52,500 bases of DNA from Qipengyuania vesicularis (GTDB lineage Bacteria; Pseudomonadota; Alphaproteobacteria; Sphingomonadales; Sphingomonadaceae). The position numbers were made by a program, and so were the translations under genes. The notes below the pieces were generated by a model. It made no database searches. It saw only the letters and a program-made list of their open reading frames with translations, and was not told the origin of the DNA. Location of the stretch: NCBI RefSeq assembly GCF_019711415.1, contig NZ_JAIGNJ010000001.1, positions 1 through 52,500 of the forward strand, in the 5' to 3' direction. Numbering within the stretch: the first letter of the stretch is position 1; each line of letters opens with the position of its first letter. Below, piece after piece: positions 1-52,500 of the stretch.

Positions 1-565
1 GATCCGTCCAGCACGGGTCTGCTTCTAAACCTAGCGAACCTCGATCATGCGATCCGGCGAATGGCCGCTTTCCACCCCAACAGCGGAACCTCAATGCATT
101 CCCGCAGGTGATATTAGCTGACATTAGCCTGCCAAATCGCCGACAATAGACCAAGTGCGGGGGCACTTTTGGGGGGCACTTGTGATTGCTCTTGAAAAGA
201 AATTAAAAAATATCAAGCCATTGTACGGAATGTGTGGGTCACGTAAGCGCACCACCTTTAACGATGGCGGAAACCCCAGTTCTTGGTGCCCCTATAGACG
301 ACTGCTGAGAACTTTTGGGCCGTATGGCGGGGCAGGTGACCGCTTCGCCTCATTTCGGAAGATCAAATTATTCTCAAGAATGCCTAAAAGCGGACCGGCA
401 GCTTTGCTCCGATAGTTGGTACCGCCATTGTCCGATACTGGTTGATCTGGTGACATTCAGCTTTCCGGCTTTAGGTCGGAGATAAACGACATTCGCGGAG
501 GTCGGAGTTGGGGCGGGATCGTGCCGACCCTGCAAATTACTAGACCGCAAACCGTCGCCCATCCA
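1..565. other. gene-poor left edge, partly AT-rich
   Basis: I see no credible coding region here. The short open frames have no recognisable domain, no good ribosome-binding site and poor codon use for this genome. About positions 185-235 are clearly richer in A and T than the rest of the window. A repeat cluster lies at 152-182, and the near-duplicate hexamer ATTAGC occurs twice between 110 and 130. The stretch could be the end of an integrated element whose body lies outside the window, or simply a long intergenic region. No tRNA 3' end or integrase gene is visible. Confidence 0.5.
152..182. repeat. GGGGGCACTT direct repeat with inverted CAAGTGC/GCACTTG arms
   Basis: The decamer GGGGGCACTT occurs at 159-168 and again at 172-181, a 13-bp period. 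CAAGTGC at 152-158 is the exact inverse of GCACTTG at 176-182, and its AAGTGC part also pairs with GCACTT at 163-168. Closely spaced G-rich direct repeats of this kind can be arm sites for tyrosine recombinases at island ends. That role is inference, because no integrase is in view. Confidence 0.45.
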
Positions 566-1789
566 TCAGCCATCGCCCTCCGCCTCAAGGACAGCAGCCA
601 TCGGAGTGGTTCTCGGCAGGCTTTGGAATGTCTGCTGCAATTCTCCCGGAACGGCCGCGCGCATTGCCAATCGCCAGATACCGAACGCGCCGCCCCATGC
701 GGCGAGAGCTCCGATGATTATGAAGAGTCCGGTAGGGCCGAACGCGCCCATTCCGGCCGAACCGACAAGCGGGCCGGCCACCGCTCCTGCGGAATAGACA
801 AGAACGAGACCACCGCTGGCGGATATCCGCTCCTCTTCGGTAAGGTGGTCGTTCGAATGCGCCACACACAAGGGGTAGAGGGCGAAAGCAAAGCCGCCGA
901 ACAGACTGCCCAGTGCAATCGTTCCGGTGGGCCCCAGCGGAAGCAGGGCGATGGCCGCGCACACTGCTGCAGCGGCCACGAAGCACAGGATGACTATCAA
1001 CCGCCGGTCGAAGCGATCGGAAAGCAGGCCGAGTGGATATTGCAGAGCGACCCCGCCTGCGATGACGCACGACGTGAAAAGCGCGACCTGCGACAGGCCC
1101 ATGCCGATCCGCTGTATGTAGACTGCGCCCAATGCATAGAAGGCGCCCAGCATCGCCCCCGTCATCAGCGTGCCGACAATGCCTAGGGGCGATGCCTTGT
1201 ATAGCCGACGCAAGGAAAAAGGCGCGACAGCTTCGATACGGGGCTGTTCCATGCGCGTAAGCAGGACGGGCAAGAGGGCGATCGACAGCAGGATAGCCGA
1301 CACCATGAACGGAAGGTCGGGTGCATTATCGCCAAGGTTGAGCAGGAATTGCCCAGCCGCTTGCCCGCAATAGAGCGCGATCATGTAGAAGGCGAGCACT
1401 GCGCTACGGTTTTGCGGACTCGCCTGCTGGTTCAGCCAGCTTTCGAGGCAAACAAACACGCCGGCCATCGCAAATCCGTCGATGAAGCGCAGCGCCGTCC
1501 ACACGCCGGGGTGATCGATGATCGCGTAGGTCAGGCTGCTCGCCGAATAGACGGTCACGAAAGCGGCAAAGGCACGAATATGGCCGATGCGGGTAATGAC
1601 TTTCTCGACCCGAAGCGATCCCAGCATCAGCCCGGCAAAGTAGCTGGTCGCGACAAGCCCGATGATCCCCGCCGAAGCTCCGGCAAGCTCAAGCCTGATT
1701 GCGATCAGCGTCGAAAGAAATCCGCTCCCCATCATGAGGATGAAGATCGCGACGAGAAGTGCGCGAACGGGATAGGCGGACGACATCAT
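566..1789 (-). CDS. MFS transporter, YcaD-like
   Basis: This is a cytoplasmic-membrane major facilitator of about 407 residues with roughly twelve hydrophobic segments. The loop after segment 2 carries a degenerate MFS signature (GSLRVEKVITRIGH), and the second half has the matching GLLSDRFDRRLIV loop, which fits two six-helix bundles. The overall pattern resembles the YcaD/UMF-type subgroup of drug or metabolite exporters. The substrate cannot be told from sequence. I chose the Met-Met start at 1789/1786, just before the first hydrophobic segment; the frame stays open up to 1846 but the extra residues look like leader sequence. It is divergent from csaA, with about 85 bp between the starts. 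Confidence 0.85.
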   Translation of the reverse strand: MMSSAYPVRALLVAIFILMMGSGFLSTLIAIRLELAGASAGIIGLVATSYFAGLMLGSLRVEKVITRIGHIRAFAAFVTVYSASSLTYAIIDHPGVWTALRFIDGFAMAGVFVCLESWLNQQASPQNRSAVLAFYMIALYCGQAAGQFLLNLGDNAPDLPFMVSAILLSIALLPVLLTRMEQPRIEAVAPFSLRRLYKASPLGIVGTLMTGAMLGAFYALGAVYIQRIGMGLSQVALFTSCVIAGGVALQYPLGLLSDRFDRRLIVILCFVAAAAVCAAIALLPLGPTGTIALGSLFGGFAFALYPLCVAHSNDHLTEEERISASGGLVLVYSAGAVAGPLVGSAGMGAFGPTGLFIIIGALAAWGGAFGIWRLAMRAAVPGELQQTFQSLPRTTPMAAVLEAEGDG

Positions 1790-1874
1790 AATTGCGCCCG
1801 TATTCTCGCCCGGCGATCGCTTCAAGCCCAACGCACGGTTCGACATCGAGGCGGTGGACCGTTAGGCCGACGTA

Positions 1875-2210
1875 ATGGACCAGATAGGCTTCGATGATTT
1901 TCTCAAGGTGGACATCCGCAGCGGCACCGTGATCGCCGCGGATCCCTTTCCAGGGGCCCGGAAGCCGGCGATAAAGCTTCGCGTAGATTTCGGCGCCGAG
2001 ATCGGGGTGAAAAAGAGCTCTGCACAGATCACCGATCTCTATGCGCCGGCGGATCTGGTCGGGCGCAAGGTCATGGCCGTGGTGAATTTCCCTCACCGCC
2101 AGATCGGCCCCTTCATGTCGGAAGTTCTCGTGCTTGGATTCCCCGATGCGGACGGCAGGATCGTGCTCGCTTCGCCGGGTGATGCACCCGATGGCGCGCG
2201 ATTGGCCTAA
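1875..2210 (+). CDS. csaA: CsaA-type tRNA-binding/chaperone protein
   Basis: The 111-residue protein is a single OB-fold tRNA-binding domain, full length for the CsaA family. It shows the family start (IGFDDFLKVDIRSGTV), the central AQITDLYAP segment, and the closing VLVLGFPDADGRIVLASPG region used in dimerisation. CsaA proteins are cytosolic dimers that bind tRNA and have been described as export-related chaperones. Its last four bases overlap the end of the convergent sulfotransferase gene. It stands alone here, divergent from an MFS gene, and no functional link to its neighbours is evident. Confidence 0.93.
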   Translation: MDQIGFDDFLKVDIRSGTVIAADPFPGARKPAIKLRVDFGAEIGVKKSSAQITDLYAPADLVGRKVMAVVNFPHRQIGPFMSEVLVLGFPDADGRIVLASPGDAPDGARLA

Positions 2211-4174
2211 AGCGCCAGGGGGCCGAGCGCATCCTTTAGCGGTTCGAGCCAGGGCTCATAGGGCTTCCAGGCATCCTGCCCGCTGCGATTGATCGGTTGG
2301 CGTACCTGCTCGCTGCTGGCGGTGCGAACTGCTCGCTTCGACTTGTGGAAGTCGAGACAGGCTTCTTCGAAAGGGAGGTTGCAGTATTCCAGGATTCGGC
2401 GCGTCTGACCTTCCAGATCGTCGAGTACGTCCTCGTGGTGCACACGCAGGATCTTGCCTGGGAGTACATTGTCCCAGTGTTCCATCAGTGCGACGTAGTC
2501 GGAGTAGTAACGACCGACTTCGGTTAGCCCGTAGGTGAACTCCTGCCCTTCGGCGAACAGCTGTTTGAAGCCGGAGAAACAGCAATCCATCGGCGCGCGG
2601 CGGGCGTCGATGATCTTCGCGTTCGGCAGGATAAGGTGGATCAGGCCGATGTGACGGAAGTTGTTCGGCATCTTGTCGATAAAGAAGGGTGCGCCCTGCC
2701 GATGGACGCGGGTTTCCTCGATGAACTGCTGACCGAATTGCGCAAGCTGCTCGAGCGACAGGTCGTGAAGCACCTCCGGATAGTTCGACTGGCCCGCCCT
2801 GCGACCGCGCAGTTTGTGGGCAAGGGCGAGGATATTGGGCAGTTCCATCGTTCCGTCGACCTGGCTGTGGCTCGCCAAAATTTGCTCCAACAACGTCGAG
2901 CCGGCGCGCGGAAGGCCGAGGATGAAAATTGGGTCGGGCGCCGCATGCCCTGCACCCGAGTGGGAATCGAAGAGCTCCTTCGTGCAGATCTCTGCCTGCC
3001 GTGAAAGCTCCTCGCTCATCGCATCGGCACTGTAGCGGGTCTGGGCGCGTTTGAGCGCATTGCCCTCGTCGTAAAAACGGAAGGATTCTTCATATTCCCC
3101 GCGATCTTCATATGCCTTGCCGAGGCCAAAGGAGAGGTGGACCCGGTCCATGAAGCCCAGTTCGGGTCTCTCCACCTGCGCCCGCATTGCTGCGATCTCT
3201 TCGTCGGGAAAGCTGTAGGTCTTCAAGTTTGCAAGTGCATAATAGGCGTCGCCATGGTCGGGCTTTGCGGCAAAGGCGGCGCGGTAGCTAGCGACCGCCG
3301 CTTCCTGCTTACCCGTCGTCTTGAGTGCATGGCCGCGGCTGGTGAGCGTGGCGGCATCTCCCGGCAGTTTTTCGAGCACCGCGTCGAACAGTTCGAAAGC
3401 GCGGTCGAAGTCGCCTGTCTGCATGCTCTCGATCGCGAGATGCGATTGGAACAGCGGGTTTTCCGGATCGCGGGCGTACAAGCCCTCTGCCTCATCGCGT
3501 GCTTTCTCGAATTTTTGGCGCCGGCGAAGCGCATCGATATAGTCGAGACGCACCTGCACATTGTCCGGCTCGAATGCTGCTGCGCTGTCGAGCAGGAACT
3601 CGGCATCGTCGAGGATGCCCAGCTTGATGCCGATCTGCGCGAGCAGGCGCATGCCTTCCACATTCCTCGGATTGGCGCGCAGGAAATGGCGACAGATTTC
3701 CTCTGCCCGCAGCAAGCGCCCTTCGTGAAGGTGGTGTGTAACTGCCACCAGCTCGCGTGGTAGCGCGGCGATACGCTCGGCCTGTGCCTTGGCGGCGGCG
3801 GCCTCAGCCATGCGGCTAGCCCCTTGAAGTTCATCTGCCAATGCACGCCAACTCGCATCGAGTGCGGGGTTGAGGCGCGTCGCCAGCGAATAGGCAGCGA
3901 TCGCATCATCCCTGCGGCCCTGTGCGCGGGCAAGGTGCCCGGCCTCCTGCCAGGCGCGGCCGTATTCGGGCATGGCATGGTGAAGGGCCTGCAAATGGCT
4001 CTGCGCGCGGCCGAACTGTTTGAGATAACGTGCAGAGACGGCCGCCATATAACGCGCCTCGGTGTCGTCCGGCGCATTGGCCAGCATCTCGTCCGCGAGC
4101 TCTGCACCGCGTGCAAAGTCGCCCGCCTGAAGCGCCTGCTGCGCTGCCTTCAATGTACTCTCACGCGCCGTCAT
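2207..4174 (-). CDS. tetratricopeptide-repeat sulfotransferase
   Basis: This protein of 655 residues has two halves. Residues about 5-375 form repeated TPR-like helix pairs rich in Ala, Leu and Asp. Residues about 413-655 are a sulfotransferase domain opening with the PAPS 5'-phosphosulfate loop PRAGSTLLEQIL (422-433), followed by DKMPNNFRHIGLI and the FSGFKQLFAEG and EPWLEPL segments typical of the bacterial TPR-sulfotransferase family. It would transfer sulfate from PAPS to an unknown acceptor in the cytosol. It lies 82 bp behind a TBDR gene on the same strand, a pairing I believe recurs in sphingomonads, so the two may share a transcript. The acceptor is unknown. Confidence 0.9.
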   Translation of the reverse strand: MTARESTLKAAQQALQAGDFARGAELADEMLANAPDDTEARYMAAVSARYLKQFGRAQSHLQALHHAMPEYGRAWQEAGHLARAQGRRDDAIAAYSLATRLNPALDASWRALADELQGASRMAEAAAAKAQAERIAALPRELVAVTHHLHEGRLLRAEEICRHFLRANPRNVEGMRLLAQIGIKLGILDDAEFLLDSAAAFEPDNVQVRLDYIDALRRRQKFEKARDEAEGLYARDPENPLFQSHLAIESMQTGDFDRAFELFDAVLEKLPGDAATLTSRGHALKTTGKQEAAVASYRAAFAAKPDHGDAYYALANLKTYSFPDEEIAAMRAQVERPELGFMDRVHLSFGLGKAYEDRGEYEESFRFYDEGNALKRAQTRYSADAMSEELSRQAEICTKELFDSHSGAGHAAPDPIFILGLPRAGSTLLEQILASHSQVDGTMELPNILALAHKLRGRRAGQSNYPEVLHDLSLEQLAQFGQQFIEETRVHRQGAPFFIDKMPNNFRHIGLIHLILPNAKIIDARRAPMDCCFSGFKQLFAEGQEFTYGLTEVGRYYSDYVALMEHWDNVLPGKILRVHHEDVLDDLEGQTRRILEYCNLPFEEACLDFHKSKRAVRTASSEQVRQPINRSGQDAWKPYEPWLEPLKDALGPLAL

Positions 4175-4197
4175 GCGTGTGCCCTTAACAAGCGAAA

Positions 4198-4232
4198 GCG
4201 GCGGAAGCGATGCCCAAGCCCGCTCCCGCCGC
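4198..4232 (-). terminator. hairpin between TBDR and sulfotransferase genes
   Basis: GCGGCGG at 4198-4204 pairs with CCGCCGC at 4226-4232 across a 21-nt loop in the gap between the two minus-strand genes. No T-run follows, so it is more likely a stabilising or attenuating structure than a strong terminator. Confidence 0.25.
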
Positions 4233-4256
4233 CAGTTCTTCGATTAGCTTCGCCGA

Positions 4257-6899
4257 TCAGTAATCGAAGCCGACCCGCAGCCCCACGGTGAGCGGGCGGT
4301 TGGTGGTGATCCGTGCGCGATCGTTGACGAAGTTGCCCGAGATCTGTGCTCGCTCATCGAACAGATTGTCGGCGTAGAGTTCGACGCTCCACTGGTCGCT
4401 CTTCACGCCTGCGGACAGGTTGGCGATCGTGTAGCTGTCAAGTTCGAGCTTGTTGATCTCGATCACATCGGTGAACTTCGATGCCGAGTACGAAACCTGT
4501 GGCTGGATGAAGGCCATCCAGTCGCTCGAAAGGTCCCATTCGTAGCGGAGACGCAGATTGCCCTGGAAGCTCGGCGCGAAAGCCAGGTCTTCACCCACGA
4601 CCACGTCTTGTGTCGGGATTAGCACCTCGGTGATTTCCGTGTCGAGGATCGAAAAAGCGCCCGCAACAGTCAGCCCCGGCACCGAGTAGGGTGCATAAGT
4701 GAAGTCGCCTTCGATACCCATGATCTCCGCATTCGCAGCGTTCGCCGAGAAGAACAGGTTGGTGATCGAGGGGTCGAAGATGGTGGTCTGCAGATTGGTG
4801 ATATCGACGTAGAAGGCGCTGCCGTTGAAACGCACCTGCCCATCGGCAAGGTCGAGCTTCCAGCCCAGCTCGTAGTTCGCCACCTCGTCGGTATCGAGCT
4901 CGTAGGGAACCGTGAAGCCGGCGCCATTGGTAGCGCCGCCGGGACGGTTGAGGAGTCCCGGTCGATAGCCTTCCGAATAGGTGCCATAAAACAGCAGGTC
5001 CGGCGTAGGCGTGTAGGTTAGCGTGCCCTTGAAGATCACGCCTTCCGCCTTCGCCACGTCGGGGGCCCCGACCGGGCCGTTGCCACCGAACTGGAACGAG
5101 ATATTCGTACCCGCCCGCTGCTGGTCGACACGCTGGTCGGCCGGGACGCCGGTGTTGGCGCCGAAGACAGGCGAGTTGAGGTTGAAGAACGAGCTGTTCG
5201 CACTGCCCGCAAGATCGACCTCGACGTTGTAGTAACGCGCGCCGCCGGTAATCGTCAGGATATCCGGCACGATGTCGAAGCTCGCCTCGCCGAAGATGCC
5301 GATCTGCTCGTCGGTCCGGAGGATGTCGTTGCGGAAAATGGTTTCGGGAGCGAACGGTCCGGGGTCGCTGAAATATCCTGCTGCGGCCGAATTGATCTCA
5401 CCCGGAGGCGCAGTGATGTCGGTCAGCGGATAGTTGGGCAGGAAGCCCGTGGTCACACCGTCCGAACCGCGCACCTGCACATTCGAGAAGTAGTTGAAGT
5501 TGTTGAGCTCTTTCAGCTCGAGATCGCTGTAGAACGCACCACCGGTGAAGCGGAAGCGCCAGTCGTCGGGCGTGCTGAAGCGCAGCTCCTGCGTGAACAC
5601 TGTCGTATCCGTAGTCGAGTCCACGGCGAGGTTCGGTGCGTAGCAGGTCGGATCTGCCGGAGCGTTGGTGACATAGCCGGGGTACACGACTGCCGTGTCG
5701 CAGATATAGTACGGCAGGTACTGTCCCACGTAGAGGTAATCGGTGTAGTCTACATTCTGCTGCGTACGGCGATCGGTATATGCGCCAGTATACACGATAT
5801 CGAGCATCGCGAGACGACCTTCGACGGTCCAGGATGTGTTCGAAAATTCGTCGTTCAGCCGGTCTTCTTCGTAGCGCTGGATCTGCAGATCATCGAGACC
5901 GTCGAGTTCCGGATCGGCGAAGAAGACCCCGTCGCTTTCCACTTCCTGCTGCGTGTGCGCGACAGTGATGGTCCAATCGGGCGTGATTTCCCAAAGCGCC
6001 GTGCCGCGGAAGCCGAGATAGCTGGTGTCGTTGAAGTCTTCCTCGACCAGCGCAGCATTGTCGGCGGCGATGAAGGTGACACCGCTGAGGTCTGCGTTCT
6101 GCTGGAAACCGGCGCGTAGCGCGCTGACCGGAACGCCATTGGCGCGGACTGTGCCTTCTGGACGGAAACGGGCGCTCTCGCTGGCATCGACCGTGCCTGC
6201 GACATTGTCGATATAGCCGCCCTGGTGCTCGTAATAGACGACCCCGCGCAAGGCGATGGTGTCGCTCACGGGCGCGTTGATCATGAACTCGCCCTTGTAG
6301 CTCGCTTCGCCGCCATCGGTGAAGGAAAGGCCTGCATCGACACTGGCGTCGAAACCGGACAGGTCGGGCTTGTTGGTGATCAGGCGAACCACACCGGCCT
6401 GCGAGCTGGCACCGAACAGCGTGCCCTGCGGACCGGAGAGGACTTCGATACGCTCCAGGTCGGCCGCGTATACGTCGAGGTTACGGCCGGGCTGCGCCAG
6501 CGGCTGCTCGTCGAGATAGAGCGACACGTTCGGGGCAAGGCCAGCCACACCGGCGGTCGTTAGGTTCGGCGTGGTCGAGGCAAGGCCGCGGATATAAATC
6601 GTGCTCTGCCCCGGGCCGCTCCCGCCGGCAGTGACGGTAGGCAGCTGCTCCAAGTAATCCTCGAACGTGTCGATACCGAGCTCGTCGAGCTGTTCCTCAC
6701 CGATCGCCGCGACCGAGACGGGCACGTCCTGCAGATCTTCGCTACGTTTCTGCGCGGTCACGACGATGGTTTGAACCCCGCCCTGGCGCTGTTGCTGCGC
6801 GGGCGCGTCGGTCTGTGCGGTGGTGTCCTGCGCGACGGCAGGTGCAGCGATGGCAATGGCGAGCGCGCTTACGGACGCGCCGCTTACAAATGTCTTCAT
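4257..6899 (-). CDS. TonB-dependent outer-membrane receptor
   Basis: This is an outer-membrane active-transport barrel of about 880 residues. The start at 6899 gives a clean signal peptide (MKTFVSGASVSALAIAIAAP, then AVAQ) and is preceded by GGGGGAA as ribosome-binding site; a longer frame upstream is not needed. After a Gln/Ala-rich linker comes the TonB box region (QTIVVTAQKRSEDLQDVPVS), the plug with YIRGLAST and IEVLSGPQGTLFG, and then a long beta-rich barrel ending in the usual aromatic residue (GLRVGFDY). The AQKRSEDLQDVPVS plug type is common among sphingomonad receptors for small organic substrates. The ligand is unknown. A 364-bp AT-rich leader lies upstream, and a TPR-sulfotransferase gene follows. 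Confidence 0.95.
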   Translation of the reverse strand: MKTFVSGASVSALAIAIAAPAVAQDTTAQTDAPAQQQRQGGVQTIVVTAQKRSEDLQDVPVSVAAIGEEQLDELGIDTFEDYLEQLPTVTAGGSGPGQSTIYIRGLASTTPNLTTAGVAGLAPNVSLYLDEQPLAQPGRNLDVYAADLERIEVLSGPQGTLFGASSQAGVVRLITNKPDLSGFDASVDAGLSFTDGGEASYKGEFMINAPVSDTIALRGVVYYEHQGGYIDNVAGTVDASESARFRPEGTVRANGVPVSALRAGFQQNADLSGVTFIAADNAALVEEDFNDTSYLGFRGTALWEITPDWTITVAHTQQEVESDGVFFADPELDGLDDLQIQRYEEDRLNDEFSNTSWTVEGRLAMLDIVYTGAYTDRRTQQNVDYTDYLYVGQYLPYYICDTAVVYPGYVTNAPADPTCYAPNLAVDSTTDTTVFTQELRFSTPDDWRFRFTGGAFYSDLELKELNNFNYFSNVQVRGSDGVTTGFLPNYPLTDITAPPGEINSAAAGYFSDPGPFAPETIFRNDILRTDEQIGIFGEASFDIVPDILTITGGARYYNVEVDLAGSANSSFFNLNSPVFGANTGVPADQRVDQQRAGTNISFQFGGNGPVGAPDVAKAEGVIFKGTLTYTPTPDLLFYGTYSEGYRPGLLNRPGGATNGAGFTVPYELDTDEVANYELGWKLDLADGQVRFNGSAFYVDITNLQTTIFDPSITNLFFSANAANAEIMGIEGDFTYAPYSVPGLTVAGAFSILDTEITEVLIPTQDVVVGEDLAFAPSFQGNLRLRYEWDLSSDWMAFIQPQVSYSASKFTDVIEINKLELDSYTIANLSAGVKSDQWSVELYADNLFDERAQISGNFVNDRARITTNRPLTVGLRVGFDY

Positions 6900-7263
6900 T
6901 TTGGAAGATTCCCCCAATTCGGACCTTGATTTTGCACCCGACCGGACGGCGGGCAAATATTCGTGATCGGGATTGAGGCACAATCCCGCTCGACGAAATC
7001 AATAGGGTCGCGATTGCAGCCCGGCCACCGTCTCCCGGGCAATTTTCCGAATGAATTGGAGTCTGTTGCGAAAGGACAACATATCCATTCTAAGGGAAGA
7101 ATAGATTAAGCTTCAAATTCGAAATCTGTTTATCAATTGTATTTTTACTTCGAAGTGTGTCATTTTACGGTTTTACGCTCAAGAGCAATTTAAAGTAGTT
7201 TCAAATAGCAATCTTTCTATTCGACGCGTTTGCGATTCTTTAGTGCAAACTCTTGTTCAGTCT
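6900..7263 (-). promoter_or_regulatory. AT-rich leader with candidate promoter for the TBDR gene
   Basis: No gene is seen in these 364 bp. About 7075-7260 is far richer in A and T than the rest of the window. On the minus strand, TTGAAG (7111-7116) and TAGAAT (7087-7092) are separated by 18 bp, a reasonable sigma70-like promoter that would leave a leader of about 180 nt before the receptor gene. ACTTCGAAGT at 7147-7156 is a perfect 10-bp palindrome just upstream and could be an operator. Both assignments are by eye. Confidence 0.35.
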
Positions 7264-8946
7264 TTACTTTGCTGCGCTCCATTCTGCACATCCTTCGGCA
7301 GTAGTCGGCACTCCGTGGCGTTTGCGCCGGATGTCGAACACCACTGCCTTGATGATGGAAATCGCCATCAGAGCGACCACAAAGGAGAACGGCAGCGCAC
7401 CGATAATCATCGTGATCCGGATCGCATCAATCCCGCCAAGGATCAGCATCGAACCGACGACGAAGGCCAATGCGGCGCCCCAGAACAGGATGTGGTAACG
7501 GCGCTGGCCCTCTGTCTCCCCCGCGCCATTGATCGTGTTCACGATCAGGATCGCACTGTCGGCCGATGTCACGAGATAGGTCATCAGCAGCAATACGACG
7601 AGCCCGGACACCACTCCCGCGACACCCGGCGACAGCAAAACCGAAAGCGTAGCGAAGAGCTGGTCCGAAATTCCGGTGCCGACGATCGAACCGCCGGCTG
7701 CACCGCTGAGCTCGAGATTGATCGCCGTTCCGCCAACCAGCGTCATCCAGACAAAGCACATGAGCGAGGGCACGAGCACAACGCCAAGGACATATTCCCG
7801 CACAGTCCGTCCGCGTGAAATGCGCGCGATGAACATCCCCACGAAGGGCGCGAATGCGATCCACCAGGCCCAGTAGAAGACCGACCAGTCGAGCTGCCAT
7901 TGCACCAGCGCATCTCCGGTCTCACCGCCGCCGGGAAACAGCGTCAGCGAATTGGGCACCAGCGTGCGGAGATAGTCCCACAGCCCGACGAACAGGTATT
8001 CCAGTCCCAGCAGGCCCGAACCCACAATTGCGAAAAGGGCCAAGAGGGCGAAGGATAGCGCCATATTGAGGTTGGACAGCCACTTGATGCCCTTGCCCAC
8101 GCCCGAAAGCGCGCTGATGGTCGAAGCTCCGACGAGCACCAGCAGTGAAATGACGACCGCCATGGCCGAAGACGACCCGTCGGAATCCAGCAGCCAGTCG
8201 CCAAGGCCAAGCCGCGCCAGGCCGGCTACGAATTGCTCGACCCCGAAGCCCATCGTGACGGCCACGCCAAGGATCGTCGCGACCACGGCGACGATGTCGA
8301 TCACATGTCCCCATATGCCCGACATGCGCAGCCCGAACAGCGGCGCCAGCGCGCTGCGGATCGTAAGGGGCAGGTTGCGGCGATAGGCGACATAGCCAAT
8401 CGCAAGCCCCACCAACGCGTAGCTGCCCCAGGCCGCGAACCCCCAGTGCAGGAAGGTGTATATATAGGCGGGCCTGACCGCTTCTGCGGACAGCGGCTCG
8501 ATCGTTCCGCGAATGATATCCGGATTGTTTGCGAAATGCGCGAGTGGCTCGCCCGTAGAATAGGTCAGCATCCCGATCCCGATGCCGGCCCCGAACAACA
8601 TGGCGAACCAGGAGAACCGCCCGAACTCCGGCGCCTCATCTTGCGCGCCGATCTTGAGGCGCCCCGATGCGGGCCACAGTGCAAGCAGGAAGCAGACGGC
8701 CATCAGCGAAGCAACCAGGTAGACATACCAGCCCGAGAAGCTGGCAATGATCGTCGAATTGGCCGCACTCAGTGTTTCGCTGGCGCTGACCGGAAAGAAG
8801 ATCGCCCACATGATGATCAGCGACACGATGATCTTCGAAGGGATCGTCACGGCCCGACTGAAACCGTCGTAAAAGCCGCGATCATGCGTATCGATGGGCA
8901 GTTCGACGAGCGGCGGCGCTACGGGAGCGTCGTCAATGGAGTGCAT
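7264..8946 (-). CDS. BCCT family betaine/choline/carnitine-type transporter
   Basis: This is a cytoplasmic-membrane symporter of 560 residues with about twelve membrane segments. Family marks are FGAGIGIGMLTYSTGEPLAH in the segment 3 region and the very conserved YWAWWIAFAPFVGMFIARIS with RGRTVREYVLG behind it. BCCT carriers import quaternary ammonium or sulfonium compounds with sodium or protons. Typical members have GLMFWGVAEP where this one has GMLTYSTGEP, so the substrate need not be betaine. The start at 8946 (MHSIDDAP) is preceded by ACAGGATG; an upstream Met at 9102 would add a polar tail. It is followed by the TBDR leader and preceded by a 284-bp gap. Confidence 0.92.
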   Translation of the reverse strand: MHSIDDAPVAPPLVELPIDTHDRGFYDGFSRAVTIPSKIIVSLIIMWAIFFPVSASETLSAANSTIIASFSGWYVYLVASLMAVCFLLALWPASGRLKIGAQDEAPEFGRFSWFAMLFGAGIGIGMLTYSTGEPLAHFANNPDIIRGTIEPLSAEAVRPAYIYTFLHWGFAAWGSYALVGLAIGYVAYRRNLPLTIRSALAPLFGLRMSGIWGHVIDIVAVVATILGVAVTMGFGVEQFVAGLARLGLGDWLLDSDGSSSAMAVVISLLVLVGASTISALSGVGKGIKWLSNLNMALSFALLALFAIVGSGLLGLEYLFVGLWDYLRTLVPNSLTLFPGGGETGDALVQWQLDWSVFYWAWWIAFAPFVGMFIARISRGRTVREYVLGVVLVPSLMCFVWMTLVGGTAINLELSGAAGGSIVGTGISDQLFATLSVLLSPGVAGVVSGLVVLLLMTYLVTSADSAILIVNTINGAGETEGQRRYHILFWGAALAFVVGSMLILGGIDAIRITMIIGALPFSFVVALMAISIIKAVVFDIRRKRHGVPTTAEGCAEWSAAK

Positions 8947-9230
8947 GGGATGATCATCCTGTCGGGCTGCGCGCTGAGGCAAGGGAAAGCGCGAACGGAT
9001 GCAATCTTGCCGCGCATGAAGGTTCACCGAAGCATAGATAACGGCCCGAACAATGCAAACTCGGCTCGGGCGGAGTGGCAGTTGTCGCACCGGGATCGCC
9101 AAGGGTTGCGTCTTGCTTCAACCGATCTTGGGAACACTAGTAGACCAGAGAAGCATGGGCGCCCTGCAATCCATGTCGGGTCGTACTCGTAAGACCGCTA
9201 TTGTTTGCATGGCGAGCTTGCCGGCTCAAT
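8947..9230. other. intergenic gap upstream of the BCCT gene
   Basis: These 284 bp separate two minus-strand genes, the tandem TetR regulator and the BCCT transporter. I see no gene, RNA or clear terminator. It presumably carries the BCCT promoter, but I could not pick one with confidence. Confidence 0.4.
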
Positions 9231-10469
9231 CTACGTGGAAATTCCGCGGAAGAAGGGGGCGAAATAGTCGGTTGCGGCGACGGTGCTGAAAGGGTTGCCG
9301 CCCATCGTGCCGACGAGGCCGGCGCTGACTGTGATATTCCGCAGGGCTGCGAGGATCAGTAGCTCGAGCTTCTCTACTTGCGTCTCGCGTCGGCTGCCCT
9401 CTTCGGAACTCTCGGCGAGGAGACGCGCCATGCGCGCAGCGATGCCTTGCCATTCGGCTTCTGCGATTGCCTCCCTCGCGCTTGGCAGTGACGTGTAGAT
9501 ACACGCCCTCAGCATGGGCTCGAGATTGGAGACGTGTTCCGAATAAAGCTTGGCCAGGCCGGCTTCGATCCTGGGGAGGACAGGGCCGGGCGCCGCATCG
9601 ATCGAATCCAGGATCGCCAGGATGCGCGCATGCGATCGCCGGGCGCAGGATTCGAGAAGCTCGTCCTTGTCGGCGAATGTGTAGTAGAATGTGCCGCGGC
9701 TGACGCCAAGGTCGTCGGCGAGGGCATTCAGGGAAAATCCGGCATAGCCGCGCTGGTTGAAGCTGCGGATGCCAGCACGCTCGAAGGCGTCGCGCTTCAG
9801 CCGGTTGCGCTCTTCCCGATTGAACAGGAGATCGGTTGTTCCGTTTGAGAGCTGGAGCGACGGCGGGTCCATGGCCTCGCTGCCCTTCGCAATGCCATCG
9901 CGCAGGAGGCGAACAAGGGCTTCGATCTGCCGTTCGTGACGCCGAGCCGGAATGGCTGCGAGCCACGGCCCGATCCAGGCAGGCATTGTCCACAATAGCA
10001 AAGTCGCGCCGCGGCTGCTCCCCTGGGACGAAGCGGAGGAAAGGAACTTCTCGATAGCTTCGAGCTGTGCTGCGATGCGGGCGGCGACCCGATTGTGTGC
10101 TGGCTCGCCCAGAGCATTCAGGTCGTTCAGAATTGCGGGCTGCGCGCGGGCGTTGATCTGCGCCTGTGACTGCATCTGGCCAACCTGCCTGATCCAGGTG
10201 CCCGCCTGCGCGATACCGCCGGTCTCTTCGCGCGCCGAGTCGATGAAGCCGTCGAGAAGATCGCAAGTTCGCATATAGGCCGCTTCGAGCAGCGCGCCTT
10301 TGGAGTCGAAATGGTAGCTGATGCTGGCCTTGGTGGCATCGAGCGCCTCGGCGATGTCTTCCAGCCGGACATCGTGAAAGCCATGCTCGTTGAACTGCGC
10401 GCTGGCCTCGGCGAGAATCAGCTCGCGCTTATCGTCTCGCTCGGCCTTGCGCAGTGTCGTTACCGCCAT
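9231..10469 (-). CDS. tandem TetR-family regulator (two DNA-binding domains)
   Basis: The protein of about 412 residues has two TetR helix-turn-helix domains in one chain. The first is near the N-terminus (RELILAEASAQFNEHGFHDV, then IAEALDATKASISYHFDSK). The second is about residues 217-280 (AFERAGIRSFNQRGYAGFSL, then LADDLGVSRGTFYYTFADK). Each is followed by an alpha-helical ligand/dimer-type region. Normal TetR proteins are about 200 residues and work as dimers, so this chain may act as a pseudo-dimer. Start 10469 is my choice; 10478 in the same frame is equally possible, and AGGA lies awkwardly for both. It is divergent from a TBDR gene with an inverted repeat around that gene's promoter, so it is probably the repressor of the TBDR/SLC13/lyase genes. 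Confidence 0.9.
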   Translation of the reverse strand: MAVTTLRKAERDDKRELILAEASAQFNEHGFHDVRLEDIAEALDATKASISYHFDSKGALLEAAYMRTCDLLDGFIDSAREETGGIAQAGTWIRQVGQMQSQAQINARAQPAILNDLNALGEPAHNRVAARIAAQLEAIEKFLSSASSQGSSRGATLLLWTMPAWIGPWLAAIPARRHERQIEALVRLLRDGIAKGSEAMDPPSLQLSNGTTDLLFNREERNRLKRDAFERAGIRSFNQRGYAGFSLNALADDLGVSRGTFYYTFADKDELLESCARRSHARILAILDSIDAAPGPVLPRIEAGLAKLYSEHVSNLEPMLRACIYTSLPSAREAIAEAEWQGIAARMARLLAESSEEGSRRETQVEKLELLILAALRNITVSAGLVGTMGGNPFSTVAATDYFAPFFRGIST

Positions 10470-10545
10470 GCTGCACATCTTTCCTGAGAGACCCCCAAGC
10501 ACAAGCGGGAAATGATCCGCTGCGCAAAAACTGAACGAGGTGTAC

Positions 10546-10581
10546 AAACTTCCTTGACTGGGTTCAAGTTTCCCGTAGCTT
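10546..10581 (+). promoter_or_regulatory. promoter inside an inverted repeat, likely TetR operator
   Basis: TTGACT (10554-10559) and TAGCTT (10576-10581) are 16 bp apart and form a good sigma70-like promoter for the receptor gene starting at 10611. AAACTT (10546-10551) and AAGTTT (10566-10571) are an exact inverted pair with a 14-bp spacer that encloses the -35 box. Operator over promoter next to a divergent TetR gene is the classic repressor layout. TGTACA at 10541-10546 is another small palindrome at its edge. Confidence 0.5.
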
Positions 10582-10610
10582 CAGGCCCAAGAAAGAACGG
10601 GGAGGATCAC

Positions 10611-13600
10611 ATGAATTTTCGACGCACTTCGCTTCTGTGCGGATCGGCGCTCGCTCTGGCGGCAATGGTCGGGGCGACACCGCTAGCGGCACAGCAGGCA
10701 AACGAGGGTGAGGAGGCCGACGATACGGTCGCTTCCGACGCCGCCGAAGAGGATGAGGACGATCTTATCATCGTTACGGGTTCTCAGATTCGTGGGGCCC
10801 GGATCGACGATGTGCTTCCGGTCACGCGTGTCGACGAAGAGCAGATCGAAGCGATCAATCCGGGTTCGGGCGACGAGCTGTTCCGGGCGATTCCGCAGGC
10901 GGGCTTCGTCGCTTTCAACGAGCAGAATACGACCGGTGGTATCAATGGCGTGCGCGGCGACGTGGCTTCGATCAACCTGCGCGCCCTGGGAACGGGCAAT
11001 ACCCTGCTGTTGCTGAATGGTCGCAGGATGGTGAACGACCCCGGTTTCCAGACCGAACTGCTGGTGCCGGTGGTTTCCCCCGACACCAACACCATCAGCC
11101 CGGGCAGCGTGCGCCGGGTGGAAGTGCTGCGCGACGGCGCATCGGCCATTTACGGCGCGGATGCGGTAGCCGGTGTGGTCAACACCGTGCTCAAGGGGGG
11201 ACTGGATGGCGGGTTCCTCCAGGCGAACTATCGCCTCTCCGATGGCATCGGATTGTACAATTTCAGCCTGCGTGGCGGGATCGGCTTCGATTTCAACGAT
11301 GGCCGGACGAACTTCACGGTTTACGGCAACTACTTCCATGAGAATGGGGCGCCTGCCAGCGACCGCTTCTATTCGCGCAGCAGCGATCGCCGTTTCGACC
11401 CACGACTGGTCGGCACGCCCTACGAGCAGGACACCAATTTCCGTAACACGTCGACGTTCACGCCCTGGGGGCAGTTTGATATCCAGGGTTCCGGAGCGCG
11501 GACAGCGACGGACATTGGTGACGACGACTTCCAGATCCAGCCAGACAGTTTCAGCGGGTGCCGGCTTGACCTTGGCAACGGTATCTGTGCCGACAATGGC
11601 ACCTCCGTCGATGTCGCCCTGCGTTACGACCTCGACGCCGATCGCGACCTCTATTCGGAAAAGGATCGCTACAATTTCAGCACCTTGCTGACCCATGAGT
11701 TCGGAGCTGGTCTCGAGCTCTACTGGGAAGGATCCTACTATCGTTCCGAAAGCAATCGCCAGAGCCAGGGTAGCGCGCTTCTCAGCGCTGTTCCCATCGG
11801 CATTTCGCGGGATGCCTACTGGAACCCGTTCGGCGCGGAGTTCTTCCCCGACGGCTCACCCAATCCGAACCGCCTGCAGAGCGGCATTGACGGCGTCGGG
11901 CCTGACGGGCGCGACGTCATTCTGGAGCGCTATCGCGTCCTCGATGCGGGGCTGCGCCAGATTGAGGTGACCAAGGACGTCTACCGCGCCGTGCTCGGCC
12001 TGCGCGGTGAATTCGGGGCGTGGGATTTCGACACGGGCTTCCTCTATAGTCACGCCAACAAGACAGACCTGACCCGCAATCGGATTTCGAACACCGCGTT
12101 CCAGGATGCGATCAACCGCTCTACCCCGGACGCCTACAATCCGTTCAACGGAGGCTGCTATTTCCCCGATCGCGAGGTGGCGCCTGCCAATGGCGATTGC
12201 ACGCCAAATGCGGAATCCATTCTCGACGGCATCCGCATCGACGTTTTCCGCAAGGGTGAGACCACGCTTGCGCTCTGGGACTTCAAGGTATCGCGTGACG
12301 ATCTCTTCACCCTGCCGGGTGGACCAGTCGGCATCGCCACCGGCATCGAGTTCCGGCGCGAGACATTCGAGGATGATCGCGATCCGCGCCTCGATGGCAC
12401 GATAACCTTCACCGATTCCGTTACCGGAGACTTCTTCGGCAGCGACGTGATGAATTCGAGCCCGTCCCCGGACACGAGCGGCGATCGGAACGTCTATTCT
12501 GGCTTCGCGGAAGTCTTCGTCCCGCTCGTGTCGGACGATATGGACATTCCTCTGATCCAGAATCTGAGCATCCAGCTGGCCGGGCGCTTCGAACGTTTCG
12601 ACGACATCAAGGAAACCGCAATAGTCCCGCGTGTCGCGGCGTCTTGGTCGCTATTCGACAGCCTCATGGTCCGCGGCGCCTGGTCGCAGGGTTTCCGCGC
12701 ACCGAACCTGGTGCAGGTGAACGATCTTGGTACGACCCGCGTGAACACGCGTGACGATTACGTGCGCTGCTATGCCGAGATCCTCCAGGGCGATATCGAT
12801 ACGTTCGACGATTGCACGGGCACCGGCACTGTCAGCCTGCGGACGGGTACGAACGTGCTCAAACCGGAGGATACAGAGAGCATCAATGTCGGCGTGGTCG
12901 TCACCCCGACATTCCTGCCCGGCCTGACGCTCACTGCCGATTACTGGCGCGTCGAGCAGAAAGGTATCGTCGGGGTATTCGGGGATGACAATGCGCTGGC
13001 GCTGGATCTCTTGCGCCGACTGCAGGGTTCGACCAACCCCAACGTCATCCGCGACACGCCCGATCAGGACCGGATCGACCTGTTCGCTGGTACCGGGCTC
13101 GACCCGGCAGGCGATGTCATCCAGGTGCTCGATCCCTATCGCAATCTCGACAGCCGGATCGTCAAGGGTTGGGACTTCGGGATGGATTATCAGATACCCG
13201 ATTTCGGTGCCGGCGATTTCAGCCTGCAGTTCAATGCCGCCTTGCTCGATAGCTTCTTCCAGTCGCCGGGTCCGGACGGTCAGGAATTGCTTGATGCAGT
13301 GGCCGACGGCACGCTGCCAGAGAGCATCGTGATCGACAATATCGGCGAGCAGCGCGAACAGAACGGGCGTCCGAAATGGCGCTGGACCGGCGGGGTCAAC
13401 TGGCGCTCCGGTCCGGTGCGAGTCACCTGGTTCGGCCGCTACGTTGGCGGGGTCTACGATTCCAGCGTCACGCAGAATGCGACCGACATCAACGGCAATG
13501 CCAACCCCGATCCGGGAGCGCTCTATCGCGTGGACGACTGGTTCACCATGAATGCGGCGATCAGTTACACCATCGAGAACGGAACTGCGATCGATGGCAC

Positions 13601-13733
13601 CCGCCTGCGGTTCGGGGTGAACAACATCACCGGTGAAGCGCCGCCTCTTGCCGACCAAAGCTATGGCTTCTTCAGCGGACTTCACAATGCCCGCGGACGT
13701 CAATTCACTTTCGAAATTCGCAAGAACTTCTAA
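10611..13733 (+). CDS. TonB-dependent outer-membrane receptor, large type
   Basis: This outer-membrane receptor has about 1040 residues. The start at 10611 is preceded by GGGGAGGATC and gives a signal peptide ending LAAQQ. An acidic linker (EGEEADDTVASDAAEEDEDD) leads to the TonB-box-like DLIIVTGSQIRGARID. The plug carries INLRALGTGNTLLLLNGRR and VEVLRDGASAIYGADAVAGV, and the barrel ends in FEIRKNF with terminal Phe. This plug type marks the large receptors common in sphingomonads and xanthomonads. It heads a likely operon with an SLC13 carrier and an exported lyase, so its ligand is probably a compound that the lyase can cleave. A hairpin follows the stop codon. Confidence 0.95.
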   Translation: MNFRRTSLLCGSALALAAMVGATPLAAQQANEGEEADDTVASDAAEEDEDDLIIVTGSQIRGARIDDVLPVTRVDEEQIEAINPGSGDELFRAIPQAGFVAFNEQNTTGGINGVRGDVASINLRALGTGNTLLLLNGRRMVNDPGFQTELLVPVVSPDTNTISPGSVRRVEVLRDGASAIYGADAVAGVVNTVLKGGLDGGFLQANYRLSDGIGLYNFSLRGGIGFDFNDGRTNFTVYGNYFHENGAPASDRFYSRSSDRRFDPRLVGTPYEQDTNFRNTSTFTPWGQFDIQGSGARTATDIGDDDFQIQPDSFSGCRLDLGNGICADNGTSVDVALRYDLDADRDLYSEKDRYNFSTLLTHEFGAGLELYWEGSYYRSESNRQSQGSALLSAVPIGISRDAYWNPFGAEFFPDGSPNPNRLQSGIDGVGPDGRDVILERYRVLDAGLRQIEVTKDVYRAVLGLRGEFGAWDFDTGFLYSHANKTDLTRNRISNTAFQDAINRSTPDAYNPFNGGCYFPDREVAPANGDCTPNAESILDGIRIDVFRKGETTLALWDFKVSRDDLFTLPGGPVGIATGIEFRRETFEDDRDPRLDGTITFTDSVTGDFFGSDVMNSSPSPDTSGDRNVYSGFAEVFVPLVSDDMDIPLIQNLSIQLAGRFERFDDIKETAIVPRVAASWSLFDSLMVRGAWSQGFRAPNLVQVNDLGTTRVNTRDDYVRCYAEILQGDIDTFDDCTGTGTVSLRTGTNVLKPEDTESINVGVVVTPTFLPGLTLTADYWRVEQKGIVGVFGDDNALALDLLRRLQGSTNPNVIRDTPDQDRIDLFAGTGLDPAGDVIQVLDPYRNLDSRIVKGWDFGMDYQIPDFGAGDFSLQFNAALLDSFFQSPGPDGQELLDAVADGTLPESIVIDNIGEQREQNGRPKWRWTGGVNWRSGPVRVTWFGRYVGGVYDSSVTQNATDINGNANPDPGALYRVDDWFTMNAAISYTIENGTAIDGTRLRFGVNNITGEAPPLADQSYGFFSGLHNARGRQFTFEIRKNF

Positions 13734-13739
13734 ACACCA

Positions 13740-13770
13740 CGGAGCGGGCGGTCCTAGGCCGCTCGCTCCG
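13740..13770 (+). terminator. strong hairpin after the TBDR gene
   Basis: A 12-bp stem (13740-13751 with 13759-13770, one mismatch) closes a 7-nt loop directly after the receptor stop codon and 81 bp before the SLC13 gene. The following run is not T-rich. It may be a partial terminator or an RNA-stabilising structure that makes receptor mRNA more abundant than carrier and lyase mRNA. Confidence 0.5.
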
Positions 13771-13851
13771 CATTCTCACGTAGCATTTTCCCGTTGTCGC
13801 CGCACCCGGACAGGGCACGGGCACTGTCGGGAAGCAGGGTAGGACGGCTGG

Positions 13852-15324
13852 ATGACCACCACTGATGCGGGCCCGAGGTCGGACATTGCGCTTCACCAGC
13901 GTATCGGCCTCGTACTGGGGCCGGTTGCTGCCCTTGGACTTCTTGCGTTCTTCCATCCCGAGGGCTTGTCGGAAGCGGGCGTCAGGACGGCCGCCATCGC
14001 CGCACTAATGGCGATCTGGTGGGGCACCGAGGCGGTCCCAATCTCGGTGACGGCATTCCTTCCGATGGTCCTTTTCCCGTTTCTCGGCGTCCTGCCGATG
14101 GCCGAGACTGCACCGCTCTACGCCCATCCGATCATCTACCTGTTCTTCGGGGGCTTTGTCATGGCGCTCGCCATCGAACGATCGGGGCTCCACCGGAGGG
14201 TCGCACTTCGCATCTTCCACCTCGCCGGGATGGACGGCCGATCCCTGATCGGCGGTTTCATGCTCGCGGCAGCGCTAATCAGCATGTGGATTTCCAACAC
14301 CTCCACGGCGTTGATGCTGCTGCCGATCGCCATGTCGGTCATCGTCGTGATCCGGGAGGGGATGAGCGAACTAACCCCGGTCCAGCGCTCCGATTTCGAG
14401 ACTGCCCTGCTCCTGGGCCTTGCTTACGGCGCGACGCTGGGCGGTGTTGCGACGCTGGTTGGCACGCCTCCCAATGCTTTCATGTCGGGCTTCCTCGAAA
14501 GCAATTATGGCATCACGATCGATTTTGCGCGCTGGATGCTGGTCGGCGTGCCGGTCACGGTTATCATGCTGCCACTGACATGGATCGTGTTGACGCGGCT
14601 CGTGTTCAAGGTCGGCTTCCGATCCACCGACGACGCGCGTGCACACCTCGCCCGGCTGGGTAGCGATCTGGGGAAGGCGACCACCGCGGAGAAGCGCGTG
14701 GGCATCCTTTTCCTGGTACTTGTCGCCGCGTGGATCCTGCGCTCGCCGCTCGAGGGGAGACTTGGTCTCGAAGGTGTTACCGACGCCGGTATCGCGATGG
14801 CTGTGGCACTTGCAGCATTCATCCTGCCGGCCGGATCGCGGAGCGGCGCGCTAGTGTGCTGGGAAGATACGCGCGACCTGCCGTGGGGCGTGCTCATACT
14901 GTTCGGCGGTGGTCTCGCGCTGGCTGGAGCGATGACCCAGTCCGGCTTGACCCAATGGATCGGCCAGTCGCTGGCGCCGCTTGGTGCAATCAATATCGCG
15001 GTTCTTGTGGTGGCCGCGACGCTGCTGGTGATTTTCCTCACCGAACTGACCAGCAACCTCGCGACCACTGCGACGTTTCTGCCGGTCATGGCAGCCGTTG
15101 CGGTCGAAACGGGCCAGGACCCGCTGCTCTTCGTGGTGCCGGTCACCCTCGCTGCCAGCTGCGCCTTCATGCTTCCCGTGGCCACTCCGCCCAATGCGAT
15201 CGTCTTCAGTTCGGGTTCGGTTTCCATCCCACGAATGATGCGCGCGGGCGTCGTGCTCAACCTTATCGGCGTTGCGGTGCTGACGGTGGTTTCGCTCTAT
15301 CTCGTCCCGATGGTTTTCGGCTAG
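13852..15324 (+). CDS. SLC13/DASS family anion symporter
   Basis: This cytoplasmic-membrane carrier has 490 residues and about eleven or more hydrophobic segments. The first DASS substrate motif is intact (SMWISNTSTALMLLP, SNT at 148-150). The second has SNL at 401-403 (LTSNLATTATFLP), in place of the SNT seen in best-known members. GTPPNAF and ATPPNAIVF are the matching loops of the two repeats. Family members import C4 dicarboxylates, citrate or sulfate, usually with sodium. The lyase gene starts 9 bp after its stop, which indicates cotranscription and probably coupled translation. An enzyme of the fumarate-releasing superfamily next door favours fumarate or a related dicarboxylate as substrate; this is inference. 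Confidence 0.93.
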   Translation: MTTTDAGPRSDIALHQRIGLVLGPVAALGLLAFFHPEGLSEAGVRTAAIAALMAIWWGTEAVPISVTAFLPMVLFPFLGVLPMAETAPLYAHPIIYLFFGGFVMALAIERSGLHRRVALRIFHLAGMDGRSLIGGFMLAAALISMWISNTSTALMLLPIAMSVIVVIREGMSELTPVQRSDFETALLLGLAYGATLGGVATLVGTPPNAFMSGFLESNYGITIDFARWMLVGVPVTVIMLPLTWIVLTRLVFKVGFRSTDDARAHLARLGSDLGKATTAEKRVGILFLVLVAAWILRSPLEGRLGLEGVTDAGIAMAVALAAFILPAGSRSGALVCWEDTRDLPWGVLILFGGGLALAGAMTQSGLTQWIGQSLAPLGAINIAVLVVAATLLVIFLTELTSNLATTATFLPVMAAVAVETGQDPLLFVVPVTLAASCAFMLPVATPPNAIVFSSGSVSIPRMMRAGVVLNLIGVAVLTVVSLYLVPMVFG

Positions 15325-15333
15325 ACGCGCGAT

Positions 15334-16743
15334 ATGGCAAGGCTTCGCGCTACGACCCGTTTCCTTGCAGGCGTAGCAGCCTGCCTGGCCTTTTCGACAT
15401 CTGCTCTTGCGCAGGAAGACGTCGCCGAGATCTTCGAACAGGCAGAGACCAACCGCCTCGTCATGGAGGTCGAGGTCGCAATTGCGCGGGCACAAGCCGA
15501 TCTTGGGATAATTCCGAAAGATGCTGCCGACGAAATAGCTCGCACCGCAAATCCTGAAACGGTCTCGGTAGAGGAGTGGAGGGCGGAGTACGATGTTGTC
15601 CGTCACCGGCTCGTGGCGCTGCTCAACGTCTGGCGCCGTTCGCTGTCGCCTGAAGCAAGCAACGCCCTGCATTTCGGCCCGACGACAGTGGACATCTACG
15701 ATGCAGTCATGGTCCTCCAGTTACGTCGCAGTATCCAGAGCCTGAGAGAACGTATGTTCGCGAACGAGCGCGCCATGATCGCGCTGGCGCAGGAACATCG
15801 CGATACGCCGATGGTCGGGCGCACTCTCGGCCAGCACGCTCTGACGATTACCTTTGGCAAGAAGGTGGCCGTGTGGGCAGATGCGAACCGCAGGAATATC
15901 GATCGTCTGGGTGCGGTCCATTGTCGCCTCGGACGTCTCGGCGTGGTCAAGGGCGCGGTGGGAACCCATCTAGGTCTCGGCGATCAGGCGGTCGAGGTGG
16001 AGCAGCGAGCGGCTGCCTATCTCGGGCTTGGTCCTCTATACCCAGCGGATTGGCACGGGATGCGCGATGTCTTTGCGGAGTATGCCATGACGCTGGCGCT
16101 GGTTGCTCGCGTGAATGCGGGGATCGGGCAGGAGGTATTCATGCTCCAGATGACCGATATCGGCGAGGTTTACGAGGAACGTCCTGGCGATGCAGTCAGC
16201 AGCAGTACGATGCCGCACAAGCGCAATCCCAGTCGCTCGGAAAGCCTCATGCACCTGGGCCGCACTATACCTGCCCAAGCGAGCGTCCTGGTCGACGATG
16301 TCGCAAATTTCTTCGAGCGCGATAACACCTCGCACCCCAACCGTTCGCTCGAGCAGATATCGATCGATGCTGCGGCCAGCGTCCGGGACCTCTCGGTCCT
16401 GCTGCGCCGCCTGCAGGTCGACCCGGACAGGATGCGGGCAAATCTGGGGCAGACCGACGGGATGATCCTCGCCCAGCGCATCGTCTTCGACCTGAAGGAC
16501 GTGATCGGCAAGGATCGTGCCGAGGAGCATGTCGCCCAGGCGGCGCAGCGCTCGCTGACAACCGGCAGGTCGTTCCGCGACGAGCTACTGGCGGATGCCG
16601 TTCTGGCCCCTCATCTCGAAGGACGCATCGATAGCCTTCTCGATTATTCGACCTATCTCGGCGACGCATCGGGGCAGGTCGAGCGGACCATCGCGATGCT
16701 CGAGGCAGCCCGGCCGGAGCTGGAGTGCGCTACCCGGCCATAA
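15334..16743 (+). CDS. aspartase/fumarase-superfamily lyase (PcaB/PurB-like) with signal peptide
   Basis: The 469-residue protein matches the adenylosuccinate lyase / 3-carboxymuconate cycloisomerase branch. Conserved blocks are LHFGPTTVDIYDAV (112-125), TPMVGRTLGQHALTITFGKK (158-177) and the signature SSSTMPHKRNPSRSE (289-303), with the catalytic serine loop kept. The family start aligns with AEIFEQAETNRL from residue 31, and before it sits a classic Sec signal peptide (Arg-rich start, hydrophobic core, STSALA then QE, cut after residue 26). VAAC at 14-17 is a weaker lipobox alternative. Relatives are cytosolic, so an exported member is unusual. The His of the usual GRTHxQ motif is Leu165. 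The reaction is probably a beta-elimination or its relative on a succinyl- or carboxy-substituted compound in the periplasm; the substrate is unknown. Its 3' end overlaps the convergent PEP-CTERM gene by 14 bp. Confidence 0.88.
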   Translation: MARLRATTRFLAGVAACLAFSTSALAQEDVAEIFEQAETNRLVMEVEVAIARAQADLGIIPKDAADEIARTANPETVSVEEWRAEYDVVRHRLVALLNVWRRSLSPEASNALHFGPTTVDIYDAVMVLQLRRSIQSLRERMFANERAMIALAQEHRDTPMVGRTLGQHALTITFGKKVAVWADANRRNIDRLGAVHCRLGRLGVVKGAVGTHLGLGDQAVEVEQRAAAYLGLGPLYPADWHGMRDVFAEYAMTLALVARVNAGIGQEVFMLQMTDIGEVYEERPGDAVSSSTMPHKRNPSRSESLMHLGRTIPAQASVLVDDVANFFERDNTSHPNRSLEQISIDAAASVRDLSVLLRRLQVDPDRMRANLGQTDGMILAQRIVFDLKDVIGKDRAEEHVAQAAQRSLTTGRSFRDELLADAVLAPHLEGRIDSLLDYSTYLGDASGQVERTIAMLEAARPELECATRP

Positions 16744-17806
16744 GCTCCGAGGAACCTGCCTTCCTCTTGCGCTCACGCCTCGCGAGCCCCCCGATCGCAA
16801 AGAACCCGAGCAGCAACATCAGCCAGGTCGAAGGCTCGGGCACTGCGCCGCCGGGTCCGCGATAATTAGTACCATAGGTCACAGTACCCGTTGGCCCGGA
16901 TGGCAGGGGCGGAGGGGCATCCACCTGTACAAATTGGTAGAAGACCTGGAACGGGTCGAATTCGGCGCCTACCGCGGGTGTCAACGGATCGTCCGTCGCA
17001 TTAAGCAACGAGGCGAATGATGCGAAGCTGTCGGCGCTCATGCTTGCAAGGGCGTTGATGCCCCCAGCGTTCCTCGGATCGCCGAATGCGACCTGGAAGC
17101 TCTCGCATAGGGTGGGATCCGCGCAATCGGGCTGCGACGTCGCGATTGTCAGGATCGAAGTGTAAGTCAGCACGGTCGACAGTCCCGGGCCGAGCGTTGC
17201 CAGCGGGAGCGAGAGGTCGGTCGCGCTCCAGTCGAGTACGTCCCATTCAGGATCGGAATTGGTGTCGTAGAGGAGGTTGTTGAAGCTCGAACCGTCGCTG
17301 GTGTTGAGCGTCAGCGGGGCGGTCGTCGCATCTCCGTCGGCAGAATAAATCAGGCCTTGGCGTATGCCCTGCTCCTGGGAGACGGTAAAATCGAAGCTGG
17401 CCACCGAATTCGAGCCGTCTTCCAGGAAGGAGTTGGCCAGGTGGCCTGGAGTGATCTGGGAATCGAAACGCAGGTCGACCGGATCCGAACCGAGGTTGGT
17501 CAGGAAGAAGGTGACCTCGGTGATCATCGTGATCGAGCACACGCCCACGCATGCTCCGTCCTGGAGGAAGAAGAAGCTTCCGCTGTCGAGCGTCCCCGTC
17601 AGCGAGAGTCCCATCTCCGAAACCCCTCCGGTATCGGAGACTACCGAGCGGTCGATTTCCGTCGTGCCGCCATTATCCGAACCAGAGCCCGATTGATCAC
17701 CAACCTGATAGTCGTATCGGTTGGTGATCGTCGCGGTTTCGACGACCTGGGCCGCGATAGCCGTGGGTGACGCCAAGAGCGCCAGGCCTAATATCGTCTT
17801 CCTCAT
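16730..17806 (-). CDS. PEP-CTERM sorting-signal protein
   Basis: This exported protein has 358 residues. The start at 17806 (MRKTILGLALLASP) has AAGGGA six bases upstream and gives a signal peptide ending IAAQ. The body is Ser/Thr/Asp/Gly-rich and beta-like, with two Cys in ACVGVC that may form a disulfide. The C-terminus is a full PEP-CTERM tail: PEPSTWLMLLLGFFAIGG followed by a basic cluster (RRERKRK). Such tails are cut by an exosortase, which is not in this window. It is the last gene of a three-gene run behind the TIR-TPR gene (39-bp gap) and may be a surface or extracellular-matrix protein. No enzyme motif is visible. Confidence 0.88.
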   Translation of the reverse strand: MRKTILGLALLASPTAIAAQVVETATITNRYDYQVGDQSGSGSDNGGTTEIDRSVVSDTGGVSEMGLSLTGTLDSGSFFFLQDGACVGVCSITMITEVTFFLTNLGSDPVDLRFDSQITPGHLANSFLEDGSNSVASFDFTVSQEQGIRQGLIYSADGDATTAPLTLNTSDGSSFNNLLYDTNSDPEWDVLDWSATDLSLPLATLGPGLSTVLTYTSILTIATSQPDCADPTLCESFQVAFGDPRNAGGINALASMSADSFASFASLLNATDDPLTPAVGAEFDPFQVFYQFVQVDAPPPLPSGPTGTVTYGTNYRGPGGAVPEPSTWLMLLLGFFAIGGLARRERKRKAGSSELMAG

Positions 17807-17845
17807 CACATTCCCTTTCAAGTCCCATTGCGATTGGCGTTGATG

Positions 17846-19744
17846 TCACCTGCTGGCAGCAAGCCTTCCATCTCGCGCGATTGCGTTGCAGTTCGCCTTG
17901 GTGTCGGCCAAGGTCTCGCTTCCCATGTCCAATTGCGCCTGCATCTGCAGCGCCTGCTGGCACTGCTCATGCGCGATGCCCCGCTCGCCGCGCTGCGTAT
18001 TTATCCGTGACCTCAGAAGCAGCAATTCGGCCTGGTCCGGGTCCATCGGACCGTAGGATGCGGTGTAGACCTGTTCGACCTCCCGGGTCAGGCCGAGTGC
18101 CTTGTCGAACTGTCGATCCAGACCCAGGGTTTCGGCGAGGTAAAAGTTCACATCGGCTACCGCCGGATTGTCGGCGGAATAGACATCGGTGAAGATCTCG
18201 CGTGCCTTGCCGAACGCCGTGATCGCTTCGGAGTATTCCTTCCGCGCCGTGTAGATCCTGCCGAGCAGCAGGTAGGCGACGGCGAGGCCGGGATGGTCCG
18301 CTTCGAGCACTTTTCGATAGACGCCCAACGCCTTTTCCATGCGCGGGCCGGCGCTTTCCACATCGCCTGCCGAAAGACTTGCGAAGGCCTGATTGTGGAG
18401 GGCCTTGGCGGTCCTCACGTCGAACTCTCCATAGGCACGGCTGTAACGCGCGTAGGCCTCGTCATAGAGGGGCATCGCCTCATCATATTGACCCGCCTGG
18501 ACCAGTGCATAAGCCTGATCCATCAGGGCGCGCCCGATCGGCAACGTATTGTCGCCAGCCAGTTCCTTGAAGGTCGCCACGCTGCTCGCGTAAAGATCGG
18601 CGGCGTCATCATAGTCCGCCTTCAGATATGCGATGTTGGCGCGCTGACTGTAGAGAGTCGCTTCGACAACTCCGTCGTTTGTCCCTGCTTCGCGATGTGC
18701 CCGATTTGCCCTTGAAACAAGGCTCTCGAGCTCTTCGAGATCGCCGCGCTGCTTGGCCAGTTCCGCCAGCCTGAGCAATGTGCGCGCCCGACCTGAACCG
18801 TCATCGGGCTCAAGCTCAAGTGCGCGATTGAGGTCACGCGTGGATTCTTCGTAGAGGCCGAGATTGTAGTAGATATCGCCCGTCGTCCTCAGGAGTGTGG
18901 CGGCCACCCTGGGCCGCCCCGCAAACTCGGACATCGCGCGATTGCTGGCCCGGTCGAGAACGGTCAGCGCGGTGATGGTGCGCGGGTTCTCCGTCGCCGG
19001 ATTGGCAACTTCGAAGGTGCCCGTCAGGAATTCGAGGCTGCTTTCGGCCAGATCGCGCTCCTCGACCGCAATCCGCCTCTGCTCATTGGCATAAATGGCG
19101 AGGCCCAGCGTGACGACTGCCACCGCGGTCGAGGCTGCCATGTAGGCGAACATGCGGCGCTGGCGCCGGGCGAGGTCGCGGCGGACGAGCGCGTCCAGCG
19201 GCAGGCCGGTTATCCCGGCCAGCACTTTCAGCTTGGCGAGACGCCGCCCGTCCTTGCCAGAACGGATATCGGCTGCGATCGGCTCTGCAGGGGTGTTCGA
19301 GATATTCCCTTCGGCATCGAGCTTGAAGCGCAGCGCCGGTGGGAAGCATTCGTCGTCTTTGCCAGAGTATGGTTCGCCAGATGCGATCAACGCAAGGGTT
19401 CGGCCCTCGCCATGCGCCTGCTTGTAGAGGCGGATTTCCTCGTTCACCCAGAAGGAATTGGCGGCAGCAGGCGAGCAGACCACTATCTGGAAGCGCGATG
19501 CCAAGAGAGCATTGCGCAGATCATCGCCGAGATCGCCGCTGGCGGCCAGTTCATCCCTGTCGCGGAATACGTGAGGGAGCTTTCGGGGGAGCGGACCGTG
19601 TGGTGTCTCAGTTCCGATGACCGCCTTAGGGAAGCGATAGGATTCGATCGCCCGGTGCAGCCATTTGGCGATTTCCTCATCGCTATGGCTGTAGCTGATG
19701 AATGCGGAAAAGCGTTCCTCGGCAGATGGCTCGTTCCCGCTCAT
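17846..19744 (-). CDS. TIR-domain protein with one membrane segment and TPR repeats
   Basis: The protein has 632 residues. The TIR domain (about 10-160) has FISYSHSD (15-22), VFRDRDELAASGDLG (59-73) and CSPAAANSFWVNEEIRLYK (90-108), keeping the Glu after Trp99 (E102/E103) that is catalytic in NAD-cleaving TIR proteins. A membrane segment at about 199-218 follows (MAASTAVAVVTLGLAIYA). Residues about 280-610 are tandem TPRs. This places the TIR domain in the cytosol and probably the TPRs in the periplasm, if a single crossing is right. TIR domains of this type either degrade NAD, make cyclic ADP-ribose signals, or act as adaptors. It sits 13 bp behind one PEP-CTERM gene and 39 bp before another, suggesting one operon. 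Confidence 0.92.
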   Translation of the reverse strand: MSGNEPSAEERFSAFISYSHSDEEIAKWLHRAIESYRFPKAVIGTETPHGPLPRKLPHVFRDRDELAASGDLGDDLRNALLASRFQIVVCSPAAANSFWVNEEIRLYKQAHGEGRTLALIASGEPYSGKDDECFPPALRFKLDAEGNISNTPAEPIAADIRSGKDGRRLAKLKVLAGITGLPLDALVRRDLARRQRRMFAYMAASTAVAVVTLGLAIYANEQRRIAVEERDLAESSLEFLTGTFEVANPATENPRTITALTVLDRASNRAMSEFAGRPRVAATLLRTTGDIYYNLGLYEESTRDLNRALELEPDDGSGRARTLLRLAELAKQRGDLEELESLVSRANRAHREAGTNDGVVEATLYSQRANIAYLKADYDDAADLYASSVATFKELAGDNTLPIGRALMDQAYALVQAGQYDEAMPLYDEAYARYSRAYGEFDVRTAKALHNQAFASLSAGDVESAGPRMEKALGVYRKVLEADHPGLAVAYLLLGRIYTARKEYSEAITAFGKAREIFTDVYSADNPAVADVNFYLAETLGLDRQFDKALGLTREVEQVYTASYGPMDPDQAELLLLRSRINTQRGERGIAHEQCQQALQMQAQLDMGSETLADTKANCNAIARDGRLAASR

Positions 19745-19757
19745 TGCGCGTCGATCG

Positions 19758-20270
19758 CTATGATGTAAGCGGTTTGGAAGCGATGGCGCGACGGCGGCGA
19801 AGTAGGCCGGCGAGCAGGAAGAAGCCCGTCAGGATCATGAGCCAGGCTTCCGGCTCCGGAACGGCAGCGCCAAGATCAGTCGCGGTGAGCGAGAACTTCA
19901 GACTGTCGTCGGTGTAGCCCACGAGGTCGAAATTCCCCGACAGCAGATTGGGGGCGTTGTTCGGGCCGGTAAACAGCGTAGGCCCCGCCAGGTCATACTG
20001 CGTGCCCAAGATCACCAGGCCGCCATCGCTGTACTCGTAGACGAAACCGATGTCGGCAATCTGGACGACCGAATTCACGGTAACGTTCACACTGCGGAAA
20101 ATGAAACCGTCTGGCTGGGCATCGAAAACCAGGGCGTCGGTATCGATGGTGAAGCTGATCGTGTCGTTGCCAGTCAACTGGTAGAGGAATTGTGCCGCGT
20201 GCGCGGGTGCTGGCAGGGTTGCCACCGAAGCAACCAAGCCTGCTGTCAAGAAACCACGTAGAGATCGCAT
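19758..20270 (-). CDS. small PEP-CTERM protein
   Basis: This exported protein has 170 residues. The signal peptide (MRSLRGFLTAGLVASVATLP, then APAHA) is followed by a short beta-rich body of about 110 residues without cysteines. The tail AVPEPEAWLMILTGFFLLAG plus LLRRRR is a clear PEP-CTERM exosortase signal. It is first of the PEP-CTERM/TIR/PEP-CTERM run, with only 13 bp to the TIR gene, so coexpression is likely. The body is not recognisable. Confidence 0.88.
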   Translation of the reverse strand: MRSLRGFLTAGLVASVATLPAPAHAAQFLYQLTGNDTISFTIDTDALVFDAQPDGFIFRSVNVTVNSVVQIADIGFVYEYSDGGLVILGTQYDLAGPTLFTGPNNAPNLLSGNFDLVGYTDDSLKFSLTATDLGAAVPEPEAWLMILTGFFLLAGLLRRRRAIASKPLTS

Positions 20271-20324
20271 AGCTTACTTCCCCCTGGGCGACCCACGGAT
20301 GAATACGACCATGTTTTTGTTATG

Positions 20325-20346
20325 ATTCCAATAACCTTACTGGAAT
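20325..20346 (-). promoter_or_regulatory. ATTCCA/TGGAAT inverted repeat before the PEP-CTERM/TIR genes
   Basis: ATTCCA at 20325-20330 and TGGAAT at 20341-20346 form an exact 6-bp inverted repeat with a 10-bp spacer in the AT-rich part of the 142-bp gap before the minus-strand gene starting at 20270. It is the best operator candidate for this three-gene run. No regulator gene is adjacent. Confidence 0.3.
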
Positions 20347-20412
20347 TGTGACAGTTTGGCCAGTTGATTCTCGCAGCCCACTCCAAGCGGCTCCAAAGCG
20401 GGTGCCTAAAGG

Positions 20413-22215
20413 TTAACCGGGCAGGCTGAGCGGACGGGTTTCATACTGCTGCTGCCACTGGTGAATATCTGACAGCATGATCTCACTCAGTCGCCTGAAG
20501 CGATCGACCAGCCTCGAATAGCTCAACTGGTCGGCGGCAAGCGATGCACGCAGCTTCGACAGGCGGTTCTCGATCGCCGCGGACCGTTCTGCAGTGGCTG
20601 CGAAATCGCCCTGCATGCGGATACCATAAAGCGATGCCGCCAATGCCGGAAAGAGGGCAGTGGCGACCGTCACGATCTGGGTAAGACCGATCCCGTTGAA
20701 CTCGACATAGAGCGCCGGGAAGACCTTCGCAGTAAGGAAGAAAAGACAAAACAGGATCGTCCCGATGAACAGGAAATCACCCATGCGATGAAGCCGGTGG
20801 TTGGCATGCTCCATGATGTGCTTGTTGCGGTGATGGTATCCGATCTGGTCTTCGATCAGGGCGAGCATGGTGTTGCGAACCTTGGCCAGGTAATCCTGAT
20901 CCAGAGTTCCCGGAGGCAGCTCGAGCTCGCGCGCGGTGGCCCTTGCATACCAGGTTTCCCATCCGGGATGGGTCGTTCCATCCTCAACGTCGCGCAACGA
21001 CAGTCGGCCCATCGTCGATGAAATGGCGAGCAGTCGCAAGCGCTCGGCCAGATGCCGACGGTCGATCCACAGCTGGTGGTAATTGCGCAGGTTTGCCCGC
21101 CGCGTGTTGAGGATGATCGACAGGATGACGAAGAGTTCGGCCAGGATCAGCCCGACCTTCGCGCTCGGCACCAGCAGGCCGGTCAGGGCGAGCATGACTG
21201 CCAGGGCCGCGAGGGCAAAATTGGTCACGAAGCTGCTGCGGAACTGCAATGCCGATGCGCTGGCCGCGGCATCGGCTCTCGCGAAGCGGTCTGCCAGCGG
21301 ACCGGCTAGCCGGCGCCCGAACCTGCCGAGCTCTGCAAAGGGTTCTACCAGAGGCTCGAAATACTGGCGCGACTGGGCCGGGCCGGGAGAGGCGAAGCTG
21401 GTCTGCGACCATTTCTTCGCTCCGGTCGCGAGCAAGAGAAACGGCCACTCGATACTCGACTTGCCCGCAAGCGCGACCCCCCTCATGAAATCCTGCAGCG
21501 ACGTGAATTCGTCTCCTTCAGGTGGTGCGCAAAGTGCGTCGACGAGAGATGGGAGGGCCCCTTTTGCCGGGATCCGCAGCACACCGTCGATCGAAGGGCG
21601 GTCGGGCAATTCCTCGTGCAGTCCGCTCCACAAAAGAATTGGCTCGTGCCGACCGTCGGGGTTGATGTGGATCACCGGGATGTGCCGCGACACGGCCTCG
21701 GCGACCACCTCCGTCGTCCCGCCTCGCCCCCGGGCAGGCTCGCCGTCCCAGATCGCGATGAGAATGTCCGATTGTGCCAGTACGAGCCTACCGATCGCCT
21801 CATAAGCCGCTTCGTCCGAAGGAGCGAAATCGTCGATCGCCAGAGTGCCGTCCGCAGCCTTGGCCAGCGCCTCGGCATTGCGCCATTCCTCTTCCGAAAA
21901 ATCCTTGCTGTAAGTTTCCGAAGGGAAGGGCAGGCAAGCCGAAAGGGCAATCCCTTCGGCATAGGCTGCTTCGGCGGCGACCGTATCGGCGCCCGAAGCA
22001 AGCGCGGTTACCAGCCGCAGCGTTGGCTTCTCCTCTGAGAAAACCTCGGGGAAGCGCTTGTGAATTCCGGTGAGGGCGATCTCCGCGTCGCGAAACAGTT
22101 CGGTGCAGGCCTGGCGGGCGATTTCGTGATGGTCGAGGGAAAGGCGTGGGGGGCGATGCCCGGTTACCCCGAAGCGCAGGGCCAGTCGCGGGCGCAGGCT
22201 CTCGTCACTAATCAA
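20413..22215 (-). CDS. SLOG-domain membrane protein, SLATT-like helices
   Basis: The protein has 600 residues. The N-terminal SLOG/LOG-type nucleotide-binding fold (about 12-190) shows GVTGHR (16-21), ASGADTVAAEAA (73-84), LPF (95-97), DILIAIWDG (150-158) and the phosphate-loop-like GRGGTTEVVAEA (163-174). Two hydrophobic hairpins follow at about 328-370 and 480-529. Between them is WIDRRHLAERLRLL (383-396), similar to the basic helix of SLATT (SMODS/SLOG-associating two-TM effector) domains. SLOG domains bind NAD-derived or other nucleotide signals, and SLATT-type partners are proposed membrane effectors of conflict systems. It lies 40 bp behind a channel-like gene and 142 bp before the PEP-CTERM/TIR run, all on one strand. 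Domain calls are from motifs; the function is inferred. Confidence 0.82.
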   Translation of the reverse strand: MISDESLRPRLALRFGVTGHRPPRLSLDHHEIARQACTELFRDAEIALTGIHKRFPEVFSEEKPTLRLVTALASGADTVAAEAAYAEGIALSACLPFPSETYSKDFSEEEWRNAEALAKAADGTLAIDDFAPSDEAAYEAIGRLVLAQSDILIAIWDGEPARGRGGTTEVVAEAVSRHIPVIHINPDGRHEPILLWSGLHEELPDRPSIDGVLRIPAKGALPSLVDALCAPPEGDEFTSLQDFMRGVALAGKSSIEWPFLLLATGAKKWSQTSFASPGPAQSRQYFEPLVEPFAELGRFGRRLAGPLADRFARADAAASASALQFRSSFVTNFALAALAVMLALTGLLVPSAKVGLILAELFVILSIILNTRRANLRNYHQLWIDRRHLAERLRLLAISSTMGRLSLRDVEDGTTHPGWETWYARATARELELPPGTLDQDYLAKVRNTMLALIEDQIGYHHRNKHIMEHANHRLHRMGDFLFIGTILFCLFFLTAKVFPALYVEFNGIGLTQIVTVATALFPALAASLYGIRMQGDFAATAERSAAIENRLSKLRASLAADQLSYSRLVDRFRRLSEIMLSDIHQWQQQYETRPLSLPG

Positions 22216-22255
22216 ACTCGCTCTCCCCGAATGGCGCCTTGGCGTGCAAAGCTTG

Positions 22256-22684
22256 CTAGCGCGCCCTGATATGCCAGAATTTTTCCATGTAGAGATACGT
22301 CATGGAGGCGGTCCAGCCGACCATTACAAGTCCGTTGAGCGCCTGGATCCCGCTGATGATCCGCAAGCTGCCTGTTGGGTAGAGATCGCCAATGCCGAGC
22401 GTCGTGTAGCTCGTGATCGAGAAATAGAAGGCGTCTTCGAGCCCGTGACCGCGGTCTCCGTCAAGCGTACCATACCCGCCCAGGTTCTCGAGCAGGAGAT
22501 AGGCATAGGCATAGAGAAGGGTGTGAGCGAGGTGCGAGGCGAGTGCCGCAACCAGTATGACGATAATGCGCAGGCGCGGGTAGATCCTGAGGTGCGTCAG
22601 CTTCGAGGAAGTGAAACGCAGCGCCTCGTAATGGATCGCGATGGTGAGAGCTACCAACGCCAAAGAAATCAGGATCGACTGCAT
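22256..22684 (-). CDS. small two-TM potassium-channel-like protein
   Basis: This membrane protein has 142 residues. The start at 22684 has AAGGGG eight bases upstream; the frame extends to 22774 but without a better site. Hydrophobic segments lie at about 2-20, 38-62 and 108-133, with a pore loop at 85-100 that ends in TTLGIGD (94-100), a variant of the K-channel filter TVGYGD. That makes it an ion-channel domain protein (PF07885-like). The filter is altered at the Val and Tyr positions, so selectivity is uncertain. It is 40 bp upstream of the SLOG gene and probably cotranscribed. Confidence 0.85.
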   Translation of the reverse strand: MQSILISLALVALTIAIHYEALRFTSSKLTHLRIYPRLRIIVILVAALASHLAHTLLYAYAYLLLENLGGYGTLDGDRGHGLEDAFYFSITSYTTLGIGDLYPTGSLRIISGIQALNGLVMVGWTASMTYLYMEKFWHIRAR

Positions 22685-22912
22685 TGCGATTGCCCCTTCA
22701 ATCCACTTCCAGCGACCTTCCCGAGTAAAGCCGTAACGCAAGCCGAGCGCAACAGGGGACTGAAAAAGGAGCAAATATCTCGCTGATCGCGCAGGCGTCT
22801 CTGAATTGATTCTTGTGTCACCAGGGCACAGGGAGAGACGCCGTTGGATTTCTTAAGACCTTTTGGTTAAGGCGCTGACAAGGCTTTTGGCCATAGGGAT
22901 TCGAATTCGGAC

Positions 22913-24349
22913 ATGCTGCTTGGCACTCGTGGAAGCGCTTTCGCGCTATCGGTCGCGCTGACTTTGGTCGGCGGGACGGACCTTACTGCGCAGGAAGCGG
23001 TGTTGCAGGCCGATTCCGAGCCCACGTTGCCGGATCCCGAAGCACGCCCGCTGGAGATCGATTTCGCAGGCGACCCAGTGCTTTCACTCGCCGACGCGAC
23101 GGCCGAACCCGAAGCCTTCCGCTCAATCGTAGTGGCATCGCTACAGGAAAGCCCCGTCGAGCGGGAAGCCAGGGCGCTGGAGGATGCGGCAAAGGCGCGT
23201 ATCGGTGAAGCACGAGGGGGCTATCTGCCCACGATTGATGTCGGCGTATCGGCTTTCAAGACGCTGGAGCGCAATTTCTCCAACGATCCGTTCAACCTGA
23301 TCGAACGCTCGCGGCCCCGTGAGCGAGTGGATTTCACGTTTACCGTCGCGCAGCCACTGATCGACTTCGGCCAGACCGATGGTCGCGTGGGCTCCGCGAT
23401 CGCCCGCCTGCGCGCAGCAGGTTTCGAGCGTGAAGCACGCGTGGGCGAAACCGCTGGCGACATGGTCGCCGCCTGGACCCAGGTGTTCGGATACCAAGCT
23501 CTCGAGCGACTGATCGAAGGCTTCGTTGCGGGGCAGGACAGCCTCGACGAAGCCATTACGAAGCGCATCGAACGCGGCGTTTCGGCGGATGGTGATCGCG
23601 CGCGCGTCGAAAGCATTCGCGCACAGGGGTTGGTGCAGCTTGCCCAGGTTCGCCGACAACTGGCGAGCGCAGAAGCCCGGTTCGAACAGCTGAGCGGATT
23701 TGCTCCGCCCGAGCGACTCTTGCGGCCGCCGCTGCTCGATGCCACGCGCTTTACCAAGGAATACGCGGTCTACGTCGCCGAAGCCGCGCCTCAGGTGCAG
23801 GGTGCAGAAGCCCTGGCACAGGCGCGTGAGCAGGAAGCTCGCTCTGCCGAAGCCGCGAAGTTCCCGCAACTAAGCGCGCGTCTCGAGAACGGCCGCTACG
23901 GCATTTTCGAGAACGGTCGCAACGATTACGACACGCGCGCTACGGTCAATCTCAACTGGCGTATCCTCGGCGGCGGAGTCTGGTCGCGGGCCAGCGCTGC
24001 CGAAGCCGAAGCCGAAGCTGCCGAGGCGGTGGCCGACCGCATTCGCGAGGAAGCCCGGCGCGATGCAGCGATCGCCTGGTCCGACGTTCAGGCCATCGAA
24101 GAGCAGGTCGAGGCGCTGGAAACGGCCTACAAGGCGGCGCGCCAGTCGCGCGATATCGTAGTCGCGCGGTTCGGGGCCCTGCGCGGGACGCTGTTCGATG
24201 TGGCCGATGCGCAGGACGCCTATCTCAACGCCTCGAGCGCTTATATCCGGGCCTTGGTGGAACTGGACCAGGCGCGCTATATCCTGCTGCTTCGAACCGG
24301 GCGGCTGCTCAATGTACTCAAGATCGATGATGAAGAGGTGCCGCTGTGA
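22913..24349 (+). CDS. TolC-family outer-membrane exit protein of a type I secretion system
   Basis: This outer-membrane protein has 478 residues and a signal peptide (start MLLGTRGSAFALSVALTL, ending TAQ). Two long coiled-coil-rich repeats fit the TolC alpha-barrel: ARIGEARGGYLPTIDVGVSA, FTVAQPLIDFGQTDGRVGSA and the second-half NLNWRILGGGVWSRASAAEA. It would form the outer channel with the ABC and HlyD proteins encoded directly downstream. Its stop overlaps the GTG start of the ABC gene (GTGA), indicating tight coupling. Confidence 0.93.
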   Translation: MLLGTRGSAFALSVALTLVGGTDLTAQEAVLQADSEPTLPDPEARPLEIDFAGDPVLSLADATAEPEAFRSIVVASLQESPVEREARALEDAAKARIGEARGGYLPTIDVGVSAFKTLERNFSNDPFNLIERSRPRERVDFTFTVAQPLIDFGQTDGRVGSAIARLRAAGFEREARVGETAGDMVAAWTQVFGYQALERLIEGFVAGQDSLDEAITKRIERGVSADGDRARVESIRAQGLVQLAQVRRQLASAEARFEQLSGFAPPERLLRPPLLDATRFTKEYAVYVAEAAPQVQGAEALAQAREQEARSAEAAKFPQLSARLENGRYGIFENGRNDYDTRATVNLNWRILGGGVWSRASAAEAEAEAAEAVADRIREEARRDAAIAWSDVQAIEEQVEALETAYKAARQSRDIVVARFGALRGTLFDVADAQDAYLNASSAYIRALVELDQARYILLLRTGRLLNVLKIDDEEVPL

Positions 24350-26076
24350 GCGATATGTCGCTCGTGCACATTCCTGAGAAGCGGATTGCGGATTGGCTTG
24401 CCGATCCGATCAGACGCAACTGGCGCACATACTCCAAGGTCGCCCTCGCGGCGACGCTGATCAACATTTTCGGGCTCGCCACGGCGCTGTTCACGATGAC
24501 GGTCTACGACCGCGTGGTTCCAAACTCGGCCTATGGATCGTTGCTGGCATTGTCGATCGGGCTCGGCATCATCCTGATCTTCGACTTCATCCTGAAGTTG
24601 CTGCGCGCCTATTTCGTCGACTTCGCAGGGATGCGGATCGATGAAGAGGTGGGCGAGGATGTCTTCGGCCGATTGACGGCCATGCGGCTCGAACTGCGCA
24701 AGGGTTCGACCGGCCAGCTGACCGGCATGATGCGCGAGCTCGAGACGATCCGCGATTTCTTCGCCTCGGCAACGCTGGTGGCAGTGGTGGACCTGCCCTT
24801 CATCTTCATCACTCTGGCTGTCGTTGCCATGATCGGTGGCTGGGTCGCCTTGGTCCCGGCGGTCATGGTCCCACTAGTTATCCTCGTCGGCCTTGCGGCG
24901 CAGCCTGCGCTGCAACGCATCGCCGCCACCACGCTTGGCCAGGGCCTGCTCAAGCAATCGGTGCTGGTCGAGACTGTCGGCAGCATCGAGCATGTGAAGG
25001 TGTCCGGGGCGGACCGGATGCTGAAGCGCCGCTGGAAGGAAGCGGTGAAGGAGCATGCGCATAGCAACATGCGCCAGCGCATGATCTCCTCGATCGGCAC
25101 GACCTTTGCGAGCACGGCGGGCATGATCAGCTATGCCGGTGTGGTCATTGTCGGTGTCTTCATGGTCGCGGACAACACGCTCACGCTGGGCGGACTGATC
25201 GCCTGTTCGATCCTCGCCGGTCGAGCAATCGCTCCCCTGGCCCAGATCTCGCAACTGGTCGGCCGCATCACGGCAACGCGGACTGCCTATCGCCATGTCC
25301 GACAGCTGATGGAGCAGCCCAAGGAAGGCCCGGAAACAGAGCCGCTGCAAATGGGCGCGACCGACGGCGCCATCGAGCTGCGCGGTGTGACCTTCACATA
25401 TCCGGGCGGGTCCGCTCCCGCGTTGGACAATGTCAGCTTCACGATCGAGCCGGGCCAGCATGTTGCGCTGCTGGGGCGTGTCGGATCGGGCAAGTCGACC
25501 GTCGCACGCATGCTTCTCGGCCTTTATCCTCCGCAGGAGGGTATGGTGCTGGTCGATGGCGTCGATCTGGCCCAGTTCGATCCCTATTCGCTTCGCGCGC
25601 AAATCGGATCGGTGCTGCAAGAGCCCGCGCTATTCTCGGGCTCCATTCGCGAGAACATCGTGCTTGAGCGGCCATACATCGACGACGAGGAAATGCTGCG
25701 AGCGGCGCGTCTGTCCGGGACCGACCAATTCGTTTCGCGCATCTCCAACGGCTATGACCTAAAGCTCGTCGACCGGGGTGAGGGACTGTCGGGTGGGCAG
25801 CGCCAGTCGATCGCAATTGCGCGAGCGCTGGCCGGAAAGCCACCGATCGTGGTCATGGACGAGCCTTCCAGCGCGATGGATGCGCAAACTGAATCGGATC
25901 TCATCGGGCGTCTCGAGGGCGAATTGAAGAACCGAACGCTCGTAGTCGTGACGCATCGCCAGCCCTTGTTGAAGCTGGTCGATCGCATCATCATCATGGA
26001 TCGCGGCCGCATGGTGGCTGATGGCCCGCGCGACAAGATCCTCGAGAAGCTCGCCCAGGGGGGTAAGCAGCCGTGA
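24346..26076 (+). CDS. type I secretion ABC permease/ATPase
   Basis: This is an inner-membrane half-transporter of 576 residues. The membrane part is about 30-310, the ATPase about 340-576 with Walker A GRVGSGKS (377-384), signature LSGGQRQSIAIARAL and Walker B VVMDEPSSAMD. There is no N-terminal C39 peptidase or peptidase-like domain, so it is of the short PrtD-like kind, which fits an RTX protease cargo. It starts with GTG at 24346 inside the TolC stop; an ATG at 24355 is possible. It powers export of the protein encoded at 27547-29856. Confidence 0.95.
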   Translation: MSDMSLVHIPEKRIADWLADPIRRNWRTYSKVALAATLINIFGLATALFTMTVYDRVVPNSAYGSLLALSIGLGIILIFDFILKLLRAYFVDFAGMRIDEEVGEDVFGRLTAMRLELRKGSTGQLTGMMRELETIRDFFASATLVAVVDLPFIFITLAVVAMIGGWVALVPAVMVPLVILVGLAAQPALQRIAATTLGQGLLKQSVLVETVGSIEHVKVSGADRMLKRRWKEAVKEHAHSNMRQRMISSIGTTFASTAGMISYAGVVIVGVFMVADNTLTLGGLIACSILAGRAIAPLAQISQLVGRITATRTAYRHVRQLMEQPKEGPETEPLQMGATDGAIELRGVTFTYPGGSAPALDNVSFTIEPGQHVALLGRVGSGKSTVARMLLGLYPPQEGMVLVDGVDLAQFDPYSLRAQIGSVLQEPALFSGSIRENIVLERPYIDDEEMLRAARLSGTDQFVSRISNGYDLKLVDRGEGLSGGQRQSIAIARALAGKPPIVVMDEPSSAMDAQTESDLIGRLEGELKNRTLVVVTHRQPLLKLVDRIIIMDRGRMVADGPRDKILEKLAQGGKQP

Positions 26077-27425
26077 ATACGATGCCCGAAACCATTACCG
26101 AAGGCGACATTGTGATCGAGGAGGAGCGCGAGCGCCACCTCGAGGACCTGGTCGACGATATCGAGCCTGGCAAGGCGTCGAAGGTGCTCTTCTGGGGCAT
26201 CACCCTCTTCTTTGTTCTGTTCGTGATCTGGGCCGCTTTCGCCGAGATCGACCGGACGGTGCGCGGCATGGGGCGGGTCATTTCCAGTAGCGAACTGCAG
26301 GTCGTCTCCAGCCTCGAAGGCGGCATTCTCGAAGATATCATGGTCCGGCCGGGCGACGATGTGACGGAGGGCCAGCCCTTGCTGCGGCTTGATCCGACCG
26401 AAACGGGGGCCAATCTGGGAAGTACTGCAGCCACGGCGCAGGCGCTCGACATGAAGGTCGCGCGTCTGTCGGCGGAAATCACCGGTCGCGCTCCGGCATA
26501 TCCTGCGCCGGCTAACGAGGAAGCCGCCCGCCAGCTGGAAATCGAAAAAGCACTCTATGCGTCGCGGCAGGCTGCCTTGCGCAGTGCGCTATCCGCAGTT
26601 CAGGCGCAGCTTGAGCGCTCGCGCCAGAGCGTGGTCGAGGCGGAAGCGACCGTGGCGTCGCGACAGAGTTCGCTTACGCGTGCGGAGACCGAATTGTCGG
26701 CCGTCCGGCCGCTCGTCGAAAGCGGCATCGAGCCACGCATGACGCTGACCCGCGCCGAAAGCGAGGCAGCCAGCGCTCGAAGCGATCTGGCCGGAGCGCA
26801 GGCAGCGCTGGGTCGGGCGCAGGCGCAGATATCCGAAGCGCGCGCAAATCTTGCTCGTACGCGACAGGATTGGCGGGAGCAGGCAGCGAGCGAATTGGCC
26901 GCGGCTCAGGCAGATTATGATTCTCGAGCGAGTACGCTTCCCGCGCTTCAGGAACGCATGCAGCGAACAATTCTGCGCGCACCGATCAAGGGCAAGGTAA
27001 GCCGGGTCCTGGTCACTACGCGGGGCAGTGCGGTCGGTCCGGGGGAAGCCCTGGTCGAACTGGTCGCGCAGGAAGAAAGCCTGCTGGTCGAGGCGCGCAT
27101 TTCGCCTCAGGATATCGGCAATGTCCGCATGGGCCAGGAGGCCAAGGTCGGCATCACCGCCTATGACCAGTCCGTATATGGGACACTTTCGGGAACCGTA
27201 TCGACCATCTCGGCGGATTCGATACAGGACCCGCAATCGGGTGAAATCTATTATCTCGTGCGGGTGACCACACAGGATAATGCGCTTGAGGGGCCCGGTG
27301 GGCAGGAGCTTGCAATCGGCCCCGGGATGGTTGCCGATGTCAGCCTCCTGGGCGACAAGCGCACTGTTTTGCAGTATATTCTGACCCCGATCACGCGGTT
27401 GAGCGAGACGGCATTCCGCGAGTAG
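26073..27425 (+). CDS. HlyD-family periplasmic adaptor
   Basis: This membrane-fusion protein has 450 residues. A single membrane segment at about 38-57 (VLFWGITLFFVLFVIWAAF) follows a short acidic cytosolic start. The lipoyl/barrel half-motif SLEGGILEDIMVRPGDDVTE precedes long coiled coils rich in Ala, Arg and Glu (about 150-300), and APIKGKVSRVLVTTRGSAVG returns the second half. It links the ABC and TolC proteins. It starts at GTG 26073 overlapping the ABC stop; ATG at 26082 is an alternative. A 121-bp gap follows before the protease gene. Confidence 0.95.
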   Translation: MNTMPETITEGDIVIEEERERHLEDLVDDIEPGKASKVLFWGITLFFVLFVIWAAFAEIDRTVRGMGRVISSSELQVVSSLEGGILEDIMVRPGDDVTEGQPLLRLDPTETGANLGSTAATAQALDMKVARLSAEITGRAPAYPAPANEEAARQLEIEKALYASRQAALRSALSAVQAQLERSRQSVVEAEATVASRQSSLTRAETELSAVRPLVESGIEPRMTLTRAESEAASARSDLAGAQAALGRAQAQISEARANLARTRQDWREQAASELAAAQADYDSRASTLPALQERMQRTILRAPIKGKVSRVLVTTRGSAVGPGEALVELVAQEESLLVEARISPQDIGNVRMGQEAKVGITAYDQSVYGTLSGTVSTISADSIQDPQSGEIYYLVRVTTQDNALEGPGGQELAIGPGMVADVSLLGDKRTVLQYILTPITRLSETAFRE

Positions 27426-27490
27426 ACTGCAGCCCTTCTGGGTGAGTTAATGGCTCGGAAAGCCTTTGTATGTGATGTAGATAGCCACGA

Positions 27491-27513
27491 AATCCGTCCG
27501 CAGACGACGGATT
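27491..27513 (+). other. hairpin in the leader of the RTX protease gene
   Basis: AATCCGTC (27491-27498) and GACGGATT (27506-27513) form a perfect 8-bp stem with a 7-nt loop, 33 bp before the protease start. No T-run follows. It could be a processing or stability element that lets cargo mRNA outlast that of the exporter. Confidence 0.4.
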
Positions 27514-27546
27514 CGTTCGTGCGAGAAATTAAAGAAGGTCGTAAAG

Positions 27547-29856
27547 ATGATCGTCACAGAACAGTGCTGCGCATGCAGTGCATGTAAGTCGGATAGCGGC
27601 ACCGCCGCGTTTTCGGGCTGGCTGTTTGCCGCCGATGGCGATCACATGTTCGACCTCGACGCTGGAAACTTCGTAGTTGCCATGGCGGGCGATATTCCCG
27701 GCAATACGTCGACAAGCGCGACGATCACCGTCGGCCAGAGTGTGGTGGGCGATCTCGAAGTCCTCGGCGACAGTGACTGGTATCGCGTGACGCTGACCGC
27801 AGGTGAGACCTATGCCATCTCGCTCGACGGGACAGGCAATTCGCCGGTCGGAGATACCTATCTCCGCATTTACGACGCGAATGGCACGCTGATCGCTGAG
27901 AACGACGATGGCGGCGGCGGCCTGGATTCCTTTCTTCGGTTCACTGCCGGATTGACCGGCGATTACTACATCGAGGCAGACTCCTATGCCGGCCAGTCGA
28001 CCGGCGAGTATACAGTCGGCGTCGTCGTGGCGCCGGCGCTCGAAGTGTTCTCCGTCGACGAAATCGCCGACCAGCTGCTCACCGGCTACTGGGGTGGGAC
28101 CACGCGTTCCTTCAATGTCGGTGGTGATGGCGCGATCACGGTCAACATTACCGGTTTGCGTGCGAGCGAGATGACGCTGGCCCGCCAGGCGCTCGCCTTG
28201 TGGTCCGACGTTACCGGGATCACGTTCACCGAGGTTTCCTCGGGCGCAGAAATCACGTTCACCAACACCGATTCCGGTGCCTATACCTCGTCGTCTTTCT
28301 CGGGCAGCACCCTGATCTCATCGACCGTGAATATCGAGACCGACTGGGTCGATACTTACGGCACCACGCTGACCAGCTACAGCTTCCACACCTATGTGCA
28401 CGAGATCGGGCATGCCCTCGGACTTGGCCATGCTGGCAATTACAACGGCAATGCCGTCTATGCGAACGAAGCTCTCTACCTGAACGACTCTTGGGCCGTT
28501 TCGGCGATGAGCTATTTCGACAATTCCGAGAATAGCTACTTCGACCAGCAGGGATTCAGCGACGTTTCGATTACCTCGCCGATGATGGCCGATATCGCGG
28601 CAATGATCTCGCTGTACGGCGCATCGACCACCACGCGGACAGGCGACACCGTTTACGGCTTCAACAGCACGTCCAACCGGTCGATCCACGACGCTACGCA
28701 GTTCAGCAACACGGCCTATGCCATCGTCGATAGCGGTGGTTTCGACACGCTCGATTATAGCGGCTTTGGCGCCAACCAGCTTATCGACCTCAACCCCGAA
28801 AGCTTCATGAATATTGGCGGACTGGTCGGCAACGTCTCGATCGGTCGTGGCACGGTGATCGAAGCGGCTTTCGGCGGTTCCGGTGACGATACGATCATCG
28901 GGAATAGCGTGGTCAACGACCTGCGCGGCAACTCCGGGATCGATACCATTAGCGGAGGCGGCGGAAGCGACATTATCCGCGGCGGCGCAGGTGCGGACAA
29001 GCTTTACGGCGAAGCCGGCTGGGACACCTTGTATGGCGACGATGGCGCCGACGAGATCTACGGCGGCTTCGGCACCGATATTGTCTATGGCGGCGCCGGT
29101 GCCGACCTTCTCTATGGCGAAACCGGCGACGATTACCTGCGCGGCGGATCGGACAGCGACACGATCCACGGCGGCGAAGGTCTCGACCGGCTGTGGGGCG
29201 ATGCCGGAACCGACACGATCTACGGCGGAGATGGTAACGACATCGTCTACGGCGGTGACGATGTCGATACGATTTCCGGCGATGCCGGCGACGACGAAAT
29301 CTATGGCGATTTCGGGAGCGACATCATTTCCGGCCAGTCGGGCAACGACGTGCTCTTCGGCGGCGCGGGCTGGGACAAGCTCTATGGCGGCAATGGCGAC
29401 GACGAACTCTACGCGGCCAACGGCAATGACTATATCAATGGCGGCTTGGGCATCGACACCATCGAAGGCGGCTGGGGCGACGATATCATCGTCCTCGAAA
29501 TGTTCGGTGATGCCAACATCAGCATCGTCTCCGATTTCGGCTATGGCGACGACATCTTCTGGCTCGACCGGAGCATTGGGTTCGGCGAACTCGCCTGGGG
29601 CGATCTCACGGCTGGTGCCTTCAACTTCGGTTCGCAGGCCAGTGAGGCAGATGATCGTATCATCTATCAGTGGTCCACCGGTGATATCTTTTACGACCCC
29701 GACGGTCTTGGCGGACAGGATGCCGTGCTGATCGCGCAGGTCGCGGCGCAGACGGCAATCACCCATGCCGACTTCAGGGCCTTCGGTCCTGCCATGCCGC
29801 CGCCTGCCGCAGCAGCGCTCGACGTGTTGCCGGGTGCCGACTTCCTGGTCGCCTGA
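27547..29856 (+). CDS. secreted RTX metzincin protease (serralysin-like) with N-terminal PPC-like domain
   Basis: The protein has 769 residues and no Sec signal. Residues about 62-160 resemble a pre-peptidase C-terminal (PPC) beta domain (GDSDWYRVTLTAGETYAISL, YLRIYDANGTLIAENDDG). The catalytic part (about 165-360) has the zinc motif HEIGHALGLGH (285-295) and a Met-turn at SAMSYF (319-324), placing it with M10 serralysins. Residues 443-645 are RTX repeats that fold on calcium, followed by a C-terminal region that should hold the secretion signal. The N-terminus is odd: CCACSAC at residues 7-13 in an otherwise Cys-free protein. The exporter genes lie directly upstream. The start has AAGAAGG at good distance. 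Confidence 0.93.
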   Translation: MIVTEQCCACSACKSDSGTAAFSGWLFAADGDHMFDLDAGNFVVAMAGDIPGNTSTSATITVGQSVVGDLEVLGDSDWYRVTLTAGETYAISLDGTGNSPVGDTYLRIYDANGTLIAENDDGGGGLDSFLRFTAGLTGDYYIEADSYAGQSTGEYTVGVVVAPALEVFSVDEIADQLLTGYWGGTTRSFNVGGDGAITVNITGLRASEMTLARQALALWSDVTGITFTEVSSGAEITFTNTDSGAYTSSSFSGSTLISSTVNIETDWVDTYGTTLTSYSFHTYVHEIGHALGLGHAGNYNGNAVYANEALYLNDSWAVSAMSYFDNSENSYFDQQGFSDVSITSPMMADIAAMISLYGASTTTRTGDTVYGFNSTSNRSIHDATQFSNTAYAIVDSGGFDTLDYSGFGANQLIDLNPESFMNIGGLVGNVSIGRGTVIEAAFGGSGDDTIIGNSVVNDLRGNSGIDTISGGGGSDIIRGGAGADKLYGEAGWDTLYGDDGADEIYGGFGTDIVYGGAGADLLYGETGDDYLRGGSDSDTIHGGEGLDRLWGDAGTDTIYGGDGNDIVYGGDDVDTISGDAGDDEIYGDFGSDIISGQSGNDVLFGGAGWDKLYGGNGDDELYAANGNDYINGGLGIDTIEGGWGDDIIVLEMFGDANISIVSDFGYGDDIFWLDRSIGFGELAWGDLTAGAFNFGSQASEADDRIIYQWSTGDIFYDPDGLGGQDAVLIAQVAAQTAITHADFRAFGPAMPPPAAAALDVLPGADFLVA
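28873..29481 (+). repeat. coding RTX nonapeptide repeat tract
   Basis: About 200 codons repeat the GGxGxDxUx pattern (for example GGAGADKLYGEAGWDTLYG), giving a DNA-level pattern of GGCGGC/GACxxC every 27 bases. These are calcium-binding beta-roll repeats inside the protease, not a noncoding array. Confidence 0.9.
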
Positions 29857-29871
29857 TCGGGCTGGGTAGCC

Positions 29872-30231
29872 TTGAAGGCGATCGCTGCAGGACTGGCCTT
29901 GGCATTGTCTGCCTGCGCCTCGGCCCAGGATGGAGGAATCCCGATGCCTAATGACGTCTCCTGCTCCGTTGCCGGTATGAAGCACGCCGGAATGGAAGAG
30001 GCCGATCTCTGCGCGCTTTTCGCCGAGCAAGTGCGCGCCGCTGGCCGCGAGGACATTGCATCGCTCGCCATTGAGGCGAGCTCTAACAGATTGGCAGCGG
30101 CCAAGGCCTATGATGCCCGGGGTGAGCTCGTTGCCGAACTTGGCTTCTCAATAAGCGACCAGGAACTCTCGCCGACCGCATGGCAGATTTTCGCGCGCGA
30201 CTTCGCGCGGCACATCTCGCTGCAGCAATAA
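29872..30231 (+). CDS. small lipoprotein-like protein behind the RTX protease
   Basis: This is a 119-residue frame starting with TTG at 29872, 15 bp after the protease stop, with GGGTAG upstream. The first 18 residues (MKAIAAGLALALSACASA) are a signal with lipobox LSAC. Two further Cys (CSVAG, LCALF) could form a disulfide in the mature part. I do not recognise the family. Serralysin operons often carry a small periplasmic inhibitor of about 120 residues; size and position fit that role, but I see no inhibitor motif, so this stays a guess. Confidence 0.6.
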   Translation: MKAIAAGLALALSACASAQDGGIPMPNDVSCSVAGMKHAGMEEADLCALFAEQVRAAGREDIASLAIEASSNRLAAAKAYDARGELVAELGFSISDQELSPTAWQIFARDFARHISLQQ

Positions 30232-30269
30232 TGCGCGCGTGGCGCCAGCGGCGTCGGATCGTCGGGAAA

Positions 30270-30361
30270 TGGCGGAGACGGAGGGATTCGAACCCTCGAT
30301 ACCCGTTACCAGGTATGGCTCCTTAGCAGGGAGCTGGTTTCAGCCACTCACCCACGTCTCC
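30270..30361 (-). tRNA. tRNA-Ser (anticodon GCT)
   Basis: Read on the minus strand the gene has a 7-bp acceptor stem (GGAGACG with CGTCTCC), a D arm, anticodon stem TCCCT/GGAGC-like with loop CTGCTAA (anticodon GCT), a long variable arm typical of Ser tRNAs, the T arm GAGGGTTCGAATCCCTC, discriminator G and an encoded CCA. It reads codons AGC and AGT. Its 3' end faces the accessory genes to the left. Confidence 0.95.
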
Positions 30362-30589
30362 GCGCGCGTGCCTTACGGCTGCGAGGGGCGCGCTATAGCC
30401 AGCACATCGGCACCCTTCAAGGAAGAAATCCGGCCTTCTGCGATTCATTTCCGGCGCGCGTAGCGGGACTCATTTCGGCGCATTTCCGATTCGGTTCATC
30501 GCGCTTTCATTGCGGCGCTGGTCAAAGGGGATTCTGATTGCGGTGCAGCGCCTTGCGTGCGCTCCGCCATGCCGGACGAAGGGATCACG

Positions 30590-31396
30590 ATGAACACCGT
30601 CACCAAGATTGCCGCCAGCCTGATGGCCGCCTTGTCGCTCGCCGCCACGCCGCTCGCGGCGCAGGTTGAAAGCGTCGATCCCGATGCCGCATGGGAAGCC
30701 CCGATCGACGGCGATCTGGAGCAGCCGGCGAGTGAATTGCCGCCCGTCACCGATCAGTCCGGTTCGGGCCAGCCTGCGCCTGTCGACACCGCCGATACTG
30801 CGACGAGCTGGGAAGAGCCCGCAGCCACCGACGCGCAGCCCCAATGGTCCGAGCACGATGCCGAAGCGGCCGCTTCCGAGGCTGTCGAAGTGGCACAGAC
30901 GGACAATCCGGCCACCACCTATCGCGAAGACGACCTGATCGGCGCAGCCGAAGGCGTGTTCGGCAAGGGCGCTGAAGGCGTCGCCAAGATGATCCGCAAG
31001 CTGCTCGCCGAGCAGGGTGAACCCAATGGCTATATCGTCGGCCGCGAGGCGGGTGGCGCACTGGTCGTCGGCGCGCGCTACGGTTCGGGAACGCTGTTCC
31101 ACAAGGTCGAGGGCGAACTGCCGGTCTACTGGACCGGACCATCGGTCGGGTTCGACGCCGGTGCCAATGCCGCCAGTACCTTCGTGCTGGTATACAACCT
31201 CTATGACAGCGAAGAGCTTTACGAACGTTTCCCCGCCGCAGAAGGCCAGGCCTATGTCGTGGGCGGACTGCATGCGAGCTACGTACGTCGCGGGGACATT
31301 GTCCTGATCCCGATCCGCATGGGTGCTGGCCTGCGGCTTGGCGTGAACGCGGGCTACATGAAGTTCACCAAGAAGCGGAAGTGGCTTCCCTTCTGA
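30590..31396 (+). CDS. eipA: DUF1134/EipA-family envelope protein
   Basis: This periplasmic protein has 268 residues with signal peptide MNTVTKIAASLMAALSLAAT ending LAAQ. A long Pro/Ala/Asp/Glu-rich linker (about 25-120) leads to the conserved DUF1134 domain: GVFGKGAEGVAKMIRKLLAE, PNGYIVGREAGGALVVGARY and the closing GVNAGYMKFTKKRKWLPF. Homologues support cell-envelope integrity in alphaproteobacteria (EipA in Brucella). The start at 30590 has GAAGGG six bases upstream; the frame opens earlier at 30557. A rho-independent terminator follows at 31427. Confidence 0.88.
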   Translation: MNTVTKIAASLMAALSLAATPLAAQVESVDPDAAWEAPIDGDLEQPASELPPVTDQSGSGQPAPVDTADTATSWEEPAATDAQPQWSEHDAEAAASEAVEVAQTDNPATTYREDDLIGAAEGVFGKGAEGVAKMIRKLLAEQGEPNGYIVGREAGGALVVGARYGSGTLFHKVEGELPVYWTGPSVGFDAGANAASTFVLVYNLYDSEELYERFPAAEGQAYVVGGLHASYVRRGDIVLIPIRMGAGLRLGVNAGYMKFTKKRKWLPF

Positions 31397-31426
31397 GGAT
31401 GCCCTAGCGGAAAAGCCGCATTTGAG

Positions 31427-31459
31427 GGGCCGCAACCGCGATTGAGGTTGCGGCCCTTT
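31427..31459 (+). terminator. rho-independent terminator after eipA
   Basis: GGGCCGCAACC (31427-31437) pairs perfectly with GGTTGCGGCCC (31446-31456) over an 8-nt loop and is followed by TTT. This is the clearest terminator in the window, and it makes any start of the next gene before about 31460 unlikely. Confidence 0.8.
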
Positions 31460-31483
31460 GCATATCTGCGCAAAGAGCGGCGC

Positions 31484-32665
31484 ATGCTCGACAAACTCAC
31501 CGCACAAGCCCCAGACGCCCTCCTCGCCCTCATCAAGATGCACGCGGCCGATCCGCGCGAGGACAAGATCGATCTCGGCGTCGGCGTCTATCGCACGAAC
31601 GAGGGCGCGACGCCGGTCTTCCGGGCGATTAAGCAGGCCGAACAGAAGCTGCTCGATGTGCAGGATTCCAAGAGCTATCTCGGCCCCGAAGGCGACAGCG
31701 GTTTCGTCAAGGCGCTGATGCCCTACATCTTCGGCGAAGGCTCGCCTCTTACCGAGCGTATCGAAGGCATGCAGACGCCCGGTGGCACCGGTGCGGTCCG
31801 CCTCGCGGTTTCGCTGGCTGCCAAGGCGGGCGTAAAGCGCATCCACCTCGGCATTCCGAGTTGGCCCAATCACGCGCAGATCCTCGATGACGTGGGCGTG
31901 GAGACGGTACCTTTCTCCCACGCGAAGTCCGATGGCACCGCCGATCTCGACGCAGTCCTCGGCGCGATCCGCGGAGCCGGAAGTGACGGTGCGGTGCTGC
32001 TGCACGGCTGCTGTCACAACCCGACGGGGATCGACTACACTGGCGAGCAATGGGATGCGATTGCAGATGCCTTTGCCGAAACGGGTGTGCTTCCGATTCT
32101 CGACATCGCCTACCAGGGCCTTGGGCAGGGAATGGAAGAGGATGTCGCGGGCGTGCGCGCGGTCCTCGCCAAGGTGCCCGAAGCGCTGATCGCCTATAGC
32201 TGCGACAAGAACTTCGGCCTTTACCGCGACCGTGTGGGTGCCTTCTACATGATGGCAAGCGAGGCGGGGCAACTGTCCGCCATCGCCTCCAACGCCAATG
32301 CGCTGGCCCGCGCGAACTGGTCGATGCCGCCCGATCATGGCGGCGCGGCAGTGCGGTTGCTGCTTGAGGACAAGGGCATGACCGCGACCTGGTTGGAAGA
32401 ACTCGACGAGATGCGCGCTCGCATGCGCCGCGTGCGTGATCGACTGGCTGCAGCAGACAATGAGGCGCCCGGCCTCGGCCTTACCGCGCTGGGCGAACAG
32501 AATGGGTTGTTTGCCATGCTGCCGCTCACGAAGGACCAGATCGCCAGTCTGCGCGAGGACCACGCGATCTACATGGCTGGATCGGGCCGCATCAACGTGG
32601 CGGGGCTTCATGCCGGCAATACCGAGAAGTTCATCGCCGCTCTTGCCGATGTGACCAGGGGGTAA
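31484..32665 (+). CDS. aromatic/aspartate aminotransferase (class I, PLP)
   Basis: This cytosolic enzyme has 393 residues. From the ATG at 31484, the cofactor lysine is K242 in SCDKNFGLYRDRVG, the counterpart of the AKNFGLY motif of AspC/TyrB. Other marks are IDLGVGVYRTNEGATPVF (29-46), YLGPEGDSGF, TPGGTGAVRLA, and HGCCHNPTGID (174-184, cofactor and substrate pocket). It exchanges amino groups between aromatic amino acids or aspartate and 2-oxoglutarate. The upstream TTG frame overlaps the terminator and is rejected. A GNAT gene starts 6 bp after the stop. Confidence 0.94.
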   Translation: MLDKLTAQAPDALLALIKMHAADPREDKIDLGVGVYRTNEGATPVFRAIKQAEQKLLDVQDSKSYLGPEGDSGFVKALMPYIFGEGSPLTERIEGMQTPGGTGAVRLAVSLAAKAGVKRIHLGIPSWPNHAQILDDVGVETVPFSHAKSDGTADLDAVLGAIRGAGSDGAVLLHGCCHNPTGIDYTGEQWDAIADAFAETGVLPILDIAYQGLGQGMEEDVAGVRAVLAKVPEALIAYSCDKNFGLYRDRVGAFYMMASEAGQLSAIASNANALARANWSMPPDHGGAAVRLLLEDKGMTATWLEELDEMRARMRRVRDRLAAADNEAPGLGLTALGEQNGLFAMLPLTKDQIASLREDHAIYMAGSGRINVAGLHAGNTEKFIAALADVTRG

Positions 32666-32671
32666 CCCACG

Positions 32672-33217
32672 GTGGCGCTCGACCGGCAACCGGTGCTGGA
32701 GACCGAGCGCTTGATCCTGCGCCCGCTCGCCGAGGAGGACCGAGAGGCGCTCTACGAAGTGGCCTCCGACCCGTCCGTGTGGGAGCAGCACCCGATCCAC
32801 GATCGCTGGCGGCGCGAGGTATTCGACGCCTTTTTCGACGAAGGCATCGCCTGCGGCGGTGCGCTCGCCGTCGTGCGCAAGAGCGACGAGCGGATGCTCG
32901 GCTCCACCCGCTTCGATCGGTTCTATGACGAAGACGGCGGCGTGGTCGAGATCGGGTGGACATTCCTCGCGCCCATGTGCTGGGGCAAGGGCTACAACCC
33001 CGAGATGAAGCGCGCGATGGTCGCCCATGCCCTCGCCGAAGTTGCCACCGTCGAGTTCCGCGTCGGCGACACCAACTACCGCTCGCGCAACGCCCTCGAA
33101 GCCATCGGCGCGGTGCGCACCGACCGCTACGAACTCGGCCGTTACCAGGGCAAGCGCGTGGTCCACCTCGTCTACGAGATCACCCGCGAAGCGTTCGAAA
33201 GCGGGCCGCTCGCCTGA
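32672..33217 (+). CDS. GNAT-family N-acetyltransferase
   Basis: This cytosolic enzyme has 181 residues and starts with GTG. It opens with ETERLILRPLAEEDREAL, typical of the RimJ/RimL-like group, and has GWTFLAPMCWGKGYNPEMKR, which is the acetyl-CoA-binding segment in modified form (the usual Q/RxxGxG/A is WGKGYN). VEFRVGDTNYRSRNALEAIG is the conserved end of the fold. Acceptor unknown; it could be a protein N-terminus or a small amine. It is cotranscribed with the aminotransferase gene. Confidence 0.9.
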   Translation: MALDRQPVLETERLILRPLAEEDREALYEVASDPSVWEQHPIHDRWRREVFDAFFDEGIACGGALAVVRKSDERMLGSTRFDRFYDEDGGVVEIGWTFLAPMCWGKGYNPEMKRAMVAHALAEVATVEFRVGDTNYRSRNALEAIGAVRTDRYELGRYQGKRVVHLVYEITREAFESGPLA

Positions 33218-33437
33218 GTAGGACTGCCGAAGGGCAGCGCTACAGGATGGAACACTTGGAACACGGTCCTGGGGAAGAACTCCCATTGCGCCTCTAGCCC
33301 CTCCCATGAATGAAAATGTCGGGCAGGAAGCTGGCGTCGGCACGGGTGGATATGTGCCGAAAAACTGGAGCGTAGGAAAATGTGCTCGTCGTCCGCGGCC
33401 GCTACATGGCAGGCGGAACCTGTCCAGCCATGTCACC

Positions 33438-33458
33438 GCGGGGTCGCCAAAACCCCGC
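33438..33458 (-). terminator. hairpin after the small secreted-protein gene
   Basis: GCGGGGT (33438-33444) and ACCCCGC (33452-33458) form a 7-bp stem with a 7-nt loop, 17 bp past the stop codon of the minus-strand gene at 33476. No clear T-run. The rest of 33218-33475 shows no gene. Confidence 0.4.
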
Positions 33459-33475
33459 AGCGACAGAAGGCCAGT

Positions 33476-33736
33476 TCAGTTGCCCCGGCAGGAATTGCCC
33501 GGATGCCACGGTGCGGAGGGATCCATGAATCCGATCACATACCGCCAGAACGAAGCAAAGGTCTGGGTGAACCCCATGGCATCCCACGGGGTATCATTCC
33601 GCCCCGAGTAGCTGCATTCCGAGGCGCCGTTCACGCCGCCGGGAACGGACTTGCCGTTGCCGCCGATCTCGCCCGCCGAAACAGGCGCGGTCGCAACCAA
33701 CGCAGCGATGACGATTGCAGAGCTTAGTTTACGCAT
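33476..33736 (-). CDS. small exported protein, unknown function
   Basis: This protein has 86 residues with a clear signal peptide (MRKLSSAIVIAALVATAPVS, cut after AG or SAG). The mature 64 residues are Gly/Asn/Pro-rich with GEIGGNGKSVPGG, SECSYSGRND and PWHPGNSCRGN, and two Cys that could pair. I believe similar small GEITGNG-type proteins occur in other sphingomonads, but no function is known to me. The frame stays open far upstream to 34378, but only the 33736 Met gives a signal peptide and plausible codon use. Confidence 0.75.
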   Translation of the reverse strand: MRKLSSAIVIAALVATAPVSAGEIGGNGKSVPGGVNGASECSYSGRNDTPWDAMGFTQTFASFWRYVIGFMDPSAPWHPGNSCRGN

Positions 33737-33940
33737 ATCCAGTCTCCTAGAGTTGCCAATGATGCAACCCGTTTCAGGCGACCCGACTCTTATGCGGTGG
33801 ACAATGGATACACGTTTCCCTGCGTGCAGCCAAATATGGCCCTGCGGGATTGGCGGTGGATTTCCGACAAGTTGATATGAATTGCCGTGCTCGATCGCGT
33901 GACATTTGTGTCTGCAAATGTGTCGCGATACACTAACAGT

Positions 33941-34675
33941 ATGCTGTTTCATTTCGCTTTTGCGGCCTCGGCCCTTGCACTTCCCGATTTTACTCCAATC
34001 CAAACCTATTATCCGCCTTCCGCTCTGAGGAAGGATCAGTCCGCAGCTGCACTCTTGGAGCTCACTGTCGATCCGGAAGGCAAGCGCATCGGTTGTGAGA
34101 CACTGGCCATCTTCGGTGACGAGGAACTGGCGGAAGATATTTGCAAGCTGCAAGCCCGGGCTGAGATCGGCGCGGCTCGGGATTCCAGCGGCAACCCCGC
34201 ATATGGCGTCCTTCGAGTGTTTGTCCGATATTCGATTATCCAGACCGAGAAGGGACGTGAAATCTATCGCCTGGAAGCACCGGGATACACGCATACAGTG
34301 ACTGGCATGCGGTTCCGTAGCGGGACGCGCCCAGCGCCATTCGAGCAATTCGAAGCAATGGTCGGAGAGCCGAAACATCTATTGAGCGCCGATGCCACGC
34401 TCACCGTCGAATCCTTGCCCGGTGTTGACGGCACCATGTGGCACCAGAACCTGATCGTCGAAGTGAGTCGTGACGGATCGCTGGCCCACTGTCAGGCCGA
34501 CGCCAGATTCGACGTTTCTCGGCATCCCGCTTACGCCAAGGCAGCTTGCGATCAGCTTGCAATGGTGGGTCTTGAGCCCCTTCTCGTCGAAGGCCGACCG
34601 GTGGTCCACGTGAGGCGCTACGAAGTGCAGTTCCGCATTCCAGAAGAGCAGAAAGCGACTGAATCAGAGAACTAA
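33941..34675 (+). CDS. exported protein with TonB C-terminal-like domain
   Basis: This protein has about 244 residues. From Met 33941 the first residues (MLFHFAFAASALALPDF) form a short signal-like segment. Residues about 22-100 match the TonB C-terminal pattern (YYPPSALRKDQSAAALLELT, VDPEGKRIGCETLAI, later GVLRVFVRY), and residues 140-235 look like a second diverged copy. It lacks the membrane anchor and Pro-rich spacer of an energy-transducing TonB. A partner-binding role in the periplasm is possible. The frame starts at 33887, but the first 18 residues are not signal-like. Its end overlaps ribE by 4 bp, convergently. Confidence 0.7.
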   Translation: MLFHFAFAASALALPDFTPIQTYYPPSALRKDQSAAALLELTVDPEGKRIGCETLAIFGDEELAEDICKLQARAEIGAARDSSGNPAYGVLRVFVRYSIIQTEKGREIYRLEAPGYTHTVTGMRFRSGTRPAPFEQFEAMVGEPKHLLSADATLTVESLPGVDGTMWHQNLIVEVSRDGSLAHCQADARFDVSRHPAYAKAACDQLAMVGLEPLLVEGRPVVHVRRYEVQFRIPEEQKATESEN

Positions 34676-35289
34676 CCCGCCAAGCTCTGCATCCGTTTCA
34701 GATACCGCGCCAGTACATCGATCTCGAGATTGACGTGGTCGCCTTGCGACAGCTCGCCCAAGGTCGTCACTTCGGCGGTGTGCGGGATGATGTTGAGCGC
34801 GAAGTCGCAGGTGCCGTCCTCGCGGTCGCGGACGTCGTTTACGGTGAGCGAGACGCCGTCGACGGTGATCGAGCCCTTCTCTGCCACGAAGGGCGCGAAT
34901 TCGCGGCCGAGGCGGATGGCGAGGTGCCAGGAGCCGCCCTTTTCCTTTTTGGCGACGACTTCGCCGACCGTGTCGACATGGCCGGTGACGAGATGACCGC
35001 CTAGCTCATCGCCGAGCTTCAGCGCGGGCTCGAGATTGAGCTTGCGGCCTGCCTCCCACATGCCGGACACAGTGCGGCTGATCGTCTCGCCCGAAACGTC
35101 GAAGCCGATGCGGGCATCGCCCTTGCTGCCGGCCAGCGTCACCACGGTCAGGCACACGCCCGAGCAGGCGATCGAGGCGCCGATATCTATGGCCTCGGGA
35201 TCGAAGGGGCAGGCAACGTTCACGCGCGTGTCGCCGCGCTGCTCGACGCTTTCGATGGTGCCGATGGCGGTGACGATGCCGGTGAACAT
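34672..35289 (-). CDS. ribE: riboflavin synthase alpha subunit
   Basis: This cytosolic enzyme has 205 residues, full length for the trimeric riboflavin synthase. It begins with the family start MFTGIVTAIGTIESVEQRGD and has two homologous lumazine-binding halves: GASIACSGVCLTVV and, in the second, GSITVDGVSLTVNDV, plus the link LGGHLVTGHVDTVG. It dismutates two 6,7-dimethyl-8-ribityllumazine molecules to riboflavin. It follows ribD by 6 bp. I see no FMN riboswitch in the upstream sequence. Confidence 0.97.
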   Translation of the reverse strand: MFTGIVTAIGTIESVEQRGDTRVNVACPFDPEAIDIGASIACSGVCLTVVTLAGSKGDARIGFDVSGETISRTVSGMWEAGRKLNLEPALKLGDELGGHLVTGHVDTVGEVVAKKEKGGSWHLAIRLGREFAPFVAEKGSITVDGVSLTVNDVRDREDGTCDFALNIIPHTAEVTTLGELSQGDHVNLEIDVLARYLKRMQSLAG

Positions 35290-35295
35290 GGTGCG

Positions 35296-36297
35296 CTATA
35301 TCTCCTGTCGGGTGCGGCGATAGGCGGTGAATGTGTCGCTGCCAAGCTGGCGGATTTCGGCAAGCGCCCAGCGGCCATGCGCTTCGGCCAGGCTCCCAAG
35401 TCCGATATCGCCCAGCGCGCTCTGGCCAGCACCGATCAGGATCGGCGCGCGGTAGATTTCGAGCCGGTCGACGAGGTCGGCCTGGAGGAAACTCGCCGCC
35501 GCGCCCGCGCCGCCTTCGACATAGAGATGTTGCACGCCGTCGAGGCTCGCGATTTGTTCGGGCGAGTTGATCACCTTGACCCCGTCGGGCGGGATGCCGC
35601 GCGTCAGCAACACACGCTGCGGGCTGCGGGCTTCGAGGCCTTCCAGTCGGACATCGAGCCGGGGCTTGTCCTGCCGCCAGGTGCCTCCGCCGACAAGGAT
35701 GGCATCGCTCATCGCGCGCCGCGAATGGACATGCGCGCGCGCTTCCTCGCCGGTGATCCACTGGCTCTCGCCATTGTCCATCGCGATGCAGCCATCAAGC
35801 GACAGCGCGAGCTTGAGCGTGACATGCGGGCGTCCGAGATGCGCGCGGGTGAGGTAACCGGCGAGGCTTTCCTCAACCTCGGGCAGCGCCAGCGTGTGGA
35901 CGTCGATCCCCGCCTTGCCGAGCCGCAGGATACCCTCGCCCGACGTGCGCGGATCGGGGTCGGATGCGCCGATGACGACACTCGCGAGGCCCGCTTCGGC
36001 GAGCAGGTCGGCGCAGGCCGGGCCGCGTTCGGATTGGTGGGCGCAGGGTTCGAGCGTGACATAGGCTGTGGCGCCCTGCGCCCGCGCGCCCGCCTGTTCG
36101 AGAGCCACCGCCTCGGCATGCGGGCGACCGCCTTCGCGGGTCCAGCCGCGGCCGACGACCGTGCCGTCCTTGACGATGATGCAACCGACTGCCGGATTGG
36201 GGCGCGAAACGGGCCGTCCGCGCGAGGCAAGCCGCGCTGCTGCAGCCAGGAAGGCGGCGTCACTCGCTATCGGATTCGGTCCCTTGTGTGCTTTCAC
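35296..36297 (-). CDS. ribD: bifunctional riboflavin deaminase/reductase RibD
   Basis: This cytosolic enzyme has about 333 residues. The deaminase half has zinc motif GGRPHAEAVALEQAG and TLEPCAHQSERGPACADLL; the reductase half starts at about residue 145 with RPHVTLKLALSLDGCIA and SDAILVGGGTWRQDKPRLDV, ending SDTFTAYRRTRQ. It performs steps two and three of riboflavin synthesis. I chose GTG 36297 with GGTG-like context; the frame opens at 36381 but those residues overlap the previous gene and are low-complexity. It overlaps the end of the membrane-protein gene at 36260-36297 and precedes ribE. Confidence 0.94.
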   Translation of the reverse strand: MKAHKGPNPIASDAAFLAAAARLASRGRPVSRPNPAVGCIIVKDGTVVGRGWTREGGRPHAEAVALEQAGARAQGATAYVTLEPCAHQSERGPACADLLAEAGLASVVIGASDPDPRTSGEGILRLGKAGIDVHTLALPEVEESLAGYLTRAHLGRPHVTLKLALSLDGCIAMDNGESQWITGEEARAHVHSRRAMSDAILVGGGTWRQDKPRLDVRLEGLEARSPQRVLLTRGIPPDGVKVINSPEQIASLDGVQHLYVEGGAGAAASFLQADLVDRLEIYRAPILIGAGQSALGDIGLGSLAEAHGRWALAEIRQLGSDTFTAYRRTRQEI

Positions 36298-36718
36298 CGA
36301 ACAGGCTTTCGAGGCGCTGGCGCTCGGCCGCGGCGGCGGCGGCTTCCTCTGCCTCGATCTGGGCTTCCATCGCCTCGACATCGAGTCCGCTCGCCGCGCC
36401 CACTTCCTTGTAGAGTTCGCGCCGACGTTCGATCAGGCGCGCTTCCTCGGCCTCGCGCTCGTCCTTCAGGCGCTGGTTCTCGATATTGGACTGACGGATT
36501 TCCTCGTCCGTGCGATCAGCTGCATAGGTGGTGATGTAGGTCACATCGGGTTCTTGCGGCGGATAGTAATATTTCTCCTGCGTCACCCAGAACAGGAGAC
36601 TGCCCGAGATCGCAAATGAGGCCGCGAGGATCGGCCAGCGATAGGGCGTGGGCTTCTTCCATTCCTGGATGAAGTCATTGATGCCGCCGACAGCATTGAA
36701 GCGGGTACGATAGCGCAT
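36260..36718 (-). CDS. single-pass membrane protein with charged helical tail
   Basis: The protein has 152 residues. From Met 36718, about 35 residues precede one membrane segment (WPILAASFAISGSLLFWVT), then PPQEPDVTYITTYAADRTDE and a long Glu/Arg/Ala-rich helix (about 75-145) that is likely a coiled coil. I believe similar small proteins lie before ribD in related genomes. Function unknown. The weak ribosome site does not decide between 36718 and the longer frame from 36796; the latter would add a Tyr/Arg-rich start. Confidence 0.75.
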   Translation of the reverse strand: MRYRTRFNAVGGINDFIQEWKKPTPYRWPILAASFAISGSLLFWVTQEKYYYPPQEPDVTYITTYAADRTDEEIRQSNIENQRLKDEREAEEARLIERRRELYKEVGAASGLDVEAMEAQIEAEEAAAAAAERQRLESLFGESTQGTESDSE

Positions 36719-36750
36719 ATCGGCTAGATAGTAGGCCTCGCGCCTGAACG

Positions 36751-37473
36751 CTAGCCGAAGCTGGCGTAGAGCGTGCGGCCGTGCTGCGAGAGCCAACGAT
36801 TGGCCTCCGCGATTTCGCCTTCGAAGATATCGTCAAGCAGCGCGTGGAATGCGGGCGAGTGGTCGAAATGGACGAGGTGCGCGACTTCGTGTGCCACCAC
36901 CGAGCGGCGCACATGGTCGGGCGCTTGCACCAGGCGCCAGTTGAGCCTGAGGACGCCTCCCGACGAGCAACTGCCCCAACGCCGCTTGGCACGCGTCAGG
37001 CGGACGGGAGCGGCGGGCAGCTTCGCCCGCTCGCAATAGGTCGCGGCATCCTCGGTAAACAGCGCCAGCGCCCGGTGCTCGAGCCAGCGCGAGAGGCGCT
37101 TGCCCAGCGTTTCCTCTGGACCGCCTAGCCGCAGGGCGTTACCCTCCAGCACGGGTTTGCGAGGGGCATCGGCGAGCCACTCGACGCGCAATTGGCGCCC
37201 GCAATAGGTGAGTGCGCGTTCCGCCACCGGATCGCGCTTCTCCGGAACCTTCGCGACCTGCTGCTCCAGCCATGCCGCACGTGCATGAGCGAAGGCAATC
37301 GCCTCCTTCGAGGCACACCAGCGCGGCAAAGTTATCCGCACCGCGCTGCCATCGGGGGCGAGGCGCAAGGTCAGGCGCTTGGCGGTCGGGTGGCGGCGCA
37401 GCTCGATGGGAAGCTTCTGCCCGCCGATCTCGATCTCGGGCTTGAGGTTCGCCTCGCGCAGCCACTCGATCAT
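36751..37473 (-). CDS. YgjP/DUF45-type zinc metallopeptidase
   Basis: This cytosolic protein has 240 residues. The C-terminal half holds RWGSCSSGGVLRLNWRLV and HEVAHLVHFDHSPAFHALL with zinc HExxH at 195-199 and a downstream His. The RWGSCS plus HExxH pair is diagnostic of the YgjP/SprT-like DUF45 group, whose members may cut DNA-crosslinked or other proteins. It starts at 37473 and overlaps the stop of the ycgN-like gene by 4 bp. The longer frame from 37953 is a read-through of the other frame and is rejected. Confidence 0.9.
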   Translation of the reverse strand: MIEWLREANLKPEIEIGGQKLPIELRRHPTAKRLTLRLAPDGSAVRITLPRWCASKEAIAFAHARAAWLEQQVAKVPEKRDPVAERALTYCGRQLRVEWLADAPRKPVLEGNALRLGGPEETLGKRLSRWLEHRALALFTEDAATYCERAKLPAAPVRLTRAKRRWGSCSSGGVLRLNWRLVQAPDHVRRSVVAHEVAHLVHFDHSPAFHALLDDIFEGEIAEANRWLSQHGRTLYASFG

Positions 37474-37928
37474 GCGGGCTGTTCCTCCCCGTCCGCCCAT
37501 TCGACAATGTGGTGTTCGAGCGGCCCGGCCTCGTCCTCGCTGATGACCCGGCCTGCCACCGAAACGCCCGCGCGGATGACTGCCTCGCGGTCGCCCGAGA
37601 TCAGGTAATGCCAGCGCGGCAGCGGCCGGTCCTCGGCGCGGCGGCGATAGGCGCAGGTGTCGGGGAGCCAAGGCACGCGGTCGACCAGCTTCAGGGTCAG
37701 GCGCAGGCAATCGGGCACGAAAGCCTTGCGGTGCTTGTAATCGGTGCAACGCGCGGTCTCGCAGTCGAGCAGCTTGCAGGCGACGTTCGTCTCTTCGATC
37801 TCGCCGGTGTCCTCGTATTCGACCTTGTGCAGGCAGCAGCGCCCGCAGCCATCGCACAGCGCTTCCCATTCCTCCTGGTTGAGCTGGGCCAGCGGCCGCT
37901 CCCAGAAGCGGTCCCTCAGCGTACCCAT
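37470..37928 (-). CDS. ycgN: YcgN-family cysteine-cluster protein
   Basis: This cytosolic protein has 152 residues of the UPF0260/YcgN family. It has about ten cysteines in clusters: CDGCGRCC, ACKLLDCETARCTDY, PDCLRL and DTCAYRRR, which suggests a bound metal or Fe-S centre. The tail HYLISGDREAVIRAGVSVAG is conserved in the family. No enzymatic role is known to me. It overlaps the SCO gene upstream by 13 bp and the peptidase gene downstream by 4 bp, so the three form a translationally coupled set. Confidence 0.9.
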   Translation of the reverse strand: MGTLRDRFWERPLAQLNQEEWEALCDGCGRCCLHKVEYEDTGEIEETNVACKLLDCETARCTDYKHRKAFVPDCLRLTLKLVDRVPWLPDTCAYRRRAEDRPLPRWHYLISGDREAVIRAGVSVAGRVISEDEAGPLEHHIVEWADGEEQPA

Positions 37929-38524
37929 TTGGCCAATTCCGCCGCCACCGCATCGGGGCCCTCGTCGGTCGGGAGCATCGCTAGCGGCTTTCCATCTGGT
38001 CCGAACAGGTAGGTGATGTTGGTGTGATTCACCAAATAGCCGCCCGATTCCGATTCCTCGCCGCGGCTGAAGAACACGGCAAAGGAGCTGGCTACCTCTT
38101 CGAGCTGCTCCTTGCTCCCTGTCATACCGATCAGGCGCGGGTGGAAGGCATCGGTGAACTCGGTAAGTACCTCAGGCGTGTCACGTTCGGGATCCACGCT
38201 GACGAAGAGCGGCTGGATTTTTGCGCCCAGCTCGGGATTGTCGGCCTCGAACTTCTTCAGGCCGGCCATCGCGCGCTGGTTGTCGGTCGGGCAGACGTCG
38301 GGGCAATAGGCGTAGCCGAAATAGATCGTACGGAACTGTCCGTCGAAATCATTCCAGCTTACCTGCTCGCCGGTCTCGCCTGTCAGCGTGAATTCGCTTC
38401 CAATCGCGGCACCCGCCAGCGGCGGTTCGCCGGGGTCGGTTGGCGAAGCGCCCTGCGAACAGGCGGCAAGGATCAGGCTGGCGGCGAGGATTGTTGGAAC
38501 GCGGTACATGACATAGCGGTTCAT
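37916..38524 (-). CDS. SCO1/SenC-type copper protein
   Basis: This lipoprotein has 202 residues with lipobox LAAC (Cys22). The thioredoxin-like fold shows the copper motif YCPDVCP (C74, C78) and His167 in VNHTNITYLF, the three expected Cu ligands. SCO proteins deliver copper to, or reduce thiols of, the CuA site of cytochrome c oxidase at the outer face of the inner membrane. It is first of the SCO/YcgN/YgjP run. Confidence 0.95.
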   Translation of the reverse strand: MNRYVMYRVPTILAASLILAACSQGASPTDPGEPPLAGAAIGSEFTLTGETGEQVSWNDFDGQFRTIYFGYAYCPDVCPTDNQRAMAGLKKFEADNPELGAKIQPLFVSVDPERDTPEVLTEFTDAFHPRLIGMTGSKEQLEEVASSFAVFFSRGEESESGGYLVNHTNITYLFGPDGKPLAMLPTDEGPDAVAAELAKWVR

Positions 38525-38598
38525 GGTCTGCTAACGGCCCCTGTTCAAGGGTTCGCCCTTAAGGAAATTGCGAATAATCGAAGGCGGAGAATACGGCA

Positions 38599-39210
38599 GT
38601 GCGCAGCTTGGGCATGACACGGGGACTTGCAATTGCGATGGGGACGCTGGCGATGCTGGCAACTCCGCTTGCTGCCCAGCGGACGACCGATGGGTACAAG
38701 TTCATCAAGGCTGTGCGCGACCGTGACGGCGACGTGGCGACGGCATTGCTCAACGAACCGGGTTCCACCATCGTCAACGCGCGCGAGATCACGACCGGCG
38801 AAACCGCTCTCCACGCGGTTGTCCAGCGGCGCGACCTCACTTGGGTGCGCTTCCTCCTGCAGCGCGGCGCCAATCCGAACATTGCCGACAAGAATGGCGT
38901 CTACCCGCTGCAGATTGCAGCCCAGCTCGGATTTATCGAGGGCGTGGAGCGCCTGATCGAGGGCGGGGCGGAAGTCGATGTTTCGGACGTAACGGGCGAA
39001 ACGCCGCTGATCAGCGCTGTGCACCGCCGCGACGTCAAGATGGTCGAGGTGCTCGTTGTGAACGGTGCGAACCCCGACCGCACGGACAACTCCGGCCGCT
39101 CGGCCCGCGACTACGCGATGCTGCTGGGCGCGCGCGCGGGCGTGCTCGAAGCGATCGAAGAGGCAGAAGCTTCCGACGAGGATGAAGCCGAAATCTACGG
39201 CCCGAACTGA
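38599..39210 (+). CDS. exported ankyrin-repeat protein
   Basis: This protein has 203 residues from GTG 38599, which has GGCGGAG nine bases upstream; ATG at 38614 is an alternative that also gives a signal peptide. The start MTRGLAIAMGTLAMLATPLA with AAQ is followed by about four ankyrin repeats (GETALHAVVQRRDLTWVRFL, GVYPLQIAAQLGFIEGVERL, GETPLISAVHRRDVKMVEVL). It is periplasmic by prediction; ligand or partner unknown. Its TGA overlaps the ATG of the coq9 gene. Confidence 0.88.
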   Translation: MRSLGMTRGLAIAMGTLAMLATPLAAQRTTDGYKFIKAVRDRDGDVATALLNEPGSTIVNAREITTGETALHAVVQRRDLTWVRFLLQRGANPNIADKNGVYPLQIAAQLGFIEGVERLIEGGAEVDVSDVTGETPLISAVHRRDVKMVEVLVVNGANPDRTDNSGRSARDYAMLLGARAGVLEAIEEAEASDEDEAEIYGPN

Positions 39211-39881
39211 TGGACGAAACCGCCCCCGACATCGCAGACCTGACGCTCGACGAGCTTCGTCTCGCGCTCGCCCCCGCAATTGCAGATGCGGCGATCTTCG
39301 ACGGCTGGAGCGACGAGGCGCTGGTCATGGCTGCCGAACAGATGGGCGCCGATGTCGACGTGGCGCGACTGGCGTTCAAAGTCGGGGCGATGGAGATGAT
39401 CATCGCCTGGATCGAGGCGGTCGATTTCGCCATGGCGGCGGCTTTCCCCGAAGAGGTGGTTGCGGAGATGAAGATCCGCGAGCGGATCCGGGCGCTGGTG
39501 CAATTCCGTCTCGATGCCGTGGCCGGACAGGAAGAGGCGCTGCGCCGCGCGCTCGCCATCATGGCCATGCCGCAGAACATTGCCCGCTCGACCAAGCGCG
39601 GCTGGCAGACCGCCGATCTGATGTGGCGGCTCGCAGGCGATACAGCGACCGATTACAATCACTACACCAAGCGCGCGATCTTGGCCTCGATCTACGGCGC
39701 GACGCTTGCAGTCTTCGTAGACGACCAGAGCGAAGGCAAGGCCGACACCCGCGCCTTCCTTGACCGCCGGATCGACGGGGTGATGCAGTTCGAGAAGGTC
39801 AAGGCCAAGTGGCTGAACCCCGAACGCGAGAGCTTCAGCGTCACGCGTTTCCTAGGACGTCTCAGATATCCGGCGCGCTAA
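39210..39881 (+). CDS. coq9: COQ9-family ubiquinone biosynthesis protein
   Basis: This cytosolic or membrane-associated protein has 223 residues. It has the COQ9 TetR-like fold: AIADAAIFDGWSDEALVMAA near the start and SWW-type later region here reading MPQNIARSTKRGWQTADLMW, then TDYNHYTKRAILASIYGATL, the lipid-binding core. In eukaryotes and alphaproteobacteria COQ9 presents quinone intermediates to COQ7. It is coupled to the ankyrin gene upstream (TGATG). feoA follows after 56 bp. Confidence 0.92.
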   Translation: MDETAPDIADLTLDELRLALAPAIADAAIFDGWSDEALVMAAEQMGADVDVARLAFKVGAMEMIIAWIEAVDFAMAAAFPEEVVAEMKIRERIRALVQFRLDAVAGQEEALRRALAIMAMPQNIARSTKRGWQTADLMWRLAGDTATDYNHYTKRAILASIYGATLAVFVDDQSEGKADTRAFLDRRIDGVMQFEKVKAKWLNPERESFSVTRFLGRLRYPAR

Positions 39882-39890
39882 CACCCGCTA

Positions 39891-39907
39891 TTGATAACCA
39901 GTTGCAA
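39891..39907 (+). promoter_or_regulatory. possible iron box before feoA
   Basis: A 17-bp TTG-N11-CAA element (TTGATAACCAGTTGCAA) with partial dyad symmetry lies 30 bp before feoA. Ferrous transport genes are commonly under Fur or a related iron regulator, so this is the natural candidate, but only the outer bases are symmetric. Confidence 0.25.
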
Positions 39908-39937
39908 TAAGCCTCGCGTTCTGACAGGGCGCTGGGC

Positions 39938-40177
39938 ATGACTTTGGACGGTTTCGAAAGCGGGCGCAGCGCGCGCATTACCGGTGTCGACTGGGCCGCT
40001 CTGGCCGAGGACGAGGGCAAGCGCCTGAAGGCATTGGGCGTGGACGAGGGGGCAGAAGTGGCCATCGTCCACCGCGGCGTCTTCGGAACGCGCGATCCGC
40101 TGGCCCTCCGTCTCGGCAACATGACTATCGCCATACGCCGCGCGCATGCACGCGCCATCAGCGTGGAGGCCGCATGA
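39938..40177 (+). CDS. feoA: FeoA ferrous transport accessory protein
   Basis: This cytosolic SH3-like protein of 79 residues is of normal FeoA size, with the family ends ARITGVD and DPLALRLGNMTIAIRRAHAR. It supports FeoB-driven ferrous uptake. Its stop overlaps the feoB start (ATGA), so the two are translationally coupled. No feoC gene is present. Confidence 0.93.
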   Translation: MTLDGFESGRSARITGVDWAALAEDEGKRLKALGVDEGAEVAIVHRGVFGTRDPLALRLGNMTIAIRRAHARAISVEAA

Positions 40178-42036
40178 GCCGCGAGGACCGGGTAAAGACG
40201 CGCACCGCCGCGCTGGTCGGCAATCCCAATTCGGGCAAGTCGGCGCTGTTCAACGCGCTCACCGGCGCGCGCCAGAAAATCGCGAATTACGCCGGTGTTA
40301 CGGTCGAGCGGAAGGCCGGAAAGCTGACTTTGCCGAATGGCGAGGCGGTCGAACTGCTCGACCTGCCCGGCTCCTACAGTTTCGACGCTGCCAGCCCCGA
40401 TGAGGCGGTTACGCGCGATGTCGTGAAGGGCACGTTCGAAGGTGAGGCCGTGCCCGATGTGCTCGTGCTCGTGCTCGATGCGGCCAATCTCGAACAGCAC
40501 CTCGTCTTTGCGCAGGAAGTGCTCGAGCTGGGCCGCCCGACAGTGGTCGCGCTCAACATGGTCGACCTTGCGGAGCGCGACGGGCTGACGCTCGATCCGG
40601 CCGCGCTTTCGGAAGCGCTGGGCGTGCCGGTTATCCCGACCGTAGCCGTGCGTCGCCGTGGGATTGCCGAGCTCAACGCCGCGATTGCCGAAGCCGAAAC
40701 CCATGCCGACGAGGAGGCGCACACGCGCTGGCACCTCACGCTGCCCGAGCGGCGGCTGTCGGCCAAGCACATCGCCAAGGCTGCGATCCTGTCGAAATCG
40801 ACGCGCCACACGATCGAGAACGGGGTCGACCGGATTTTGCTCAATCCGTGGATCGGCCCGATCATCCTGTTTGGCCTGCTCTTCGTCATCTTCCAGGCCG
40901 TATTTGCCTGGGCGACACCCTTTGCCGATGCGCTCGAAGGCGGTGTGGGAATAGTATCGCAAGCCGTCACGGACACGATGGCACCCGGCCTCGTCCGGGA
41001 TTTCCTGACCGAGGGCGTGCTTGCGGGCGTCGGCTCGGTGGTCGTCTTCCTGCCGCAGATCATCATCCTCTTCGCCTTCATCCTCGTGATGGAAGCGAGC
41101 GGCTACATGGCGCGCGCGGCCTTCCTGATGGACCGGTTGATGGCGGGCGTGGGGCTGAGCGGGAAAAGCTTTATCCCGCTGCTCTCGAGCTTCGCCTGCG
41201 CCATTCCCGGCATCATGGCGACGCGCAGCATCGCAGATCCCAAGGACCGGCTGACGACCATCCTCATCGCACCGCTGATGACATGTTCGGCGCGCCTGCC
41301 GGTTTATGCCGTGATCATTGCAGCGGTCATTCCGCAGTCCACGGTCGGCCCCGGGGTTGGTCTTCAGGGGCTGGTCCTGTTCGCGCTCTATGTTGCCGGG
41401 ATAATCGGAGCGATGGTGGTCGCACTCGTGCTGCGTAGCACGGTGACCAAGGGCGCCGCTTCGGGCTTCATCATGGAGCTTCCGCGTTATCAGCTGCCGC
41501 GCATCAAGGACCTGGCGATCGGACTCTGGCAGCGCGCCTGGGTCTTCCTGCGACGCGCAGGTACGATCATCTTCGTCGCCACGATTGCCCTGTGGGTGCT
41601 GCTGTCGTTCCCGAAGGCGGGCGAGGGCGAAAGCCAGCTCGATTCGAGCTATGCCGGGGCCGTCGCCGATGCGATCCACCCGGTTCTCGAACCGATCGGA
41701 TTCAACCGCGAAATGAGCTTGGCGCTCGTGCCGGCCATGGCCGCGCGCGAAGTTGCGGTCTCGGCGCTGGCAACCACCTATGCCGTCGATGCGGAGGACG
41801 AGGATCTGGCGGCGGAGGGCGTGACCGCGAAGATCGCCGCGCTGTGGAGCCTGCCTACCGCGCTCGCCTTCCTCGCGTGGTTCGTCTTCGCCCCACAGTG
41901 CCTGTCGACCATCGCAGTCGCAAGGCGCGAGACGAATGGGTGGAAGTGGCCGATCGTGATGGTCGCCTACCTGTTCGCGCTGGCTTGGCTCGCGGCAGGG
42001 GCGACCTACTGGATCGCGGTCAGCCTCGGGCTTTAG
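40174..42036 (+). CDS. feoB: FeoB ferrous iron transporter
   Basis: This inner-membrane protein has 620 residues. The G domain has the P-loop GNPNSGKS (16-23), LLDLPGSYSF and NMVDLAERDG. Membrane gates follow with FIPLLSSFACAIPGIMATRS, TCSARLPVYAVII and MAAREVAVSALATTYA. It is shorter than the roughly 770-residue enterobacterial FeoB because the C-terminal tail and some linkers are reduced, as I recall for other alphaproteobacterial members. It imports ferrous iron. Confidence 0.96.
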   Translation: MSREDRVKTRTAALVGNPNSGKSALFNALTGARQKIANYAGVTVERKAGKLTLPNGEAVELLDLPGSYSFDAASPDEAVTRDVVKGTFEGEAVPDVLVLVLDAANLEQHLVFAQEVLELGRPTVVALNMVDLAERDGLTLDPAALSEALGVPVIPTVAVRRRGIAELNAAIAEAETHADEEAHTRWHLTLPERRLSAKHIAKAAILSKSTRHTIENGVDRILLNPWIGPIILFGLLFVIFQAVFAWATPFADALEGGVGIVSQAVTDTMAPGLVRDFLTEGVLAGVGSVVVFLPQIIILFAFILVMEASGYMARAAFLMDRLMAGVGLSGKSFIPLLSSFACAIPGIMATRSIADPKDRLTTILIAPLMTCSARLPVYAVIIAAVIPQSTVGPGVGLQGLVLFALYVAGIIGAMVVALVLRSTVTKGAASGFIMELPRYQLPRIKDLAIGLWQRAWVFLRRAGTIIFVATIALWVLLSFPKAGEGESQLDSSYAGAVADAIHPVLEPIGFNREMSLALVPAMAAREVAVSALATTYAVDAEDEDLAAEGVTAKIAALWSLPTALAFLAWFVFAPQCLSTIAVARRETNGWKWPIVMVAYLFALAWLAAGATYWIAVSLGL

Positions 42037-42126
42037 CTCCGCTTCGGTGGAAACCTCGCCTGCGCCCTAGAACCGACTCGCTTCGCCCGTTAGGCCAAGC
42101 GCCAACAGTTACGAAGGAACGATTCG

Positions 42127-42624
42127 ATGGCCGGTAGCCTCAACAAAGTCATGCTCATCGGAAACCTGGGCGCAGACCCGGAAATCCGCAGCTTTCCCAA
42201 TGGTGGTAAGGTCGCCAATCTGCGCATCGCGACTTCCGAACAATGGAAGGACCGCAACACCGGCGAACGGCAGGAGCGGACCGAGTGGCACACAGTCTCG
42301 ATCTTCTCCGAAGGCCTGATCAACGTGGTAGAGCGCTATTTGCGCAAGGGTTCGAAGGTCTTCGTCGAAGGCCAGCTCCAGACCCGCAAGTGGCAGGACC
42401 AGCAGGGCAATGACCGTTATTCGACCGAAGTCGTCCTGCGCGGCTTCAACGGCACGCTGACCATGCTCGACGGTCCCGGCGGCGGCTATGGCGGAGGCCA
42501 GCAGGGCGGCGGCTACGGCGGCGGAAGCGGCGGTGGCGGGTTCGGCGGCGGCCAGTCAGGCGGCGGCAACAACCAGGGCGGCGGTTCGAACTACGACGAC
42601 CTGGACGACGATATTCCGTTCTGA
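42127..42624 (+). CDS. ssb: single-stranded DNA-binding protein
   Basis: This protein has 165 residues. The OB-fold (1-112) starts with [20 protein letters not shown] and has [20 protein letters not shown]. Residues about 115-155 are a Gly/Gln-rich linker, and the end DDLDDDIPF is the acidic tip that recruits replication and repair proteins. It is a full normal SSB. AAGGAA lies seven bases before the start. Confidence 0.97.
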
Positions 42625-42673
42625 TTGTCGACGAGATTTGTCTGATCGAATGATTTTACGATAGGTTCGGTCG

Positions 42674-43141
42674 ATGATCAAAGCGCTCCTATCTTTCGCC
42701 TCGCTTCATGTCCTTGGCTCAATGGCTGTGGTCTGCTCGCCAGTGGCCGCTCAAGAATCTGCTGCCGGGCAAGAAATCGAGCACCTGCAAAATATTGAGA
42801 TCGCAGAGGCGAGGCGCGTGCTTACAGCTGTGCGGCGGGAACAAGCTACTTTGCGCCGTGGGGAGGCGACATACTTCCACCTCTACAGCGGTGCGCCGGC
42901 ATCCTACGATCAGAACAAGGTTGCGCCCATCGATGCCTTTGTCGAACTCGATCTCGGCCGGATTTGGCAGATCAAGCGCATATCCGACAAGCGGGAGGTC
43001 TTTCCGGTATATGAACTGACGGTCACGCCAAACGGTCTTGGTCAGACGATGTGGAAACTGACCGTCCAGATGGGGTGGGCCGATCCGGAAGGCCGGGTCG
43101 AGCGCATAACGATGTTCTTCGGCCCTCCGCCGCCTTTCTGA
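42674..43141 (+). CDS. small exported protein, unknown
   Basis: This protein has 155 residues and a signal peptide (MIKALLSFASLHVLGSMAVV ending VAAQ). The mature part is a mixed alpha/beta domain with no motif I recognise; it has ATYFHLYSGAPASYDQNKVA and ends in FFGPPPPF. Codon use is somewhat less GC-rich at third positions than its neighbours. The stop abuts the convergent DUF177 stop at 43142. Confidence 0.65.
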   Translation: MIKALLSFASLHVLGSMAVVCSPVAAQESAAGQEIEHLQNIEIAEARRVLTAVRREQATLRRGEATYFHLYSGAPASYDQNKVAPIDAFVELDLGRIWQIKRISDKREVFPVYELTVTPNGLGQTMWKLTVQMGWADPEGRVERITMFFGPPPPF

Positions 43142-43678
43142 TCAATCTTTCTTTAGTGCCGCCAGCGCCTCGGCCAATGGGCCGCTCGGCCCGCGCTGCT
43201 CATCGCTTTCGATGCCTGCTTCTTCGCGTGCGGCGTCGGCACCCGGGCCTTCGCGGAAGGGATCGATGGAGAGGCCCAGTTCCTGCGCAATCGCTTCGCC
43301 GAGGTCGAAGGCATCGCCTTCGTATTCGATCTCGTCGAGGTCCTCCTCGGTCAGCTCGAATTCGGCGTCTTCCTCGTATTCGCCCATCTGCCCGGCAGGA
43401 ACAAAGCGCAGCGAGAATTCCTCCTCGACACGGTAGCTCAGCGGTTCGCGGGTCACTGCGCAGGGCTGGGTAATGCCTGCTGACAGGGTGCCCTTGGCGA
43501 TCACGGCCTGGTCTTTCTCTACGAAACCGACCGTGGCAGTGAAGTCGTCTATCCCGAGCACGTCGAAGCGCGTTGCCAGCGCCGCGCGCTCATCGGCATT
43601 GGCTTCGATTGCCATCTCGCCAGCCGGCAGGGCGCGCGGCTTGACGAGGCGGACGAGTTCGCTTTGCCCGCCGCTCAT
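43142..43678 (-). CDS. yceD: DUF177/YceD-family protein
   Basis: This cytosolic protein has 178 residues. It shows the family core FTATVGFVEKDQAVIAKGTL, QPCAVTREPLSYRVEEEFSL and acidic DFDLGEAIAQELGLSIDPF-like region (here DAFDLGEAIAQELGLSIDPF). YceD homologues are linked to 23S rRNA maturation and usually sit beside rpmF. Here rpmF is not next door; the neighbour is the bc1 chaperone gene, whose stop overlaps this start by 4 bp. Confidence 0.9.
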   Translation of the reverse strand: MSGGQSELVRLVKPRALPAGEMAIEANADERAALATRFDVLGIDDFTATVGFVEKDQAVIAKGTLSAGITQPCAVTREPLSYRVEEEFSLRFVPAGQMGEYEEDAEFELTEEDLDEIEYEGDAFDLGEAIAQELGLSIDPFREGPGADAAREEAGIESDEQRGPSGPLAEALAALKKD

Positions 43679-44193
43679 GCTGCCACCTCGCCCTTGCGAA
43701 GCTGTTCGGCAGAAGTCCGCTCGAAGCGCTTGTGGAGACGGATCATCCGCTCGGCGAGCGCCTCGGCCTCGTCTTCCTGCGACAGGGTCACATTGCGCCT
43801 GAGCGCCCCTGCCAGCTCGCCGCGATCCTCATTTGCGAGCGCCTTGCGGTAGGTGCCGAGCCGGCCGCCCATGCTGCTCATGAGGTTGCCGATCTTCTTG
43901 CCGACGGTGGGATCGCCGATGCCTGCTTCGCGCAGCTGGCCCTCCATGTCCTCGACGAAGAGTTCGGTCACCAGCGCAGTGTGCGGGGCGAGGGACTCCT
44001 CGCGCTCCATCCGCAACATGACGAGGCTGAGCACCAACGTGATCATGTCGAAGCGCCCTTCCACCGTGTCGGCCACACCGCACATGCGATACCAGTCGGG
44101 ATCGCGCGCCTCCTCGACGATGGTGTGCCACAGCGGGCGCCATTCTTCGCGCGGGTCGCTCTGTGTGCCGAAAAGGCGGGCGAGGAAGGACAT
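43675..44193 (-). CDS. CBP3-type cytochrome bc1 assembly chaperone
   Basis: This protein has 172 residues and matches the ubiquinol-cytochrome c chaperone family (WYRMCGVADTVEGRFDMITL, LFVEDMEGQLREAGIGDPTV, GKKIGNLMSSMGGRLGTYRK). Family members help cytochrome b fold and bind heme. It is coupled to the DUF177 gene, an arrangement I recall from other alphaproteobacteria. It is divergent from bamE. Confidence 0.92.
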   Translation of the reverse strand: MSFLARLFGTQSDPREEWRPLWHTIVEEARDPDWYRMCGVADTVEGRFDMITLVLSLVMLRMEREESLAPHTALVTELFVEDMEGQLREAGIGDPTVGKKIGNLMSSMGGRLGTYRKALANEDRGELAGALRRNVTLSQEDEAEALAERMIRLHKRFERTSAEQLRKGEVAA

Positions 44194-44367
44194 GTCTTCG
44201 CGTATTCCTGTCTGCTTGTTCAGCGGTAATTAAAGCCGCCATCCCCACCGCTCGATCACACATACGTTGCATGGGCGCGCATGGGCGTTTAGGGCGTCGT
44301 CCGCGCATATAGGGTGCCGCTGCCATCAGGCCAAGCGCGCCGGAGTTACGGAGTTCGAAGTATTCGC

Positions 44368-44841
44368 ATGAGGACCACCAAAATCCTTGCCACGACCGCT
44401 CTGGTCGCTGCCGGTCTTTCGCTGGGCGCATGCTCCTCGATCCGCGAATCGCGCGGCTACATCAACGATGCGGTCCTGCTCAATTCCGTACAGCCGGGCA
44501 TCGACAACCAGCGCAGCGTCGAAATGACGCTGGGCCGCCCGACCTTCACCAGCCAGTTCGGCGAACCGACGTGGTATTACGTGTCTTCCACCACCGGCCG
44601 GAAGCCATTCGTGCGCCCGCGCATCCAGCAGCATTCGGTGCTGACAGTGAAGTTCGGCCCCGATGGCAATGTCGTTTCGGCCGATCGGAGCGGGCTGGAC
44701 CAGGTTACCTACCTGACCCCCGATGGCGACAAGACGCCGACGCTCGGCCGCGAGCGCGGCTTCCTCGAAGACCTCTTCGGCAATATCGGCACTGTCGGCC
44801 AACCGGGTCTTGGCGGGCAGGGCGGTCCGGGCGGGCGCTAG
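44368..44841 (+). CDS. bamE: BamE outer-membrane assembly lipoprotein
   Basis: This lipoprotein has 157 residues. The start at 44368 (MRTTKILATTALVAAGLSLG) gives lipobox LGAC at residue 22; the frame from 44314 would not. The BamE/SmpA domain has QPGIDNQRSVEMTLGRPTFT, GEPTWYYVSSTTGRK and HSVLTVKFGPDGNVV. The end is Gly-rich and disordered (GGQGGPGGR). It assists BamA-dependent barrel insertion. Confidence 0.92.
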   Translation: MRTTKILATTALVAAGLSLGACSSIRESRGYINDAVLLNSVQPGIDNQRSVEMTLGRPTFTSQFGEPTWYYVSSTTGRKPFVRPRIQQHSVLTVKFGPDGNVVSADRSGLDQVTYLTPDGDKTPTLGRERGFLEDLFGNIGTVGQPGLGGQGGPGGR

Positions 44842-44873
44842 GCGCGCCCTCATCCCACTTCTTGGCCACGCTT

Positions 44874-44903
44874 CTTGACCCCTAGGGCGCACTCCCCATA
44901 TCG
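44874..44903 (+). promoter_or_regulatory. RpoH-type heat-shock promoter of hslVU
   Basis: CTTGAC at 44874-44879 and CCCCATAT at 44894-44901, 14 bp apart, fit the sigma32/RpoH consensus (CTTGAA and CCCCAT-T). The -10 box ends 8 bp before the hslV ATG at 44910, and no ribosome-binding site lies between. This predicts a leaderless or almost leaderless heat-shock transcript. Confidence 0.65.
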
Positions 44904-44909
44904 CGCCGC

Positions 44910-45470
44910 ATGGACGATAGAGACAATCGCCACGGGCTGACCCAGTGGCACGGAACCACCATCATCGGTGTACGCAAGGGTGACCGCATCGTGGTCGCCG
45001 GGGACGGACAGGTCTCCATGGGCAACACGGTGATGAAGCCCAATGCCCGCAAGGTCCGCCGGATCGGTGAGGGCGGCAAGGTCGTGGCAGGTTTTGCCGG
45101 TGCGACCGCCGATGCCTTCACCCTGTTCGAGCGGCTGGAAAAGAAGCTCGAGCAGTATAACGGCCAGCTTCTTCGCGCCGCGGTGGAACTGACCAAGGAC
45201 TGGCGCACCGACAAGTACCTGCGCAATCTCGAAGCACTGATGATTGTGGCGGACAAGGAGAACCTCCTCGTACTGACCGGCAATGGCGACGTGCTCGAGC
45301 CCGAAGGCGGCATTACCGCGATCGGTTCGGGCGGGAACTATGCGCTCGCCGCGGCCAAGGCGATCGCCGAATATGAAGACGATCCCGAAGTGATTGCGCG
45401 CAAGGCGATGCAGGTCGCCGCCGACATCTGCGTCTTCACCAACGGCAATGTGACCCTCGAAGAGGTCTGA
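44910..45470 (+). CDS. hslV: HslV ATP-dependent protease subunit
   Basis: This protein has 186 residues. The N-terminal 15 residues are a propeptide ending WHG, cut to expose catalytic Thr16 in [34 protein letters not shown] is the conserved later turn. It forms a double hexamer with HslU that degrades misfolded proteins. hslU follows after 8 bp. A RpoH-like promoter touches the start codon. Confidence 0.98.
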
Positions 45471-45478
45471 GAGAACTC

Positions 45479-46777
45479 ATGGACAATCTGACCCCCAAGG
45501 CGATCGTCGCCGCGCTGGACGAGCATATCATCGGCCAGAAGGACGCGAAGCGCGCCGTGGCCGTGGCGCTCCGTAACCGCTGGCGCCGCCAGCGCCTCGA
45601 TCGCGATCTCCGCGATGAGGTGACGCCCAAGAACATCCTGATGATCGGCCCCACCGGCTGCGGCAAGACCGAGATCAGCCGTCGTCTGGCGAAGCTGGCC
45701 GAGGCTCCCTTCGTGAAGGTCGAGGCGACCAAGTTCACCGAAGTCGGTTATGTCGGCCGCGATGTCGAACAGATCGCCCGCGACCTTGCCGAAGAAGCGA
45801 TCCGGCTGGAGAAGGAGCGCCGCCGCGAGGCTGTGCGTGAGACCGCCAGCCAGGCGGCGATGGAACGCCTGCTCAACGCGCTTGTCGGCGAAAATGCCAG
45901 CGAGGCGACGCGCGAAGCCTTCCGCGAGCGCATCGTGCAGAACGCGATGAACGACACGGAAGTCGAGATCGACGTGAAGGAGCAGCCCTCCAGCAACATG
46001 GAAATCCCCGGCATGCCCGGCAATGTCGGCATGATTGACCTCTCCGACATGCTCGGCAAGGCGATGGGCAAATCCAATCTCAAGCGCCGCAAGCTGAAAG
46101 TCCCCGACGCGTGGGACCGGCTGGTGGAGGAAGAGGCCGAAAAGCGCATGGACCAGGACGACGTCAACCGCGTCGCGCTGGAAAATGCGGAGACCAACGG
46201 CATCGTCTTCCTCGACGAGATCGACAAGATTGCCGTCTCCGATGTACGCGGCGGTTCGGTGAGCCGTGAAGGCGTGCAGCGCGACCTGCTGCCGCTGATC
46301 GAAGGCACGACCGTGGCGACGAAGTACGGCCCGATGAAGACCGACCACGTCCTCTTTATCGCGAGCGGAGCGTTCCATGTCTCCAAGCCTTCGGACATGT
46401 TGCCCGAACTCCAGGGCCGCCTGCCGATCCGGGTCGAGCTGCGCGCGCTGACCGAGGAAGACTTCGTGCGCATCCTCACCGAAACGCGCGCCAACCTCGT
46501 GCAGCAGTACAAGGCGCTGATCGGGACCGAGGAAGTCACGCTCGACATCACCGACGATGCGATTGCGGAAGTCGCGAAGATCGCCGCGCGGGTAAACGAG
46601 AGCGTCGAGAACATCGGTGCCCGCCGCCTGCAAACGGTGATGGAGCGCCTGCTCGAGGACATCAGCTTCGAAGCCGAAGAGCACAAGGGCGAGACGATCA
46701 CGGTCGACGCCGCCTATGTGCGCGAACGGCTGGACGATCTGTCGGGCGATACCGATCTCAGCAAGTATATCCTGTGA
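45479..46777 (+). CDS. hslU: HslU AAA+ unfoldase
   Basis: This protein has 432 residues. Walker A GPTGCGKT is at 57-64, the pore loop GYVGRDVE at about 84-91, Walker [12 protein letters not shown], and the C-terminus ends DTDLSKYIL, the tail that docks onto and activates HslV. It unfolds substrates with ATP. It is coexpressed with hslV; the next gene overlaps its stop. Confidence 0.98.
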
Positions 46778-47181
46778 TGACGAAGCCGGTGCGCGACCGT
46801 GAGGCGATGATCGCCGCCATGGAGCCCCGGCTCGACACCCAAAGCTGGTGCTTCGTTCTCGTGAGCCCCGACACGGCGCCGCAATTGCTCGGCGCGGCCA
46901 TCGGGACTTTTCGGGAGGACGAGGGCGTAACGGCGATCGTCCCGTCTCAGCTAGCGGACGAACTGGGCATCGAGGGGCCGGACTTCGCCCGCATTACGCT
47001 GATGGTGCATTCCGACCTTGAAGGCGTGGGGCTGACGGCGGCCGTGTCAGGCGCGCTCGCTGATGCGGGTATCGCCTGCAACATGGTGGCAGCGTTTCAC
47101 CACGACCATGCTTTCGTGCCTGCCACAAAGGGCGAAGAGGCGCTGTCGATCCTGAGAAGTTTGGCGGCTTCCGCCAGCTAG
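46777..47181 (+). CDS. ACT-domain protein, small
   Basis: This cytosolic protein has 134 residues with two ACT-like halves (WCFVLVSPDTAPQLLGAAIG, and FARITLMVHSDLEGVGLTAA with GIACNMVAAFHHDHAFVPAT). This pattern fits the short ACT_7/DUF2241-type proteins. A ligand-sensing role is likely but the ligand is unknown. Start GTG 46774 or ATG 46777, both overlapping the hslU stop, so it belongs to the hslVU transcript. Confidence 0.85.
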   Translation: MTKPVRDREAMIAAMEPRLDTQSWCFVLVSPDTAPQLLGAAIGTFREDEGVTAIVPSQLADELGIEGPDFARITLMVHSDLEGVGLTAAVSGALADAGIACNMVAAFHHDHAFVPATKGEEALSILRSLAASAS

Positions 47182-47188
47182 GCTGACG

Positions 47189-47965
47189 TCAGGATCGCAG
47201 AAGTTCGTCCAGCCGCTGCTGCAGCTCGAGCAAAATGGCTTCGCGCTGTTCGTAGGTGAGCAGAACATGTCCGTTGCGGCCCATATTGTCGAAGAGCTCG
47301 TTCAGGAACTGCCGGTTCGAGCGCATCTGCTCGACGTTGCATTGCGGCATCCAGCGCGAGTCCTTGTTCCTCATGAAGCCCCAGTCGATTTCCGTATCAG
47401 TCCCCCTGGGGACTAGCTCGATCTGGATAGCCTCGGGGTGGCGGCTGTAGAGGCGGAACAACTCATTCGTCCGCTCTTCATGATTGGCGCGCTGGCGGTC
47501 GCGGAAGAGGATATAGTTGCGGAGTTGCTGCTTGATGCCCTCGTCTGTCAAGCGATCGAAACGCCCGGTCGAGAGCATCTCTTCGAGTATCGGCAGCTGG
47601 TCGGATTCGCGCCGGTAAATGTGCGAGCCGGCCACGGCACTGCACTCCGCGGGGGTCAGCGGACGTGGTTCGTCCGAAGTGAAGATGATGGACTGTGCCT
47701 GCGCGAAGAGATCCACTTTTCGCTGCAGTACTTGGCGTTCCTCACGAACCGCCTCGAGAAGCGTGGCCGTTTCGGCCTGAAGCCGCGTGAGGATTTGCTC
47801 TTCATCCTCGCGCTCCTGACGTTCCTCGTTCCAGTTCGCAGCCTGCAGGCCGAGGAACACGCCGACCACAACGATGACGAGTTCAGCCGCGAGGGCGAAC
47901 CAGTTCTGCTCGCGCAGCTGCACCGCGATCTTGTTCAGGAATACCGGTGTCTTTCCCCCTGCCAT
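47189..47965 (-). CDS. membrane protein, DUF6090-like
   Basis: This protein has about 258 residues. One membrane segment (WFALAAELVIVVVGVFLGLQ) follows LNKIAVQLREQN, the recognisable family start, then AANWNEERQE. The rest is helical with charged stretches and RYEQREAI-like tail. I know such proteins from many marine and soil bacteria but not their function. It lies 48 bp behind the SulP gene on the same strand. Start chosen at 47965; 47992 is the alternative. Confidence 0.75.
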   Translation of the reverse strand: MAGGKTPVFLNKIAVQLREQNWFALAAELVIVVVGVFLGLQAANWNEERQEREDEEQILTRLQAETATLLEAVREERQVLQRKVDLFAQAQSIIFTSDEPRPLTPAECSAVAGSHIYRRESDQLPILEEMLSTGRFDRLTDEGIKQQLRNYILFRDRQRANHEERTNELFRLYSRHPEAIQIELVPRGTDTEIDWGFMRNKDSRWMPQCNVEQMRSNRQFLNELFDNMGRNGHVLLTYEQREAILLELQQRLDELLRS

Positions 47966-48013
47966 CGCCGGAGTATGGAACACCGGCCGCAAGGCGCAAG
48001 GGTAAATCGTTAC

Positions 48014-49519
48014 CTACGGATGTGGCGCAAGCCCGATTTCGACACCCGTCTTGTCGGTCAGCGCGAACTTGTCGACCAGGTCCGAGCTCGCCCGGTTGAG
48101 ACCGCGTACCTGCACGCTACGGCCGTTGCGGCGCATGCGTTCGACGACCTTGTCGAGCGCGCCGATCGCTGAGATGTCCCAGAAGTGGGCCTTGCGCACA
48201 TCGATGATCACGTGGTCTGCCGGATCGGGCATGCTGCTTTCGGGGCCGAGCGCGGCTTCGAAACGCTCGACGCTGGCGTAGAAGATCTGGCCCTTGGCGC
48301 GATAGATGGCGGTGTCGCCTTCGCGCTCTCGAACCACTTCGAACATGGTCATCACCTTGTGGGTGAAGAACACGCCCGACAGGATCACGCCTGCCAGCAC
48401 GCCGAGTGCTAGGTTGTGGGTGGCGACCACCACGACAACAGTCGCGAGCATCACAACGCTGGACTGCCACGGGTGCTTGGAAATGTTGGGGATCGAGTTC
48501 CACGAGAAGGTCCCGATCGACACCATGATCATGATCGCCACCAGCGCCGGCATGGGCACCTGGCCGACGAGGTCGCCGAGCACGGCAAGCAGGATCAGCA
48601 GCGAGAGGCCGGCCGTGAAAGTCGACAGGCGTCCACGCCCGCCGCTGGTCACGTTGATGACCGACTGGCCGATCATCGCGCAGCCGCCCATGCCGCCGAA
48701 CATCGCAGCAACCACGTTGGCGACGCCCTGACCAGCACTCTCGCGGCGCTTGTTCGAGCCGGTGTGCGTCATGTCATCGACGATTTGCGCGGTCAGCAGC
48801 GATTCGAGCAGGCCGACTGCCGCCATGGTGGCGGAGTAGGGCGCGATGATTGCGAGCGTTTCCCAGGTCAGCGGGACATCGGGCAGCGCGAAATAGGGCA
48901 GGCCCTCGGGCAGCTCGCCCATGTCGGATACGGTATTCACTGGCGCGTCGAGCCAGATGGTCAGCGCAGTCAACACGACGATCGCGATCAGCGGGCTGGG
49001 GACTGCGGTGGTGAACTTCGGGATGATGTAGATCATCGCCAGCGCGGCGGCGACCATGGCGTAGGTCATCCAGCCGATGCCTGCCGCAGTCGGATCGAGC
49101 TGGGGCAGCTGCGCCATGAAGATCAGGATCGCGAGCGCGTTGACGAAGCCGGTGATGACCGAGCGCGACACGAACTGCATCAGCAGGTCGAGCCGCAGCA
49201 GCGCGGCGATGCCTTGGAAAATCCCCATCAGGATCGTTGCGGCGAAGAGGTATTCCACTCCGTGATCGCGCACCAGCGGTACGACCACTACGGCCACTGC
49301 AGCCGTCGCGGCGCTGATCATGCCCGGACGTCCGCCGGTAAAAGCGATCACCATGGCAATCGCGACCGAGGCATAGAGCCCCACGCGCGGATCCACGCCT
49401 GCGATGATCGAGAAGCCGATCGCTTCGGGGATCAGGGCCAGCGCGACGACGATCCCGGCGAGGATGTCTGCACGGATGTTGGAGAACCAGTCGCGTTTGA
49501 TCGCGCCGAGGTTGGGCAT
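48014..49519 (-). CDS. SulP-family anion transporter with STAS domain
   Basis: This membrane protein has 501 residues. About 370 residues of hydrophobic core start with [20 protein letters not shown] (the SulP signature region) and have [15 protein letters not shown], and the C-terminal STAS domain starts at about 405 ([40 protein letters not shown]). Family members move sulfate, bicarbonate or other anions, often with sodium or protons. The substrate cannot be told here. Confidence 0.95.
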
Positions 49520-49545
49520 GATTTCTGTCCAGCTATATCAGGAGG

Positions 49546-49576
49546 GCGCGCAAGTGCACCCGGAATGATTGCGCGC
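49546..49576. other. GCGCGCAA/TTGCGCGC inverted repeat upstream of the SulP gene
   Basis: GCGCGCAA (49546-49553) and TTGCGCGC (49569-49576) are a perfect 8-bp inverted repeat with a 15-nt loop, which itself holds the palindrome GTGCAC. It lies 26 bp before the SulP start and after the Atm1 stop. No T-run follows, so an operator for the SulP gene or a processing hairpin is more likely than a terminator. Confidence 0.4.
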
Positions 49577-49623
49577 TACTTAGCGATTGTGCAGTGCAAC
49601 ACAACCCGTAGTGGCGAGCATTC

Positions 49624-51441
49624 CTATTCGGCAGCCGCCGCTTCGCTCGCTTCGGCCTGCTGGCGGGCCCACATCTCTGCATAGAGACCGCGTGCCCGCA
49701 GCAGGTCCGCATGCGTGCCGCTCTCGGCAAGCCTGCCCTGATCGAGCACGAGGATGCGATCGGCATCGGCGATGGTCGACAAGCGGTGCGCGATGGCGAG
49801 CGTGGTGCGGTCCTTGCTCACCTGCTTGAGCGTGCCGAGGATGTCCTGCTCGGTGCGGCTATCAAGCGCGCTGGTCGCCTCGTCGAGCAGCAGTATCGGT
49901 GGATCCTTCACCAATGTGCGCGCAATCGCGACGCGCTGCTTCTCGCCGCCCGAGAGCTTGAGGCCGCGCTCGCCGACTTCGGTGTCGAAGCCGTCGGGCA
50001 GCTTCTCGATAAAGGGGAGAATCGCTGCGGCACGAGCCGCATTGACCATGCGCTCCTCGCTCGCGCCCTCACGGCCGTAGGCAATGTTGTAGCCGATCGT
50101 GTCGTTGAACAGCACGCTGTCCTGCGGGACGATGCCGATATGCGCGCGCAAGCTCTCCTGTTGGACCTTCGATATGTCTTGCCCGTCGATAAGGATGCGC
50201 CCCTTCTGTGGATCGTAGAAGCGGAACAGCAACCGCGCGATGGTGCTCTTGCCTGCACCCGAGGGGCCGACGATGGCGACATTGCTGCCTGCCGGGACCT
50301 CGAAAGTAAGGCCATGCAGGATCGTGCGTTCCGGCTCGTAGCCGAAATGGACGTGATCGAAGGTGATCGAAGGACGACGCACCACCAGCGCGGGCGCTCC
50401 AGGAATGTCTTTCACCTCGGCCTCGGTGTCGATCAGGCGGAACATCTCGGCCATGTCGATCAGGCCCTGACGTACCGTGCGATAGACCATGCCCAACATG
50501 TCCAGCGGACGGAAGAGCTGCATCAGGTATGTGTTCACCAGCACGAGGTCGCCGGTGGTGAAGGTGCCCTGACTCCAGCCCAAGACCGTAAAGGCCATCG
50601 CCCCGCCCATGAGCAGGTTCATGATCGCCGCTTGCGTGATATTGAGCACACCGAGCGAGTTTTCCGACTTGATGGCGGCTTCGGCCCAGGCGTGGGCTGC
50701 CTCGCCATAACGGCGACGCTCGCGCTCCTCTGCGCCGAAATACTTCACCGTCTCGTAATTCAACAGGCTGTCGACCGATCGCGCCAGCGCCTGTCCGTCG
50801 AGCTCGTTCATCTTGCGACGCAAGTCGTTGCGCCATTCGGTGATCTTTCGCGTTACATATATATAGGCGGCGACGGTCGCGGCGGTTGCGACGACCAGTT
50901 CCCAGCCGAAGTTGAAATAGAAGATCGCGCCCACGGCCAGCAGTTCGATCGCTGTGGGAGCGATGTTGAACAGCAGGAAGTAGAGCATAACGTCGATGCT
51001 CTTTGTCCCGCGTTCGATCGTCTTGGTGATCTCGCCCGTGCGACGCGACAGGTGGAAGCGCAGCGAAAGCTTGTGCAGGCGGCTGAATGTGTCCTCGGCC
51101 AGCTTGCGCGTCGCATCCTGGCCTACACGTTCGAAGGTGATGTTGCGCAGATTGTCGAACATCACGCTGGCGAAGCGCCCCGCCGCGTAGGCAATGACCA
51201 GGGCCAGCGCGACCATCAGCGTTTCGTTCGCCGGCGTGGTCATGGTGTCGACTGCGTTCTTATAGGCGAAGGGCAGGGCGAGAATCGTCGCCTTGGCTGC
51301 CAGCACGAATCCCATCGCGCCGATAATGCGCCGCTTCAGCAGCGGATTATCGTGCGGCCATAGATATGGCAGGAAGCGTTTGATGGTGGGCCAGCCTTCG
51401 AGATCGATCGGCGGCTGGGTCTTGGCTTTATCGGGCGGCAT
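49624..51441 (-). CDS. Atm1-type ABC exporter
   Basis: This inner-membrane half-transporter has 605 residues. Family marks are RFHLSRRTGEITKTIERGTK (128-147) and SLLNYETVKYFGAEERER (225-242), typical of mitochondrial Atm1 and bacterial relatives. The ATPase has Walker A GPSGAGKS (392-399), LSGGEKQRVAIAR and LLLDEATSALD. It exports glutathione-linked compounds, perhaps Fe-S or heavy-metal conjugates. It lies 49 bp behind the aspartic protease gene. Confidence 0.95.
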   Translation of the reverse strand: MPPDKAKTQPPIDLEGWPTIKRFLPYLWPHDNPLLKRRIIGAMGFVLAAKATILALPFAYKNAVDTMTTPANETLMVALALVIAYAAGRFASVMFDNLRNITFERVGQDATRKLAEDTFSRLHKLSLRFHLSRRTGEITKTIERGTKSIDVMLYFLLFNIAPTAIELLAVGAIFYFNFGWELVVATAATVAAYIYVTRKITEWRNDLRRKMNELDGQALARSVDSLLNYETVKYFGAEERERRRYGEAAHAWAEAAIKSENSLGVLNITQAAIMNLLMGGAMAFTVLGWSQGTFTTGDLVLVNTYLMQLFRPLDMLGMVYRTVRQGLIDMAEMFRLIDTEAEVKDIPGAPALVVRRPSITFDHVHFGYEPERTILHGLTFEVPAGSNVAIVGPSGAGKSTIARLLFRFYDPQKGRILIDGQDISKVQQESLRAHIGIVPQDSVLFNDTIGYNIAYGREGASEERMVNAARAAAILPFIEKLPDGFDTEVGERGLKLSGGEKQRVAIARTLVKDPPILLLDEATSALDSRTEQDILGTLKQVSKDRTTLAIAHRLSTIADADRILVLDQGRLAESGTHADLLRARGLYAEMWARQQAEASEAAAAE

Positions 51442-51490
51442 CGCCCGCTATCTGGGGCAGGTCCGCGAATTCGGCAAGGTCAGCGGCAGA

Positions 51491-52450
51491 TCAATGCCAT
51501 CCGTCGATGAGCCGACTGGCATCGTGCCGGATCGATTCCTCGGGTACATCGAACAATACGCGCCGGGTGGGAAAGTCGATGGCCACGCGGTTGAACATGC
51601 GCAGGTTCCCCATGCCAAGGATCAGCGCAGGTTCGTCGGCATAGCCCAGCGCATCGAGGGCGGGGCTGTCGACGAAAGATATCGGTATCCGGTTCAGTTG
51701 CATGGGTCCGATCTCGAGCCGCTTTGCAAAGGCGACATCGCTCAGGATTTCGGTTCCATGGACGTCCGATGTAACGACCTTGTGCTTCGCTCGCGCGCGC
51801 AAGCGTTTGTATAGGGCAAGGTTGCCAACCGAGTTCTGCGCCCCCGTATCTATGATGACTGCGGTTTTCACGCCATTGAGCCGCGCGTCTGTGATGATCA
51901 TCTGGCCCAGCCGCGAGCGAGCCCTCACGATGATCTCGTAGCCGGCGTTCCCGCCGAGAGCCTTCGCATCGGCCACGGTCATGCGCCCCTCGTTGAAATC
52001 GATAAGGACGCGCAGGTCCTGGAGTGTATCGAGTCCCAGGATACCGTCCGCGCCGATATGCTGGCGCTCGAGCAGGGGAGAGACGAGCCCGCTCAGCGTT
52101 CGGTCGGCAAATTCGAGGCGGTCGATCGCTATGAGGTCGACTTCCCTTGAGGAGCCCATCGCCACCAGCATGGCACGCGAGAATGGTTCAAGCGAAAGGT
52201 CCTCTGTAATCCGAGAGGTGACCACAGTGGCTTGGGCACCCGTGTCTATGAAGAAGCGGTATGGACCCTTGCCATCGATCACGACCGGCACGGTCAGGCG
52301 TTCGTAGCGATCCTTCGCCAACTCTACCTCTACAAGCTCGGGGCTCTTTTCTGCGGTGGGATCGGCGTCGGTCTCTTCTGCGAGGACCGGGACGCTTGCG
52401 GGGACTGCACAGGCCAGCAGCAGGCCGAACAGGAATTGCCTATTTGCCAT
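51491..52450 (-). CDS. exported retropepsin-like aspartic protease with two DTGA motifs
   Basis: This protein has 319 residues and a signal peptide (MANRQFLFGLLLACAVPASV, ending LAE). It has two retropepsin-type half-domains in one chain: FFIDTGAQATVVTSRI (D69) and VIIDTGAQNSVGNL (D201), with IGADGILGLDTL between. Single-domain retropepsins dimerise; here both active Asp are supplied by one chain, as in pepsin. It is periplasmic or surface-exposed by prediction. Substrate unknown. The upstream 50 bp at the window end hold no gene. Confidence 0.88.
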   Translation of the reverse strand: MANRQFLFGLLLACAVPASVPVLAEETDADPTAEKSPELVEVELAKDRYERLTVPVVIDGKGPYRFFIDTGAQATVVTSRITEDLSLEPFSRAMLVAMGSSREVDLIAIDRLEFADRTLSGLVSPLLERQHIGADGILGLDTLQDLRVLIDFNEGRMTVADAKALGGNAGYEIIVRARSRLGQMIITDARLNGVKTAVIIDTGAQNSVGNLALYKRLRARAKHKVVTSDVHGTEILSDVAFAKRLEIGPMQLNRIPISFVDSPALDALGYADEPALILGMGNLRMFNRVAIDFPTRRVLFDVPEESIRHDASRLIDGWH

Positions 52451-52500
52451 GTCTTCTCTCCAGCGCGCCCGCGCGCGAGAGCCGGGCTCGCACAGCGATG

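Follow-up and report, generated by a model that had tools for sequence, protein, structure and literature searches.

TonB-dependent polymer-utilization loci of Gram-negative bacteria bring together a TonB-dependent receptor (TBDR), exported depolymerases, an inner-membrane carrier and a regulator. A comparable gene make-up is seen in a locus of Qipengyuania vesicularis lying in the window, i.e., the whole 52,500-nucleotide stretch of DNA analyzed here; it departs from those loci in being associated with peptide-type rather than glycan-type enzymes and in featuring, additionally, a lyase of the fumarase/aspartase superfamily. Homologs of poly(aspartic acid) hydrolase-1 (PahZ1), the polyaspartate-cutting enzyme of Sphingomonas sp. 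KT-1 and Pedobacter sp. KP-2, are found near such lyase genes or in the same genomes; the Pedobacter enzyme cleaves beta-tri(Asp) and not beta-di(Asp), and the part of the source covered here names no lyase, TBDR or carrier (PMC4456602). A second parallel is one family of M14 peptidases, reported in the accessible part of another source to be isoaspartyl dipeptidases for cyanophycin dipeptides (PMC10206079), to which the M14 proteins discussed below are likened by description. As for superfamily lyases outside the cytosol, for which the preliminary description knew of no described pathway, there is some precedent: in the excerpted account of Achromobacter, the periplasmic fraction contained three predicted Tat substrates annotated as “argininosuccinate lyase” (PMC11533796). 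These share the superfamily with the lyase of the window by name, and both are periplasmic, by detection there and by prediction here; however, the Achromobacter proteins are predicted to use the Tat pathway, whereas the window's lyase displays a Sec-type signal. Among open-licence PMC papers, titles and abstract beginnings yielded no exported or periplasmic aspartase or PurB, the titles of the matches listed no system linking TonB, a lyase and fumarate or dicarboxylates, and titles likewise no iminodisuccinate-lyase enzyme. The periplasmic fumarate-releasing route that we propose would, if real, be new.

The open reading frames and profile searches bear out the four genes of the preliminary description, namely one for a double TetR-type regulator, one for a TBDR, one for an SLC13/DASS carrier and, beginning 9 bp past the carrier gene, one for a lyase with a predicted Sec signal (Table 1). 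The frame of the regulator spans 9231–10547 on the minus strand, with 10469 as the likely ATG start, and both TetR_N domains lie within this single frame and hence in one protein. The hairpin between the TBDR and carrier genes is without a T tail and is not among the results of the terminator scan. The TIGR00785 score places the carrier in the DASS/SLC13 family; its solved relatives are SLC13A2, SLC13A3, SLC13A5 and VcINDY, and its closest solved kin include carriers of di- and tricarboxylates, as well as SLC13A1. GC content is even over the whole locus. A BCCT carrier gene (7264–9102) was rejected as a part of the system: its homologs occur in 27 of 41 genomes of the genus, its own included, and it has no match in the lyase loci that were searched.

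Table 1. Features of the Q. vesicularis locus, with positions in the window
Feature	Position	Strand	Basis
Double TetR-type regulator	9231..10469	-	PF00440 in two stretches, 95.5 bits
TBDR, 1040 aa	10611..13733	+	Plug and barrel; signal peptide by rule
Strong RNA hairpin in the TBDR–carrier intergenic region	13740..13770	+	-28.4 kcal/mol, z -5.5
SLC13/DASS carrier	13852..15324	+	TIGR00785 (dass), 289.2 bits, cut-off 198.6
Fumarase-superfamily lyase (PcaB/PurB-like), predicted exported	15334..16743	+	PF00206 and PF10397 over cut-off
Sec-type signal peptide of lyase	15334..15411	+	Rule-based test; predicted cleavage after residue 26 (between ALA and QED)
Family signature TTVD, residues 117-120	15682..15693	+	Alignment
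GRTLGQHA, residues 162-169	15817..15840	+	Alignment
Catalytic loop SSSTMPHKRNP, residues 289-299	16198..16230	+	Alignment
Family signature FERDNTS, residues 327-333	16312..16332	+	Alignment

The lyase is a member of the fumarase/aspartase superfamily, as indicated by PF00206 Lyase_1 (106.3 bits against a cut-off of 27) and the SSxMPxKxNP loop; it also has the ADSL_C domain (PF10397, 42.1 against 32.7). Its best-matching specific models are of the XcbD, PurB and PcaB types, yet it scores under the cut-off of each: 298.1 against 600 for the XcbD 3-sulfopropionylcysteine synthase (NF052536), 247 against 326.2 for PurB (TIGR00928), and 256 against 595 and 202.1 against 355.75 for PcaB (NF006554 and TIGR02426). 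With PurB it shares the fold family, the ADSL_C domain, the loop and a HERD/FERD-like motif; it differs in the signal peptide, the TTVD signature and the want of a His at position 165. Another superfamily protein of the same genome (L002) is, by its motifs, presumably the PurB-like one. With PcaB, the 3-carboxy-cis,cis-muconate cycloisomerase, it has in common a similar length and a GRTxxQ motif without the PurB His (compare 1q5n), and is set apart by its signal peptide and peptidase-type neighbors.

The predicted signal peptide, MARLRATTRFLAGVAACLAFSTSALA, directly preceding QED, was called with a rule-based test of our own. The same rule is passed by 104 of the best 120 of 1665 homologs, pointing to a family trait, as the preliminary description would require; the 16 failures comprise 7 that solely want a K/R before the core and 9 without a recognized core, one of which (P0066) has a truncated start. 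When every start was tried in a more lenient scan, 74 of 78 exported-clade loci passed, a set with four second copies of loci already counted, versus 9 of 37 superfamily loci used as controls; the controls come from a class-wide search that mostly returned other superfamily members and served solely as their source. The lyase is hence predicted to act in the periplasm. We define the exported family as a single clade combining the signal peptide with TTVD, and the window's lyase belongs to it. The clade is monophyletic (85 rows, support 0.87, stem 0.52) in a tree that leaves out L001, L061, L077 and L087. In an alignment with 87 exported-clade rows, where, as in the 85- and 78-member sets, L041, L044, L056 and L059 are duplicates of L126, L127, L125 and L128, TTVD and its Val119 are universal, as are S290, S291, K296 and N298 of what we take to be the catalytic loop of the superfamily. 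The 38 other rows, which include L087, itself of the exported clade, display a Gln in place of Val119 in 31 cases and in 22 a His aligned with Leu165. This His is presumably the general acid for an amide leaving group; in the exported clade the position is a Leu, Ile or Arg.

We then turn to the company kept by the lyase in 73 loci, the labels being broad clusters derived from these same loci, truncated contigs such as L061 and L077 included. A TBDR lies near the lyase in 50 of them, a DASS or SDF carrier, of dicarboxylate or acidic-amino-acid type, in 41 (DASS in 34, DctA/GltP-like SDF carriers in 11) and a TetRx2 homolog in 16. Hence, the adjacency of lyase and SLC13 genes demanded by the preliminary description is borne out in part. 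The recurring enzymes are PahZ1 homologs (29/73) and M14 peptidases (25/73), one or the other being present in 37 loci, the N-acyl-D-amino-acid deacylase (11/73), the D-amino-acid dehydrogenase DadA (10/73) and gamma-glutamyltranspeptidase, GGT (7/73). The PahZ1 label was checked with the L007 copy against PDB 6ve6 (E 8e-65), and the PahZ1 of the window's genome, as query, recovers the same 29 loci at 33–52% identity, the Hyphomicrobium-type copies being lowest at 33–36%; the remaining neighbor labels were each assigned from a single member, or a small number of members, of the cluster. PahZ1-type proteins are also LpqC-like (155 bits, versus 222 for PahZ1), and the exact GHSAG motif is found in only 16 of 25 cluster members. 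At the first start, the signal rule is passed by 17/25 PahZ1, 18/22 M14, 8/9 deacylase, 8/8 GGT and 6/11 DadA proteins; trying every start is a weak scan for neighbors, passing 10/11 DadA and the membrane carriers (30/31 DASS, 10/11 SDF), but only 1/15 LysR and 2/13 TetR. Cyanophycin, in view of the M14 dipeptidases, and peptidoglycan peptides, from a weak MpaA match, were also considered as substrates; among the annotated recurring clusters, no gene of an arginine pathway stood out.

The associations are unevenly spread. The 20 loci of the SAR86/SAR92/Porticoccaceae bin, one of several hand-assigned from the tree and the one that received every unassigned locus, show no DASS, SDF, PahZ1 or M14 match, an M28-cluster match in one and a TBDR-cluster match in 8. 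Outside this bin, 12 of 53 loci, some on short contigs, are without DASS and SDF and 16 without PahZ1 and M14. In L124, a 1040-aa frame at the TBDR position was left unlabeled. None of the listed neighbors occurs in the seven loci of the actinobacterial outgroup, a weak control, as these are Gram-positive.

In the window itself, no PahZ1 frame lies between 9231 and 16743, and an M14 gene is likewise absent from the lyase locus. Both are encoded elsewhere in the genome: the single PahZ1 match, with a signal peptide, on contig C4 (C4:126449-127384, E 6e-70 to PDB 6ve6) and a lipoprotein-type M14 at C1:351086-352306. Across 397 genomes of the family, the lyase is found in 8, which also have M14 in 8 (p 2.6e-8), the window's TBDR type in 7 (p 1.6e-6) and PahZ1 in 6 cases (p 1.1e-6), the p-values ignoring relatedness and the searches being limited to a handful of candidates in each genome (no more than 2 for the TBDR type, no more than 4 or 5 elsewhere), such that copies may be missed. 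Of the 8 genomes, 6 have M14 as part of the lyase locus, while PahZ1 is unlinked to the lyase in 5 of the 6 genomes holding both. Also in this family, an M14 gene lies within 3 kb of 40 of 51 TBDR copies with at least 60% identity to that of the window, versus none of 41 copies below 60%. The lyase is missing from 9 of 10 genomes of the genus that were searched, and two of the genus (G618 and G639) retain the TBDR–M14–deacylase–DadA–DASS set without it; hence, it is an optional part of the system. Given this patchy distribution (8/397 in the family, 1/10 in the genus), horizontal transfer of the lyase was considered.

From the genes and their order, the rule-based signal peptide, the conserved motif, the recurring neighbors and the co-occurrence, we infer that the lyase, predicted to be exported, likely acts on the L-aspartyl units of imported isoaspartyl peptides of the poly- or oligo-aspartate type, and that the fumarate thereby freed is likely taken up by the SLC13 carrier, a reading to which we assign a probability of about one half. 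An aspartate chain is proposed since many related clusters also carry relatives of PahZ1, and the recurrence of PahZ1, M14 and other peptidases, the deacylase and DadA points to aspartyl or isoaspartyl peptides. Thus, the cleave-and-import idea of the preliminary description survives, in that the catalytic motif is kept and receptor and carriers recur, but not its substrates: an isoaspartyl or poly-aspartate-type peptide is more likely than a succinyl- or carboxymuconate-type compound leaving an amine or aromatic remainder. The TBDR would bring the oligomer across the outer membrane, exported PahZ1 would cleave the beta-linked chains and the M14 peptidase would trim isoaspartyl bonds; D-residues might be handled, in Erythrobacter-type loci, by the deacylase, DadA and SDF, and L-residues by the lyase through beta-elimination. 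N-acyl-L-aspartate, e.g., beta-di-aspartate, is the most likely substrate class, the products then being fumarate and an amide such as asparagine; PurB makes the equivalent bond change on SAICAR. Uptake of fumarate would pull the reversible reaction forward, and the window's bacterium would rely on a PahZ1 and an M14 enzyme whose genes lie at other sites of its genome. The narrower assignment of the lyase as a periplasmic beta-aspartyl-aspartate (N-acyl-aspartate) lyase, splitting the isopeptide into fumarate and asparagine by beta-elimination within TonB-dependent poly-/iso-aspartate utilization, is offered only tentatively, with the odds well against it. Several observations weigh against fumarate release from aspartate chains: the loci without these partners, the absence of PahZ1 and M14 from the locus in the window, the genus genomes that retain the set without the lyase, and the LpqC likeness and incomplete GHSAG conservation of the PahZ1-type proteins. 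Lastly, the Leu, Ile or Arg at position 165 disfavors an amide that could leave only with the help of a general acid.

Leu at position 165 would suit a periplasmic aspartase, for which no general acid need be invoked: hydrolases would free L-aspartate, the lyase would convert it to fumarate and ammonia, and the carrier would take up the fumarate. The neighborhood evidence for it is identical to that for fumarate release from aspartate chains, but the lyase is nearest to XcbD/PurB/PcaB-type models, scoring only 37.7 bits with the aspartate ammonia-lyase model (NF008909), whose cut-off is 510, and the SDF carriers of 11 loci could take up aspartate itself; on balance we deem it possible though rather unlikely. 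Less probable still is that the substrate is a malate ester or polyester (O-acyl malate, polymalate) or another polycarboxylate, from which the lyase would eliminate a carboxylate as in the reverse PcaB reaction. Leu165 matches the actinobacterial outgroup loci and differs from the PurB His, and of 12 further loci around the window's TBDR type, none of which is a lyase locus, 6 have an esterase homolog adjoining the receptor gene, with 5 of the 6 copies passing the signal rule; PahZ1 is also similar to PHB depolymerases, according to the portion of the source covered here (PMC4456602). Against this, M14, GGT, M28, the deacylase and DadA indicate amides and amino acids.

Up to 10 of the 73 loci have ECF sigma matches close to the TBDR, joined by FecR in L022, L023 and L042; these would also fit a metal-chelate receptor. 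Here the TBDR would import an aspartate-built aminopolycarboxylate of the iminodisuccinate, EDDS or aspergillomarasmine type, from which the lyase would remove fumarate. Metal chelates are frequent TBDR cargo, superfamily lyases acting on EDDS are known, and the receptor has siderophore-receptor matches, weak and every one far under cut-off; nevertheless, such small molecules need neither PahZ1 nor peptidases, and the annotated recurring clusters are without a metal regulator or ABC importer, making a chelator very improbable. The version of the preliminary description, a periplasmic splitting of aromatic or succinyl conjugates unconnected with aspartate polymers, agrees with the superfamily and the dicarboxylate-type carrier, but is the least probable of all, given that the annotated recurring clusters lack any aromatic-pathway gene, that peptidase-type genes recur instead and that the lyase falls under the PcaB cut-offs.

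If fumarate is indeed released from aspartate chains in the periplasm, Gram-negative bacteria would possess a TonB-dependent system for utilizing aspartate polymers or isoaspartyl peptides, in which a fumarase-superfamily lyase has been relocated to the periplasm. It would also furnish a natural role for PahZ1-type enzymes, until now studied, as far as the covered part of the source goes, on man-made polyaspartate (PMC4456602). The lyase would add a further, non-hydrolytic means of breaking a peptide-like bond. Finally, the system would provide these bacteria with an uptake route for D- and iso-aspartate material, a poor substrate for ordinary peptidases.

The four-gene arrangement claimed in the preliminary description (double TetR, TonB-dependent receptor or TBDR, SLC13 carrier of the DASS type, and lyase) was recovered in full and as described, with 9 bp separating the carrier and lyase genes. 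The solved relatives of the carrier include SLC13A2, A3, A5 and VcINDY. Between the TBDR and carrier genes lies a very stable hairpin (13740-13770) without a T tail, which perhaps separates their expression. The BCCT carrier, whose gene adjoins that of the double TetR, is probably unrelated to the module, since it has homologues in 27/41 genus genomes (own genome included). Downstream, on the minus strand (16730-20270), two predicted exported proteins stand on either side of a 632-aa protein (17846-19744), both ending in VPEP, hydrophobic and arginine tails that we take to be PEP-CTERM-like; the N-terminal part of the 632-aa protein resembles a TIR domain by eye, and it has homologues in 3/41 genus genomes (own genome included).

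Genes of the lyase module and its upstream neighbors
Feature	Position	Strand
Second TBDR, 908-aa ORF, upstream of the module	4257-6983	minus
BCCT betaine/choline-type carrier	7264-9102	minus
Double TetR, two TetR_N domains in one ORF	9231-10547	minus
TBDR	10611-13733	plus
SLC13/DASS carrier	13852-15324	plus
Lyase, Lyase_1 and ADSL_C domains, both above cut-off	15334-16743	plus

The Sec signal peptide earlier ascribed to the lyase was upheld by a rule-based test, with predicted cleavage after ALA at residue 26, and the check proposed across homologues likewise bore it out: by our rule, 104 of the best 120 of 1665 homologues possess one. Among the 16 non-passing, seven have a good hydrophobic core with no K/R ahead and nine lack a recognized core, one of these having a truncated start. 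In a lenient scan, with every start codon tried, 74/78 genome loci (four being duplicates) pass, as against 9/37 same-superfamily control loci; the four failures are a truncated gene (L061), two that are signal-like by eye (L016, L071) and one with no signal (L037). The last, from Dethiosulfatarculus (L037:9944-11308), is nevertheless placed within the exported clade, and it has no labelled partner gene close by.

A 121-row tree places 85 exported rows in a single clade (support 0.87, stem 0.52), separate from the controls, and export, as predicted from sequence, is a trait of this lyase family. All 87 exported alignment rows display TTVD, where 31 of the 38 others (one of them itself of the exported clade) have Gln at the third place; the two serines, lysine and asparagine of the catalytic loop are likewise retained in 87/87, and the E, R and D of the FERD motif in 86/87. 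None of the 12 NCBIfam models matching the lyase reaches its cut-off: it scores 247 bits against PurB (cut-off 326.2), 256 against PcaB (595) and 298 against XcbD (600). Among solved structures, the best relatives of the lyase are 3c8t, 1q5n and trans-aconitate decarboxylase. The genome codes for two further Lyase_1 proteins, one of which (L002) we take to be PurB-like by its motifs; hence, the exported lyase is probably not the housekeeping enzyme. The preliminary description knew of no pathway with such a lyase outside the cytosol; however, three predicted Tat substrates annotated as argininosuccinate lyase were detected in the Achromobacter periplasmic fraction (PMC11533796), and export of a superfamily lyase therefore has some precedent. 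None of the literature matches listed names the present family of Sec-exported lyases linked to TBDRs.

We surveyed 79 loci from the genome collection (72 of the exported clade and 7 of an actinobacterial outgroup), with one from the family genome G663 bringing the exported clade to 73, taking up to ~10 kb on each side of the lyase as the contig permits and labelling broad clusters from representatives. A TBDR is near the lyase in 50/73 loci, DASS in 34, a DctA/GltP-like (SDF) carrier in 11 (either in 41), poly(aspartic acid) hydrolase-1 (PahZ1) in 29, M14 in 25 (either in 37, both in 17), double TetR in 16, a deacylase in 11, the D-amino-acid dehydrogenase DadA in 10, ECF sigma in 10 and gamma-glutamyltranspeptidase (GGT) in 7. 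The seven outgroup loci, a weak control because they are Gram-positive, have none of these. A metal-chelate receptor would also fit the TBDR, given the ECF/FecR-type genes at lyase loci. The deacylase is nearest to D-aminoacylase and N-acyl-D-glutamate deacylase, and GGT, M28 or S41 peptidase-type genes are present among gamma-proteobacterial loci. A first-start signal test is passed by PahZ1 (17/25), M14 (18/22), deacylase (8/9) and GGT (8/8), which is only suggestive of export as DadA also passes (6/11). In 20 loci, mostly of SAR86, SAR92 and Porticoccaceae (e.g., L033, L039, L043), the lyase is kept with zero DASS, SDF, PahZ1 or M14 matches; among the remaining 53, 12 lack both carriers and 16 lack both PahZ1 and M14. 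These gaps count against a link to aspartyl polymers.

Searching with the PahZ1 of the window genome itself recovered the same 29 loci (33-52% identity), which are spread over several separate subclades: those of the window, Maricaulis, Erythrobacter and Hyphomicrobium, besides L057 and L074. These PahZ1-like proteins may instead be esterases of wider scope, as hinted by an LpqC match, by the exact GHSAG in just 16/25 cluster members and by the low identity (33-36%) of Hyphomicrobium-type copies to the PahZ1 of the window genome.

Some loci display further features. An 851-aa protein (L028:6348-8903) precedes PahZ1 and the lyase in five Hyphomicrobium-type loci; the L028 copy had zero Pfam matches, and 3/5 copies meet the signal rule. 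A small protein cluster (L020:8959-9780, L144:13856-14620), with a DUF4886 match in the L020 copy, is near the lyase in seven loci and, in two loci of the same genus that lack the lyase, close to DASS. In the Thalassotalea locus (L020:12515-15544), the TBDR appears broken into three ORFs.

The window locus has neither PahZ1 nor M14, but both are encoded elsewhere in the genome: PahZ1, bearing a signal peptide, at C4:126449-127384 (E 6e-70 to 6ve6) and M14, of lipoprotein type, at C1:351086-352306. Within the family sample, G663 has the closest lyase (62% identity), which is grouped with double TetR, DASS, M14 and, in the place of the TBDR, a 1040-aa ORF that received no label. The window TBDR is 56-62% identical to those of Erythrobacter-type loci versus 35-44% for its own lyase clade, whereas DASS is nearer its own clade (69-70% in L007, L009 and L010); thus, judged by these identities, the locus looks mosaic.

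Among the 397 genomes of the family sample, 8 have the lyase, 26 PahZ1, 48 M14 and 47 the window's TBDR type (at least 60% identity). With relatedness ignored, the lyase co-occurs with M14 in 8/8 genomes (Fisher p 2.6e-8), the TBDR type in 7/8 (1.6e-6) and PahZ1 in 6/8 (1.1e-6). M14 is inside the lyase locus in 6/8, so its co-occurrence is partly linkage; PahZ1 is placed apart in 5/6 genomes having both. M14 is within 3 kb of 40/51 TBDR-type copies versus 0/41 more distant TBDRs. In 12 further stretches around the TBDR type, M14 adjoins it in 11 and none bears a lyase label. Some contain SDF, often alongside a two-component system and either an esterase or PahZ1; others have deacylase and DadA, joined by DASS in G618 and G639. 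The lyase is thus an optional add-on to uptake machinery of the peptide type, whose final component is likewise a dicarboxylate- or acidic-amino-acid-type carrier. It is absent in 9/10 genus genomes, a further point against the proposed scheme.

Pedobacter PahZ1 cleaves beta-tri-aspartate, not beta-di-aspartate, and requires an L-unit at one subsite (PMC4456602), while enzymes annotated as M14 elsewhere are isoaspartyl dipeptidases (PMC10206079). Beta-di-aspartate is an N-acyl-aspartate. So is SAICAR, from which PurB eliminates fumarate. By analogy, we infer that the exported lyase would split beta-di-aspartate into fumarate and asparagine, that the SLC13 carrier would import the fumarate, and that in Erythrobacter-type loci D-units would be handled by the deacylase and DadA and L-units by the lyase. 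The weakest point of this mechanism is Leu165, because the His there in PurB presumably protonates the leaving group: that position is Leu in 74 exported rows, Ile in 7 and Arg in 6, against His in 22/38 others. Deamination of free L-aspartate by the lyase would escape this difficulty, but is unlikely given its 37.7 bits against the aspartate ammonia-lyase model (cut-off 510). The cleave-and-import scheme of the preliminary description is partly supported, while its aromatic or succinyl-type substrates are not: the neighboring genes point to aspartyl polymers as the more likely substrate in place of such conjugates.
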